Source: Flavobacteriales bacterium (lineage in GTDB: Bacteria; Bacteroidota; Bacteroidia; Flavobacteriales_D; Sanyastnellaceae). From it: DNA of 44,055 nt. Position 1 is the stretch's first letter. Each line of letters starts with the position of its first letter. The notes beneath the pieces are model-generated. The model saw only the letters and a program-made list of their open reading frames with translations, made no database searches and was not told the DNA's origin. Location of the stretch: the NCBI GenBank assembly GCA_029242765.1, contig JAQWTJ010000003.1, positions 1 to 44,055 of the forward strand, in the 5' to 3' direction. Made by a program: the position numbers and the translations under genes. Shown piece after piece: positions 1-44,055 of this stretch.

Positions 1-1472
1 TCGGTTAGAATAACGTCTGGATCGAAATCATCGGCCCCGGCATACACATGTGTCCTGCGGTGTCCGACAATATTGAAGCCACCCGTGGATGATTCGGACA
101 AATCCATCATCTCGGGGTGTAAAACGATGGGTTGTTGCCCATCTCTACTGTTGGCAGCTAAAATGTTGATGTCATCTCCATAGTTTGTAGAGGGGTCTCC
201 AGCATAAAAATGTTGGGCTTGGACAAAATCAACTGAGGTTGTTGCATTGAGGTTTAGTTTCAGTAGAAACGGCACCCTGTCATTTGGTGCTGTCGCCTGC
301 GAAGCATCCAAGTACTCAGGGTCATTGGCATAGCCTGAGACGGCTATCACGTGAGGATCCGTAGCTCCTACGAACCGGTAGGTTGTATATCCCTTAATAG
401 TAATTTCTGAACTTGAATAGGTGTATGCTCCATCGATATGTAGGGCTTTCGGGAGGCTAATAATAGTACCATACGGAGTAAAGCGCAGGAATGCAAGGCC
501 ACTGTTTCGCGTCCAATTGCATGTCTGAGCTATTTCAAAAATTTGGGTCCCATTTTCTGTGGACTCTATTGCGATGGTTGCTGCACTGGAGGCGACAATG
601 TGCCTGTCAACTCTAGGGTCACTGCTCGTGGTTGTTTCCAGCGCAGTGGTTTTGGCCCATGCCACCGTTCCTTCATAATCAACCAATGCACTAAGTATCG
701 ATTGATGGTGTTCTGATGTGCCTTGAACCGTTTGATAGTTGAAGTTCGCTGAACCAGAAATGAAATAGCCATGATCGGGCACCTCGACAACATGAGTCCC
801 CATATCATGGTCGCCAAAGTCCAAATATGACAGTGGAGAATCAATGCCATTGATCCAGTTTATCGTGGCAGCGTTATTGTCATCAGGTTCAGGTATGTCA
901 ACACTCATAACCGCTGCGACGCGCTCCTCTGGGAGTGCAAGTCCATTTTGTCCTCCGAGCCACCCCGTAAGGATCAGCTTTCCAAAGGATTTGATGCCGT
1001 GCAGGATGACCAGTCCTTTCTCATCTCCAGTGGGGCTTGTCGGTTCTTTGATTTCGGAAACCGCAACCGGGTTGCCATTGTTGGTGTTGAAGCGTATCAG
1101 CATGGTCCGAGCAGGTGCGCCGTTTGCTGGATCGGGCATTCTTAATGCGACCAATACCGCACTATTTCCATCAATCGGAATGACGTGCATAGCCCTGAGC
1201 CCGGCTTCGAAATTGTAGTCTTGCTCCCAAGAAACACCCCCCGCGCTATTGATGCGTGCAACCCGGACATGCGGTGCACCTCCAGCCAAAGGGCCTTCTA
1301 TGGAAGCGACAGTGGACGCAATAATTCGATCGCCTTCATAAACAGCGTCATCTGCAACACAAGTGTAGGCGACTGGGTCTGGATGGGTGAGAATGTTGTG
1401 GAATTGGGCTGAAACAACGCCGCTGAAAAGCAGGGCGATTGCCGCAATAAGAGTGCGCGTGGTGAGCATCAT
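1..1472 (-). CDS. Secreted protein of unknown function, C-terminus cut off by the window edge
   Basis: An uninterrupted reading frame runs from ATG at 1472 to the left edge, giving at least 490 residues with no stop. The first ~24 residues form a signal peptide: Arg near the start, a hydrophobic stretch (LIAAIALLFSGVVS) and a probable cut at A-Q. The mature part is rich in short beta-strand-like segments with Gly-Asp turns and phrases of the form 'GGFNIVGHRR', 'LILTGWLGG' and 'GYFISGSAN', as in the beta-propeller-like secreted proteins common in Bacteroidota. The C-terminus, where a T9SS sorting domain would lie, is outside the window, so that part is inference. The ATG at 1469 is an alternative start. 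Base composition looks more AT-rich than the housekeeping genes to the right. Style and length resemble the T9SS cargo at 41889-43658, but I cannot claim homology. Confidence 0.75.
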   Translation of the reverse strand, partial: MMLTTRTLIAAIALLFSGVVSAQFHNILTHPDPVAYTCVADDAVYEGDRIIASTVASIEGPLAGGAPHVRVARINSAGGVSWEQDYNFEAGLRAMHVIPIDGNSAVLVALRMPDPANGAPARTMLIRFNTNNGNPVAVSEIKEPTSPTGDEKGLVILHGIKSFGKLILTGWLGGQNGLALPEERVAAVMSVDIPEPDDNNAATINWINGIDSPLSYLDFGDHDMGTHVVEVPDHGYFISGSANFNYQTVQGTSEHHQSILSALVDYEGTVAWAKTTALETTTSSDPRVDRHIVASSAATIAIESTENGTQIFEIAQTCNWTRNSGLAFLRFTPYGTIISLPKALHIDGAYTYSSSEITIKGYTTYRFVGATDPHVIAVSGYANDPEYLDASQATAPNDRVPFLLKLNLNATTSVDFVQAQHFYAGDPSTNYGDDINILAANSRDGQQPIVLHPEMMDLSESSTGGFNIVGHRRTHVYAGADDFDPDVILT

Positions 1473-1677
1473 ACAGAATTTGGTCAAGAGGGACAAGTTC
1501 GTGAATTCGAGTGAGGATGTCAAGTGTGCGTTGCCTTGAGGTGAGAGATTGAAAGTGTACATTGTGTTATAAGTCAGGGCCTTCGGTGTTTTCCGAGAGC
1601 CATTACGGCCGCAAATTGGACGCAATTTCTACTTTCCTTGATGACGATTGACATCGCCAAAAGGGGCAATTCGTCAG

Positions 1678-3018
1678 TTATCCTAGTAAAAAGGTCGAGA
1701 AAATCACGGCGCCGACAGCCATAAATACAAGGGTGTACGGCAGGATGTCCCGGGCTTGCAGGCCGGTGATGCCCAGCAGGGGAAGCGCCCAAAAAGGTTG
1801 GAGCATATTGGTGAGCTCGTCGCCGTAGGCCATGGCCATGATGGCGCTTTTGAGTGGGATGCCCAGTTCGGCAGCCGCAGCTATGAGGACGGGGCCTTGG
1901 ACGGCCCATTGGCCGCCGCCGCTGGGGACGAAGATGTTGACCAATCCCGCAGAACACATGGTGATCCATTCGAAGCTGTTCGGGCCGGCGATGTCAATGA
2001 GGGCACTGGAAATATTGTGGGCAAGACCGGTGCCGGTGAGCAGGCCCATGATGCCGAAATACAGTGGGAATTGGATGAGGATGCCGGTGGCCCCGCCGAT
2101 GGCCTCTTGAGTGGCAGCGAGAAATCGGGCGAGCTTGCCGTGCAGCAGCAGCGCAGTGGCGAGCAGCACTTGGTTCGTCCAATCGGGCGTGATGAAGCCG
2201 AGCCGCAGCGCGTCGGGATGCTGGACCGCTTCGCCAACTGACAGGGCCAGCACCAGGGCGCCGGCTACGGCGGCCAGGGGGCTGATTCGTGCGAGCAAGT
2301 TGCTCTGTTTTTGGGCGGGGGCGTTGAGTTCGAGCGGCTCGGGCAGTGGGGTGGAGTCTCCCGGCTTGCGCCGGCCCAGCCACCAAGCGGTGGCTGTGAT
2401 GGCGCCGATGAGCAAAACGGTCAGCCCGAGATTGCCAGCTGAAAATACGGTGTCAGCCAATGGAATAGTTGAAGGCATGGTTGCGGGGTTCAGCCCAGCA
2501 AGTGAGGCCATGTCGGCAAGGTGGCCCGGCTCGGCTACCTTGATCGGGGCGGAGCCGCTGAGTCCGCCGTGCCAGACCATGAGTCCGGTATAGCCCGAGG
2601 CGCCAATCAGACCGTAGTTCAGCCGGCGCCCGTCGCGGGCCGCCCGCTCGCCCACCTTGCGGGCGAGCACAGCGCCAACAATCAGCCCGAGCCCCCAATT
2701 GAGCCAAGCTGTGGAGCAGGCCACCAGCGCTACAGTTGCCGCCGCTCGCGAAGTGGTGTTGCCCGTCCAGCTCACGACGCAATCAATCGCGCGACAGGCC
2801 AAGGGGCTTAGCGCCAGCGCATGGCCCAGCACCAGCATGAACATGGCTTGGAACGCGAAGACAATCAGCGGTCTGTTCCACAAACCGCCATGCCATGCCT
2901 GCGCGACCTCCTCGATAGAGGAGCCGGCAATCCACGCCATAGCGGCTGTAAAGAAAGTAAGCCCCAGCGCAATGGCTAAGGGCGATGGCACCCATTCAAA
3001 AGACGAGCGCTCGTCCAT
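1678..3018 (-). CDS. atoE: AtoE-type short-chain fatty acid transporter
   Basis: This is an inner-membrane carrier of about 446 residues, of the short-chain fatty acid transporter family (PF02667), expected to import small carboxylates such as acetoacetate or butyrate. The protein is almost entirely hydrophobic, with about ten or more membrane segments. It carries the conserved stretches 'NWGLGLIVGA' near residue 108 and 'FVPSGGGQWAVQGP' near residues 364-377, and the family-typical 'GDELTNMLQPFWALPLLGI' toward the C-terminus. An in-frame TTG lies just upstream at 3021, but the ATG at 3018 is preferred. The start lies 3 bases after the DUF3127 gene stop, so the two are probably co-transcribed. 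Its place at the end of a run containing etfAB would fit uptake of fatty acids for beta-oxidation, which is inference. Confidence 0.88.
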   Translation of the reverse strand: MDERSSFEWVPSPLAIALGLTFFTAAMAWIAGSSIEEVAQAWHGGLWNRPLIVFAFQAMFMLVLGHALALSPLACRAIDCVVSWTGNTTSRAAATVALVACSTAWLNWGLGLIVGAVLARKVGERAARDGRRLNYGLIGASGYTGLMVWHGGLSGSAPIKVAEPGHLADMASLAGLNPATMPSTIPLADTVFSAGNLGLTVLLIGAITATAWWLGRRKPGDSTPLPEPLELNAPAQKQSNLLARISPLAAVAGALVLALSVGEAVQHPDALRLGFITPDWTNQVLLATALLLHGKLARFLAATQEAIGGATGILIQFPLYFGIMGLLTGTGLAHNISSALIDIAGPNSFEWITMCSAGLVNIFVPSGGGQWAVQGPVLIAAAAELGIPLKSAIMAMAYGDELTNMLQPFWALPLLGITGLQARDILPYTLVFMAVGAVIFSTFLLG

Positions 3019-3021
3019 CAA

Positions 3022-3435
3022 TTAAAACGGCAGATCGTCGTCGGCAGCCGTATTGGTTCCCATAGCTGGTGCAGGCTCAGAAGCCATCACCGGTGCGGGA
3101 GCTGCGGCAGCATCAGGTGATGCAGCATCTTGTTCCACACTTGTGTTTTGCGGTGCAGCCGCGTTAGCAGCGTCCATCTTTTCGACGCGCCAAGCGTTCA
3201 AATCCACGTAATAACGGTCGTTGTACTCGCGTCCTTTGACGTCAAACTTAACGTTCACTATATCGCCCACTTGAACCGAATCCAACTGTTCAGACTTTTC
3301 CTTCAAAGCGGAAAACTTCACGTCTGACGGGTATTGATCCTGCGTGGTGATCACGAAGTCCCGCTTGTAAAAACCTGAATCAAACGTCTGCGCATCCCAG
3401 ATGCGCTTGACAGTGCCCTTCATTTCATAACTCAT
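3022..3435 (-). CDS. DUF3127 protein, SSB-like with acidic C-terminal tip
   Basis: A protein of 137 residues starting at the ATG at 3435 (MSYEMKG...). An in-frame extension to 3462 is possible but adds nothing typical of the family. Residues 1-85 match DUF3127 (PF11325): 'GTVKRIWDAQTFDSGFYKRDF', then 'YPSDVKFSALKEK' and 'VGDIVNVKFDVKGREYNDRYY', a pattern that looks like a small OB-fold. The rest is a low-complexity Ala/Pro linker ending in DDDLPF. That ending is the same kind of acidic-hydrophobic tip that single-stranded DNA-binding proteins use to recruit repair and replication partners. The layout of OB-like domain, disordered linker and tip copies SSB architecture. A DNA- or RNA-binding role is inference; the family has no established function that I know of. 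Followed 3 bases later by the transporter gene. Confidence 0.87.
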   Translation of the reverse strand: MSYEMKGTVKRIWDAQTFDSGFYKRDFVITTQDQYPSDVKFSALKEKSEQLDSVQVGDIVNVKFDVKGREYNDRYYVDLNAWRVEKMDAANAAAPQNTSVEQDAASPDAAAAPAPVMASEPAPAMGTNTAADDDLPF

Positions 3436-3489
3436 ACTGCAAAGATGCGAGGCTATACGCAAACAGAAGCGATTTCCGACAAAATGAAA

Positions 3490-4395
3490 TCAACCATGAT
3501 TGAACGACCGCAAAGTCATCCAGGCCTCAGCGACCTGTCCGGCGTCAATTTGACCGGCAGCACGGCGGTGCAGTGCCTCTTCCAGTGCAGCGCCTTGCCC
3601 TTCGAGTTCGATGAAGATATCGGCGAGCTCTACAAGTTTGTGTTCGTTGACCTGGGTTTCGTCCGGCATACCGTCTGCTCCAGCAAGTTGGGCCAATTGA
3701 TTTCCTGTTAGTATGGCACTTTTTCGAATGTCGGCAGGCAATGCGTCAAAGCCCATCCCAATTTCGCCCAGCGGCTTGCGAATTTCGAAGAGCGCTTCGC
3801 CTGAAGCCCGAACGTAGGTGTTTCCGCCGCAGCGCCCCACCAAATCCAGCAGTGCAGGGTCCGGTAGGCCCTTTTCGTTGAGCACTTTGGTGGCGATGTG
3901 CATTTGGACCACTTCGCACATGACGAGGTTGCCCGCACCGCTCTGGGTTCCGAGCGAGACGACTTCGCGCACCTCACATTCGAGGGCGACCGGGCATTCC
4001 AAGGCGCGCGGCGGTGCAACTTTTGAGGAGGGCACCGCTGTGAAGCCCGCCTTGGCGAACTCGTCTACGCCTTCTGCAAAGTCGCAACTGGCCAGTGACG
4101 TGGCGTGCACCGAGGCGTAATCGACCAGGTGGATCACCACTTGTGGCACGGCGAGTACGTTGTCGTGGGTGTGTTTGGTGCTGCCGTCGGAGCCTCGCCG
4201 GTTCGGTGAGAAGATGCAAAGCGGCGGCCGTGTCGAAAACACGTTGAAGTAGCTGAACGGTGCAAGGTTCGGTCGCCCTTGCGCATCGACAGTGCTGACC
4301 AAGGCAATCGGTCGCGGCGATACACTGCCTAGCAGCAGCCCATGTGCCGTCCTCGTGTCAAGTTCGGCGAGGTCGAAGGTCTGGAATTCGTTCAT
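3490..4395 (-). CDS. Flavin reductase-like FMN-binding protein
   Basis: A 301-residue protein of the flavin reductase-like family (PF01613). The N-terminal ~190 residues form the FMN-binding split barrel: 'LLGSVSPRPIALVSTVDAQG' (residues ~21-40), 'NLAPFSYFNVFSTRPPL' (~43-59), and the later 'LECPVALECEVREVVSLG' (~131-148) with 'NLVMCEVVQMHI'. The C-terminal ~100 residues are helical and specific to this longer subgroup. It probably binds FMN non-covalently and reduces flavin or a small substrate with NAD(P)H; the substrate cannot be read from the sequence. It starts 30 bases after purE ends and lies in the same leftward run, followed by DUF3127 after 54 bases. The proposed reductase role is family-level only. 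Confidence 0.88.
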   Translation of the reverse strand: MNEFQTFDLAELDTRTAHGLLLGSVSPRPIALVSTVDAQGRPNLAPFSYFNVFSTRPPLCIFSPNRRGSDGSTKHTHDNVLAVPQVVIHLVDYASVHATSLASCDFAEGVDEFAKAGFTAVPSSKVAPPRALECPVALECEVREVVSLGTQSGAGNLVMCEVVQMHIATKVLNEKGLPDPALLDLVGRCGGNTYVRASGEALFEIRKPLGEIGMGFDALPADIRKSAILTGNQLAQLAGADGMPDETQVNEHKLVELADIFIELEGQGAALEEALHRRAAGQIDAGQVAEAWMTLRSFNHG

Positions 4396-4425
4396 GGCGA
4401 GTTCTACGGTTCAGGCCTTGACGGT

Positions 4426-4923
4426 TCAGGCCTTGCCCGTGGCCTCTACATCGGCGACGGTGCCCATCACTTTGTCTTCGAGCGCCCTGCGATGGTCGTC
4501 GAGCTTCCCAGCCAATTCACCATCGGCAGCACCCAATATGCGCGCAGCGAGCAAGCCGGCATTCGCTCCTCCGTCCAATGCAACGGTGGCCACGGGGATG
4601 CCGCTGGGCATTTGAAGGATGCTCAAGATGCTGTCCCAGCCGTCAATGGAGTTTGAACTCCGGATGGGGACGCCGATGACAGGAAGGGAGGTGAGTGAGG
4701 CGGTCATACCGGGCAGATGGGCCGCTCCACCGGCGCCGGCAATGATCACGCCGAGGCCGTTGTCGCGGGCGCTTTCAGCGTAGTCAATCATACGGCGCGG
4801 TGTGCGATGCGCACTGATTACCGTGATTTCAAAAGGAATGCCCAGAGAGGCGAGCGCGTCGGCCGCCTTTTGCATTACAGGAAGATCACTCTTGCTCCCC
4901 ATGATGATGCCCACTTTCTTCAT
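4426..4923 (-). CDS. purE: N5-carboxyaminoimidazole ribonucleotide mutase
   Basis: A 165-residue class I PurE, which converts N5-CAIR to CAIR in de novo purine synthesis, in the cytoplasm as an octamer in characterised relatives. The N-terminus 'VGIIMGSKSDLPVM' is the nucleotide-binding start of the family. 'SAHRTP' at residues 37-42 contains the catalytic His (His39), and 'GAGGAAHLPGM' (~63-73) lines the active site. The length is normal. The partner purK, often adjacent, is not in the window. The gene sits 16 bases downstream of nupC and 30 bases upstream of the flavin reductase-like gene, so it is probably part of the long leftward operon, next to nucleoside uptake. Confidence 0.97.
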   Translation of the reverse strand: MKKVGIIMGSKSDLPVMQKAADALASLGIPFEITVISAHRTPRRMIDYAESARDNGLGVIIAGAGGAAHLPGMTASLTSLPVIGVPIRSSNSIDGWDSILSILQMPSGIPVATVALDGGANAGLLAARILGAADGELAGKLDDHRRALEDKVMGTVADVEATGKA

Positions 4924-4939
4924 GGGGCGAAGATACGCG

Positions 4940-6238
4940 TCATGGTGCGATCAACGAGACCACACATGCTGTGAACAAGCAGGCCACGGTGCCGCCCAGC
5001 AGGGCTCGGAATCCTAGACGGGCGAGGTCCTTTCTCCGCGAGGGGGCCAGCACACCGATGCCGCCCACTTGGATGCCGATCGAAGCAAAATTGGCAAAAC
5101 CACACAGCACGTAGGTCGCAATGAGCACACTGCGCTCGCTATGAAAAAGGCCATCCGACTTCATCCCGCCCATCGTCACGTAGGCGTAGAACTCATTGAT
5201 GACGGTCTTCTCGCCAAGCAATTGTCCCACCAACAGCACATCCGAAGATGCTACGCCGGTGAGCCAGGCCAGTGGCGCACCCACATAGCCCAAGATGTAC
5301 TGTAAACTCAGCGAGTCAAATCGGCTGCCCGGGACATTTGAGATGGCATCATTCAGTCCTGTCCAGCCGCCCATCCAGCCCAGAATGTCGTTGAAAAAGT
5401 AGACCAGCGCGGTGAAGACCAAGAGCATCACACCCACATTGGCCGCAAGCATCAATCCGTCGCGCGTACCGGTCGACAGAGCTTCTAGGACATTGGTCGC
5501 TGTGCTCTTCTCGAGTTTCACATTTTCAATTTCACTCTCTTTCTTGTCCACCTCAGGCACCAAGAGTTTTGAAGTGGCTATAGCTGCGGGCGCTGAAATG
5601 ATAGAGGCCGTCAAAAGGTGTGTGGCGAAGTAGGCTTGCTGCACGGGGTCATCCCCGCCAAGAAATCCAACGAAAGCAGCGAACACGCTGCCGGCGATGG
5701 TCGCCATGCCCCCGGTCATCACGCACATCAACTCCGATTTGGTCATTTTATCGAGGTAGGGACGAATCAATAGTGGGCTTTCGGTCTGACCCAGAAAGAC
5801 ATTCGATGCAGCGCTCAGGCTCTCCGTTCCACTGAGTTTCAAGGTGCGGTGCATAAGCCAGGCGAAGCCTTTGATGAACAGCCCGAGGATGCCCAAGTGG
5901 TGCAACAATGCGCTGAATGCGCTGAAAAACACGATGGTCGGTAGAATCCGGAAGGCAAAGTTGATGAGTTCCGGGGCCATTTCACCGCCCATCACGAAAC
6001 TGCCAAAGAGGAATTCGCTACCGTAATCCGTGTAGCCAATCACCCGAACGAAGCCCTCGGCAATGACTGCAAATGCACCTTCCACATACGGAGCACGTAA
6101 AATTAAGAGGGCTAGAATGAACTGCAGCGCTATCGCTCCGCCCACAGTCCGCCAACGGATGGCCTTGCGCCGGGTCGAGAACAACATACAGATTCCCGTG
6201 AACACAAAGAGGCCTAGGATGGGTTGGAGAATGTGCAT
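4940..6238 (-). CDS. nupC: Concentrative nucleoside transporter, CNT/NupC family
   Basis: A 432-residue polytopic membrane protein of the CNT family, which imports nucleosides with Na+ or H+ symport. It starts with 'MHILQPILGLFVFTGICMLFS' and 'RTVGGAIALQFILALLIL'. It carries the family-typical 'ISAPAAIATSKLLVPE' segment after the middle, followed by a charged cytoplasmic stretch and 'GTRDGLMLAANVGVMLLVF'. Near the C-terminus 'KTVINEFYAYVTMGG' and 'YVLCGFANFASIGIQVGGIG' match the conserved substrate and sodium-site region. It begins 20 bases after the bifunctional nuclease stop and is followed by purE 16 bases on. The pairing with purE and the nuclease points to nucleotide salvage. The coupling ion cannot be decided here. 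Confidence 0.95.
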   Translation of the reverse strand: MHILQPILGLFVFTGICMLFSTRRKAIRWRTVGGAIALQFILALLILRAPYVEGAFAVIAEGFVRVIGYTDYGSEFLFGSFVMGGEMAPELINFAFRILPTIVFFSAFSALLHHLGILGLFIKGFAWLMHRTLKLSGTESLSAASNVFLGQTESPLLIRPYLDKMTKSELMCVMTGGMATIAGSVFAAFVGFLGGDDPVQQAYFATHLLTASIISAPAAIATSKLLVPEVDKKESEIENVKLEKSTATNVLEALSTGTRDGLMLAANVGVMLLVFTALVYFFNDILGWMGGWTGLNDAISNVPGSRFDSLSLQYILGYVGAPLAWLTGVASSDVLLVGQLLGEKTVINEFYAYVTMGGMKSDGLFHSERSVLIATYVLCGFANFASIGIQVGGIGVLAPSRRKDLARLGFRALLGGTVACLFTACVVSLIAP

Positions 6239-6258
6239 GAAGTACAGGTTGAGGCCTC

Positions 6259-6852
6259 TTATTTCTCGCCTCGTCGGTCGAGCTCGTCGCGCAATATAGA
6301 CGCGCGCTCGTAGTTTTCGTGTTTGATTGCTCGATCGAGTTCCTCGTGGAGTTCCTCCACTGACAAATCAGAAAATCCTTCGACTTTTTTTCGTGATTTT
6401 GGCGGCGCTGAGTCGTCCGGCATTTCCTGGATTTCTTCGTTCCCCTCAGGGTCCACGGCCGCTTCATCCATCACGTGGTCATAACAGAAAACGGGGCATT
6501 CAAACCGAACGGCAAGCGCCACAGCGTCAGAGGACCGCGCGTCGATTTCTAGGTTTTCGCCGTGCTGTTTGCAGACCAGTTTGGCGAAGAAGATGCCCTC
6601 CACGAGATTGTAAATCAGCACTTCCTCCAGCTGGATCTCAAAGCTATCAGCCATATGCTTGAACAAGTCATGCGTCAGCGGACGGCTGGGCTTCATTTTC
6701 TCGAGTTCGATTGCGATGGACTGGGCTTCATTTTGCCCGATTACAATCGGCAAGCGGCGCTTGCCCTCGACTTCTTTGAGCACCATGCTATAAGCCCCAC
6801 TGGTGGAGCCGCTGGGCACGATGGCCGAAATTTCGAGCTCGATTTTCTTCAT
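6259..6852 (-). CDS. Bifunctional nuclease family protein with UVR tail
   Basis: A 197-residue protein. Residues ~1-130 match the bifunctional nuclease domain (BFN, formerly DUF151): 'RRLPIVIGQNEAQSIAIELE', 'RPLTHDLFKHMADSF' and 'IDARSSDAVALAVRFECP'. The C-terminal ~35 residues, 'VEELHEELDRAIKHENYERA' and what follows, form a UVR (UvrB/UvrC-type) helical hairpin; in between lies a charged Lys/Glu linker. Plant BFN relatives have DNase and RNase activity; bacterial members are poorly characterised, so the enzymatic role is by family only. Its ATG directly follows the etfA stop codon with no gap. nupC follows after 20 bases, so co-transcription is very likely. Confidence 0.92.
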   Translation of the reverse strand: MKKIELEISAIVPSGSTSGAYSMVLKEVEGKRRLPIVIGQNEAQSIAIELEKMKPSRPLTHDLFKHMADSFEIQLEEVLIYNLVEGIFFAKLVCKQHGENLEIDARSSDAVALAVRFECPVFCYDHVMDEAAVDPEGNEEIQEMPDDSAPPKSRKKVEGFSDLSVEELHEELDRAIKHENYERASILRDELDRRGEK

Positions 6853-7779
6853 TCAGTCGAGGGCCTTGACGGCAGCTGTCAATTTAGGCACCACATCGAA
6901 TGCATCGCCTACGATGCCGTAATCGGCGGCTTTGAAGAAAGGCGCCTCCGGATCGGTGTTGATTACGACGATCACTTTCGAGTTGTTTACGCCTGCCAAA
7001 TGCTGGATGGCGCCCGAGATGCCCACGGCGATGTAAAGGTTTGGACGGATTGCAATACCCGTTTGCCCCACGTGTTCGTGGTGCGGGCGCCAGCCGATGT
7101 CTGAAACCGGGCGCGAGCACGCTGTTGTGGCGCCCAGCGCATCCGCTAGATCTTCAATGATGCCCCAGTTTTCAGGGCCTTTAAGTCCTCGGCCGGCAGA
7201 AACGACAAGTTCTGCTTCTGGCAATGGAGCGCGGTCACCGCTCGCAGGTTGTGCCGCTTCGATAACCGCCACCCGGCACACGCCGGTGTCCGCAGCAAAC
7301 GGCTCAACAGCGGCAGCAGCGCCGTCGTCGGAGCTGATGCCGAAGGCGTTCGGGGTCGTCGTGATGACCCGCTTGGCCGTATTGGCAGCCACTTGAGCAG
7401 TGGCCTTTCCGCTGAATACATTTCGTTTGATCGTGTTGCCTTCTGGGCGGCCGGTCACCCCAGCAATCAGTCCCGCTCCAAGGCGCACCGCAACGCGTGG
7501 CGCTACAGCGCGACCGCTGTGGTCGTGCGCCATCACCACGGCATCTGCGCCTTCCTGCTCAACGGCGGCTGAAACCAGACGTGAAGATTGGCCAAAATCC
7601 AAATCATCGCTGCAATGCAAGACCCGGTTGACACCCACGGCTCCAAGGCCGCCGTCCCCCTCGAGAGCTCCACTGATCACAGCAATCGCCTCGCCTTCCT
7701 GCGCCGCATAGTTTGCAGCTTCCAATGACGCTTTGGTAGCCTGGCCCCCTTGTGTTTGAACGTATACAATACTCTTCAT
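6853..7779 (-). CDS. etfA: Electron transfer flavoprotein alpha subunit
   Basis: A 308-residue alpha subunit of electron transfer flavoprotein, which carries electrons from acyl-CoA and related dehydrogenases to the respiratory quinone pool. The N-terminal half is the Rossmann-like ETF domain ('[25 protein letters not shown]'). The C-terminal half holds the FAD-binding domain: '[14 protein letters not shown]', '[15 protein letters not shown]', '[20 protein letters not shown]' and '[20 protein letters not shown]'. This length and layout are typical of Bacteroidota. It starts 18 bases after etfB and runs straight into the bifunctional nuclease gene. Cytoplasmic heterodimer with EtfB by family knowledge. 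Confidence 0.97.
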
Positions 7780-7797
7780 GACTAAATCTATAGGGGC

Positions 7798-8538
7798 TTA
7801 AATGGCTTTTGCTTCTTCGCGCAACAAGCGGATAAGTTCTGCTGGATTGTCAGCGTCGACCAATTTGACACCTGACTTTGCAGGGGGCAACGCAAAGCTC
7901 GCTACGCTTGTTGTAGCCTGAGCGCCACAGGACTCCACCACATCAAGCGGCTTGGAACGTGCGCCCATAATGCCGCGCATATTAGGAATGCGTTGCTCGG
8001 ACATGCCTTTAGACGCGCTCAACACGTACGGTCCGTCGACGGACACCTTCTCAATGCCGTTCACTGTATCGCGCTGCATGACCGCCTTTCCATCCTCATA
8101 ATCGAGCGATGTCGCCCAAGTCACCAAGGGCAAATCCAGCATCTCAGCAAGCATGCCCGGAACGATGCCCCCGTTGTGGTTGATTGTTTCCTTGCCGCAA
8201 AGCACGGCATCATATGCTCCGCTCTTTGCAACTGCGGCCAATTCAGCCGCCACTTGCATTGCATCCATAGGCGCTGTATTCACGCGAATCGCCTTGTGCG
8301 CTCCAATGGCCAAGGCCTTCCTTATGATGGGGTCGCAATCGGCTTCGCCAACGGTCACTGTGGTGACTGACCCGCCGCTTTTTTCCACCAATTCGATGGC
8401 ACGGACCAGGGCGTACCACTCGTCGTACGGGTTGATGATGAATTGGACACCCGACTCGTCGAACGACTCACCGCCTTCAGTGAAACTGATTTTGGTGGTC
8501 GTGTCGGGGGATTTGCTGATGCAAACTAGAAACTCCAT
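7798..8538 (-). CDS. etfB: Electron transfer flavoprotein beta subunit
   Basis: A 246-residue beta subunit that binds AMP and pairs with EtfA. The start 'MEFLVCISKSPDTTTKI' and the stretch 'FIINPYDEWYALVRAIEL' are family-typical. 'CGKETINHNGGIVPGMLAEML' followed by 'LPLVTWATSLD' matches the conserved ETF core, and 'RIPNMRGIMGARSKPL' is the ETF-beta signature region. First gene of the leftward run and divergent from pdhB, with 107 bases between the two start codons. Downstream etfA follows after 18 bases. The pairing with pdhB upstream is consistent with a central-metabolism neighbourhood, but the two need not be co-regulated. Confidence 0.97.
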   Translation of the reverse strand: MEFLVCISKSPDTTTKISFTEGGESFDESGVQFIINPYDEWYALVRAIELVEKSGGSVTTVTVGEADCDPIIRKALAIGAHKAIRVNTAPMDAMQVAAELAAVAKSGAYDAVLCGKETINHNGGIVPGMLAEMLDLPLVTWATSLDYEDGKAVMQRDTVNGIEKVSVDGPYVLSASKGMSEQRIPNMRGIMGARSKPLDVVESCGAQATTSVASFALPPAKSGVKLVDADNPAELIRLLREEAKAI

Positions 8539-8619
8539 TTCTTTGATTGATACTTCGAGCCAATTTTGACTCCGGTTTGAAGAGCCGCGAAGTTAATCCT
8601 CAATCGCCGCTCCTCGTCG

Positions 8620-8627
8620 TACATTTG
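8620..8627 (+). promoter_or_regulatory. Possible -7 promoter element before pdhB
   Basis: TACATTTG matches the Bacteroidota -7 consensus TAnnTTTG, 18 bases before the pdhB ATG. No good TTG-type -33 element lies at the usual 19-base spacing, so the support is only partial. Confidence 0.3.
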
Positions 8628-8645
8628 TCGCCTCAAATTTTACAA

Positions 8646-9626
8646 ATGCGTACGATTCAATATCGCGAGGCGGTCTGCGAGGCTATGAGCGAGGAAATGC
8701 GCCGGGACGACCGCGTGTTTTTAATGGGCGAAGAAGTGGCCGAATACAATGGCGCTTACAAAGCATCAAAAGGTATGCTCGATGAGTTCGGTGCCAAGCG
8801 CGTGATTGACACGCCCATTGCCGAACTTGGTTTTTCTTCCATCGCTGTAGGTGCGGCCATGAACGGTTTGCGCCCGATTGTAGAGTTTATGACTTGGAAT
8901 TTCGCCGTTCTGGCAGCTGACCAGATTATCAATCACGCAGCCAAGATGCTGCAGATGTCAGGTGGCCAATTTCCTATACCCATTGTGTTCCGAGGCCCGA
9001 ACGGCCAAGCCGGTCAGCTCGCCGCAACGCATTCGCAAGCTTTTGAGAATATGTACGCCGCCATCCCCGGCCTCAAAGTGGTCACGCCCTTTACGCCTTA
9101 CGACGCAAAAGGCCTCATCAAAAGCGCCATCCGTGACGAGGACCCTGTGCTTATCATGGAGTCTGAGAAGATGTATGGCGACAAGGGCGATGTGCCTGAT
9201 GGTGAATTTTTAGTGCCCATCGGTGTGGCGAACATCCGCCGCACGGGCACGGACTGCACCGTGGTCTCCTTTGGGAAAATCCTTAAAACTGTTCACGAAG
9301 CGGCCGATGTGCTCGCAGCTGAAGGCCTTGAAGTGGAGATAGTAGACCTCCGAACCATCCGTCCGCTCGACCTCGACACCATCGTGGAGAGCGTTAAAAA
9401 GACCGGCCGACTCGTCATCGTCGATGAGAGTTTCCCGGTGGCAAGTATGGCTTCTGAAGTATCTTATCGTGTTCAACGTCATGCATTTGACTACCTCGAT
9501 GCGCCCATTCGTCGCGTGTGCCAAAGTGATACGCCTTTCGCATTTGCCACCACATTAATTGAAGAAGCATTGCCGCAAGTCACAGACGTTGTGAGGGCAA
9601 TCAAAGACGTTGCGTACGTGGCTTGA
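8646..9626 (+). CDS. pdhB: Pyruvate dehydrogenase E1 component, beta subunit
   Basis: A 326-residue E1-beta subunit of the thiamine-diphosphate-dependent pyruvate dehydrogenase complex, which with E1-alpha decarboxylates pyruvate and acetylates the E2 lipoyl domain. The chosen ATG at 8646 gives 'MRTIQYREAVCEAMSEEM', the standard start; the open frame upstream to 8547 lacks homology-like sequence. Motifs: 'VFLMGEEVAEYNGAYKASKG', 'RVIDTPIAELGFSSIAVGAA', 'PIVFRGPNGQAGQLAATHSQ' and 'VVTPFTPYDAKGLIKSAIRD'. The C-terminal transketolase-like domain has 'EIVDLRTIRPLD' and 'IVDESFP'. The alpha subunit and E2 are not in the window. The related 2-oxoacid dehydrogenase E1-beta is an alternative, but the GPNG-type motif and length favour PdhB. 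Confidence 0.93.
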   Translation: MRTIQYREAVCEAMSEEMRRDDRVFLMGEEVAEYNGAYKASKGMLDEFGAKRVIDTPIAELGFSSIAVGAAMNGLRPIVEFMTWNFAVLAADQIINHAAKMLQMSGGQFPIPIVFRGPNGQAGQLAATHSQAFENMYAAIPGLKVVTPFTPYDAKGLIKSAIRDEDPVLIMESEKMYGDKGDVPDGEFLVPIGVANIRRTGTDCTVVSFGKILKTVHEAADVLAAEGLEVEIVDLRTIRPLDLDTIVESVKKTGRLVIVDESFPVASMASEVSYRVQRHAFDYLDAPIRRVCQSDTPFAFATTLIEEALPQVTDVVRAIKDVAYVA

Positions 9627-9677
9627 TTTGCTGATTACCTTCGCGCCCCAATAAAACTAACCTAAGACTACTTTACT

Positions 9678-11921
9678 ATGGATCAGGTCCTTTACCTCGT
9701 ATCAGCCCTCGCAATTTTCGGACTGGTGGTTATGATGTTCAAAGCAAAATGGGTCACTGCTCAATCGCCGGGCAATGAGCGCATGAGTGAAATTGCCGGT
9801 CACATTCGCGATGGCGCCTTGGCTTTCCTCTCAGCGGAGTACCGCCTGCTGAGCATCTTTGTCGTTATCGCCAGCGCGGTGCTTTATTATGTGAGCACAC
9901 TTGTTGAAGACACGCATTGGTTCATTGTGGTGGCCTTCATTCTCGGCGCGATTTTTTCTGCTTTGGCTGGAAACATAGGCATGCGCATAGCTACAGCAGC
10001 AAACGTGCGCACTACGCACGCGGCCCAAACCTCTTTGCCGGAGGCCTTGAAGGTCAGCTTCACAGGCGGCACGGTTATGGGGCTCGGCGTGGCCGGTCTG
10101 GCCGTGCTTGGTTTGAGCTTGCTGTTCATGGGCTTGGTTTCAGCTTTTATGAAGGACGGTTGGGATTACCACCAAATGGTGATGGTCCTTGAGGCGCTTG
10201 CGGGTTTCTCTTTGGGCGCTGAGTCCATTGCACTGTTTGCCCGTGTAGGCGGAGGCATTTACACCAAGGCTGCCGACGTCGGAGCCGATCTCGTGGGCAA
10301 GGTGGAAGCCGGCATCCCCGAGGATGATCCGCGCAACCCGGCCACCATCGCCGACAATGTGGGTGACAATGTGGGCGACGTAGCTGGCATGGGTGCCGAC
10401 CTCTTCGGTTCGTACGTGGCCACGGTGCTTGCATCAATGGTGTTGGGCAACTACTTGATTCGCGATATGAACGGTATTGATGACGCTTTCGGCGGCATCG
10501 GTCCCATTTTGCTTCCACTGGTGATTGCGGGTTTGGGCATCGTTTTCAGCTTGTTCGGCACGCTTTTCGTTCGCGTTAAAGGGAATGACGTCAAGGAATC
10601 ACAGGTGCAAAATGCTATGAACCTAGGCAACTGGGCCTCCATCGCCTTGACCGGCATTGCTTGCTACTTTGTTATCGATCATATGCTCCCCGCGGAGCTC
10701 ACGATGGATTTCTTCGGCGAGGGCCTTCGCACCTTTTCAAACATCCAAGTGTTTTACGCTGTGCTTGTGGGCCTCTTTGTGGGCGGCGCCATCAGTTTTA
10801 TGACCGAGTACTACACGGGCATGACGAAAAAGCCCGTGTTCGACATCGTACAGAAGTCATCTACAGGTGCGGCCACGAACATCATCGCCGGCCTTTCCAC
10901 GGGCATGATGTCAACGTTTGGACCGGTGTTGTTGTTTGCAGGCGCCATTTGGAGCACGTATGAGCTCGCTGGATTTTATGGTGTGGCTATTGCAGCCAGC
11001 GCGATGATGGCTACGACGGCGATGCAATTGGCCATCGACGCCTTCGGCCCAATCGCCGATAACGCCGGCGGCATTGCTGAGATGAGTGAGCTTCCTAGTG
11101 AAGTGCGCGAACGCACGGACATCCTCGATTCTGTGGGCAACACGACCGCTGCCATAGGCAAGGGCTTCGCGATTGCTTCAGCTGCGTTAACCGCATTGGC
11201 TCTGTTTGCCGCCTACGTGACTTTCACGGAAATCGACGGTATTAATATCTTCAAGGCCGACGTGCTCGCTGCCCTATTCATCGGCGGTATGATCCCCGTG
11301 GTCTTCTCGGCGCTGGCTATGAGCTCTGTGGGCAAGGCCGCCATGGAAATGGTGAAAGAGGTGCGCCGCCAGTTCAAGGAAATTCCTGGAATCATGGAAG
11401 GCAAAGCGACCCCGGAGTACAGCAAATGCGTCGACATTTCGACCCGCGCTGCTTTGCGTGAGATGCTGTTGCCAGGTGCTATCACGATCATTTCGCCAAT
11501 CATCATCGGCTTTACTATGGGCGCTGAACCTCTCGGTGCGTACATGGCCGGAGTCGCAGTGAGCGGCGTGGTGTGGGCGATTTTCCAGAACAACGCGGGA
11601 GGTGCTTGGGACAATGCGAAAAAGAGCTTTGAGGCCGGCGTGGAAATCGACGGTGAGATGACCTATAAAGGATCCGATGCTCACAAGGCGGCCGTTACAG
11701 GCGACACGGTGGGCGATCCGTTCAAGGATACCTCCGGCCCTTCAATGAACATCTTGATCAAACTCACCTGCTTGGTGGGCTTGGTGATTGCACCAATTCT
11801 TCCAAAGGGAGCCCACAACCATTTGGAGACTCATCCTCATGCCAACACGACGATAGAAGTGCAGGCTGAAATGCCTGCTGAGCAGACCGTTGAGACCGTT
11901 GTGCTGACTGAAAACCACTGA
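9678..11921 (+). CDS. hppA: Membrane-bound ion-translocating pyrophosphatase, K+-dependent type
   Basis: A 747-residue, ~16-helix inner-membrane enzyme that couples hydrolysis of pyrophosphate to export of Na+ and/or H+. The substrate site is plain: '[20 protein letters not shown]' at ~197-216, then '[20 protein letters not shown]' (~216-235), and '[17 protein letters not shown]' (~454-470). At residues 487-496 it reads [10 protein letters not shown]: the Ala (491) and Gly (494) are those of the K+-dependent subfamily, where K+-independent enzymes have Lys and Thr. Known K+-dependent members include Na+ pumps and dual Na+/H+ pumps, so sodium transport is a good inference. The C-terminal ~30 residues are a soluble extension with His and Glu, beyond the usual last helix. 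The gene stands alone after pdhB; the YceI gene begins 5 bases later. Confidence 0.97.
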
Positions 11922-11926
11922 TTATT

Positions 11927-12746
11927 ATGCGTACTCTTTCATTCCTTCTTCCCGCTGCGATTGCAGTGGTGTTTACGTCTTGCAGCGCGGGAGACGATTC
12001 GGCCGAGGCCTCGGGCGACTCGAACGACTCAGCCGTTGGAGCGGCTGGACTGGGCTATAGTGCCTTGCCGCTGCTATGAGAAGGGGCTGCGAGAAATTGA
12101 GGTGGAACGTTGCCGTGAGGGCAAGCGCGACCCCAACTTCTTGGTGGAATTGAAGAAGTGCAGCGAAAAGAGGATGACACCCACAAGCGCCATTAACAAC
12201 GTTCCGTTGGACGGCGAGTACCGCTTTGATCGCAAGACCTCTATGATCCATTGGACTGGCCGCAAGATTGCAGGAGAACACAGCGGATCAATTAAAATTC
12301 GAAGCGGTGCATTCACTGTAACCCACGGCGCCATCATAGGCGGTGAGATTGTAGTGGAAATGGGCACAATCCAATCGGGCGATCTCAAGGGTGAGGACAA
12401 AACCAATCTCGAAGGCCACCTGCGCAGCGATGATTTCTTCGGCACCAAGGAACACCCCACGGCTACTTTTACACTGCAGAAATCTAAGGTGGACGCCAGC
12501 GGCGGCGTGGAGGTTTCCGGAGTGCTGACCATCAAGGGCGAATCACAGCCCGCTACGGCATTGCTTTATTTTGCAGCCGGTGAGACGGTGGTGGCCACCG
12601 TCAAAATGATCTTCGACCGCACCGATTTCGGTATCCGCTATGGGAGCGGTTCGTTTTTTGACGACCTCGGAGATCGGGCAATCAACGATGAGGTGACTCT
12701 GAAGATGTTGCTCGTCGAGAGCTTTGAAGACCGCAAAATGCTCTAA
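11927..12746 (+). CDS. YceI-family lipoprotein, apparently frameshifted
   Basis: The frame starting with ATG at 11927 gives a lipoprotein signal (hydrophobic core, then FTSC with Cys19) and a Ser/Asp-rich linker, but stops at 12077-12079 after 50 residues. The frame one base over then carries the rest. It has a helical stretch with a CRC motif (from ~12066) and a later Cys. A YceI domain (PF04264-like) of about 180 residues follows, with 'MIHWTGRKIAGEHSGSIKI', 'GDLKGEDKTNLEGHLRSDDF' and 'HPTATFT'. YceI proteins are periplasmic or lipid-anchored barrels that bind isoprenoid-like ligands. Both halves look real and only one shift, somewhere in ~12000-12065, would join them. This could be a true mutation, programmed shift or assembly error. 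An internal ATG at 12174 would give a signal-less YceI protein. Five bases after hppA. Confidence 0.8.
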
Positions 12747-12770
12747 GCCCAGTTAGCTGAGCTTCGCAGT

Positions 12771-13391
12771 TCAGGTTTGGAACAGGCCGTGCAACTCCCG
12801 GTCTACGCCTGACACAATTTTACCGAGATCTTCGGGGTTGTTCTCGAAATCTAAGTTGTCCACGTCAATGATTAGCACCTTCCCTCGGCTGTAGGTGGAA
12901 ATCCACGCCTCGTAGCGCTCGTTCAAACGGTGCAAATAGTCAAGGCGAATCGACTCTTCGTATTCGCGTCCGCGCTTGGAGATCTGCTCCACGAGGTTGC
13001 CAACGCTCGAGCGCAAGTAAATAATCAGGTCGGGTGGAGAAATAAAGTTCTCCATCAATTCGAAGAGCTTTATGATGTTCTCGTGGTCCCGCGTGGACAT
13101 CAGGCCCATGGCTTGGAGGTTGGGCGCAAAAATGAACGCATCCTCGTATACCGTGCGGTCTTGAACAATTGGTTTACCTGATGTCTTCAACGCGTGAAGC
13201 TGGGCGAAGCGGTCCGACAAGAAGTGAATCTGCAAGTTGAAAGACCAACGCTGCATGTCCTTGTAGAAATCGTTTAAGTAGGGGTTGTCCTCCACGCTTT
13301 CAAAATGTGGGGTGATTTTGTATTGATTCGCGAGAAGGCGTGTCAACGTGGTCTTGCCCGACCCAATATTACCGGCGATAGCTATGTGCAT
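12771..13391 (-). CDS. Deoxynucleoside kinase, dGK/dAK type (paralog 1)
   Basis: A 206-residue deoxynucleoside kinase (PF01712) that phosphorylates a deoxynucleoside with ATP in the salvage pathway. The P-loop GNIGSGKTT is at residues 7-15. The 'QDRTVYED' motif, with the family DR pair at 78-79, precedes the lid region, and 'RSSVGNLVEQISKRGREYE' is the Arg-rich LID. Normal length. The substrate (dA, dG or dC) cannot be assigned from sequence alone. It converges with the YceI gene and is followed on the same strand, 42 bases upstream, by the GH3 gene. A second, diverged paralog lies at 21315-21959. Confidence 0.93.
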   Translation of the reverse strand: MHIAIAGNIGSGKTTLTRLLANQYKITPHFESVEDNPYLNDFYKDMQRWSFNLQIHFLSDRFAQLHALKTSGKPIVQDRTVYEDAFIFAPNLQAMGLMSTRDHENIIKLFELMENFISPPDLIIYLRSSVGNLVEQISKRGREYEESIRLDYLHRLNERYEAWISTYSRGKVLIIDVDNLDFENNPEDLGKIVSGVDRELHGLFQT

Positions 13392-13433
13392 GTGGAGGAA
13401 AATGAGGCGGCAAAGTAGCGCGCAGGATGTGGC

Positions 13434-14996
13434 TTACAAAGATTCTTGGCTGTGGTTTATCAACGGATTCGCCACCGTGCGAATTTCTTGGCTGTAGCAG
13501 GGGTCCATACTGAGTCGGGGCACTTTGAATTGGCCGCCCAATTTCTCGCGTCGTCGCATCCATTTCATAAAGGTTCCGGGCGGTACGAGTTTCAACTCTG
13601 GCATGCCAAGCACGTGATTTCCGCTTCGTTTCGCGTCATAGTCGGAATTGAGGGCCCGAAGTTTTTCGTCCAGTACGGCCGCGAAATGTTCAGGGTCGAT
13701 TGATGATCGGCTGGCGTGCGGCTTGCTCCATTCCACGGTCCACGCGTGATGATCCAATCCGTTTTCCAATCGAACCGCTGTAGCCGTCCATTCTCGCACT
13801 TCCACCCCGAACACGCTTGCCGCTGAAGCCATCGCCACTTCGGCGTCGCCCACCATCAACTCTTCACCGGCCAAGTTGAGGTGCGCCTGCGTGCGTCCGG
13901 CCACTTGGAAGCGGTAGGGCTTGCGTGAAGTGAAGCGGATTACGTCGCCGATGAAATAGCGGTGCAGCCCGCCATTGGTCGATATGATAGGCGCATAATC
14001 CACGCCGACTTCGATTTCTTCGAGCCCCAAGGTGTCAGGGTGCTCAGGCAGAAAACCGTCTGCCATTTGGGATAATGGCATGAACTCATACCAAATACCG
14101 TAGTCGAGCATGAGGAGTAATTCATTGGAACCCAGGACGTCTTGGATGCCAAAGCAGCCCTCGGAAGCATTGTAGGACTCGATCAAGTCGAGCTTACCCG
14201 TGGGCGTCATGCGCTTAAAGGCATCCGCGTATGGACTGAAAGCCACGCCACCGTGCATGTACATCTGCAGGTTTGGCCAGACTTTGTGGAGGTCGGATTC
14301 CCCAGACAATTCCAGCACGCGCTCCAGCACCACTTGCGTCCAGCTCGGCACCCCGGCCAAGATGCGCACGTCTTTGGTCATGGTGCGCCGGGCCATCTTT
14401 TCGATTTTCTCGTCCCAAGATTCCATCAACGCGATGTCGCGCGATGGAGTTCGGCGCATTTCGCACCACATGGGCAAATTGCGGATGAGCAGGGCGGAAA
14501 GGTCGCCTGTCAAAGGAGCATGTTCTTCATCGGGCCTGTGGCTGGACCCCGCAACAACCAAATGCTTCCCTCCGTACAATCGAGCATTGGGCACGTTGTG
14601 GACGTATAGCGCCAGCAAGTCTTTCCCGCCCTTGTAATGGCAGTCTTTCAATGCGGCTTCGGTGACGGGGATGAACTTGCTTCGGTTGCTGGTTGTGCCG
14701 GAACTCTTGGCGAGCAGCCGGACGATCCCGGGCCATAGCACGTTGGCCTCGCCTGCGCGCGCGCGCTCTATCCAGGGATGCAATTTTTGGTACGACCGAA
14801 CCGGTACAGCGTCCTTGTATTGCTGAGCCGTCATGTGTGCCGAAACCCGATGTTCGCGTCCGAAGTCCGTTTGCTCGAGCTGCAGGAGGTGCTCGCTCAG
14901 CACATCGTGCTGCACCTCCACGGGGTACTTTCGAAACAAGTCAATCTGGTGGATGCGTTTGCGGATGAACCAGCTGAAAACGGTGTTGACGGGCAT
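13434..14996 (-). CDS. GH3-family protein (auxin-responsive promoter family)
   Basis: A 520-residue protein of the GH3 family (PF03321), members of the acyl-adenylate-forming superfamily. ATG at 14996 gives 'MPVNTVFSWFIRKRIHQIDL', the usual bacterial start; the longer frame to 15104 is not typical. Motifs: 'LLAKSSGTTSNRSKFIPVTE' (ATP-binding loop), 'YNASEGCFGIQD' in the middle, and 'LHRYFIGDVIRFTSRKPYRF' before the C-terminal domain. Plant GH3 enzymes conjugate amino acids to hormones; the bacterial proteins are widespread in Bacteroidota, but their substrate is not established as far as I know. It sits just upstream of the deoxynucleoside kinase on the same strand and 34 bases after the end of the small conserved protein. 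No function in the window explains its substrate. Confidence 0.9.
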   Translation of the reverse strand: MPVNTVFSWFIRKRIHQIDLFRKYPVEVQHDVLSEHLLQLEQTDFGREHRVSAHMTAQQYKDAVPVRSYQKLHPWIERARAGEANVLWPGIVRLLAKSSGTTSNRSKFIPVTEAALKDCHYKGGKDLLALYVHNVPNARLYGGKHLVVAGSSHRPDEEHAPLTGDLSALLIRNLPMWCEMRRTPSRDIALMESWDEKIEKMARRTMTKDVRILAGVPSWTQVVLERVLELSGESDLHKVWPNLQMYMHGGVAFSPYADAFKRMTPTGKLDLIESYNASEGCFGIQDVLGSNELLLMLDYGIWYEFMPLSQMADGFLPEHPDTLGLEEIEVGVDYAPIISTNGGLHRYFIGDVIRFTSRKPYRFQVAGRTQAHLNLAGEELMVGDAEVAMASAASVFGVEVREWTATAVRLENGLDHHAWTVEWSKPHASRSSIDPEHFAAVLDEKLRALNSDYDAKRSGNHVLGMPELKLVPPGTFMKWMRRREKLGGQFKVPRLSMDPCYSQEIRTVANPLINHSQESL

Positions 14997-15030
14997 GGGG
15001 TGGGAGGGCTGTAGCCGACAGGTTGATGAC

Positions 15031-15438
15031 TTACTTGCTGATGCGGTGGAAGTCTTGGTTGTCTTCTTCAATATCGTTTTTGACAACGGCCATTTTTGCA
15101 GCAATCATGGCCCACATCCGGTCCTTGGCGATTACGCGGTTCATAGCTTGGACGTCGTTGTCCGCTGCGAGTGCCATGTCAGCCAGCAGATGTTCACCGC
15201 TTCTTCTGAGCCATGCGATGGCCGATTTCTCGCCTTCAGCTCCGCGGATCAGGGCCATGAGTTGAGGATGCCCATTTTTCATGAGCCAATCTCGGGCGCT
15301 GGCCACATTTCGCAAGGCGTAGCAAAACAAGCCCAATTCAGGGTAGCCGGTCTTGATCAGGCCGTCGCGCAGCGTGGTATGGCCCGAAATGGCTTGGCCC
15401 CAGGCTACAATCACTTTCGATGGGTACTTCCTCCTCAC
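15031..15438 (-). CDS. Small conserved hypothetical protein with repeated helical motif
   Basis: A protein of about 135 residues. I use GTG at 15438 because it gives a start close to 'RRKYPSKVIVAWGQAISG', the sort of opening I recall for this Bacteroidota family. An ATG at 15468 adds ten residues and would overlap the MFS gene start. Three roughly 30-residue helical units are visible: 'GLIKTGYPELGLFCYALRN', 'DWLMKNGHPQLMALIRGAEG' and 'AWLRRSGEHLLADMALAADN', each with a W/I-L-x-x-x-G-x-x-x-L core, like ankyrin-type or short alpha-solenoid repeats. The C-terminus is acidic and charged. No catalytic motif is seen. Soluble, cytoplasmic; function unknown. Confidence 0.8.
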   Translation of the reverse strand: MRRKYPSKVIVAWGQAISGHTTLRDGLIKTGYPELGLFCYALRNVASARDWLMKNGHPQLMALIRGAEGEKSAIAWLRRSGEHLLADMALAADNDVQAMNRVIAKDRMWAMIAAKMAVVKNDIEEDNQDFHRISK

Positions 15439-15445
15439 GTGGCAA

Positions 15446-16726
15446 ATGTGGGCAAACTTCCTGAACATTCAAGGCCCGCCGGCTGCAGGGGCTTACTTTC
15501 GCGGCTTGCCAGAGACAGACCCTCAGCCCCAGCAGCCCCGCATCTACACCCGAGGGTTTTATCAGCTGTGCACGAGTACCGTGTTGTTCATGGCGAGCTT
15601 CGGTATGATTATGCCCGAGTTGCCAGCCCACCTTGAGGCGATGGGGGGCGCTGAGCACATCGGCTTGATCATCGGTGTTTTCACATTGGCTGCGTTCATT
15701 TCGCGGTTCTTCAGCGGCCGAATTGCTGATTTGGCAGGCCGAAAAAAGGTGATGATCATCGGCACGATTGTGACGGCGGCTGCTGGGTTTGGCTACTTGG
15801 TGGCTGTGGGCGTCACGTCATTCTTTGTCTTGCGATTTCTGCACGGATTTTCCACGGGCTTCCGCCCGACGGGCACCACGGCGATGCTCGCTGACATCAT
15901 CCCCAAGAGTCGTCGCGGTGAGGCGCTTGGATATCTGGGCATTGCGGGCAACACGGGCATGGCAGCAGGCCCTGTATTGGGATCGTATTTGGCGGTTGAA
16001 TTCGGCATGGACGCCATGTTCATTATGAGTTCAGTGCTGGGGATTCTCAGCTTGTGGATTACGTTTAAGCTTCCTGAGTCCCTGCCGAATCCGCGCAAAG
16101 TGAGCCTCGGAGACCTGAACATATTCAAGGGAGGAATCATTGACGTCAAGGCCTGGCCAGCGGCACTTTTTCTGTTGCCCATAGCCTTCGCTTTCGGAGT
16201 CTTCCTTACCATCACACCAGATTTTGTCGAGCATCTGGGCTACGTCTACAAGGGTTCGTTCAATACAATTATGATTAGCAGCGCAATTGCTATGCGTGTC
16301 TTTGCAGGGCGTGCGAGCGATCGCTATGGCCGGCAACCGCTGTTGTTCTTTGGAGCCATTTTACTCTGTGCTGGAATGTGGCTGCTTTCGGTGGCCGAGA
16401 CGAAGGCGATGGCCTCGGTGGGCGGTGTAGTCTATGGCCTGTCTATCGGCATCAATATGCCCACCATTTTTGCTTGGACGGCTGATTTGGCCAGCAGGGG
16501 CAAGGTGGCAATGGCTTTGGGAACCATGCTCATGGCTCTTGAAATTGGCATCGGTTGGGGGGCGATTCAGTCGGGTTTGGTCTACGCCGGAGACGTGGCC
16601 AATATCTCCCGCTTGTACGCCTATTGCTCGTGGTTCGCTGCGATTTCAAGTGGGGGTTTGGCCTTTGCTTGGATTAAAATGAACAGGCGAGAGGGTAAAA
16701 AAGTCGATGGGCTTGGGGGTGAATAA
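15446..16726 (+). CDS. MFS transporter
   Basis: A 426-residue major facilitator superfamily permease with 12 predicted membrane segments. The N-half signature is clear: 'VFTLAAFISRFFSGRIADLA' followed by 'GRKKVMIIGTIV', and motif 'FLHGFSTGFRPTGTTAMLAD' with 'RRGEALGYLGIAGNTGMAAG' as in drug/sugar-phosphate type exporters. A matching 'RVFAGRASDRYGRQPLLF' occurs in the C-half. The start is uncertain: ATG at 15446 gives a long N-terminus (48 residues before the first helix). A TTG at 15506 would give 'PETDPQPQQPRIYTRGFYQL' and leave room for a promoter. Its substrate cannot be read. Divergent from the small protein at 15031-15438. Confidence 0.88.
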   Translation: MWANFLNIQGPPAAGAYFRGLPETDPQPQQPRIYTRGFYQLCTSTVLFMASFGMIMPELPAHLEAMGGAEHIGLIIGVFTLAAFISRFFSGRIADLAGRKKVMIIGTIVTAAAGFGYLVAVGVTSFFVLRFLHGFSTGFRPTGTTAMLADIIPKSRRGEALGYLGIAGNTGMAAGPVLGSYLAVEFGMDAMFIMSSVLGILSLWITFKLPESLPNPRKVSLGDLNIFKGGIIDVKAWPAALFLLPIAFAFGVFLTITPDFVEHLGYVYKGSFNTIMISSAIAMRVFAGRASDRYGRQPLLFFGAILLCAGMWLLSVAETKAMASVGGVVYGLSIGINMPTIFAWTADLASRGKVAMALGTMLMALEIGIGWGAIQSGLVYAGDVANISRLYAYCSWFAAISSGGLAFAWIKMNRREGKKVDGLGGE

Positions 16727-16753
16727 TCCAATTCATCAGCCTAACTTGAGTCC

Positions 16754-17062
16754 ATGGAAACGCCACAAAATCTCAACGTCAAGGACGACCGCAAAGTTGG
16801 TCAATCCGCAGCTTCAGTCGCAAGCCCCGTCGCAAACACATTGCAACTGGATGACGTGAAATTGGACCCTGGCGTTGCGGATCGACGCGCTGAGCTGCTC
16901 GGCGAATTCATCGATCTCAAGCATCAACTGGGGCAAATTCGTGCTGAGCGCGACCGTCTTGTAGTTGAGAATCGCGATTTGTCGATGAAGCTCGCCGTTG
17001 TCGAAGCGGATTACGCCAGCTTGTTTTCCTATGTCGAAGCCAGCGGCTTGGCAGAAAAGTAA
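16754..17062 (+). CDS. Small coiled-coil protein, unknown function
   Basis: A 102-residue, highly charged protein from ATG at 16754. The N-terminal ~45 residues are Ser/Ala/Asp-rich and look disordered. The C-terminal half, 'RRAELLGEFIDLKHQLGQIR' through 'RDRLVVENRDLSMKLAVVEA', has heptad-like Leu/Ile spacing and is a probable coiled coil. It ends 'YVEASGLAEK'. No signal peptide and no known motif. It starts 27 bases after the MFS gene stop and so may be co-transcribed; its 3' end converges with fabD 16 bases away. I do not recognise the family. Confidence 0.72.
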   Translation: METPQNLNVKDDRKVGQSAASVASPVANTLQLDDVKLDPGVADRRAELLGEFIDLKHQLGQIRAERDRLVVENRDLSMKLAVVEADYASLFSYVEASGLAEK

Positions 17063-17078
17063 ACTGCTGCTGCGGCCC

Positions 17079-17972
17079 TTACGACGCCCAAAGGGCAGAG
17101 GCCGTTACTAAACTCCGATCGACTTTCTTGAACAAGCCTTGCAAGACTTTGCCGGGCCCCACTTCGGTAATCTCCGTTACGCCGGCCTCAAGCAAGGTGT
17201 GCATGGTTTGCGTCCACCGCACCGGTGCGGTGAGTTGGGCCACGAGTTGTGTGCGAATGACTTCGGGGTCGGTTTCGGGCAGGCCGGTTACGTTTTGGAC
17301 GATGGGGCAAACCGGAGCATTGATCGGTGTTGATGCGATGGCTTGCTCGAGTTGAGCGCGAGCGGGCTCCATCAAGGGGGAGTGAAAAGCACCGCCGACC
17401 GGCAGCAGGAGCGCGCGGCGTGCGCCAGCTTCTTTGAGCGCCTCGCACGCGGCCTCCACTGCAGAGACTTCGCCCGAGATGACGAGTTGTCCAGGGCAGT
17501 TGTAATTGGCCGGGACCACGATGCCATCTTGAGTTGCGCATATCTCTTCGACAATCGCATCGTCGAGTCCGAGGATCGCGGCCATGGTGGAAGGGTTTGC
17601 TGCGCAGGCGGCTTGCATTGCTTCTGCGCGCTGAGCCACCAGTTGAAGTCCATCTGAAAAGCTCATAGCGCCGGCAGCCACAAGCGCGGAGAACTCGCCA
17701 AGCGAATGGCCCGCGACCAAGTCCGGGGCAAAGTTTCCATTCTTCTTCAGGCCCTCCGCTAAGATGACCGAGTGTAGGAAAATGGCGGGCTGGGTGACGT
17801 TGGTTTGTTTTAAATCTTCGGCCTCTCCTTCGAACATAATTTTCGATATGTCGAAGCCCAGGAGTTCGGTGGCCTCTTCAAACCTCCGACGTGCAGAGGC
17901 GTGTGCGTCGTACAAGTCTTTTGCCATGCCAGGGCTTTGGGCACCTTGCCCGGGGAATACCATTGCGTTCAT
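17079..17972 (-). CDS. fabD: Malonyl-CoA:ACP transacylase
   Basis: A 297-residue FabD, which moves malonyl from CoA to acyl carrier protein at the start of fatty-acid synthesis. 'VFPGQGAQSPGM' (residues 5-16) is the N-terminal glycine loop. 'GHSLGE' at 88-93 holds the catalytic Ser90, and 'GGAFHSPLM' holds His197. 'QPAIFLHSVIL' and 'VPANYNCPGQLVISG' are also family-typical. Full length. The other FAS II genes are elsewhere. It converges with the small coiled-coil gene. The 280 bases upstream (17973-18252) hold no supported gene; a TATCTTCG sequence 8 bases before the start is only a loose match to the Bacteroidota -7 element. Confidence 0.97.
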   Translation of the reverse strand: MNAMVFPGQGAQSPGMAKDLYDAHASARRRFEEATELLGFDISKIMFEGEAEDLKQTNVTQPAIFLHSVILAEGLKKNGNFAPDLVAGHSLGEFSALVAAGAMSFSDGLQLVAQRAEAMQAACAANPSTMAAILGLDDAIVEEICATQDGIVVPANYNCPGQLVISGEVSAVEAACEALKEAGARRALLLPVGGAFHSPLMEPARAQLEQAIASTPINAPVCPIVQNVTGLPETDPEVIRTQLVAQLTAPVRWTQTMHTLLEAGVTEITEVGPGKVLQGLFKKVDRSLVTASALWAS

Positions 17973-18252
17973 GGCCGCGAAGATATTGGTTTGGCGTCAG
18001 AACAATATCGAAATGTCCACGGAGAGTACTTCTTTGAATTCAGTGCCCGGGCCTCGAATGCTGGGAATTTCTACGGCTTCGCCATCCATTGTTTGGGCGT
18101 GTCTAATATGCGAACATGGCCATCCAATTTCTGAGCGGCTGCTGAGATGTTCATTCCCAATGGGATACGATTACAAAGAAAGAGGCCGGCAACACCTCAT
18201 TATTGGCCCTTTCAACAAACTAATTCTTATCTTCTTTTGTCAAATCGTCGCT

Positions 18253-18840
18253 ATGGTCCGCGCATATTTTCAAGGCCTTTCGCTTGCTGCTCTTCTTTGT
18301 GCTGCTGTTTTCGCCCCGGCGGATGGCCTCGCTCAGTCGACGTATGTTGTTCCAGGCGAGGGCTTGTGCACGTGTTTAGATCCGGACAATTATCTGATTC
18401 TGAAGAAAAAAACCACGGTATCCAACACCTCATATACAGAGTACTACGCCGGAGTAGAGACGCTCATTTCCTTCCTCGGGTATTACGGATTGGCCGAGCC
18501 CCATATCTACAATTTGAACTACCCAGACGATTTGCTTGTAGGCATCGGTGATCTGAGTGCGCTGCTGACGGGCTTCAACGTCTACCCTTCATTTGACGGG
18601 GCCATGTGTTCTTGGGATGTGGTGATGGTGGCGAGCCACGGTTGGATTCTCAGCGATGATACGGGTGTGGCGGAGGCCTACATCCACGAATCGTCCTTCG
18701 ACGAGTTCGATGATGTAGGGGTGGAGTTGTTCGGCTCCTGTGACCTGAACAGCTTCGATCTGGAAATGGTTTACCTCCCCGATTCCGTGGTGATGCTCAC
18801 TTTTGTCAAGCGTTACAGCGGCGGCGGCGCGCCGGAATGA
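18253..18840 (+). CDS. Small secreted protein of unknown function
   Basis: A 195-residue protein from ATG at 18253 (MVRAYFQGL...). Residues ~8-28 form a classical signal peptide: LSLAALLCAAVF core and 'GLAQS' cut. In-frame ATGs up to 18144 exist but would put the signal peptide inside the protein. The mature part has five Cys, among them 'GLCTCLD' at its N-terminus. Then 'YPDDLLVGIGDLSALLTGFN' looks like half of a dockerin-type 'D..V...DL..LL..F' repeat, as seen intact on the lipase at 34759-36324, and the C-half is acidic with 'VVMVASHGWI' and 'SCDLNSFDLEMVYL'. No T9SS sorting domain is visible. I do not recognise the family. It ends 26 bases before the convergent sppA. Confidence 0.7.
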   Translation: MVRAYFQGLSLAALLCAAVFAPADGLAQSTYVVPGEGLCTCLDPDNYLILKKKTTVSNTSYTEYYAGVETLISFLGYYGLAEPHIYNLNYPDDLLVGIGDLSALLTGFNVYPSFDGAMCSWDVVMVASHGWILSDDTGVAEAYIHESSFDEFDDVGVELFGSCDLNSFDLEMVYLPDSVVMLTFVKRYSGGGAPE

Positions 18841-18865
18841 GTTCGCACCGCAGTGCGGGTTGCGA

Positions 18866-20761
18866 TCAGTTTACTTTGAAATTTAGCAGCATCCGGCTTT
18901 GGAATCGATCTCCGTTTAGAATTTCCTGCACCTGCTCAAGCGGTGCCAATTCAGCGTCTGTCAGCCCCACCAGCTCTTGAAGGACACGCGCCTGTCTTAC
19001 GCCGGTCAAGTCCTCAATAAAGACCTCAAAGGGGTCGCGGATTTCGGGCAATTCAAGCAATTCATAATCTGCAATTCCGGCGAGTTCGGCAGCCGCATCA
19101 ATGGCGTCGTGTAAGTTTCCAAAGCCATCGACCAGTCCGTTTTCAAGTGCGTCTTCTCCCGTCCAGACCCTACCGCGGGCCAGCTCATCCACTTGGCCGA
19201 ACGACATCCCTCGGCCGTCTGCAACGCGCGAAACAAAATCGTCGTAGATGTTGCTGATGATGCCGTTCATCATTTCGTGTTCATCCGGGTCCAGGTTCGT
19301 GTGGCCGGTGAACATGTCGGCGTGGTCGTGCAATTTCACTTGGTCGTAACGCAGCCCCAGATGCCCTTCGAGCAAGCCGTGGAAATTGGGTAGCATGCCG
19401 AACACGCCGATGCTGCCGGTGATGGTTGTCGGTTGGCATAAGATCTGATCTGCAGCGCAACTGATGTAGTAACCTCCTGATGCAGCCAAATCACTCATGC
19501 TCGCCACCACAGGCTTTCCGGCGGCCTTCAGCTTCACCGTTTCGCGCCAAATCACGTCGCTGGCCAGCGCCGATCCGCCCGGGGAGTTTACCCGCAGCAC
19601 CACCGCGCCCACGGCAGGGTCTTTTCGCGCCTCGCGCAACGCCCGTGCAATTCGCGCAGATCCAATGGTTTGTTCGTTGCCTTCGCCGCTTTCAATTCCC
19701 CCCACGGCGTACACCACCGCCACATGGGTGGGTTCGACCTCATCGTCGCCTTCTTCGCCGTCGTCCGCATCGTCGCTCTCGTCACCTTCAGCTTGCTCCA
19801 GGGCAGTCATCGCTTGCGCAATCATGTCCTCCAAGGCGTTCGGGTTGTGATAGTTGTGTATGCCAGCCAATTCCAGTTCATCATCGTCCACAGCAACGCC
19901 TTTCTCCTCCAGCAAGTCGAAGAGATCATCCTCGTAGAGCAGCCCGTCGTAAAGGCCCAACTCCACCCCAGCCTCAGCCGAGCGCAATAGCATGCCGTTT
20001 GCAATTTCATCGATTCGGTGTTCTGGTAAATTGCGAGAACCGGCGATGTCCGAGCGCATTTGCGACCAGAAGGACTCGAGCAGGACCCTGAGTTGAACCC
20101 GATTGGCATCGCTCATGTTTTTTCGTGTGAAGGGCTCAACAGCGCTTTTGTACAGGTTGTTAGGCCCGCGCAGCACCTGAATCTCAACGCCCAATTTTTC
20201 GAGCAGCCCCGTCAAATACATGGTCTCCATATTCAAGCCCATAACATCAGCCAAGCCCTCGGGGTGGAGGTAAATCTCATCGGCTACGGATGTCAGCCAG
20301 TAGGCCTGCTGCGACTGGGTTTCACTCCACGCCACAATCCACTTGCCCGAAGATTTGAAGTTGAGCAGCGCGTCACGCACTTCGCCCAATGTGGAAGGGT
20401 ATCCACTCACCCCGCTTACTTCTAGTAAGATGCCCTCGATGTTCTCGTCCTCAGATGCGCGATGAATGTCGGCGAGCAGGTCGTTCAGTCCTACCGTTTG
20501 CTCGGGAGAAAAGTCGGCGAAGTTCACTGTAAAAGCTTCGCCGCCTCCACGTTCAACGATGGGGTCGCTGAAGGTCAGGTGCAGAGCCGTCCCGGGCTCG
20601 ATGTCGGTGTCGGTGTCGAAATCACTCTCCATATCGCTGAAGGCCGAGGCCAATCCCCCCGCCAAAGCCATGACGAAGAATACAATCAAGATGCCGCCGG
20701 AGATGAGCAGCGCGATCGTGGTGCCGATCATACTCGACAAGATGTTTTTTCCGAATGACAT
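18866..20761 (-). CDS. sppA: Signal peptide peptidase SppA, long two-domain type
   Basis: A 631-residue inner-membrane Ser/Lys protease that degrades cleaved signal peptides, with the active site facing the periplasm. The start at 20761 (MSFGKNILSSM) puts one hydrophobic anchor at ~10-41. The frame open to 20848 would run into folK. Two tandem ClpP-like domains are present, as in the 67-kDa E. coli type. The N-terminal domain holds the general-base Lys in 'YKSAVEPF' (Lys205), and the C-terminal domain the nucleophile in 'RVNSPGGSALASD' (Ser397). Between them is a very acidic stretch of ~20 Asp/Glu-rich residues (~325-344). Divergent from folK with 50 bases between starts. Confidence 0.95.
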   Translation of the reverse strand: MSFGKNILSSMIGTTIALLISGGILIVFFVMALAGGLASAFSDMESDFDTDTDIEPGTALHLTFSDPIVERGGGEAFTVNFADFSPEQTVGLNDLLADIHRASEDENIEGILLEVSGVSGYPSTLGEVRDALLNFKSSGKWIVAWSETQSQQAYWLTSVADEIYLHPEGLADVMGLNMETMYLTGLLEKLGVEIQVLRGPNNLYKSAVEPFTRKNMSDANRVQLRVLLESFWSQMRSDIAGSRNLPEHRIDEIANGMLLRSAEAGVELGLYDGLLYEDDLFDLLEEKGVAVDDDELELAGIHNYHNPNALEDMIAQAMTALEQAEGDESDDADDGEEGDDEVEPTHVAVVYAVGGIESGEGNEQTIGSARIARALREARKDPAVGAVVLRVNSPGGSALASDVIWRETVKLKAAGKPVVASMSDLAASGGYYISCAADQILCQPTTITGSIGVFGMLPNFHGLLEGHLGLRYDQVKLHDHADMFTGHTNLDPDEHEMMNGIISNIYDDFVSRVADGRGMSFGQVDELARGRVWTGEDALENGLVDGFGNLHDAIDAAAELAGIADYELLELPEIRDPFEVFIEDLTGVRQARVLQELVGLTDAELAPLEQVQEILNGDRFQSRMLLNFKVN

Positions 20762-20811
20762 AGTGGGTGTGAAATCTAGTGGTAAAGTGATTTGAGAGCG
20801 ACCTTTCCGCT

Positions 20812-21318
20812 GTGAAGCGGATAGAGGTTTTTGTCGGATTGGGGTCAAATATAGGCGACCGCGCCCTATGGCTGGAGAAGGCGCGTGCCGCGATTCATCT
20901 CCGGCTTGGCCGGTTGACGAACTGCTCTTCGGTTGTAGAGACTGCTCCAGTCGGGATGGCCCTAGACACCCCGTATTTCCTCAATCAAGTGGTGGGCGTT
21001 CAGCTGAGCTGTTCGCCGCTGGAGGCGATGCAAATTTTGTTAAGTATTGAGGAGGGCTTGGGCCGGAAACGAAGCCAGGCGGACAGTGAATTGGCCGGAG
21101 CGACGGGCGGTGAGCGCTGGGCGTCCCGGACAATCGATTGCGACCTGTTGTTGTGGCCGGACTTTGCGTGCAGCACGCCTGCGCTTACCTTGCCGCACCC
21201 GCGACTCTTAGAAAGGGATTTCGCGTTGGGGCCCCTTGCGGAAATTGCCCCCAACGTCGAAATCCCCGGAACCCAGATCACCGCGGCCGAGGCATTCAAA
21301 CACATGGACAAGCCGTGA
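20812..21318 (+). CDS. folK: 2-amino-4-hydroxy-6-hydroxymethyldihydropteridine pyrophosphokinase
   Basis: A 168-residue HPPK that pyrophosphorylates 6-hydroxymethyl-dihydropterin in folate synthesis. GTG at 20812 begins 'KRIEVFVGLGSNIGDR', the family start. 'SSVVETAPVG' then 'PYFLNQVVGVQ' are conserved, and 'RTIDCDLLLWPDF' carries the metal-binding Asp pair. 'LPHPRLLERDFALGPLAEIAP' is the C-terminal signature. Its last codons overlap the GTG of the next gene (a deoxynucleoside kinase) by 4 bases, so the two are translationally coupled. sppA is divergent. Confidence 0.95.
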   Translation: MKRIEVFVGLGSNIGDRALWLEKARAAIHLRLGRLTNCSSVVETAPVGMALDTPYFLNQVVGVQLSCSPLEAMQILLSIEEGLGRKRSQADSELAGATGGERWASRTIDCDLLLWPDFACSTPALTLPHPRLLERDFALGPLAEIAPNVEIPGTQITAAEAFKHMDKP

Positions 21319-21959
21319 ATATTCTGTACAAGCACATCGCCATTGATGGTGGCATTGGCGCAGGCAAGTCGACGCTCGCCGAGGCCATAGCTTCTGAGCT
21401 TGGGGTCGCGCCGATTCTCGAGCCCTTCGAGGGCAATCCGTTCTTAGCGAAGTTTTACGAGGACCCCGAGCGTTACGCCTTCCCTGTAGAGCTGAGCTTT
21501 TTAGCCCAACGCTTTCATCAAATGAAGGCAGCAGTGGATGGCCGCAACCTCTTCCAGGGCGCGCTCGTGTCGGATTACGTTTTTACCAAGAGCTTGCTTT
21601 TTGCCAAGACAAACTTGCCGGCTGAGGAGTTCGAGCTCTTCAAGCACATGTCAGATTTGATGGTCGCTCAATTGCCTAAGCCCGAGGTGGTGCTGTATTT
21701 GCGCCCGGGTCGAGAGCGCCAACGCGATCAAATTCAGGCGCGCGGACGGGATTTTGAACAGTCCATTCAAGACGCTTATCTCGATCAAATTGAGTCGGCC
21801 TACGAAAACCAATTCCGCTACGCGCGTGGCAGTCGGATGCTGTGGGTAGACACCAGCCCCTTGGACTTTGTGAAGTCGGCGGGGGACTTGAACAAATTGA
21901 TGCAACTGCTCACCCAGCCGTGGAAGGTGGGCGTGCACAAAGTCGCATTGAAGGCTTGA
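21315..21959 (+). CDS. Deoxynucleoside kinase (paralog 2, coupled to folK)
   Basis: A 214-residue member of the same PF01712 family as 12771-13391. GTG at 21315 overlaps the folK stop by 4 bases; the frame upstream to 21138 is inside folK and is not used. P-loop GGIGAGKS is at residues 12-19. Where paralog 1 has the DR pair in 'QDRTVYED', this protein has 'VSDYVFTKSLLF' with Asp87-Tyr88, so the DR Arg is replaced. 'RPGRERQRDQIQARGRDFEQ' is the LID region. Paralogs of this kind next to folK are known in Bacteroidota. The substrate is unknown; the missing Arg suggests it may differ from paralog 1, which is inference. Confidence 0.9.
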   Translation: MNILYKHIAIDGGIGAGKSTLAEAIASELGVAPILEPFEGNPFLAKFYEDPERYAFPVELSFLAQRFHQMKAAVDGRNLFQGALVSDYVFTKSLLFAKTNLPAEEFELFKHMSDLMVAQLPKPEVVLYLRPGRERQRDQIQARGRDFEQSIQDAYLDQIESAYENQFRYARGSRMLWVDTSPLDFVKSAGDLNKLMQLLTQPWKVGVHKVALKA

Positions 21960-21992
21960 AGGGTTGGGCTTGAAAGGTCGGGGCTGAAAGTC

Positions 21993-22874
21993 TCAGGCTG
22001 AAACGCCGAGGACTTCAGCCATCTTCGATCCGATGTCAGCCGGGCTGTCCACCACGTGGACTCCACATGCGCGAAGCACCTTTTTCTTTGCTTCGGCGCT
22101 TTCTTCTTCACCAGATACAATCGCCCCTGCGTGGCCCATCGTGCGGCCTTTTGGGGCGGTAACGCCTGCAATGAATCCGACAACGGGCTTGGTGCCATGC
22201 GCCTCAATCCAGCGCGCAGCTTTGATTTCGAGATCACCCCCAATCTCACCGATCATGATGATGCCGTCTGTGCCGTCGTCGGCCATCAAGAGTTGCACGG
22301 CGTCAAGTGTGGTGGTTCCGATAATCGGGTCGCCGCCGATGCCGATGGCCGTGGATTGGCCTAAGCCTGCTTTGGTGACCTGATCCACAGCTTCATACGT
22401 CAGCGTTCCGCTTTTGGAAATGATTCCAATGCGACCCGGATTGAAGATGAAGCCGGGCATGATGCCCACCTTTGCTTCGCCCGCGGTCATAACGCCTGGG
22501 CAGTTCGGACCGATCAAGCGGCAGTCGTCGCGGCCGTCGAGTGAGGCTTTCACTTTCACCATGTCCGCTACGGGGATGCCTTCGGTGATACAGACGATGA
22601 CCCTGATGCCTGCATCAGCTGCTTCCAAGATGGCATCCGCAGCAAAGGCTGGCGGCACAAAGATGATGCTCACGTCCGCCTGAGTCTGGCTTACAGCTTC
22701 AGAAACTGTGTTGAACACGGGGCGATCCAAATGTTGTTGCCCTCCTTTACCGGGTGTAACCCCGCCTACAACGGGTGAGCCGTAGTCGATCATTTGGCCC
22801 GCGTGAAACGTGCCTTCGCTGCCGGTGAATCCTTGGACGATGATGCGAGAATCTTTGTTGACGAGAACGCTCAT
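21993..22874 (-). CDS. sucD: Succinyl-CoA ligase, alpha subunit
   Basis: A 293-residue SucD, which makes ATP or GTP from succinyl-CoA in the TCA cycle with SucC. The start at 22874 ([20 protein letters not shown]) is standard; the frame to 22901 adds nine atypical residues. '[13 protein letters not shown]' is the CoA-binding region, 'IGPNCPGVM' and '[12 protein letters not shown]' are signature stretches, and '[13 protein letters not shown]' includes the phosphorylated His (His248). The C-terminus is normal. sucC is not in the window. Divergent from mnmE (starts 128 bases apart) and convergent with the folK-linked kinase. Confidence 0.97.
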
Positions 22875-23002
22875 AGGGGAGGTCGATAGGAATGTAGACA
22901 CTCAGACGACTCACAATGACGTGGAATCGATTCAAAGCGCGGCGCAAAAGTAAGCCGCCATTCTTTGCGAGAGGCCGTCCATTTGGCGAGTATTTTTCGC
23001 CC

Positions 23003-24430
23003 ATGGAAATCCACCCCCTCGATGGCCAAACGATTTGCGCACTTTCGACCCCGCACGGCGTGGGCGGCATCGCTGTGGTGCGCGTCTCGGGGCCCGAGGC
23101 CTGGCCCATCGTGCAGGGCTTTTCGTCCCGTTCGTGGTCGAAGTCTCAAGCGGGCACAGCGATATTGACTCAAATAAATGACGGATCAGCCGTGCTGGAT
23201 GAGGCGCTCATTCTTCCATTTGCGGCCCCTGCATCCTTCACAGGCGAGGACATTGTTGAGTGCCACATTCACGGCAGCCCATACATTCAGCGGCGCTTGC
23301 TCGAAATGATGATCGAGGCGGGCTGCCGTATGGCACTGCCCGGGGAGTTCACTCAGCGCGCCTTTTTACATGGCAAGCGCGACCTCGCCCAATCCGAGGC
23401 GATTGGCGATCTCATTCACGCCGAACATGCAGGCGCCCACCGTCTGGCCGTTGCCCAATTGTCGGGCGGCTTCTCGGCTGAAGTTCAATCTTTCCGTGAG
23501 CAACTCATCGAATTTGCAGCGTTGATGGAACTCGAACTGGACTTCGGCGAAGAAGATGTTGAGTTTGCTGACCGCAAGGGGTACCGAGCGCTTTTGATTG
23601 AATTGCTCTCGCGATTGGATGCACTGATTGGCAGCTTCGCCACGGGCCGCGCTATCGCTGAGGGTGTACCGGTGGCCATACTCGGCCCCCCCAACCGGGG
23701 CAAGTCCACGCTGCTCAACGCTTTGCTCAACGAACAACGGGCAATCGTCTCCGCCACACCCGGCACGACCCGTGATGTAATCGAACAGTCCCTCACACTC
23801 AGCGGCATCCGTTTCCGTTTCAGTGACACGGCTGGGCTGCGCGAGACAGTTGACGAAATCGAAATCGAAGGCATCCGGCGCGCAATAGGAACGGCCCGGG
23901 CAGCTCGATTTGTCATCTATCTCCTGGACGCGCGCGACCTCCAAAGTCCTGCCGGTTTGGAAGCTGCGGAGCGTGAGGTTTTAGAGGCCCAAGCCGAAGT
24001 CGAACGCGCCCGCGGCGAGCTTGACGGGGCTGAACATGCGGTCCAGCCGCATTGGATTCTACTGATCAACAAAACCGACCTGGCGCCCGCACCCGACCCG
24101 CTGCCCGTCATCGCCGGCTGCACACCTCAGCCCATCTCCGCAGAGGAGCGCCACGGCTTGGCCGCCATTGAACAGGAGCTCACCGCCGATTTCACCGCCG
24201 CCTTGGACAGCAGCCAAACGCTGGTCACCAATCTACGCCACCAGCAAGCCTTGCTCGGCGCTCAGACTGCCTTGAAAGCGGCCCTCAAGGCACTCGACGC
24301 CGGCCTCAGCGGCGATCTCATTGCGGTCGACAACCGTGCTGCGCTCGCGCACCTCGGCCGGATTACCGGAGCCATCACTCCCGATGATCTGCTCGGCCAC
24401 ATCTTCGCCAACTTTTGTATCGGAAAATAA
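23003..24430 (+). CDS. mnmE: tRNA modification GTPase MnmE
   Basis: A 475-residue MnmE, which with MnmG installs the carboxymethylaminomethyl group on uridine 34 of certain tRNAs. ATG at 23003 (MEIHPLDGQTICALSTPHG) starts the THF-binding N-domain. The central helical domain has 'GRDLAQ'-like 'GKRDLAQSEAIGDLI'. The G domain shows G1 'GPPNRGKS' (228-235), G2 'TTRD' (255-258), G3 'DTAG' (275-278) and G4 'NKTD' (356-359). The C-terminus is the required FCIGK. Two features are odd: Arg232 in the P-loop, where Val or Ala is usual, and a ~30-residue Glu/Ala-rich helical insertion between G3 and G4 (~316-348). The TrmH-type gene overlaps its 3' end. Confidence 0.97.
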   Translation: MEIHPLDGQTICALSTPHGVGGIAVVRVSGPEAWPIVQGFSSRSWSKSQAGTAILTQINDGSAVLDEALILPFAAPASFTGEDIVECHIHGSPYIQRRLLEMMIEAGCRMALPGEFTQRAFLHGKRDLAQSEAIGDLIHAEHAGAHRLAVAQLSGGFSAEVQSFREQLIEFAALMELELDFGEEDVEFADRKGYRALLIELLSRLDALIGSFATGRAIAEGVPVAILGPPNRGKSTLLNALLNEQRAIVSATPGTTRDVIEQSLTLSGIRFRFSDTAGLRETVDEIEIEGIRRAIGTARAARFVIYLLDARDLQSPAGLEAAEREVLEAQAEVERARGELDGAEHAVQPHWILLINKTDLAPAPDPLPVIAGCTPQPISAEERHGLAAIEQELTADFTAALDSSQTLVTNLRHQQALLGAQTALKAALKALDAGLSGDLIAVDNRAALAHLGRITGAITPDDLLGHIFANFCIGK

Positions 24431-24938
24431 CCTGCATCTCTTGCCTCGCCTCAGCCCCGACCAATTTATAGCCGCTCCCAAGCGCCCGCTTCGCTTCGTG
24501 CTGGACAATGTGCGCAGCGGCCTCAATACGGGCTCGGTTTTTCGCACGGCCGACGCCTTCCTTGTTAGCGGACTGGACTTGTGCGGGATCACCGTCAAGC
24601 CGCCCCACCGAGACGTACTCAAAACTGCGCTTGGGGCCTCAACCCACGTCCCCTGGCGTCATTTTCCCTCCACATTAGAGGCTTTGTCCGTCCTGCGTAC
24701 TGAGGGGTGGCGTATCGCCGTTCTCGAGCAGGCCCCGGGCTCTACTATGCTGGCAGATTGGCAGCCCACTGCGGATGAACGCTGGGCTGTGGTCCTTGGA
24801 AACGAGGTCCGAGGTTGCTCGCCAGAGGTCATCTCTGCGGCCGATCTCCTCTTGGAAATCCCTCAGCAAGGCGTCAAGCAAAGCATGAACGTCAGTGTCT
24901 GCGCTGGCATTGTAGCCTGGCATGCAGCTGCTCGTTGA
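24384..24938 (+). CDS. TrmH-family (SpoU) RNA 2'-O-methyltransferase
   Basis: A SPOUT-class methyltransferase of about 184 residues from ATG at 24384, which overlaps mnmE by 47 bases. A TTG at 24441 would give a start closer to the 'RLSPDQF' opening that I recall for this Bacteroidota group. Motif 1 'VLDNVRSGLNTGSVFRTADA', motif 2 'WAVVLGNEVRGCSP' and motif 3 'IPQQGVKQSMNVSVCAGIV' form the trefoil-knot SAM site. The substrate RNA (tRNA or rRNA 2'-O-ribose) is not decidable from sequence. Coupling to mnmE, another tRNA-modification gene, is suggestive. No N-terminal substrate-binding domain is present. Confidence 0.85.
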   Translation: MICSATSSPTFVSENNLHLLPRLSPDQFIAAPKRPLRFVLDNVRSGLNTGSVFRTADAFLVSGLDLCGITVKPPHRDVLKTALGASTHVPWRHFPSTLEALSVLRTEGWRIAVLEQAPGSTMLADWQPTADERWAVVLGNEVRGCSPEVISAADLLLEIPQQGVKQSMNVSVCAGIVAWHAAAR

Positions 24939-24990
24939 GCAGCAGCGCCCCAATTAAATTCGCTCGGCTTTGGCCAAGCGATTCAACGAA

Positions 24991-26688
24991 TCAATGTTCG
25001 AACTCGAGGTCGGCCTTCGCCTTCCTTGCAAGTGAGGAGTCTTTCTCAACGGCTGCGTCACGGTAGCTGTCCGCTCCGGCATTGTCGCCCAGGTGGGCGG
25101 CGATGATTGCGCTGATGTACGTGGCTACAGCCGAGTCATCGCCCGCGTTGTCCATGGTGGTCTTGGCTCCGTTGGCATCCCCGTTGAGCAATTTGGCCAG
25201 GGCGGCGTTGGCCGTGTTCTGGCCGCTCATGTTGGAGACCGCACCGCTGTAGTTGCCCTGTTGCACCTGCACCAGTGCCTTGTTGTACCGCACGTCATCG
25301 CCGGCGGCCGAAGCGGCACCGAGCAAAGAAGTTGCGCCTGACAAATCGCCGCGCATGCGCGCGATTGCACCGAGGTTGTTCATCACCACCGCATCGGCCT
25401 GCAGGGCGCGAGCAGCTTCGAATTGCTCAGCAGCTTGGTTCATACGCCCAAGGTCCATCAGGCACACGCCAGCGTTGTTGAATGCACGCCAGTCCCCAGC
25501 ATGCGCAGCTGCGCCGGCTTGGTACACCGTGAGTTTAGCCTCAGCACCTTCAATCAAAGTGGCGCCGTACAGCACTTCTTCAATTGTGAGCGACCCGGGG
25601 TTCGAGTTGCACAAAGCAACCAGTTCGGCGTCCGTGTAGCCTTCAATCTCATAGTTGAGCTCGATTTGCGAGCGGCGAAGCTGCGGCAAAATCTCGTCCT
25701 CAATCACCTTGTAAGTCTTAGAGATGTTGCGGATTTCCTCTTCCCGTCGTGTGTCGTCTGTGTACATAGAGAGCACGCGTAAAATCAAGGCCTTGTCAGC
25801 AATTTCGCTCGCGTTCATCAACGTTTTGAACCCAGCCCAGTCCTCACCTTTTGGGTCATTGCCATAAAAGGCCTCTACATTCTCAACAGAGATGCCGACC
25901 CTCCTCAACATGCGAGCCACGGCTTTGTTCGCACTCACTGCACGTTCCAAGGCGAGTTCCGAGTTCATTGCCATTTCACCTTCGGGTGAAGCAAAAGCTG
26001 AAACGGCCGTTCCGTTCAACACCACGCTGTCGTTCGCTGCGGCAAAGACGAGGAATTCCCCCAATTCCTTGATGTCCTCGTCCCTAAACTCTCCGCGCTT
26101 AACAGCCGAGCTGTTGTAGTCGTAGTTGATCTCAGCGTTTTGCGTGTGAGACACCACTCGTTGGAATGCGTCTTCGGCCAGGATGAAGCGGTCGTCGCTG
26201 ACGAGCAGGTTTTGCGTGGTGATCACACCATGGCCCAGTTCTACCGGTGCAAAGTCGACCGACTTGTTGCCAAGCGTGCCTTTGATGCGGAGCTCCAAGT
26301 GGGCTACATCTTCCATGGCGTCTTGAAAGTCCACCGAAGCCGAGTAGTTGAAACGCTTGCCCACGGCAAACGGCACGACGTCGTGGTTGCCTGCAGCATC
26401 TTCGCCTTGGAATCCTTGCGTACGAAAGGCGGATTCGCCTCCCTCCCAAACCAACACGGGCGTCACCTCCAAGATGGCCTTCTTGTGGAAGTACTTGGCG
26501 GGGAAGGTTCCGGTGATGGTAATTTCAACCTGGTCACCGCGCAATACGAGGTGGTCCGGGCTGACCTTCACGTTGAGGTCTTCGAGGGTTTTTTCCATTT
26601 TGCCTAATCCTCCACAGCTGGGGAGCATGATGATCAGGGCGAGAGCGGGCAACAAGGTGATGAGTTGCTGGCGGAATTGCTTGTACAT
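24991..26688 (-). CDS. OmpA-like/TPR lipoprotein
   Basis: A 565-residue predicted outer-membrane lipoprotein. ATG at 26688 gives a signal with 'LLPALALIIMLPSC', lipobox Cys25; the open frame to 26736 adds a non-hydrophobic run and is rejected. Residues ~30-160 form a beta-rich domain of unknown type. Residues ~185-265 resemble an OmpA C-terminal domain, with 'SAFASPEGEMAMNSELALER' in the place of the usual 'GHTD..G...N..LS..RA', so the peptidoglycan-binding Asp is not obvious. The C-terminal ~180 residues are TPR-like helices ('NNAGVCLMDLGRMNQAAEQF', 'NNLGAIARMRGDLSGA'). An OmpA-type module with TPRs is reminiscent of T9SS accessory proteins such as PorE, but the order differs; I do not assign it. 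Upstream of it on the same strand is accA (44 bases). Confidence 0.83.
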   Translation of the reverse strand: MYKQFRQQLITLLPALALIIMLPSCGGLGKMEKTLEDLNVKVSPDHLVLRGDQVEITITGTFPAKYFHKKAILEVTPVLVWEGGESAFRTQGFQGEDAAGNHDVVPFAVGKRFNYSASVDFQDAMEDVAHLELRIKGTLGNKSVDFAPVELGHGVITTQNLLVSDDRFILAEDAFQRVVSHTQNAEINYDYNSSAVKRGEFRDEDIKELGEFLVFAAANDSVVLNGTAVSAFASPEGEMAMNSELALERAVSANKAVARMLRRVGISVENVEAFYGNDPKGEDWAGFKTLMNASEIADKALILRVLSMYTDDTRREEEIRNISKTYKVIEDEILPQLRRSQIELNYEIEGYTDAELVALCNSNPGSLTIEEVLYGATLIEGAEAKLTVYQAGAAAHAGDWRAFNNAGVCLMDLGRMNQAAEQFEAARALQADAVVMNNLGAIARMRGDLSGATSLLGAASAAGDDVRYNKALVQVQQGNYSGAVSNMSGQNTANAALAKLLNGDANGAKTTMDNAGDDSAVATYISAIIAAHLGDNAGADSYRDAAVEKDSSLARKAKADLEFEH

Positions 26689-26732
26689 AGTGTTTTGAAC
26701 CGTATTCTGAGTGCGAAAGTAATTCGAGTAGC

Positions 26733-27683
26733 TCAATGCACCACACCCATAGCACTGAACTTGCGAATACGTGCCTCGATTCGCTTGTCGGCGTCCATTG
26801 GACTGAGCTTCTTCAGATGAAGTAAAACAGCCTCCTTCACTGCGTCTGTAGCCGCTTTGCGGTCGTTATGGGCCCCACCCAATGGTTCAGGAATGATGCC
26901 GTCAATCAATTTGTTCTCGAGCATATTATCCGCCGTTAGCTTAAGCGCATCGGCTGCTTCTATTTTATGATCCCAATTCCGCCACAAGATGGAACTGCAC
27001 GACTCTGGCGAGATCACCGAGTACCACGTGTGTTCCATCATGAGCACGCGGTCACCGATGCCTATGCCTAGTGCACCGCCCGAAGCACCCTCTCCGATGA
27101 TCACACAAATCACAGGCACCCGGAGTTCCATCATTTCTATCAGATTGCGTGCAATCGCCTCGCCTTGGCCTCGTTCCTCTGCCTCTAAACCAGGGTAGGC
27201 TCCAGGCGTGTCGATGAGGCACACTACGGGGCGGCCGAATTTTTCGGCGAGTTTCATCAGCCGGAGCGCCTTGCGGTAGCCTTCGGGGTTGGACATGCCG
27301 AAATTGCGGTACTGCCGCATCTTCGTGTTGATTCCTTTTTGCTGGCCAATGAACATGACGGCTTGACCATCGATTGTGCCCAGTCCGCCCACCATCGCTT
27401 TGTCGTCGCCCACATTTCGGTCGCCGTGCAGCTCCATGAAGTCGCCGCCGCTCAGGGCCTCGATGTGGTCCAGCGTGTAGGGGCGATCGGGATGCCGTGA
27501 AACTTGAACGCGCTGCCAAGGGGTGAGATTGGCATACAAGTCCTTCGAAACTTGGACAATCTTCTCCTCTAAATCTTCAAGGGTGGAGGTCATATTCACC
27601 TGCCCTTCAGCATCTATTTCACGGGCCTTCGCCTGCTGCTCGCGCAAGAGTTGGATCGGCTGTTCAAAGTCCAAGTAATTCAT
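26733..27683 (-). CDS. accA: Acetyl-CoA carboxylase carboxyltransferase, alpha subunit
   Basis: A 316-residue AccA, which with AccD forms the carboxyltransferase of acetyl-CoA carboxylase, the first step of fatty-acid synthesis. '[14 protein letters not shown]' opens the coiled N-terminus. '[20 protein letters not shown]' and '[20 protein letters not shown]' are signature stretches, with '[20 protein letters not shown]' and '[20 protein letters not shown]'. '[20 protein letters not shown]' follows. Full length. It reads leftward just upstream of the OmpA/TPR lipoprotein and just downstream of rdgB; fabD is nearby but in a different transcription unit. Confidence 0.97.
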
Positions 27684-27726
27684 CGTGGTCTTCTTTCTCA
27701 GCGCAAACCTAAGATGCCTTGGCTAA

Positions 27727-28353
27727 TTAATGCGCTTCAAGTAGATATTCGACCATGGCGCGCACGGCGTGTCCACGGTGACTTATGGCGTTTTTTTCGT
27801 CGGCCGGCATTTCGGCAAAGGTCAATTCGTGCTGCTCTTGGCCCTCGTCGTCAATCGTTGTGGGCGCAAAAACCGGGTCGTACCCGAAGCCTTCGTGCCC
27901 CGTTTGTTCGTTGCGGATTTGGCCCTTGCAGACACCCTCAAAGAGGGTGGTCTTGCCGCCTTGGATGAGGGCCATGCTGGTGCGAAATTGGGCTTTGCGG
28001 CTGGGGGCGTCTTGCAAATCATGGATGAGCTTGTGCATGTTCGCTTTGGCGTCCGCTTCAGGGCCGGCAAATCGCGCGGTGTGCACACCCGGCCGGCCGC
28101 CAAGGGCCTCAACCTCCAGCCCCGTGTCATCGGCAAAACAATCGACGCCGAAGCGCTCCGCTACGTAGGCGGCCTTCATGCGCGCATTCCCCTGTAAATC
28201 ATGCGCTGTTTCTGGGATTTCGTCCTCGCATCCGATGTCATCTAAGCTCAATACGTTGAATTGCTCCTTGAGCAGCGCAGAGATTTCGCGAACCTTGCCT
28301 GGGTTTCGCGTGACAAAAACAAGTTGAGGTCGGGAAGCGGCTTCGTCGGTCAT
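27727..28353 (-). CDS. rdgB: XTP/dITP diphosphatase (HAM1/RdgB family)
   Basis: A 208-residue house-cleaning pyrophosphatase that hydrolyses non-canonical purine NTPs such as XTP and ITP. 'QLVFVTRNPGKVREI' is the phosphate-binding N-terminus, and 'CFADDTGLEVEALGGRPGVH' with 'ARFAG' holds the metal-binding Asp residues. 'EGFGYDPVFAP' and 'MPADEKNAISHRGHAV' are the C-terminal signatures. Full length, ATG at 28353. It starts the accA-side leftward cluster and is divergent from the giant adhesin gene. Confidence 0.96.
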   Translation of the reverse strand: MTDEAASRPQLVFVTRNPGKVREISALLKEQFNVLSLDDIGCEDEIPETAHDLQGNARMKAAYVAERFGVDCFADDTGLEVEALGGRPGVHTARFAGPEADAKANMHKLIHDLQDAPSRKAQFRTSMALIQGGKTTLFEGVCKGQIRNEQTGHEGFGYDPVFAPTTIDDEGQEQHELTFAEMPADEKNAISHRGHAVRAMVEYLLEAH

Positions 28354-28378
28354 CTCACGGCAAGATGCATCGGCTTGT

Positions 28379-28386
28379 CAAAAATA
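28379..28386 (-). promoter_or_regulatory. Possible -7 promoter element before rdgB
   Basis: On the minus strand this reads TATTTTTG, an exact TAnnTTTG match, 25 bases before the rdgB ATG. No TTG-type -33 element sits at 19 bases, so support is partial. Confidence 0.35.
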
Positions 28387-28453
28387 CGGCATTGGTTTCG
28401 ATGTAATGCCTTTGTAGTCGTACTGAGCGGGGTATAATCATAGATAGATAGCC

Positions 28454-28484
28454 ATTGTGAATTGAGTTCTCTGGGCTATTTTTA
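28454..28484 (+). promoter_or_regulatory. Bacteroidota-type promoter of the giant HYR protein gene
   Basis: ATTG (28454-28457) and TATTTTTA (28477-28484) are separated by exactly 19 bases, close to the TTTG-N19-TAnnTTTG consensus of Bacteroidota housekeeping promoters (last -7 base differs). Transcription would begin near 28490, leaving a ~15-base leader before the ATG at 28506. Confidence 0.5.
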
Positions 28485-28505
28485 ACACGACCAAATCTCA
28501 TTGCT

Positions 28506-31500
28506 ATGAAAGGCTTTTTGTCTTGCGCTTTTGCCGCCCTCATTTTTTGTTGTTTCAACACCGTTTCTGCATTCACTCCAGTTCCCACGCCTCATGGCGT
28601 TGAGGATATCGAGGGTTGCATAGATCCTGACGGTTGCAACTACAACATCGACGCAACCATCGATGACGGTTCATGCACCTTTCCGGAAGGGGACTGCGAC
28701 GAATGTTGCGGACTCGTTGACGGAACAGGTTGGATTGTAGACAACGACGCTGACGACGACGGCGTTTGTGATGAAGACGAAATCGGTGGATGCTATGATG
28801 CCACTGCTTGCAACTACAACGATGCAGCCACCAATGAAGGCCCTTGTATTTATGCAGGGGAGTGCGAGGCGTGTTCGGGTGAAACCAACGGACTAGGCAC
28901 TGTGGTTATTGACGACCCCGATGCTCCTGCATTTGTTTCACCTCCTGCAGATGCCACGGAGTCATGTGACGCGGTATCTGACATACCAGAGGTTGTGGTC
29001 ACAGATTATTGCGATGACAATCCGACGATCGACTTTAGCGAGGATATAGAGCTAGGAGATTGTCCACAGAATTATGTGTCGACGCGCACGTGGACGGCCA
29101 CTGACTATGCCGGAAACGTGGCAATCCATGTTCAAGTTGTTACAGTGGAGGACACAGACGCCCCTGAGCTCAGCGCCTATCCTGCCAATGCGACGGAGTC
29201 CTGTGACGCGGTATCTACTGCTGAGACGTTGACGGCTACAGACAACTGTGATCCTGCTGTGTCGGTTGACTTCACTGAGACCAGCACGGACGCTGGTAAC
29301 GGATGCAACTACACGATCACCCGCACCTGGAGTACTGAGGACTGCTCGGGCAATGAAACGACCCACACGCAGACGATTACGGTTGAGGACAGTTCAGCTC
29401 CCACGCTCAGTGACGCTCCTGCCAATGCGACGGAGTCTTGTGACGCGGTCTCTACTGCGGCTACATTGACCGCTTCGGACAACTGTGATGATGTCGTGTC
29501 GGTTCTCTTGACTGAGCACACCCACTGGCCCAACGGCGAAAGCTGCAACTATACGATCACCCGCACCTGGAGTGCGACGGACTGCCAGGGCAACAACACA
29601 ACCCACGTGCAGACGATTGCGGTTGAGGACACGGAAGATCCTACGCTCAGTGGCGCCCCTGCCGATATTACGATTGATTGCAGTGAAGTGCTGCCTATGG
29701 GTACGAGTATTCGTTCTAATGAATTGTATGTCGCATCAACAGGATTTGATCTTGGTGATAATGAAGCTTCATATCAAGGTATTGAGGGCTTTGTAATAGC
29801 CACTACGTTCCAACTCAATTTGGAATATCAACCCGGTGTTGACAGTGATGCGGTTGATGTATTCAATAATTACGGTGAAGGCACCGTACACAATTGGATG
29901 GATCCAGAAAATTATGTGATGACCATTAATGAAGCAGGTGGTTTGCCTGCTTGGAATTATAGCGCCGCTGAAGCTGATGAAATGGACGCGGATCTACAAT
30001 GGACAATTACCGGTTGGGGTCAAACCATACTTGGTGGTATTATAGAACCCGGTAGACTTGTTGTCACTACAGATTATAGACCTTTTGATGCGGATGCATA
30101 TGTAAATGATATTGAAGTGTTCGAAGGCACTATTTTACAGGAAGTCATTGCCTATACGTTTGAAGGTGATGCCGCTGATATTGGATCGGGCACACAGCTT
30201 GGCGTGGAGTTGTTAGAGGATAATCTCCCAGCAGATGCCACAGAGGAATGTGACAATGTTTCTGATGCAGCCACTTTGACTGCGACAGACAACTGCCAGG
30301 ACGTGGATGTCAGCCTCGCAATCGATACGGTCGGTCACGACGACGACTGCCCGCACAATTACACCATCACGCGGACTTGGTCTGTGGAAGACTGCGCCGG
30401 CAATTCAAACTCTCACACGCAGACCATCACCGTGGAAGACTCAACTGCGCCTACGTTCAATGAGGACTTGCCAGCGGACGCTACGGAGGAGTGCGACGCC
30501 ATTTCTTTAGCGGCGGTCTTGACGGCCAGCGACAACTGCGATATGGTTGAAGTGGACTTCACGGAAACGAGCGCTGAAGGCGACTGCCCACAAGAGCAGA
30601 CCATCACGCGCCACTGGACGGTGAGCGATTGCGCCGGTAACACCACCGAGCACACGCAGACCATTGAAGTGGTTGACACGACGGCTCCAGATGCGCCTGC
30701 AATTACGTGTCCAGATGATGCGACTCTATTATTGGACGATGACTGCTGGGTCGATTCGAGTACAGCTGCCACTGATGAGGCTACGGCCACAACCAGTGAC
30801 AACTGCGACGACGCGCCTTCAATGGACATCACTCACGAGGACAGCGCCCCGATTATGTCGTGCTCTGCAACCGATGGTGAGGCCAATGGCAGCTACAGCT
30901 TTACGCGGACCTTCACGGCCACGGCCACGGATGCTTGTGGAAACGTGAGTGAGTCGACCTCTTGCACGCAGACCATTACGGTGAACGATGAGATCGCGCC
31001 GGAGTTTGATGCGAGCGATGTGTTCTCGATAGCCTGTGACGAATACAGCGATGAGGATCAGTACGAAGTGGCTGCCTCAGACAATTGTGATGGAGACGTG
31101 ACCATCACCATCTTGAGCAACAACGGTGCGAGCGGAAGCTGTGCAGGAACCATCTATCGTATATACGAAGCAACCGATGATTGCGGCAACGCTACGGAAT
31201 TCGGACAGACAATCAACTTGATTGACTCGGTGAACCCTGTGGTGACGATTGATTTTTGCCCTGGAGATGTGACGCTTGACGCAGATGCTGATTGTGATGC
31301 TGATACGGGCACAGATGATCAGGGCATGGCCACGGCCAGTGCTACAGACAACTGTGACGAAGATCCTGAGGTGAACATTGAAGTGAGCGACAGCGATCCT
31401 GTTTCAGTGTGCGAGGGCAGTTACAGCTTCACGCGGACGTTCACGGCTACGGCAATGGATCACTGCGAAAACACGCATACGGCGTCGTGCTCACAGCTGA

Positions 31501-34500
31501 TCACGGTTCAAGATGTGACCGACCCAACTTTGTCAGACGCCGCAGATAAGACGGTCGAGTGTGACGGTATGGGCAACACGGACGACTTGGATGCCTTCCT
31601 CGCCACCCACGGTGGTGCTGAGGCCAGCGACAATTGTAGCGAGATTACTTGGAGCGATGACTTCACAGCCTTGAGCGACGATTGCGGTGCAACCGGTTCG
31701 GCTACAGTGACCTTTACGGCAAGCGACGACTGCGGAAACAGCAGCTCGACTTCGGCTACGTTTACCATTGTAGATACGACTGATCCAGAGATTACAGCCG
31801 ACGAAACGACCGCGGTCCTGTGCGACGAGTTTGACATGGATGCATTGTACGCCATCACGGCAAGCGATGATTGCGGTTCAGCAACGATTGAAATCACCAC
31901 GCAAGCGGAAGTGAGCGGTGCATGCGCCGGTTCATACTACCGTTTGTACACAGTGACGGACGAGTGCGGTAACATCTCAACCTTCAACCAAACGGTTGAC
32001 TTGGTCGATGAGACGGACCCTGAGTTTGTTGAAGATTTGCCAGCGGATGCGACTGAAGAGTGCGATGCAGTTTCACCGGCTTCAGTCTTGACAGCCACGG
32101 ACAACTGCGACGACGATGTCGAAGTGAACTTCTCGTCTTCTACAGACTATGGTGACGATGATTGTGTGCATACGTACACCATCACGCGGACTTGGTCTGT
32201 GACGGATCATTGTGATAACACCACGACCCACACGCAAACGGTGACGGTAGAGGACACGACGAGCCCTGCGTTTGTCGAGGACTTGCCAGCTGATGCGACC
32301 GAGGAGTGCGACGCTGTATCGGACGCTGCTACCTTGACGGCGACGGACAACTGCGATACAGCCATCACGGTTGATTTCTCAGAGACTTCGTCGGACGATG
32401 ATGATTGTGCCAATGACTACACCTTGACACGCACGTGGACGGTGACCGATTGTGCAGGCAATACGACTTCGCATACGCAAACAGTGACAGTGGAAGACAC
32501 AACGGACCCAGCGTTCGTTGAGGATCTCCCAGCTGATGCCACAGAGGAGTGCAGCGCAGTTTCAGACGCTGCTACCTTGACGGCCACTGACAACTGCGAT
32601 GCTGTTGATGTGGAGTTTGAAGAGACCACCTCTGACGACGACGATTGCGCAAGCGACTACACCATCACACGGACTTGGACGGTGAGTGATTGTTCCGGCA
32701 ATGAAATCTCCCACACCCAGACCATCACGGTGGAGGACACGACGGACCCTGCGTTTGTCGAGGCCTTGCCTGCGGATGCTACTGAGGAGTGCGACGCAGT
32801 GTCGGACGCCGCAGTCTTGACGGCGACGGACAACTGTGACGATGTGACGGTTGAGTACTCAGAGTCTACGGCTGACGATGATGATTGTGCCAATGACTAC
32901 ACGATTACGCGTTCCTGGACCGTGAGCGACTGCTCGGGCAACTCGACTTCGCACACTCAGACCATCACGGTGGAGGACACGACGGACCCTGCGTTTGTCG
33001 AGGCCTTGCCTGCGGATGAAACGGTGTCTTGTGAGGCCGTGCCTGCAGCTGACACCTTGACGGCCACGGACAACTGCGACGATGTGACGGTGGACTTTGA
33101 GGAGAGCAACACCTCAGGTGATTGCGACCAGAGCTACACGATTACGCGGACTTGGAGTACGAGCGACTGTTCGGGCAATGACATCTCCCACACCCAAGTG
33201 GTAACTGTGGTGGATGAAACAGCTCCAGAGTTGACGGTGCTCTACGGCGGAGACGCTGCAGCAGATGCTGAAGTGGATTGTGCTGACGAGCTCCTCGAGT
33301 TCACATCAAGCGCCACAGACAACTGCGGTGATGTGACCATTACACATGCAATCGACACGGTCAGTTCTGATGAGTGTGGAAACAGTGTGGTGGACCACAC
33401 GTTCACTGCTCTAGACGAGTGCGCCAACGAAACGGTCCAGACCTTCACGTTGACGGTTCAAGACGGTATCGCGCCGCAGTTCACAGAAACCTGTGGTCTT
33501 ACCAACGGTCAATCGAACGACGTATGCTGCGAGAATCACCTTGGCGATGTCACCATCCCAGATGCTTGTGATACGGAGGCTACAGATAACTGCAGCGATG
33601 TCGATATCGACTATGAGCAGACGTCTGTGGGCGAATATGCTCCGACGGAGGATGTCGAGCGTTTCTGCACAACGGCCAATCCTGCGGCCTTCGCCGATGG
33701 AGAGACATGCAACGGATACGATCCACACGCACTCCGCTTGTTTGGCTTCCCAGGTGACGAGTTCTATACGGCATCTGATGCCGGATTGGTTGAGCACCTG
33801 GTCAACGGCGACATGCACATCACGCAGACGGTCTACGGAACGGATGATCCAACAACTGGATTTGTGCTGGATGTGACGTACACGGATGGTTTGGACTTCG
33901 ACGCATGGATTTCGCAAGATTTCCCAACGAGCTACAAGCGCGATTGCGGCGATTTGACCGATGATCACGAAAACTGGATGTACTACGTGATGAGCAGCGG
34001 TACGCTGACCGGCTTTGGTGACATGGACGGTGTGACGCTCAGTTTGAGCCATCAGCCAGCCAACCACTACTTCGGCTTCCAAGTCGGTGTTGCAGCCAAT
34101 AACATGAACGACAACTACGGTTATAGTGGTTGGTTGATGTGGTCTGGTGCCATTGGTGAGGACGAGCTCATGGGCTCTGGAGACATCTTCGGTGATCTGG
34201 ACTGCTGCTTGCCATATGAATTGGTCCGCACGTACACAGCTTCAGATTGCACGGGCAATGAGACGGAGTTCAGCTACACGCTCAACATCACCGGTGAGGA
34301 GTGTGAAGATGGAGGTTCTGGAATCTCGGGCGGTCAGTCCTCGGACGACCATTCTGCGACGGTTATCGGTGGAGCAGGAAGCACGAACAAGATTCCAATC
34401 TCTGTGACGAATCTCACGCCGAACCCTACGGCAGATTATTCTCAGCTCGGGTTTGTGGTGATTGATGACATGCGGATTCGCGTGGACATGATGACCATGC

Positions 34501-34658
34501 AAGGCGTGCTTGTTGAAGAGCTGTTCGATGGATTGGCCGCAGGCAATGTGGTTCACATGCTGGATATCAATGCAGACGCGTTGCAAAGCGGTATGTATCA
34601 GATCCGCTTGTCGAGCAACCAGTACTCGATTGTGAAGAAGCTCTTGGTCACCGACTAA
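28506..34658 (+). CDS. Giant HYR-repeat adhesin-like protein with T9SS sorting domain
   Basis: A 2050-residue secreted, strongly acidic protein. Residues 1-22 are a signal peptide (LSCAFAALIFCCFNTVSA). Next come two Cys-rich modules, 'GCIDPDGCNYNIDATIDDGS' at ~37 and 'GCYDATACNYNDAATNEGPC' at ~96. From ~137 to ~1690 there are about 17 HYR-like units of ~80 residues, each beginning D-x-x-x-P and carrying 'PADATEECDAVSDAATLTAT', DNC, 'ITRTWSVTDC.GN..THTQTI' and VED. Two non-repeat inserts break the series (~398-571 and ~1700-1910). The last ~85 residues are a type A T9SS sorting domain: 'NLTPNPTADYSQLGF', then 'DINADALQSGMYQIRLSSNQ' and a Lys-Leu ending. HYR units are immunoglobulin-like and often mediate adhesion. 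Surface display and Ca2+ binding are inference from the family and the Asp content. Single-gene transcript flanked by promoter and terminator. Confidence 0.93.
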   Translation: MKGFLSCAFAALIFCCFNTVSAFTPVPTPHGVEDIEGCIDPDGCNYNIDATIDDGSCTFPEGDCDECCGLVDGTGWIVDNDADDDGVCDEDEIGGCYDATACNYNDAATNEGPCIYAGECEACSGETNGLGTVVIDDPDAPAFVSPPADATESCDAVSDIPEVVVTDYCDDNPTIDFSEDIELGDCPQNYVSTRTWTATDYAGNVAIHVQVVTVEDTDAPELSAYPANATESCDAVSTAETLTATDNCDPAVSVDFTETSTDAGNGCNYTITRTWSTEDCSGNETTHTQTITVEDSSAPTLSDAPANATESCDAVSTAATLTASDNCDDVVSVLLTEHTHWPNGESCNYTITRTWSATDCQGNNTTHVQTIAVEDTEDPTLSGAPADITIDCSEVLPMGTSIRSNELYVASTGFDLGDNEASYQGIEGFVIATTFQLNLEYQPGVDSDAVDVFNNYGEGTVHNWMDPENYVMTINEAGGLPAWNYSAAEADEMDADLQWTITGWGQTILGGIIEPGRLVVTTDYRPFDADAYVNDIEVFEGTILQEVIAYTFEGDAADIGSGTQLGVELLEDNLPADATEECDNVSDAATLTATDNCQDVDVSLAIDTVGHDDDCPHNYTITRTWSVEDCAGNSNSHTQTITVEDSTAPTFNEDLPADATEECDAISLAAVLTASDNCDMVEVDFTETSAEGDCPQEQTITRHWTVSDCAGNTTEHTQTIEVVDTTAPDAPAITCPDDATLLLDDDCWVDSSTAATDEATATTSDNCDDAPSMDITHEDSAPIMSCSATDGEANGSYSFTRTFTATATDACGNVSESTSCTQTITVNDEIAPEFDASDVFSIACDEYSDEDQYEVAASDNCDGDVTITILSNNGASGSCAGTIYRIYEATDDCGNATEFGQTINLIDSVNPVVTIDFCPGDVTLDADADCDADTGTDDQGMATASATDNCDEDPEVNIEVSDSDPVSVCEGSYSFTRTFTATAMDHCENTHTASCSQLITVQDVTDPTLSDAADKTVECDGMGNTDDLDAFLATHGGAEASDNCSEITWSDDFTALSDDCGATGSATVTFTASDDCGNSSSTSATFTIVDTTDPEITADETTAVLCDEFDMDALYAITASDDCGSATIEITTQAEVSGACAGSYYRLYTVTDECGNISTFNQTVDLVDETDPEFVEDLPADATEECDAVSPASVLTATDNCDDDVEVNFSSSTDYGDDDCVHTYTITRTWSVTDHCDNTTTHTQTVTVEDTTSPAFVEDLPADATEECDAVSDAATLTATDNCDTAITVDFSETSSDDDDCANDYTLTRTWTVTDCAGNTTSHTQTVTVEDTTDPAFVEDLPADATEECSAVSDAATLTATDNCDAVDVEFEETTSDDDDCASDYTITRTWTVSDCSGNEISHTQTITVEDTTDPAFVEALPADATEECDAVSDAAVLTATDNCDDVTVEYSESTADDDDCANDYTITRSWTVSDCSGNSTSHTQTITVEDTTDPAFVEALPADETVSCEAVPAADTLTATDNCDDVTVDFEESNTSGDCDQSYTITRTWSTSDCSGNDISHTQVVTVVDETAPELTVLYGGDAAADAEVDCADELLEFTSSATDNCGDVTITHAIDTVSSDECGNSVVDHTFTALDECANETVQTFTLTVQDGIAPQFTETCGLTNGQSNDVCCENHLGDVTIPDACDTEATDNCSDVDIDYEQTSVGEYAPTEDVERFCTTANPAAFADGETCNGYDPHALRLFGFPGDEFYTASDAGLVEHLVNGDMHITQTVYGTDDPTTGFVLDVTYTDGLDFDAWISQDFPTSYKRDCGDLTDDHENWMYYVMSSGTLTGFGDMDGVTLSLSHQPANHYFGFQVGVAANNMNDNYGYSGWLMWSGAIGEDELMGSGDIFGDLDCCLPYELVRTYTASDCTGNETEFSYTLNITGEECEDGGSGISGGQSSDDHSATVIGGAGSTNKIPISVTNLTPNPTADYSQLGFVVIDDMRIRVDMMTMQGVLVEELFDGLAAGNVVHMLDINADALQSGMYQIRLSSNQYSIVKKLLVTD
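32007..33212 (+). repeat. Five tandem ~240-bp HYR-coding repeats
   Basis: The most regular part of the repeat region. Units begin at 32007, 32253, 32496, 32736 and 32976, with lengths 246, 243, 240, 240 and 237 bases, always a multiple of three. Protein sequence is nearly constant at the unit boundary (VEDTTDPAFVE.LPAD) and varies in the acidic middle. 32718-32778 and 32958-33018 are identical over 61 bases. This is the pattern expected of recent in-frame duplication or gene conversion. Confidence 0.85.
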
Positions 34659-34704
34659 GCGCAAGCGATGAGCTGGCTTTTTAAAGCCTGTTTAAACGAA
34701 ATAG

Positions 34705-34733
34705 AAAAGGGCTGCCCAAGGGCGGCCCTTTTT
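34705..34733 (+). terminator. Rho-independent terminator between convergent genes
   Basis: An 11-base stem (34706-34716 with 34721-34731, one G-T pair), a CAAG loop and then a T run. The left flank is A-rich, so it may also serve the convergent lipase gene on the other strand, which ends at 34759. Confidence 0.8.
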
Positions 34734-34758
34734 GTTTCCGGCTGGCCGGCGGGTGTTG

Positions 34759-36324
34759 TTAGCAGGGCAAGCCGAAAACGCCAAGAATGGCGAGCAAGTC
34801 GGCCACGGTTACGATGCCATCGCCATCAATGTCAGCCGTGCAATCGCCGGGGTTGCTCACTACGCATCCAAAGTCACTCAGACTGATTAGCACGTCAAGG
34901 GTGCTTACCAGGCCGTCGCCGTTGAGGTCTCCAGGGCAGCTTGGGGTGTTAGGCGTTGCGTGAAGCGTGAAGCTGTAGCCCTGGACAATGTCCACAACGG
35001 TGGCCTCGATTTGAAAGTAATGCGTCCCGGCACCCAATTCGAAGCTTGAGACCGGCGTGGTTTCAGTAGCCTCCGGCCAAGGCGTGAATACACCATCGGT
35101 GTGCCAGCCAAACGTCGCGTCTTCCGGCAGCCATTCTGTGTCAAGTGTCATGGCGGCGGCAGCATCGAGAGTTACGCGGTACACGTCGCGGTCTGCCGGC
35201 TGGGAGGCGTCCGTGCCTTGGGGCGAGAGTGCCGCCAGGTAGGTCTGCTCTGGGACGATGCCGTAGGCTGTGGCGGATTGGTCGGGCTCGTCCAAGGCGC
35301 AGAGTGTGTAGTAATGCGCGTCGGGCAAATCGAGGTGGAAAATTCCGTTGACGAAAAAGCGCTCCCGAAAAGGCGGGTCATACAAGGAGACCAGCGCATC
35401 GGAAGAGTAGGCCGAAACAATCAAGTCGTCATAGCTCGTGATCAGAGCGTATTCGATGTCGGTCGGTAGCGGGCGTTCGTTGAGTCCGATGATGGTGTCG
35501 TTTTCATCGCCATCGCAATTCACGTCGACATTCCAAAAGTCCAAGAACAAAAAATCCCACATCGTGGCGTCACTTTCTTCGCCACCAAACAAGAAGACAC
35601 CCGAATCTCCGCTGTAGGAATAGCTGGTGCGCAAGTCACGAACGGCGTCTGAGCGCTGCTCGATGTCGCCACCGAAGATGTCGCCCAAATCCTCAAGCCA
35701 ACCGACCGAGAAATTGGAGCCGGCATGCGGCGTCCCTGACGTGATGACCTTGGCGATGTGGTGGTGGGGCGGTGAGCTGGGGTCGCTCAAGTCAGATGGC
35801 GGCCAGTATTCAGGCGTTTGCAAGTACTCGCGGATGGCCAGTCCGCCCATCGAATGGGCCACCAGGACGAGTCGGTCTTCGCCTGTTGCTTGCAAGATCT
35901 CTAACACGGCGTCGGCTATGGCTAGGCCTTGTTTGGCCGCAGCAGCTTGACCGCTGAACACACCGTCTCCATTGGCAGCAAAGGTGTTGTAGCACGTTCC
36001 GTTAGGGCTGCACTCAAAGTTGTTGCTGAACACGTCGGCGTAGGCCATCGGCAAGTCGGTGAAAGGCAAGACCTCGGACAGTGTTGATGTGGCATTGGAC
36101 CCGTCGCTATTTAGGCAATATTCCAGCTGCCCACCGTCGCTCCAACCCCAATCAGTGGTCATCAAATCAACAAACTCGCTCCATATGCTGGCATCGCCAG
36201 CCAAGTTGTGCACCATTAAAACGGGACAGGGCAGGCGGGCCGGTTCTTCTTGAGCATGGGTTTGCACGGGCATGAATGCGGCCACCCCAAAGGCAAGAAA
36301 AAAAGTTATTGAATACAATCGCAC
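34759..36324 (-). CDS. Secreted lipase-like alpha/beta hydrolase with dockerin-like tail
   Basis: A 521-residue secreted hydrolase. Start is GTG at 36324 (no ATG is available before a stop). Signal peptide 'ITFFLAFGVAAFMPVQTHAQ', cut after ~24. 'PVLMVHNLAGDASIWSEFV' provides the oxyanion region and 'VLVAHSMGGLAIREYL' the nucleophile elbow with Ser158; 'SGTPHAGS' follows as in PGAP1-like and lipase families. A candidate Asp and His lie further on ('FHLDLPDAHYYTL'). Residues ~370-455 look like a small beta domain. The C-terminus has two dockerin-type repeats, 'DLNGDGLVSTLDVLISLSDF' and 'DIDGDGIVTVADLLAILGVF', each a Ca2+-binding F-hand. No T9SS sorting domain is visible. Substrate (lipid, ester) not decidable. 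Confidence 0.85.
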   Translation of the reverse strand: MRLYSITFFLAFGVAAFMPVQTHAQEEPARLPCPVLMVHNLAGDASIWSEFVDLMTTDWGWSDGGQLEYCLNSDGSNATSTLSEVLPFTDLPMAYADVFSNNFECSPNGTCYNTFAANGDGVFSGQAAAAKQGLAIADAVLEILQATGEDRLVLVAHSMGGLAIREYLQTPEYWPPSDLSDPSSPPHHHIAKVITSGTPHAGSNFSVGWLEDLGDIFGGDIEQRSDAVRDLRTSYSYSGDSGVFLFGGEESDATMWDFLFLDFWNVDVNCDGDENDTIIGLNERPLPTDIEYALITSYDDLIVSAYSSDALVSLYDPPFRERFFVNGIFHLDLPDAHYYTLCALDEPDQSATAYGIVPEQTYLAALSPQGTDASQPADRDVYRVTLDAAAAMTLDTEWLPEDATFGWHTDGVFTPWPEATETTPVSSFELGAGTHYFQIEATVVDIVQGYSFTLHATPNTPSCPGDLNGDGLVSTLDVLISLSDFGCVVSNPGDCTADIDGDGIVTVADLLAILGVFGLPC

Positions 36325-36368
36325 GACTTTAAAGGTCAGAACTTTTCGTGAGAATTACCTTGCGGTCT

Positions 36369-37154
36369 ATGAACTTTGTGAAGTTGGACGCCGCGGGCAA
36401 TGATTTTATCGCACTGGATGCTCGCGGTGGAGAGCCATTGAATTCTATTGGAAGCGGCGACATTGCGCGCTGGTGCGATAGACAGCATGGCGTGGGGGCC
36501 GATGGTGTTTTGGTGATACGCCCTTCTGCGGAGGCGGGCGTGGCCTATGTGCTGGATTTCTTTAATCCGGACGGTTCACCCGCCTTTTGCGGGAACGGTT
36601 CGCGGGCGGCCTTTTGGTGGGCACAGCAGCTCGGCGGAGCGCCTTCCGAGTTGACTTTTCGAGCCATTGACGGTCTGCACCGTGCTCGAAATGCATCGGT
36701 TGAGGTGCATTGCTCTCAGCCACCGAGTGCGACTGAGCACGGTTTTTACGTGTTCAGCGGAACGCATCATGTGGTTCGCCTATTGGCGGATGCCGCTGCA
36801 GTGGCGTCCATTGATTTACTCGCTGAAGCTCCGGCCATCCGGCATCATAAAGATTTCTCTCCCCACGGTGTAAACGTCAACGTGCTCAGCCGCTGCCCAG
36901 ACAATCAAGGGTGCTTTGCGATGCGGACATTTGAAAAAGGCGTTGAAACGGAAACTCTGAGCTGCGGAAGTGGGGCGGTGGCTGCGGCGATGGTGTTGCG
37001 GGCGGAGGGGTTGGCCACGAGTGATGCCATCCAACTCACCGCTCCGGGCGGGTCACTCAGCGTTACCTTTGTCGACACAGATATTTGGCTCGGAGGTCCC
37101 GTGCAAATGCCATTACAAGGCGAAATCTTTATTGAAGAGCACCATGATTCGTAA
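36369..37154 (+). CDS. dapF: Diaminopimelate epimerase
   Basis: A 261-residue DapF, which converts LL- to meso-diaminopimelate for lysine and peptidoglycan. The ATG at 36369 gives 'MNFVKLDAAGNDFIALDARG'. The two catalytic cysteines are both present: 'PAFCGNGSRAAF' (Cys74) and 'ETLSCGSGAVAAAMV' (Cys199), with 'DRQHGVGADGVLVI' between them. A normal-length enzyme. It begins the rightward envelope operon and overlaps the DUF4105 gene by 11 bases. Divergent from the lipase gene with 44 bases between starts. Confidence 0.96.
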   Translation: MNFVKLDAAGNDFIALDARGGEPLNSIGSGDIARWCDRQHGVGADGVLVIRPSAEAGVAYVLDFFNPDGSPAFCGNGSRAAFWWAQQLGGAPSELTFRAIDGLHRARNASVEVHCSQPPSATEHGFYVFSGTHHVVRLLADAAAVASIDLLAEAPAIRHHKDFSPHGVNVNVLSRCPDNQGCFAMRTFEKGVETETLSCGSGAVAAAMVLRAEGLATSDAIQLTAPGGSLSVTFVDTDIWLGGPVQMPLQGEIFIEEHHDS

Positions 37155-38277
37155 GGTGTTGTTCCCTCTCTTACTTCTTGTTGGCCTCTTAACAGGCTTT
37201 CCACCGTCGCTTCAAGCCCAATGGACGGATGCGGCACAGGTGAGTGTGTTGACCTGCGCACCCGGCGATGAGTTGTACTCCATTTTCGGACACTCAGCCC
37301 TACGCGTTCAGGATTTGGCACAGCGTCCAGCTGTGGATCGTGTTTTTAACTACGGCACCTTCCAATTCAGCGATGGTTTCTACGCTCGGTTCCTTCGCGG
37401 AGAACTCGTCTACACCCTTTCCGCCGCGCCCTACCACCATTTCCAACGTGAATACTTCGATGCGGGCCGCGGCATGCGCGAGCAAACACTGGATTTGACG
37501 CCTTTGCAAGTGGCAAAAGTCGCTGAGTTTTTATACTGGAATGCGCGTCCAGAAAATCGGGACTACCGCTACGCGTTCTTCTATGACAATTGCTCTTCGC
37601 GCATCCTTGATGTGCTGCGCGGGGTGCTCCGTGATGAGCTTCACGTGCCCTGCCCGGTGCGCGCAGACTCGAGTTTCCGTCAACTTTTGTGGCCAAACCT
37701 TGGAGCCGTGCCCGCGGTGCGCTTTGGGATGGACATCGTGCTGGGCATGCCGGCCGATGCGAAGCTCGGAGCATGTGGCGATGCCTATTTGCCTGATCAT
37801 TTGTTCATTCATTTGGACGAAGCAACGCTGGTCGATTCATTGGGGCGGCGTCCATTGGTCCGCCGAACTGAGAGCCTGCTTCCGCATTTGCTCGACCGTG
37901 AGCCGGAGGGAGCGGGCTGGCCAGTGGCGGCGGCTTGGCTGCTGCTGCTGATCATCGCGGTGGAGTGGCGCACAGGTCGCCGGGCAATTTCAGTTGTATT
38001 GCCATGGATTTCGGGCTTGACAGGACTGCTGATGGCGGCGTTGTGGTTTGCCACAGCCCACACCGACACCCGCCTCAACTTGAATCTACTGTGGGCCTTT
38101 CCGGGGCTGCTCTTGCCATGGCGGAAGCTTCGCCGGGCTTCGGCTTGGGCCGCCGCGTCCTTTGCCTTGCTTTTTGTGGTCTTCGAATTTTTGCCTTCGC
38201 CTCCGCAATCGTTGCACGGTGCCACTTTTCCACTCGCTTTAGCGTTGGTATTCTGCATTCGACCATGGGAAGAATAA
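37144..38277 (+). CDS. DUF4105 membrane protein
   Basis: A 377-residue protein. ATG at 37144 lies inside dapF and gives a signal peptide (VLFPLLLLVGLLTGFPPSLQ) cut near 'AQ'. The periplasmic part (~26-250) matches DUF4105 (PF13387): 'LTCAPGDELYSIFGHSALRV', 'VFNYGTFQFSDGFYARFLRG', 'YFDAGRGMREQTLDL' and 'YAFFYDNCSSRILDVLRG'. The conserved His and Cys/Asn pattern (FGHSA, NCSSR) looks enzyme-like and resembles NlpC/P60-type or LRAT-like papain folds, but I know of no proven activity. The C-terminal ~110 residues hold four or five membrane helices. Overlaps the next lipoprotein gene by 13 bases. Confidence 0.9.
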   Translation: MIRKVLFPLLLLVGLLTGFPPSLQAQWTDAAQVSVLTCAPGDELYSIFGHSALRVQDLAQRPAVDRVFNYGTFQFSDGFYARFLRGELVYTLSAAPYHHFQREYFDAGRGMREQTLDLTPLQVAKVAEFLYWNARPENRDYRYAFFYDNCSSRILDVLRGVLRDELHVPCPVRADSSFRQLLWPNLGAVPAVRFGMDIVLGMPADAKLGACGDAYLPDHLFIHLDEATLVDSLGRRPLVRRTESLLPHLLDREPEGAGWPVAAAWLLLLIIAVEWRTGRRAISVVLPWISGLTGLLMAALWFATAHTDTRLNLNLLWAFPGLLLPWRKLRRASAWAAASFALLFVVFEFLPSPPQSLHGATFPLALALVFCIRPWEE

Positions 38278-39839
38278 ATCTCGCCGTATTCGCTTCTGCA
38301 GCTGCGCTTGTTTTGTCAGTTGTGTGGAGCTCTTGTCAAGAGCCAACGCGCTGGTCTGTTCCAGTGGAAATGGCTGTTTTGCAGGACACCTTGACCGTAG
38401 CAAATTTGCTTCCGGACAGCTTGTGGACCGCTCAAGACGATGCCGTGGTGCTCAGCTATCAAGGGGTTGTTGCTCAGTTTGACTTCGGGGATCAAGTCCA
38501 ATTCTCCGACACGTCATGGACAGACGTAAACGAGTTGCCCTTTTCCGGCGGCCCTGTTCCAATTCCTCCTGGAACTGAAATTTGGGGTGAGACGGACGAA
38601 ATCGATTTTGTTGTGGACGGCGTGGATTTGCGAAGGGTCCAATTGGCCTCGGGCACGATGACCATCGGCATGAGCAGCACCATTCAGGGGCCGCTCCACA
38701 TAACTTATGAATTCCCCGGGAGCGAGTTTCCCGGTTATGACGGTCCGGTTGTCGACCTGGTGGTGGATGGGGACACCGTCATGCAGGAGGTGAACCTGGC
38801 GGGGGCGTGGCTGGTCCTAGAAAGCGATAATGGTCTGGAATTTAATAAGTTGCTTTCCTCTTTTGCCGTGTCAACTTTGGATTCTGCAGCGGATGATGTT
38901 CCCGTGTACGGCACGGACGTGACCACGGTGAGCTTCAAGTTTGAAGGCGTGAACATCGCCAAGGCGGAGGGCTGGTTCGGCCAGCCAGTCGTAGATGTCA
39001 GCGGCACCATGGGGTTGGGATCTGTCGGTCAGCTGGATCGGGCCGAGGTGCTTTGGGAAGAGATCGATTGTGAGTTGTACATGGCCAATTCTTTGGGGCT
39101 TGACTTGGCCATGACTTTGAACGGGTTTTCTCGTTGGTCCGATGGCGAATCTCTGGCACTTGAGCACCCCGCCTTCGGTCAGCAGGCCATGCTGTCGCGA
39201 GCTGTAATTTCAGAGTCGGCAGAGGGGCAGTGGACGGTTCAGCCGACCTCATCATGGACGCTTGACCTCAGCGATGAAACGACCAATGTTATTTCCTGGG
39301 CCGATCTCTTGCCCGACTCTTTGTCCTGGGACGTGGAATTGGGCTTGAACCCTTTGGGCGATGTGACCGGCGGATATGACCGCATTGACTTCGACCATTT
39401 GCCTGAGCTCATTATCGATTTGAACGTCCCGCTTCGCGTGCGCATTGATGCGCTGCAATTCAGTGACACCACTGACACCAAGGGCGTTTTTGAATCCGAT
39501 TGCGAGTCGTGTGCTCCATTTACAGGTGACTTGGTGCTTCAGGTTGACAACAGTTTTGGCCTGGCCATGACGCTCTATGCAGTGACGGTGCCCTCGTCGA
39601 GCGACTTCCTGTTCTATGAGCCCTTGCTTTTGTTAGAGGGCGCGGTGATTCCAGCTGAGGGCCAGACCACTTTACGTATCCCGATCGATTTCACCCTGTG
39701 GCGGGTGCTTTCTGAGGGCCGTGGCATTGCTTGGACCGTGGACATGAACACCCAAGGTGCGCTTGTCGAAATGACGATTGAGGACCGTGTGGTGGTGCAT
39801 GGATGGCTTGATGGGGAGTTCAATTGGGAAATCAGATGA
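38265..39839 (+). CDS. Lipoprotein of unknown function, beta-rich
   Basis: A 524-residue predicted lipoprotein. The ATG at 38265 overlaps the DUF4105 stop; the signal has 'FASAAALVLSVVWSSC' with Cys24. The mature part is beta-rich and acidic, with many Trp and repeated strands of the kind 'VDLVVDGDTVMQEVNLAGAW' and 'ISWADLLPDSLSWDVELGLN'. The word 'LLPDSL' occurs twice, near the start and again in the second half. No catalytic motif and no T9SS domain. I do not recognise the family. The 4-base overlap with the next barrel-like gene suggests a two-protein complex, lipoprotein plus barrel, at the outer membrane. Confidence 0.82.
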   Translation: MGRINLAVFASAAALVLSVVWSSCQEPTRWSVPVEMAVLQDTLTVANLLPDSLWTAQDDAVVLSYQGVVAQFDFGDQVQFSDTSWTDVNELPFSGGPVPIPPGTEIWGETDEIDFVVDGVDLRRVQLASGTMTIGMSSTIQGPLHITYEFPGSEFPGYDGPVVDLVVDGDTVMQEVNLAGAWLVLESDNGLEFNKLLSSFAVSTLDSAADDVPVYGTDVTTVSFKFEGVNIAKAEGWFGQPVVDVSGTMGLGSVGQLDRAEVLWEEIDCELYMANSLGLDLAMTLNGFSRWSDGESLALEHPAFGQQAMLSRAVISESAEGQWTVQPTSSWTLDLSDETTNVISWADLLPDSLSWDVELGLNPLGDVTGGYDRIDFDHLPELIIDLNVPLRVRIDALQFSDTTDTKGVFESDCESCAPFTGDLVLQVDNSFGLAMTLYAVTVPSSSDFLFYEPLLLLEGAVIPAEGQTTLRIPIDFTLWRVLSEGRGIAWTVDMNTQGALVEMTIEDRVVVHGWLDGEFNWEIR

Positions 39840-41056
39840 GTTGTGCTTCGATGATAGTTTCGGCGAGCATGCAGAGGGCGTTGGCGCTTGCGATCGCCTG
39901 TTTTTTGGCCTGTTGTTCGGCTTTGTTGGCGCAACAGGATGCAGCAGTTGACGGGGTGCTTGTTGATCCGGCGGTTGATTCGACGGCTGTGCTGCGACCG
40001 CACATTGAGGTGTTTTGTGGGGCGACAACTGCTTCGAACGCGATGCCGCCGTGGGTTTTAATGGGGCTGCTCTTTGGGGGTGATGTGACGGCGCCTCTGG
40101 CGGTGACCGTGGAACGCACGGATGCACGTGGGGCGGCCTTTTGGGGAGGGCGAGCCGAGGCCGGTTTATTGCTCGCTTGGCAGGAAAGGGGAGACTTGGT
40201 CCGTCCTGTGGCGTTGAGAGCGGGTTTGACGAGTCGAGCGTGGTGGGATGCGCGATGGTCTCCGGGAGCGGCGCATTTTTTATGGGGCCCCCTGGGCGGT
40301 GCCGACCCGCAAAACCAGTTGCGCAGTTTGGAAGGGACGCAGGCTCGAGGCCTGGTCACGACGGCTTTTACCTTGGAGTACAAGACCGAGAATTTGAAGT
40401 TGACTGGCCGGGTGGGGGAGGCCACAATGGGGGTTGATGGTCAGCTGAATCAGGGCGCGTTTCTGGTGGACAGCGCCCATGTTGAGGTCGCTATTGAAGG
40501 CCAATTGATCCGCACGCTGAGCCCTGGATTGATGGCGGGACTTGATGTGGAGTACCGAAACGAGCATGTTCGTGTGGGGGTAAGAAACCTAGGCGCGTAT
40601 GCTTTTCCTATGGCCGCCCATTCGCGGATGGACACTTCGGTTTCAACCCTGGGCTGGCCGCTAATTACACAGGTGTTCGATGGTGCCGAGTGGGCCCACA
40701 CTGACACAGTGGTGACTGGTGTTGAGCCTGGAGCTGTTGCGCTTTCAGGCCTTTTGCCAGCGACTTTATATGTCCACGCGCACGCCGAACGCTGGTCTGC
40801 TTCGGCTTTGTGGAATGCCTGGGCGCCACGCCCCGAGCTGATGGTGAGTCGCAGTTTTATATCCACTGAACGCCTTTCGTATTCGGCCGGATTGGCTTGG
40901 GGCGGTTGGGGCGGTTTGTCCGTGCCCGGTGGTTTGACATACACGGGAAATCAGGGTGGGAAATTGGCATTGAAAACCCGCATCGCCCCGTGGAGAGATA
41001 TCGGGATGCGCAGCACTATTTTTGTGTCCTGGACGCGCCCCTTTTATTCCTATTGA
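39836..41056 (+). CDS. Predicted outer-membrane barrel protein
   Basis: A 406-residue protein. ATG at 39836 overlaps the previous stop as ATGA; the signal peptide is 'LALAIACFLACCSALLAQQ'. The mature part has many short amphipathic strands with aromatic ends ('VEVAIEGQLIRTLSPGLMAG', 'NEHVRVGVRNLGAYAFPM', 'RLSYSAGLAWGGWGGL'). It ends in Trp/Phe/Tyr (the last residues are SWTRPFYSY), typical of an outer-membrane beta barrel. The pattern resembles DUF5723-type barrels of Bacteroidota, with low certainty. Two bases separate it from kdsA. A PorV/FadL-like role would be guesswork. Confidence 0.75.
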   Translation: MSCASMIVSASMQRALALAIACFLACCSALLAQQDAAVDGVLVDPAVDSTAVLRPHIEVFCGATTASNAMPPWVLMGLLFGGDVTAPLAVTVERTDARGAAFWGGRAEAGLLLAWQERGDLVRPVALRAGLTSRAWWDARWSPGAAHFLWGPLGGADPQNQLRSLEGTQARGLVTTAFTLEYKTENLKLTGRVGEATMGVDGQLNQGAFLVDSAHVEVAIEGQLIRTLSPGLMAGLDVEYRNEHVRVGVRNLGAYAFPMAAHSRMDTSVSTLGWPLITQVFDGAEWAHTDTVVTGVEPGAVALSGLLPATLYVHAHAERWSASALWNAWAPRPELMVSRSFISTERLSYSAGLAWGGWGGLSVPGGLTYTGNQGGKLALKTRIAPWRDIGMRSTIFVSWTRPFYSY

Positions 41057-41058
41057 TC

Positions 41059-41892
41059 ATGAGCAGTACATTGAATTTCAGTCAGAGAGAGACGGCGGGT
41101 TGGACCGCGGGCGACCGCCTTCAAATCATCGCTGGGCCGTGTGCTATTGAGGGGGAGAAGATGGCGATGAGCATTGCCGAGCACTTGATTCGCGTGTGTT
41201 CCGATGTGGGTCTTCCACTGATTTTCAAGGGCTCTTACCGCAAGGCCAACCGTTCACGTGTTGACAGTTTCACAGGCATTGGAGACGCGAAGGCCTTGGC
41301 TGTTTTGGCAAAAGTCAAAAGCGAATTCGGTGTCGCTATCACCACGGACGTGCACACCGCTGATGAAGCTAAAATGGCGGCTGAGGTGGCGGATGTGCTG
41401 CAAATTCCTGCCTTTTTGTGCCGGCAAACTGACCTGCTGGTGGCCGCTGCAAAAACGGGCCGCATCGTCAATGTGAAGAAGGGCCAGTTCCTCAGTGCAG
41501 AGTCGATGCAATTTGCCGTGGGCAAGGTTCACGACTCGGGCAACCCCCACGCTTGGCTCACCGAACGCGGCACGACCTTCGGTTACCAAGACCTCGTCTT
41601 GGATTTTCGCGGCATTCCGGTTATGCGCGCCTTTGCACCCACCATTGTCGATCTCACCCACAGTCTCCAGCAACCGAATCAAACTTCGGGCGTGACGGGC
41701 GGTCGCCCCGAGCTGATTGTCCATATGGCGCGTACTGCAGTGGCTGCTGGCGCGGACGGCGTGTTCATTGAAACGCACCCCGACCCCTCCCTTGCCAAGA
41801 GCGACGGGGCCAATATGCTGGCCCTTGATCGCTTCGCGAATTTGGCTCAGCAACTGGCCACCATGCGCTCGGCCTACCTTTCAACGCAATGA
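41059..41892 (+). CDS. kdsA: 3-deoxy-8-phosphooctulonate (KDO-8-P) synthase
   Basis: A 277-residue enzyme that condenses PEP and arabinose 5-phosphate to KDO-8-P for lipopolysaccharide. ATG at 41059 (MSSTLNFSQRE). 'IIAGPCAIEGEKMAMSIAEH' carries a Cys at residue 28, the residue of the metal-dependent class, where the metal-independent E. coli type has Asn. 'FKGSYRKANRSRVDSFTGIG', 'TTDVHTADEA', 'IPAFLCRQTDLL', 'VNVKKGQFLSAE' and 'DLVLDFRGIPVM' are family signatures. The usual length. It overlaps the next gene by 4 bases (ATGA), and the preceding gene ends 2 bases earlier. Confidence 0.96.
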   Translation: MSSTLNFSQRETAGWTAGDRLQIIAGPCAIEGEKMAMSIAEHLIRVCSDVGLPLIFKGSYRKANRSRVDSFTGIGDAKALAVLAKVKSEFGVAITTDVHTADEAKMAAEVADVLQIPAFLCRQTDLLVAAAKTGRIVNVKKGQFLSAESMQFAVGKVHDSGNPHAWLTERGTTFGYQDLVLDFRGIPVMRAFAPTIVDLTHSLQQPNQTSGVTGGRPELIVHMARTAVAAGADGVFIETHPDPSLAKSDGANMLALDRFANLAQQLATMRSAYLSTQ

Positions 41893-43658
41893 TCGCGCCG
41901 CTCCGCCCTCGGCTCTACAGGCCCCTCCAGGTGTTGCTGCCTCTGCTCCTTTGTTCGTCCGCACTATTTGGCCAATCCCTTGACACGCTCGAGGTGCGAT
42001 TCATCCACGGTGCGGGTGATGAAATCGGCCTCCGTCTGTGGTCCGATACGTCAGGTGTTCTTGTTTTGGGCTCCACAACGGCCCAAATCACGGCGAATCC
42101 CGTTGACGGAAAACAGTGGTTTTTGACCGCTTTTGATGACAATTTGAGTGATTTATGGCATTTAAATGGCGTTTTTGTGCAAAATGCGTCCATTTCTGAT
42201 TCGACCGAATCAAGCTCTCCGGCCTCTATCGATATATGCGACATCACCCGAGGGGCTGACGTCTTTGACTCGGACCTCCCCGGCGCTTCTCCAGTGGAGC
42301 CCACCGCTTGGATTTTAGCCAATCACTTGGCTTCGCCCCCCGAGGATCCCGACTCTGGCGAACCTCTCATTGGCGGTTGGCGCGCTCGCCTCTCGCGGTT
42401 TTCTCCCCAGGGCCAAGTGGAGTCTTTCGATTTTGACGAGCATCCTGAATTGGCGGGTTGGACCCAAGCGGCTTGCCTTGTCCACGATACGTCCAGCACT
42501 CTTGCTGCGGACGCACCTCGCATATGGGCTGTCGGCACCCATTATGATGCGCCTTTCGGCCTTGCCACCGTGTGGTGGGCTGCGGCCGACCTGGAACCTT
42601 CACCAACGACGATCCCCCCTGCGTCTCCTGCTTTTTACGACATCGGGCTGGCCTCTCTCGAGCACTTTGCGCCCTTTTCCGGCCTGCAGGGCGGTCTTCG
42701 CGCGGTGGACGCGGACCTCTATGGGGACACCCTCTACATTGCTGCCGCTCTTGACGGTGCCCAAGGCGCATCGGCTCGCGCTTTTGTTTGTCTGGCCACC
42801 CGTGACACCCCCGGAGGGTCGTCACTCACGGCCGATTTCACGCCGCACTCCATGTTCGTTCTCGATATGGACAGCGTTCGCCCGGCAGCCCTTGCGGCCG
42901 GCCCTCTAGGTGTCGCTCTTACGCTCACCCGCGACCGATCTGATGGCACCACCGACCACGTGTTCGCGCTCCTAAAAAAAGGCGCTGCTGATGCGCCCTC
43001 CGACGAGCTGGGCGAGTTGTGGCGCGTTGAACCCTTGAACGATGAAAACCAGGTCGCACGCGCCGTCGTCTGGGCCGGCGAGAGCATCGTGTTTGCTTCC
43101 TACTCTGAGATTTTTGGTGCGGGCGGCTCGGGAGCTCGACTCGAAAAGCGCTACTTCGAGAACGGTGCCTGGCACGCCGGCCACACCTTCGGTGGCACGG
43201 CCGACGAAGACATCTTTGATCTAACACGCGACCATGCGGGGCGCATTCTATTCACGGGGTGGAGCCGATCCAACCCCGACCCCGAATCGCAAGACGGCAG
43301 CCGTGACGCTTGGTTGGTGCGCGCTCCGAGTCACAATTTTGCCACAGCTTACGAGGAAAACGTGGGCTTCACAGCTGTGGGCTATTTCCTTGGCTTGGAT
43401 AATACCTCCTCTTTCTTGGCCCCTTCCTCAGCTCGCCCGCTTCGGCCGTACCCCAACCCGGCCCTCCGCAATCAAACCGTCCGCCTGCTGCAGTCGAGCT
43501 CCACCTCCGAATTGAGCCTCACCTCATTGGACGGCCGTCTGCAATCGAAGCCCTTTCATGCGCCCTTCAGTTTTGCACAATTCCCACAATTGAAGGCCGG
43601 CGCATACATCCTCACTTCTCAAGGCCGCTCGGCTCGTCTCATTTTGCGTGACCAGTAG
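41889..43658 (+). CDS. T9SS-secreted protein of unknown function
   Basis: A 589-residue secreted protein. ATG at 41889 overlaps the kdsA stop. The signal peptide is 'LQVLLPLLLCSSALFGQS'. The mature region has repeating beta strands separated by Gly/Asp turns, such as 'PRIWAVGTHYDAPFGLATVW', 'ADLYGDTLYIAAALDGAQGA', 'AGESIVFASYSEIFGAGGSG' and 'HAGRILFTGWSRSNP', suggestive of a beta propeller. The last ~75 residues are a type A T9SS sorting domain: 'PLRPYPNPALRNQTVRLLQS' and the ending 'AGAYILTSQGRSARLIL'. No catalytic site is recognised. It closes the dapF operon, which is otherwise enzymes and envelope proteins. Confidence 0.88.
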   Translation: MIAPLRPRLYRPLQVLLPLLLCSSALFGQSLDTLEVRFIHGAGDEIGLRLWSDTSGVLVLGSTTAQITANPVDGKQWFLTAFDDNLSDLWHLNGVFVQNASISDSTESSSPASIDICDITRGADVFDSDLPGASPVEPTAWILANHLASPPEDPDSGEPLIGGWRARLSRFSPQGQVESFDFDEHPELAGWTQAACLVHDTSSTLAADAPRIWAVGTHYDAPFGLATVWWAAADLEPSPTTIPPASPAFYDIGLASLEHFAPFSGLQGGLRAVDADLYGDTLYIAAALDGAQGASARAFVCLATRDTPGGSSLTADFTPHSMFVLDMDSVRPAALAAGPLGVALTLTRDRSDGTTDHVFALLKKGAADAPSDELGELWRVEPLNDENQVARAVVWAGESIVFASYSEIFGAGGSGARLEKRYFENGAWHAGHTFGGTADEDIFDLTRDHAGRILFTGWSRSNPDPESQDGSRDAWLVRAPSHNFATAYEENVGFTAVGYFLGLDNTSSFLAPSSARPLRPYPNPALRNQTVRLLQSSSTSELSLTSLDGRLQSKPFHAPFSFAQFPQLKAGAYILTSQGRSARLILRDQ

Positions 43659-43737
43659 GGGCTTGTTCTCGAGCATCGTCTCTCGTTCAACCTTCATGCG
43701 AATTCTGACTAGAAGTTGAAGGGCGAACCAAGAGGCA

Positions 43738-43759
43738 AAAGGCGTGATGGCCTTTGTTT
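43738..43759 (+). terminator. Weak terminator-like hairpin after the envelope operon
   Basis: A 6-base stem (43738-43743 with 43750-43755), a GTGATG loop, then a T-rich tail. It lies 79 bases after the last gene. Short stem, so low certainty. Confidence 0.35.
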
Positions 43760-43767
43760 GCAGACTT

Positions 43768-43798
43768 CTTGCTTGGATGAGAACAAATCCTATATTTG
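43768..43798 (+). promoter_or_regulatory. Bacteroidota promoter of the tRNA genes
   Basis: CTTG (43768-43771), a 19-base spacer and TATATTTG (43791-43798), an exact match to the -7 consensus TAnnTTTG. The tRNA-Ala gene begins 45 bases after the -7 element, leaving a plausible 5' leader for processing. Confidence 0.65.
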
Positions 43799-43843
43799 CG
43801 CCCCCGCCGTGAAGAGGAAAAGTCTGATTCGCGTGGGGCTTTT

Positions 43844-43920
<77 letters not shown>

Positions 43921-43924
43921 GAGG

Positions 43925-43948
43925 GTCGGCGCGCGGACGCGCGCCGAC
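43925..43948 (+). other. GC-rich hairpin between the two tRNA genes
   Basis: A perfect 10-base stem (43925-43934 with 43939-43948) with a GGAC loop, followed by TTGCTTTT. It could terminate transcription after tRNA-Ala or act as a processing structure in a joint tRNA transcript. The stem is nearly all G/C. Confidence 0.7.
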
Positions 43949-43957
43949 TTGCTTTTC

Positions 43958-44029
43958 GGCTCCATAGTTTAATGGATAGAATAAGGGTTTCCGGTACCCT
44001 AGGTCCAGGTTCGATTCCTGGTGGAGCTA
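43958..44029 (+). tRNA. tRNA-Arg (CCG)
   Basis: Cloverleaf with acceptor GGCTCCA/TGGAGCT (G-T first pair), a weak D stem GTTT/GAAT made partly of G-T pairs, anticodon stem AGGGT/ACCCT with loop TTCCGGT (anticodon CCG), and T arm CCAGG-TTCGATT-CCTGG. The full CCA is not encoded: the discriminator A is followed by CAA. Confidence 0.95.
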
Positions 44030-44055
44030 CAATGTTCGCTACTTCGGGGGCATTC

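Follow-up and report, generated by a model that had tools for sequence, protein, structure and literature searches.

Which of the genes in this run belong together? The window (the whole stretch of DNA that was analysed, 44,055 nucleotides from a Flavobacteriales bacterium) carries six predicted genes in a row between positions 36369 and 43658:

36369..37154, + strand: dapF, diaminopimelate epimerase (TIGR00652, 139.6 bits, cut-off 114.65)
37144..38277, + strand: lnb-like lipoprotein N-acyltransferase, DUF4105 (PF13387 and PF25221)
38265..39839, + strand: lipoprotein with lipobox Cys24, family unnamed; forms the conserved pair with the next gene
39836..41056, + strand: DUF5723/FadL-like outer-membrane beta-barrel; forms the conserved pair with the preceding gene
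41059..41892, + strand: kdsA, KDO-8-phosphate synthase (TIGR01362, 355.7 bits)
41889..43658, + strand: propeller-like secreted protein, perhaps T9SS cargo; often found next to the pair

A preliminary description had grouped the DUF4105 gene, the lipoprotein and the barrel as one undescribed system. Its account of the junctions (overlaps of 11, 13 and 4 bases, a gap of 2, then an overlap of 4) agrees to the base with the coordinates of the predicted genes, and its dapF, kdsA and DUF4105 identities are backed by Pfam and NCBIfam. Overlaps this short are common in bacterial operons and do not demonstrate stoichiometric production. For the barrel gene the ATG at 39836 was used; two other starts are present, a TTG upstream at 39824 and an ATG further in at 39869. 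A 4-base stop/start overlap is possible at the lipoprotein-barrel junction in 49 of 77 loci.

The two middle genes stay together. The barrel adjoins the lipoprotein in 75 of 76 loci of near relatives, in 39 of 40 class loci, which were picked by hand and come from 31 families, and in 17 of 20 loci hand-picked from a phylum-wide draw. The near-relative set comprises 80 loci plus the window, from 84 positive genomes, with one of the 80 (L111) being a pair of the B type described below; G013 was added later as L195, G037 and the short locus of G044 (L020) were left out, and five of the 81 loci, with fewer than 700 bases downstream, were dropped from the denominator. The class loci were chosen non-randomly, one to three per family, among the listed matches of 190 positive genomes, and the phylum loci from 66 positive genomes, seven of those in the window's class or nearer. 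The phylum loci include two from inside the class (L225 and L226), and 15 of the 18 outside it are paired. No barrel match was found next to the lipoprotein at seven loci (L046, L177, L206, L207, L217, L224 and L229). DUF5723 genes at L200, L201, L204, L211 and L212 have no adjacent lipoprotein match, and many genomes hold several DUF5723 copies. The other genes of the run serve as built-in neighbour controls: beside the same lipoprotein, Lnb, as the DUF4105 protein is called below, scores 0 of 27 in other near-relative families and 0 of 40 across the class, and kdsA 11 of 40 across the class. The lipoprotein and barrel are a durable unit, persisting where dapF, Lnb and kdsA are absent. No paper on the pair was found in the open-licence literature, and the two proteins are apparently undescribed, so that the proposal of an undescribed system holds for this couple and fails for its DUF4105 member.

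The nature of the barrel is seen best in its relatives. DUF5723 (PF18990) is matched by 10 of the 11 barrel rows of alignment A4 (E ≤ 5, best 1e-20) and by 8 of 10 further barrels, the exceptions being L153 and the window copy. The latter matched neither DUF5723 nor PF03349 in the Pfam search, PF03349 being missing from the matches of the A4 rows as well, and it is tied to its DUF5723 relatives by an iterative profile search and by gene position. The profile was iterated on ORFs of the same loci, with Pfam as an independent check that misses the window copy and L153; against PDB sequences it gave 0 matches. A structural model of the L112 barrel (18% identical to the window copy, pLDDT 83) aligns with FadL at Z 17.6 over 304 residues (rmsd 5.7), and its best fold matches, FadL, TodX and CymD, are all uptake channels. 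The model also resembles 9n2d_B, a chain of the F. johnsoniae BAM complex (Z 15.1), and the T9SS chain 8gl6_F (Z 14.6). The label 'barrel', first given from the sequence alone, is upheld by the DUF5723 matches of the relatives and by this one FadL-like model.

The lipobox cysteine (C24) of the partner is common to all 65 rows of alignment A1, which holds 65 of the 81 lipoproteins after exclusion of near-duplicates and of short or ill-started rows; this figure is biased because seven exclusions were partly due to undetected starts or lipoboxes or to truncated ends. A cysteine is visible at a similar place in most of those seven. A Pfam search of the 65 members returned chance-level matches only, giving no family and no DUF4270. 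Among 100 near relatives the lipoprotein profile finds a match in 84; among 247 class genomes it does so in 190 and finds none in the other 57. At least two acidic residues within six after the cysteine are found in 25 of 65 lipoproteins, against 17% of background windows of the same proteins; the pattern C-x-[KR]-[DE]-[DE] fits 14 of the 65 and the strict form C-x-K-[DE]-[DE] three, 42 start with two basic residues, and the window copy reads CQEPTRW, with one acidic residue. An export signal as proof of surface exposure was rejected as ambiguous. The model of the L112 lipoprotein (23% identical to the window copy) is all-beta with a pLDDT of 85, and it shares its fold with BDI_1231, an uncharacterised secreted protein of Parabacteroides distasonis (PDB 4h3w; Z 14.9 over 281 residues, rmsd 8.8, with the next entry at Z 7.6); the lipoprotein profile also matches the BDI_1231 sequence weakly (E 0.0081). 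BDI_1231 has 330 residues and no described function, whereas the window lipoprotein has 524. In the literature found, 4H3W is named by one paper, which is about ice in crystals. No BAM chain stands among the best fold matches listed for the L112 lipoprotein model.

A barrel with a lipoprotein partner has a close precedent. According to two papers (PMC12611786, PMC12578637), BamG-BamH, reported in 2025 as a core component in assembling the outer membrane of Bacteroidota, couples a 14-strand barrel of the FadL family with a lipoprotein in the BAM complex and is widespread. B. thetaiotaomicron has a paralogous BamG2-BamH2 pair in a putative operon, as the second paper (PMC12578637) also reports, which makes this kind of operon a known arrangement. 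The window pair is likewise a FadL-like barrel with a lipoprotein, widespread in the phylum. However, BamH would be a DUF4270 protein and BamG is a member of PF03349 (Toluene_X/FadL), families that the window lipoprotein and barrel respectively fail to match, and the F. johnsoniae BamG and BamH locus tags are far apart whereas the window genes are adjacent. The window's genome encodes a separate DUF4270 protein matching 9hjm_G (E 6.5e-7), a DUF4270 chain of the P. gingivalis BAM entry, from whose record we infer that DUF4270 is BamH. A separate PF03349 (FadL-family) protein lies elsewhere in the genome, at G000:C6. The FadL-family protein (L213) is a candidate BamG; by sequence it matched no BAM chain, only 3dwo (E 0.0033). 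That the pair is BamG-BamH itself was rejected on these grounds, both kinds being encoded elsewhere and the pair matching neither family; judged from these sequence matches, it is probably distinct.

We consider it probable that the core of the locus is a two-gene outer-membrane complex in which the barrel holds the lipoprotein. The FadL-fold barrel, of the DUF5723 kind, would sit in the outer membrane and grip the beta-sandwich lipoprotein through the lipid anchor and extracellular loops, as BamG holds BamH, and the bound lipoprotein would face outwards. In the window the pair would ride in a longer envelope operon of dapF, an Lnb-type enzyme, the pair, kdsA and the secreted propeller. For its role we weakly favour that of an outer-membrane platform, structural or for assembly, over nutrient import.

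SusCD uptake systems are two-gene units of an outer-membrane barrel plus a lipoprotein, a build that the window pair has in common with them. The barrels differ, SusC having 22 strands and the window barrel being about 400 residues long with a FadL-like fold in a relative. The pair could accordingly be pictured as a transporter like SusCD in principle, a FadL-type channel that lets hydrophobic molecules through, the lipoprotein serving as its capture or lid subunit, which is compatible with a lipoprotein-barrel complex. The uptake channels that lead the fold matches favour this, and the several DUF5723 copies of many genomes would suit different substrates. We nevertheless regard transport as unlikely: two B-type barrels bear thrombospondin-3 repeats and end in an OmpA domain, by which they would be anchored to peptidoglycan, and the neighbours named so far, a minority of the ORFs, are envelope or housekeeping genes.

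The propeller gene raises the question of a third partner. A propeller relative lies downstream of the pair in 40 of 46 loci of the window's family in 21 of 24 in other near-relative families, and in 23 of 40 class loci (read from the rows by eye); in the other 17 no same-strand propeller relative turned up among the three ORFs that follow, some of these loci being ended by contig edges. The 20 phylum-wide loci gave two weak propeller matches only, both upstream (L216 and L231). Among 34 aligned relatives, 24 have a Por_Secre_tail and 12 a DUF5122 propeller (E ≤ 0.01); the window copy has neither at that threshold and scores 19.5 bits against the TIGR04183 cut-off of 23, with E 0.22 for PF18962. 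The earlier assignment as T9SS cargo is plausible, though weak for the window copy itself. PorQ is a barrel of type IX secretion. PorV is another, its role following PMC12578637, and barrel, lipoprotein and propeller might similarly make up a complex at the cell surface by which the propeller is exported or anchored. The 61 of 70 near-relative loci with a downstream relative, the T9SS tails, the likeness of the barrel model to 8gl6_F and a lipoprotein-propeller partial correlation of 0.523 (see below) point this way. Against it stand the class and phylum loci in which the propeller was unseen or weakly matched, and the distribution of SprA, which is commoner than the lipoprotein (240 against 190 of 247 class genomes), so that type IX secretion can do without the pair. 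We rate such a propeller complex as quite unlikely, compatible as it is with lipoprotein-barrel binding. Five of the seven SprA-negative genomes also lack the lipoprotein (Fisher p 0.008, uncorrected for kinship); a dependence of the pair on type IX secretion was rejected, there being a one-way tendency only.

Could the genes be mere neighbours in an envelope operon, forming no complex? Some come and go. In the window's family dapF lies upstream at 41 of 48 loci, against 0 of 27 in other families, and it is a family-specific neighbour outside the conserved pair. Within the family kdsA follows the barrel at 44 of 46 loci, against 0 of 24 in other near-relative families, which with its class-wide count makes it a recurrent, non-obligatory neighbour. 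One LptF/LptG neighbour was seen beside a pair. Such turnover, together with the DUF5723 genes that lack an adjoining lipoprotein, suits mere neighbourhood, but the pair outlasts the other neighbours tested and is present twice in the genome with matching ancestry, making this reading improbable. The second, paralogous pair lies at L193. Lipoprotein and barrel trees each separate 11 B-type from 71 other pairs with zero errors (supports for the splitting branch 0.994 and 1.0). The B-type set consists of ten of 20 stretches plus L111. Outside it are L200, L201, L204, L211 and L212, which have no lipoprotein match; L206 and L207, which lack a suitable neighbour; the paired loci L208 and L209; and L210, a 100-base filler. 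The count of B-type pairing is biased because loci were chosen partly from DUF5723 matches. Within the window's family (n = 38), tree distances of lipoprotein and barrel correlate at r 0.923, the highest of ten pairings, against 0.881 for lipoprotein-Lnb and 0.826 for lipoprotein-kdsA. Given kdsA and Lnb, a partial r of 0.747 is retained for lipoprotein-barrel, and partial correlations are also kept for lipoprotein-propeller (the 0.523 above) and barrel-propeller (0.395). All three pairings passed a permutation test (0 of 2000), so this test does not single out the lipoprotein-barrel pair. Shared rate changes may have inflated the tree-distance correlations.

The DUF4105 gene, previously listed as unknown, falls in a described family: Pfam now names DUF4105 'Lnb', the Bacteroides lipoprotein N-acyltransferase. 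Its product matches PF13387 (Lnb_N, 90.3 bits, cut-off 22.2) and PF25221 (5TMH_Lnb, the transmembrane domain, 51.3 bits, cut-off 25.2). The family has a permuted NlpC/P60 fold, and the window protein keeps its conserved His and Cys; His50 and Cys150, putatively catalytic, are unchanged in 9 of 9 aligned sequences and would correspond to the catalytic pair described in PMC12994826. Against the NCBIfam equivalog NF051878 it scores 207 bits (E 4e-61, positions 9-382 of 394), far lower than the cut-off of 550, so we file it under the Pfam Lnb family without certified equivalog status. Of the 61 genomes of the window's family, 54 have Lnb and 0 have Lnt over cut-off, with 28 showing weaker Lnt matches below it. 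Among all 100 near-relative genomes, 70 have Lnb, 25 Lnt, four both and nine neither (Fisher p 5.5e-11, uncorrected for kinship). With both Lnb domains, the invariant His and Cys and a presence where Lnt is absent, the protein looks like the lipoprotein-finishing enzyme Lnb. It would add the third acyl chain to lipoproteins generally, that of the pair included; occupying the place of Lnt, it should serve lipoproteins at large. In the window's family Lnb directly precedes the lipoprotein at 51 of 52 loci, but its absence from that position elsewhere and this expected general service make a dedicated system of Lnb, lipoprotein and barrel highly improbable. The trio was rejected as a unit by this gene distribution: separation in relatives, which the preliminary description had set against its own proposal, is found for the trio, and the pair is supported.

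The grouping is thereby corrected, Lnb lying outside the conserved pair. We also entertain, as a distinctly speculative and rather unlikely extension, that the pair is a second machine of FadL-fold barrel and lipoprotein besides BamG-BamH, very old in Bacteroidota, duplicated as a pair and in some cases anchored to peptidoglycan, which would assemble or insert some class of outer-membrane component, with a possible link to LPS in view of kdsA and the LptF/LptG neighbour. The locus presents a further barrel-lipoprotein pair of the general build of BamG-BamH, kept together in many families, and this makes it a direct target for study.

All six genes that the preliminary description placed in one operon (dapF, a DUF4105 gene, a lipoprotein, a barrel, kdsA and a secreted, propeller-like gene read there as T9SS cargo) were recovered with exactly the same coordinates and overlaps, and the operon is real. 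The identities of dapF and kdsA are secure from NCBIfam profile matches. Of the 110 contigs of the 2.2 Mb host genome, the window makes up one, which also carries the following features:

28506-34658: protein of 2050 residues in which HYR-like four-cysteine domains recur (PF23237 in six stretches)
34759-36324, minus strand: alpha/beta-hydrolase-like protein whose end shows weak dockerin-like matches, all below curated cut-offs
43844-44030: genes for tRNA-Ala (GGC) and tRNA-Arg (CCG), at the window's end

The hydrolase-like gene is oriented divergently from dapF.

Gene order around the lipoprotein (38265-39839) and the outer-membrane barrel (39836-41056) was scored in the window and 80 fetched loci of near relatives, counting only loci with enough flanking sequence. 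In the window's family the gene after the lipoprotein is the barrel in 51/51 loci, and in other families in 24/25. Upstream, the DUF4105 gene (Lnb, 37144-38277) precedes the lipoprotein in 51/52 loci of the window's family and dapF is found in 41/48, each falling to 0/27 in other families, where some upstream genes presumably resemble RarA, an LpxL-like acyltransferase, FtsK or thiolase. Downstream of the pair, kdsA is present in 44/46 loci of the family and 0/24 elsewhere, and the propeller gene (41889-43658) in 40/46 and 21/24. Among 40 hand-picked class loci from 31 families, the barrel follows the lipoprotein in 39, kdsA is nearby in 11 and Lnb in none. The durable unit is the lipoprotein and barrel pair. 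The preliminary description was right to suspect these two genes, but its binding of them to DUF4105 was mistaken, Lnb not lying beside them in the other families or the class loci. Because kdsA adjoins the pair in distant families, these data suggest that their link is old. The single class locus lacking the barrel, L177, has an LptF/LptG LPS-export permease (5848-6924) directly after the lipoprotein.

In 20 hand-picked loci from the phylum-wide draw, a DUF5723-type barrel is next in 17 (16 by our own barrel profile, L221 by Pfam). In the other three (L217, L224 and L229, outside the class) the lipoprotein is followed by what we take, from its sequence, to be a phosphoglycerate-kinase-like gene. 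A single-sequence search matched the lipoprotein in 84/100 near relatives, and a profile search in 190/247 class and 66/198 phylum genomes; many of the more distant matches sit in longer frames (roughly 690-990 residues), and coverage is in many cases confined to the last ~200 positions. DUF5723 matches occur in 96/100 relatives, often in several copies per genome, some without an adjoining lipoprotein match. Relatives with named records are mostly labelled Flavobacteriales MAGs, with one each of Cryomorphaceae, Crocinitomicaceae and Chryseobacterium gleum.

The DUF4105 gene is a member of the Lnb family and a putative N-acyltransferase. Both Lnb_N and the Lnb transmembrane domain exceed the Pfam cut-off, and His50 and Cys150 are invariant in 9/9 sequences. 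Counting against this identity, the protein scores 207 bits and does not reach the NCBI Lnb equivalog cut-off of 550 bits. Lnb mostly occurs where Lnt is lacking. By our own count of matches over cut-off in the 100 relatives, 70 have Lnb, 25 Lnt, 4 both (in one of these, G093, the Lnb match is a 51-position fragment) and 9 neither. In the window's family, Lnb is found in 54/61 genomes and Lnt over cut-off in 0/61, with Lnt matches below cut-off in 28/61.

A second, paralogous pair with overlapping genes (lipoprotein, 560 aa; DUF5723 barrel, 473 aa) lies on contig 92 of the host genome (L193:4868-7958), beside a presumably prolyl-oligopeptidase-like gene, named from sequence alone. In FastTree trees of 82 pairs, the 11 of this second type (B-type) form one clade with no misplaced rows (support 0.994 for the lipoprotein, 1.0 for the barrel). 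Two of the B-type barrels (L198:3579-5963, L199:4665-7118) carry fused thrombospondin-3 repeats together with an OmpA domain. At L206 and L207 a lipoprotein relative is followed, directly or after one gene, by a different outer-membrane-like protein of 300-320 residues.

Within the window's family, lipoprotein and barrel tree distances give the highest correlation of ten pairings (r 0.923; partial r 0.747 given kdsA and Lnb). This supports the pair but does not single it out, because the propeller keeps partial correlations of 0.523 with the lipoprotein and 0.395 with the barrel, and lipoprotein-barrel, lipoprotein-propeller and barrel-propeller all pass the permutation test.

Structures were modelled on proteins of a relative, L112, standing in for the window copies (lipoprotein pLDDT 85, 12 rows; barrel pLDDT 83, 11 rows). 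The barrel model is FadL-like (Z 17.6) and matches chains of BAM entries (9n2d_B, Z 15.1; 9hiv_F, 14.5; 9hjm_F, 14.3) and T9SS entries (8gl6_F, Z 14.6; 6h3i_F, Z 14.3). The lipoprotein model has one clear fold relative, the uncharacterised Parabacteroides protein 4h3w (Z 14.9, rmsd 8.8; next entry Z 7.6). PMC12611786 and PMC12578637 describe a FadL-family barrel, BamG, that holds the lipoprotein BamH; they also describe a putative operon with a second such pair, BamG2-BamH2. The host genome encodes a separate DUF4270 protein, matching a chain of that family in the P. gingivalis BAM entry, and a separate PF03349 protein, possibly BamG, so the window pair looks like a parallel to BamG-BamH and not those proteins themselves. 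By analogy, it may work like a barrel-held lipoprotein.

In the open-licence literature, to which these tentative absences apply, we found no relevant paper on DUF5723, PF18990 or BDI_1231, one unrelated paper naming 4H3W, and nothing on such pairs beyond the two BAM papers; PMC13103446, PMC12345273 and PMC5080379 are also cited. The lipoprotein-barrel pair merits bench work.
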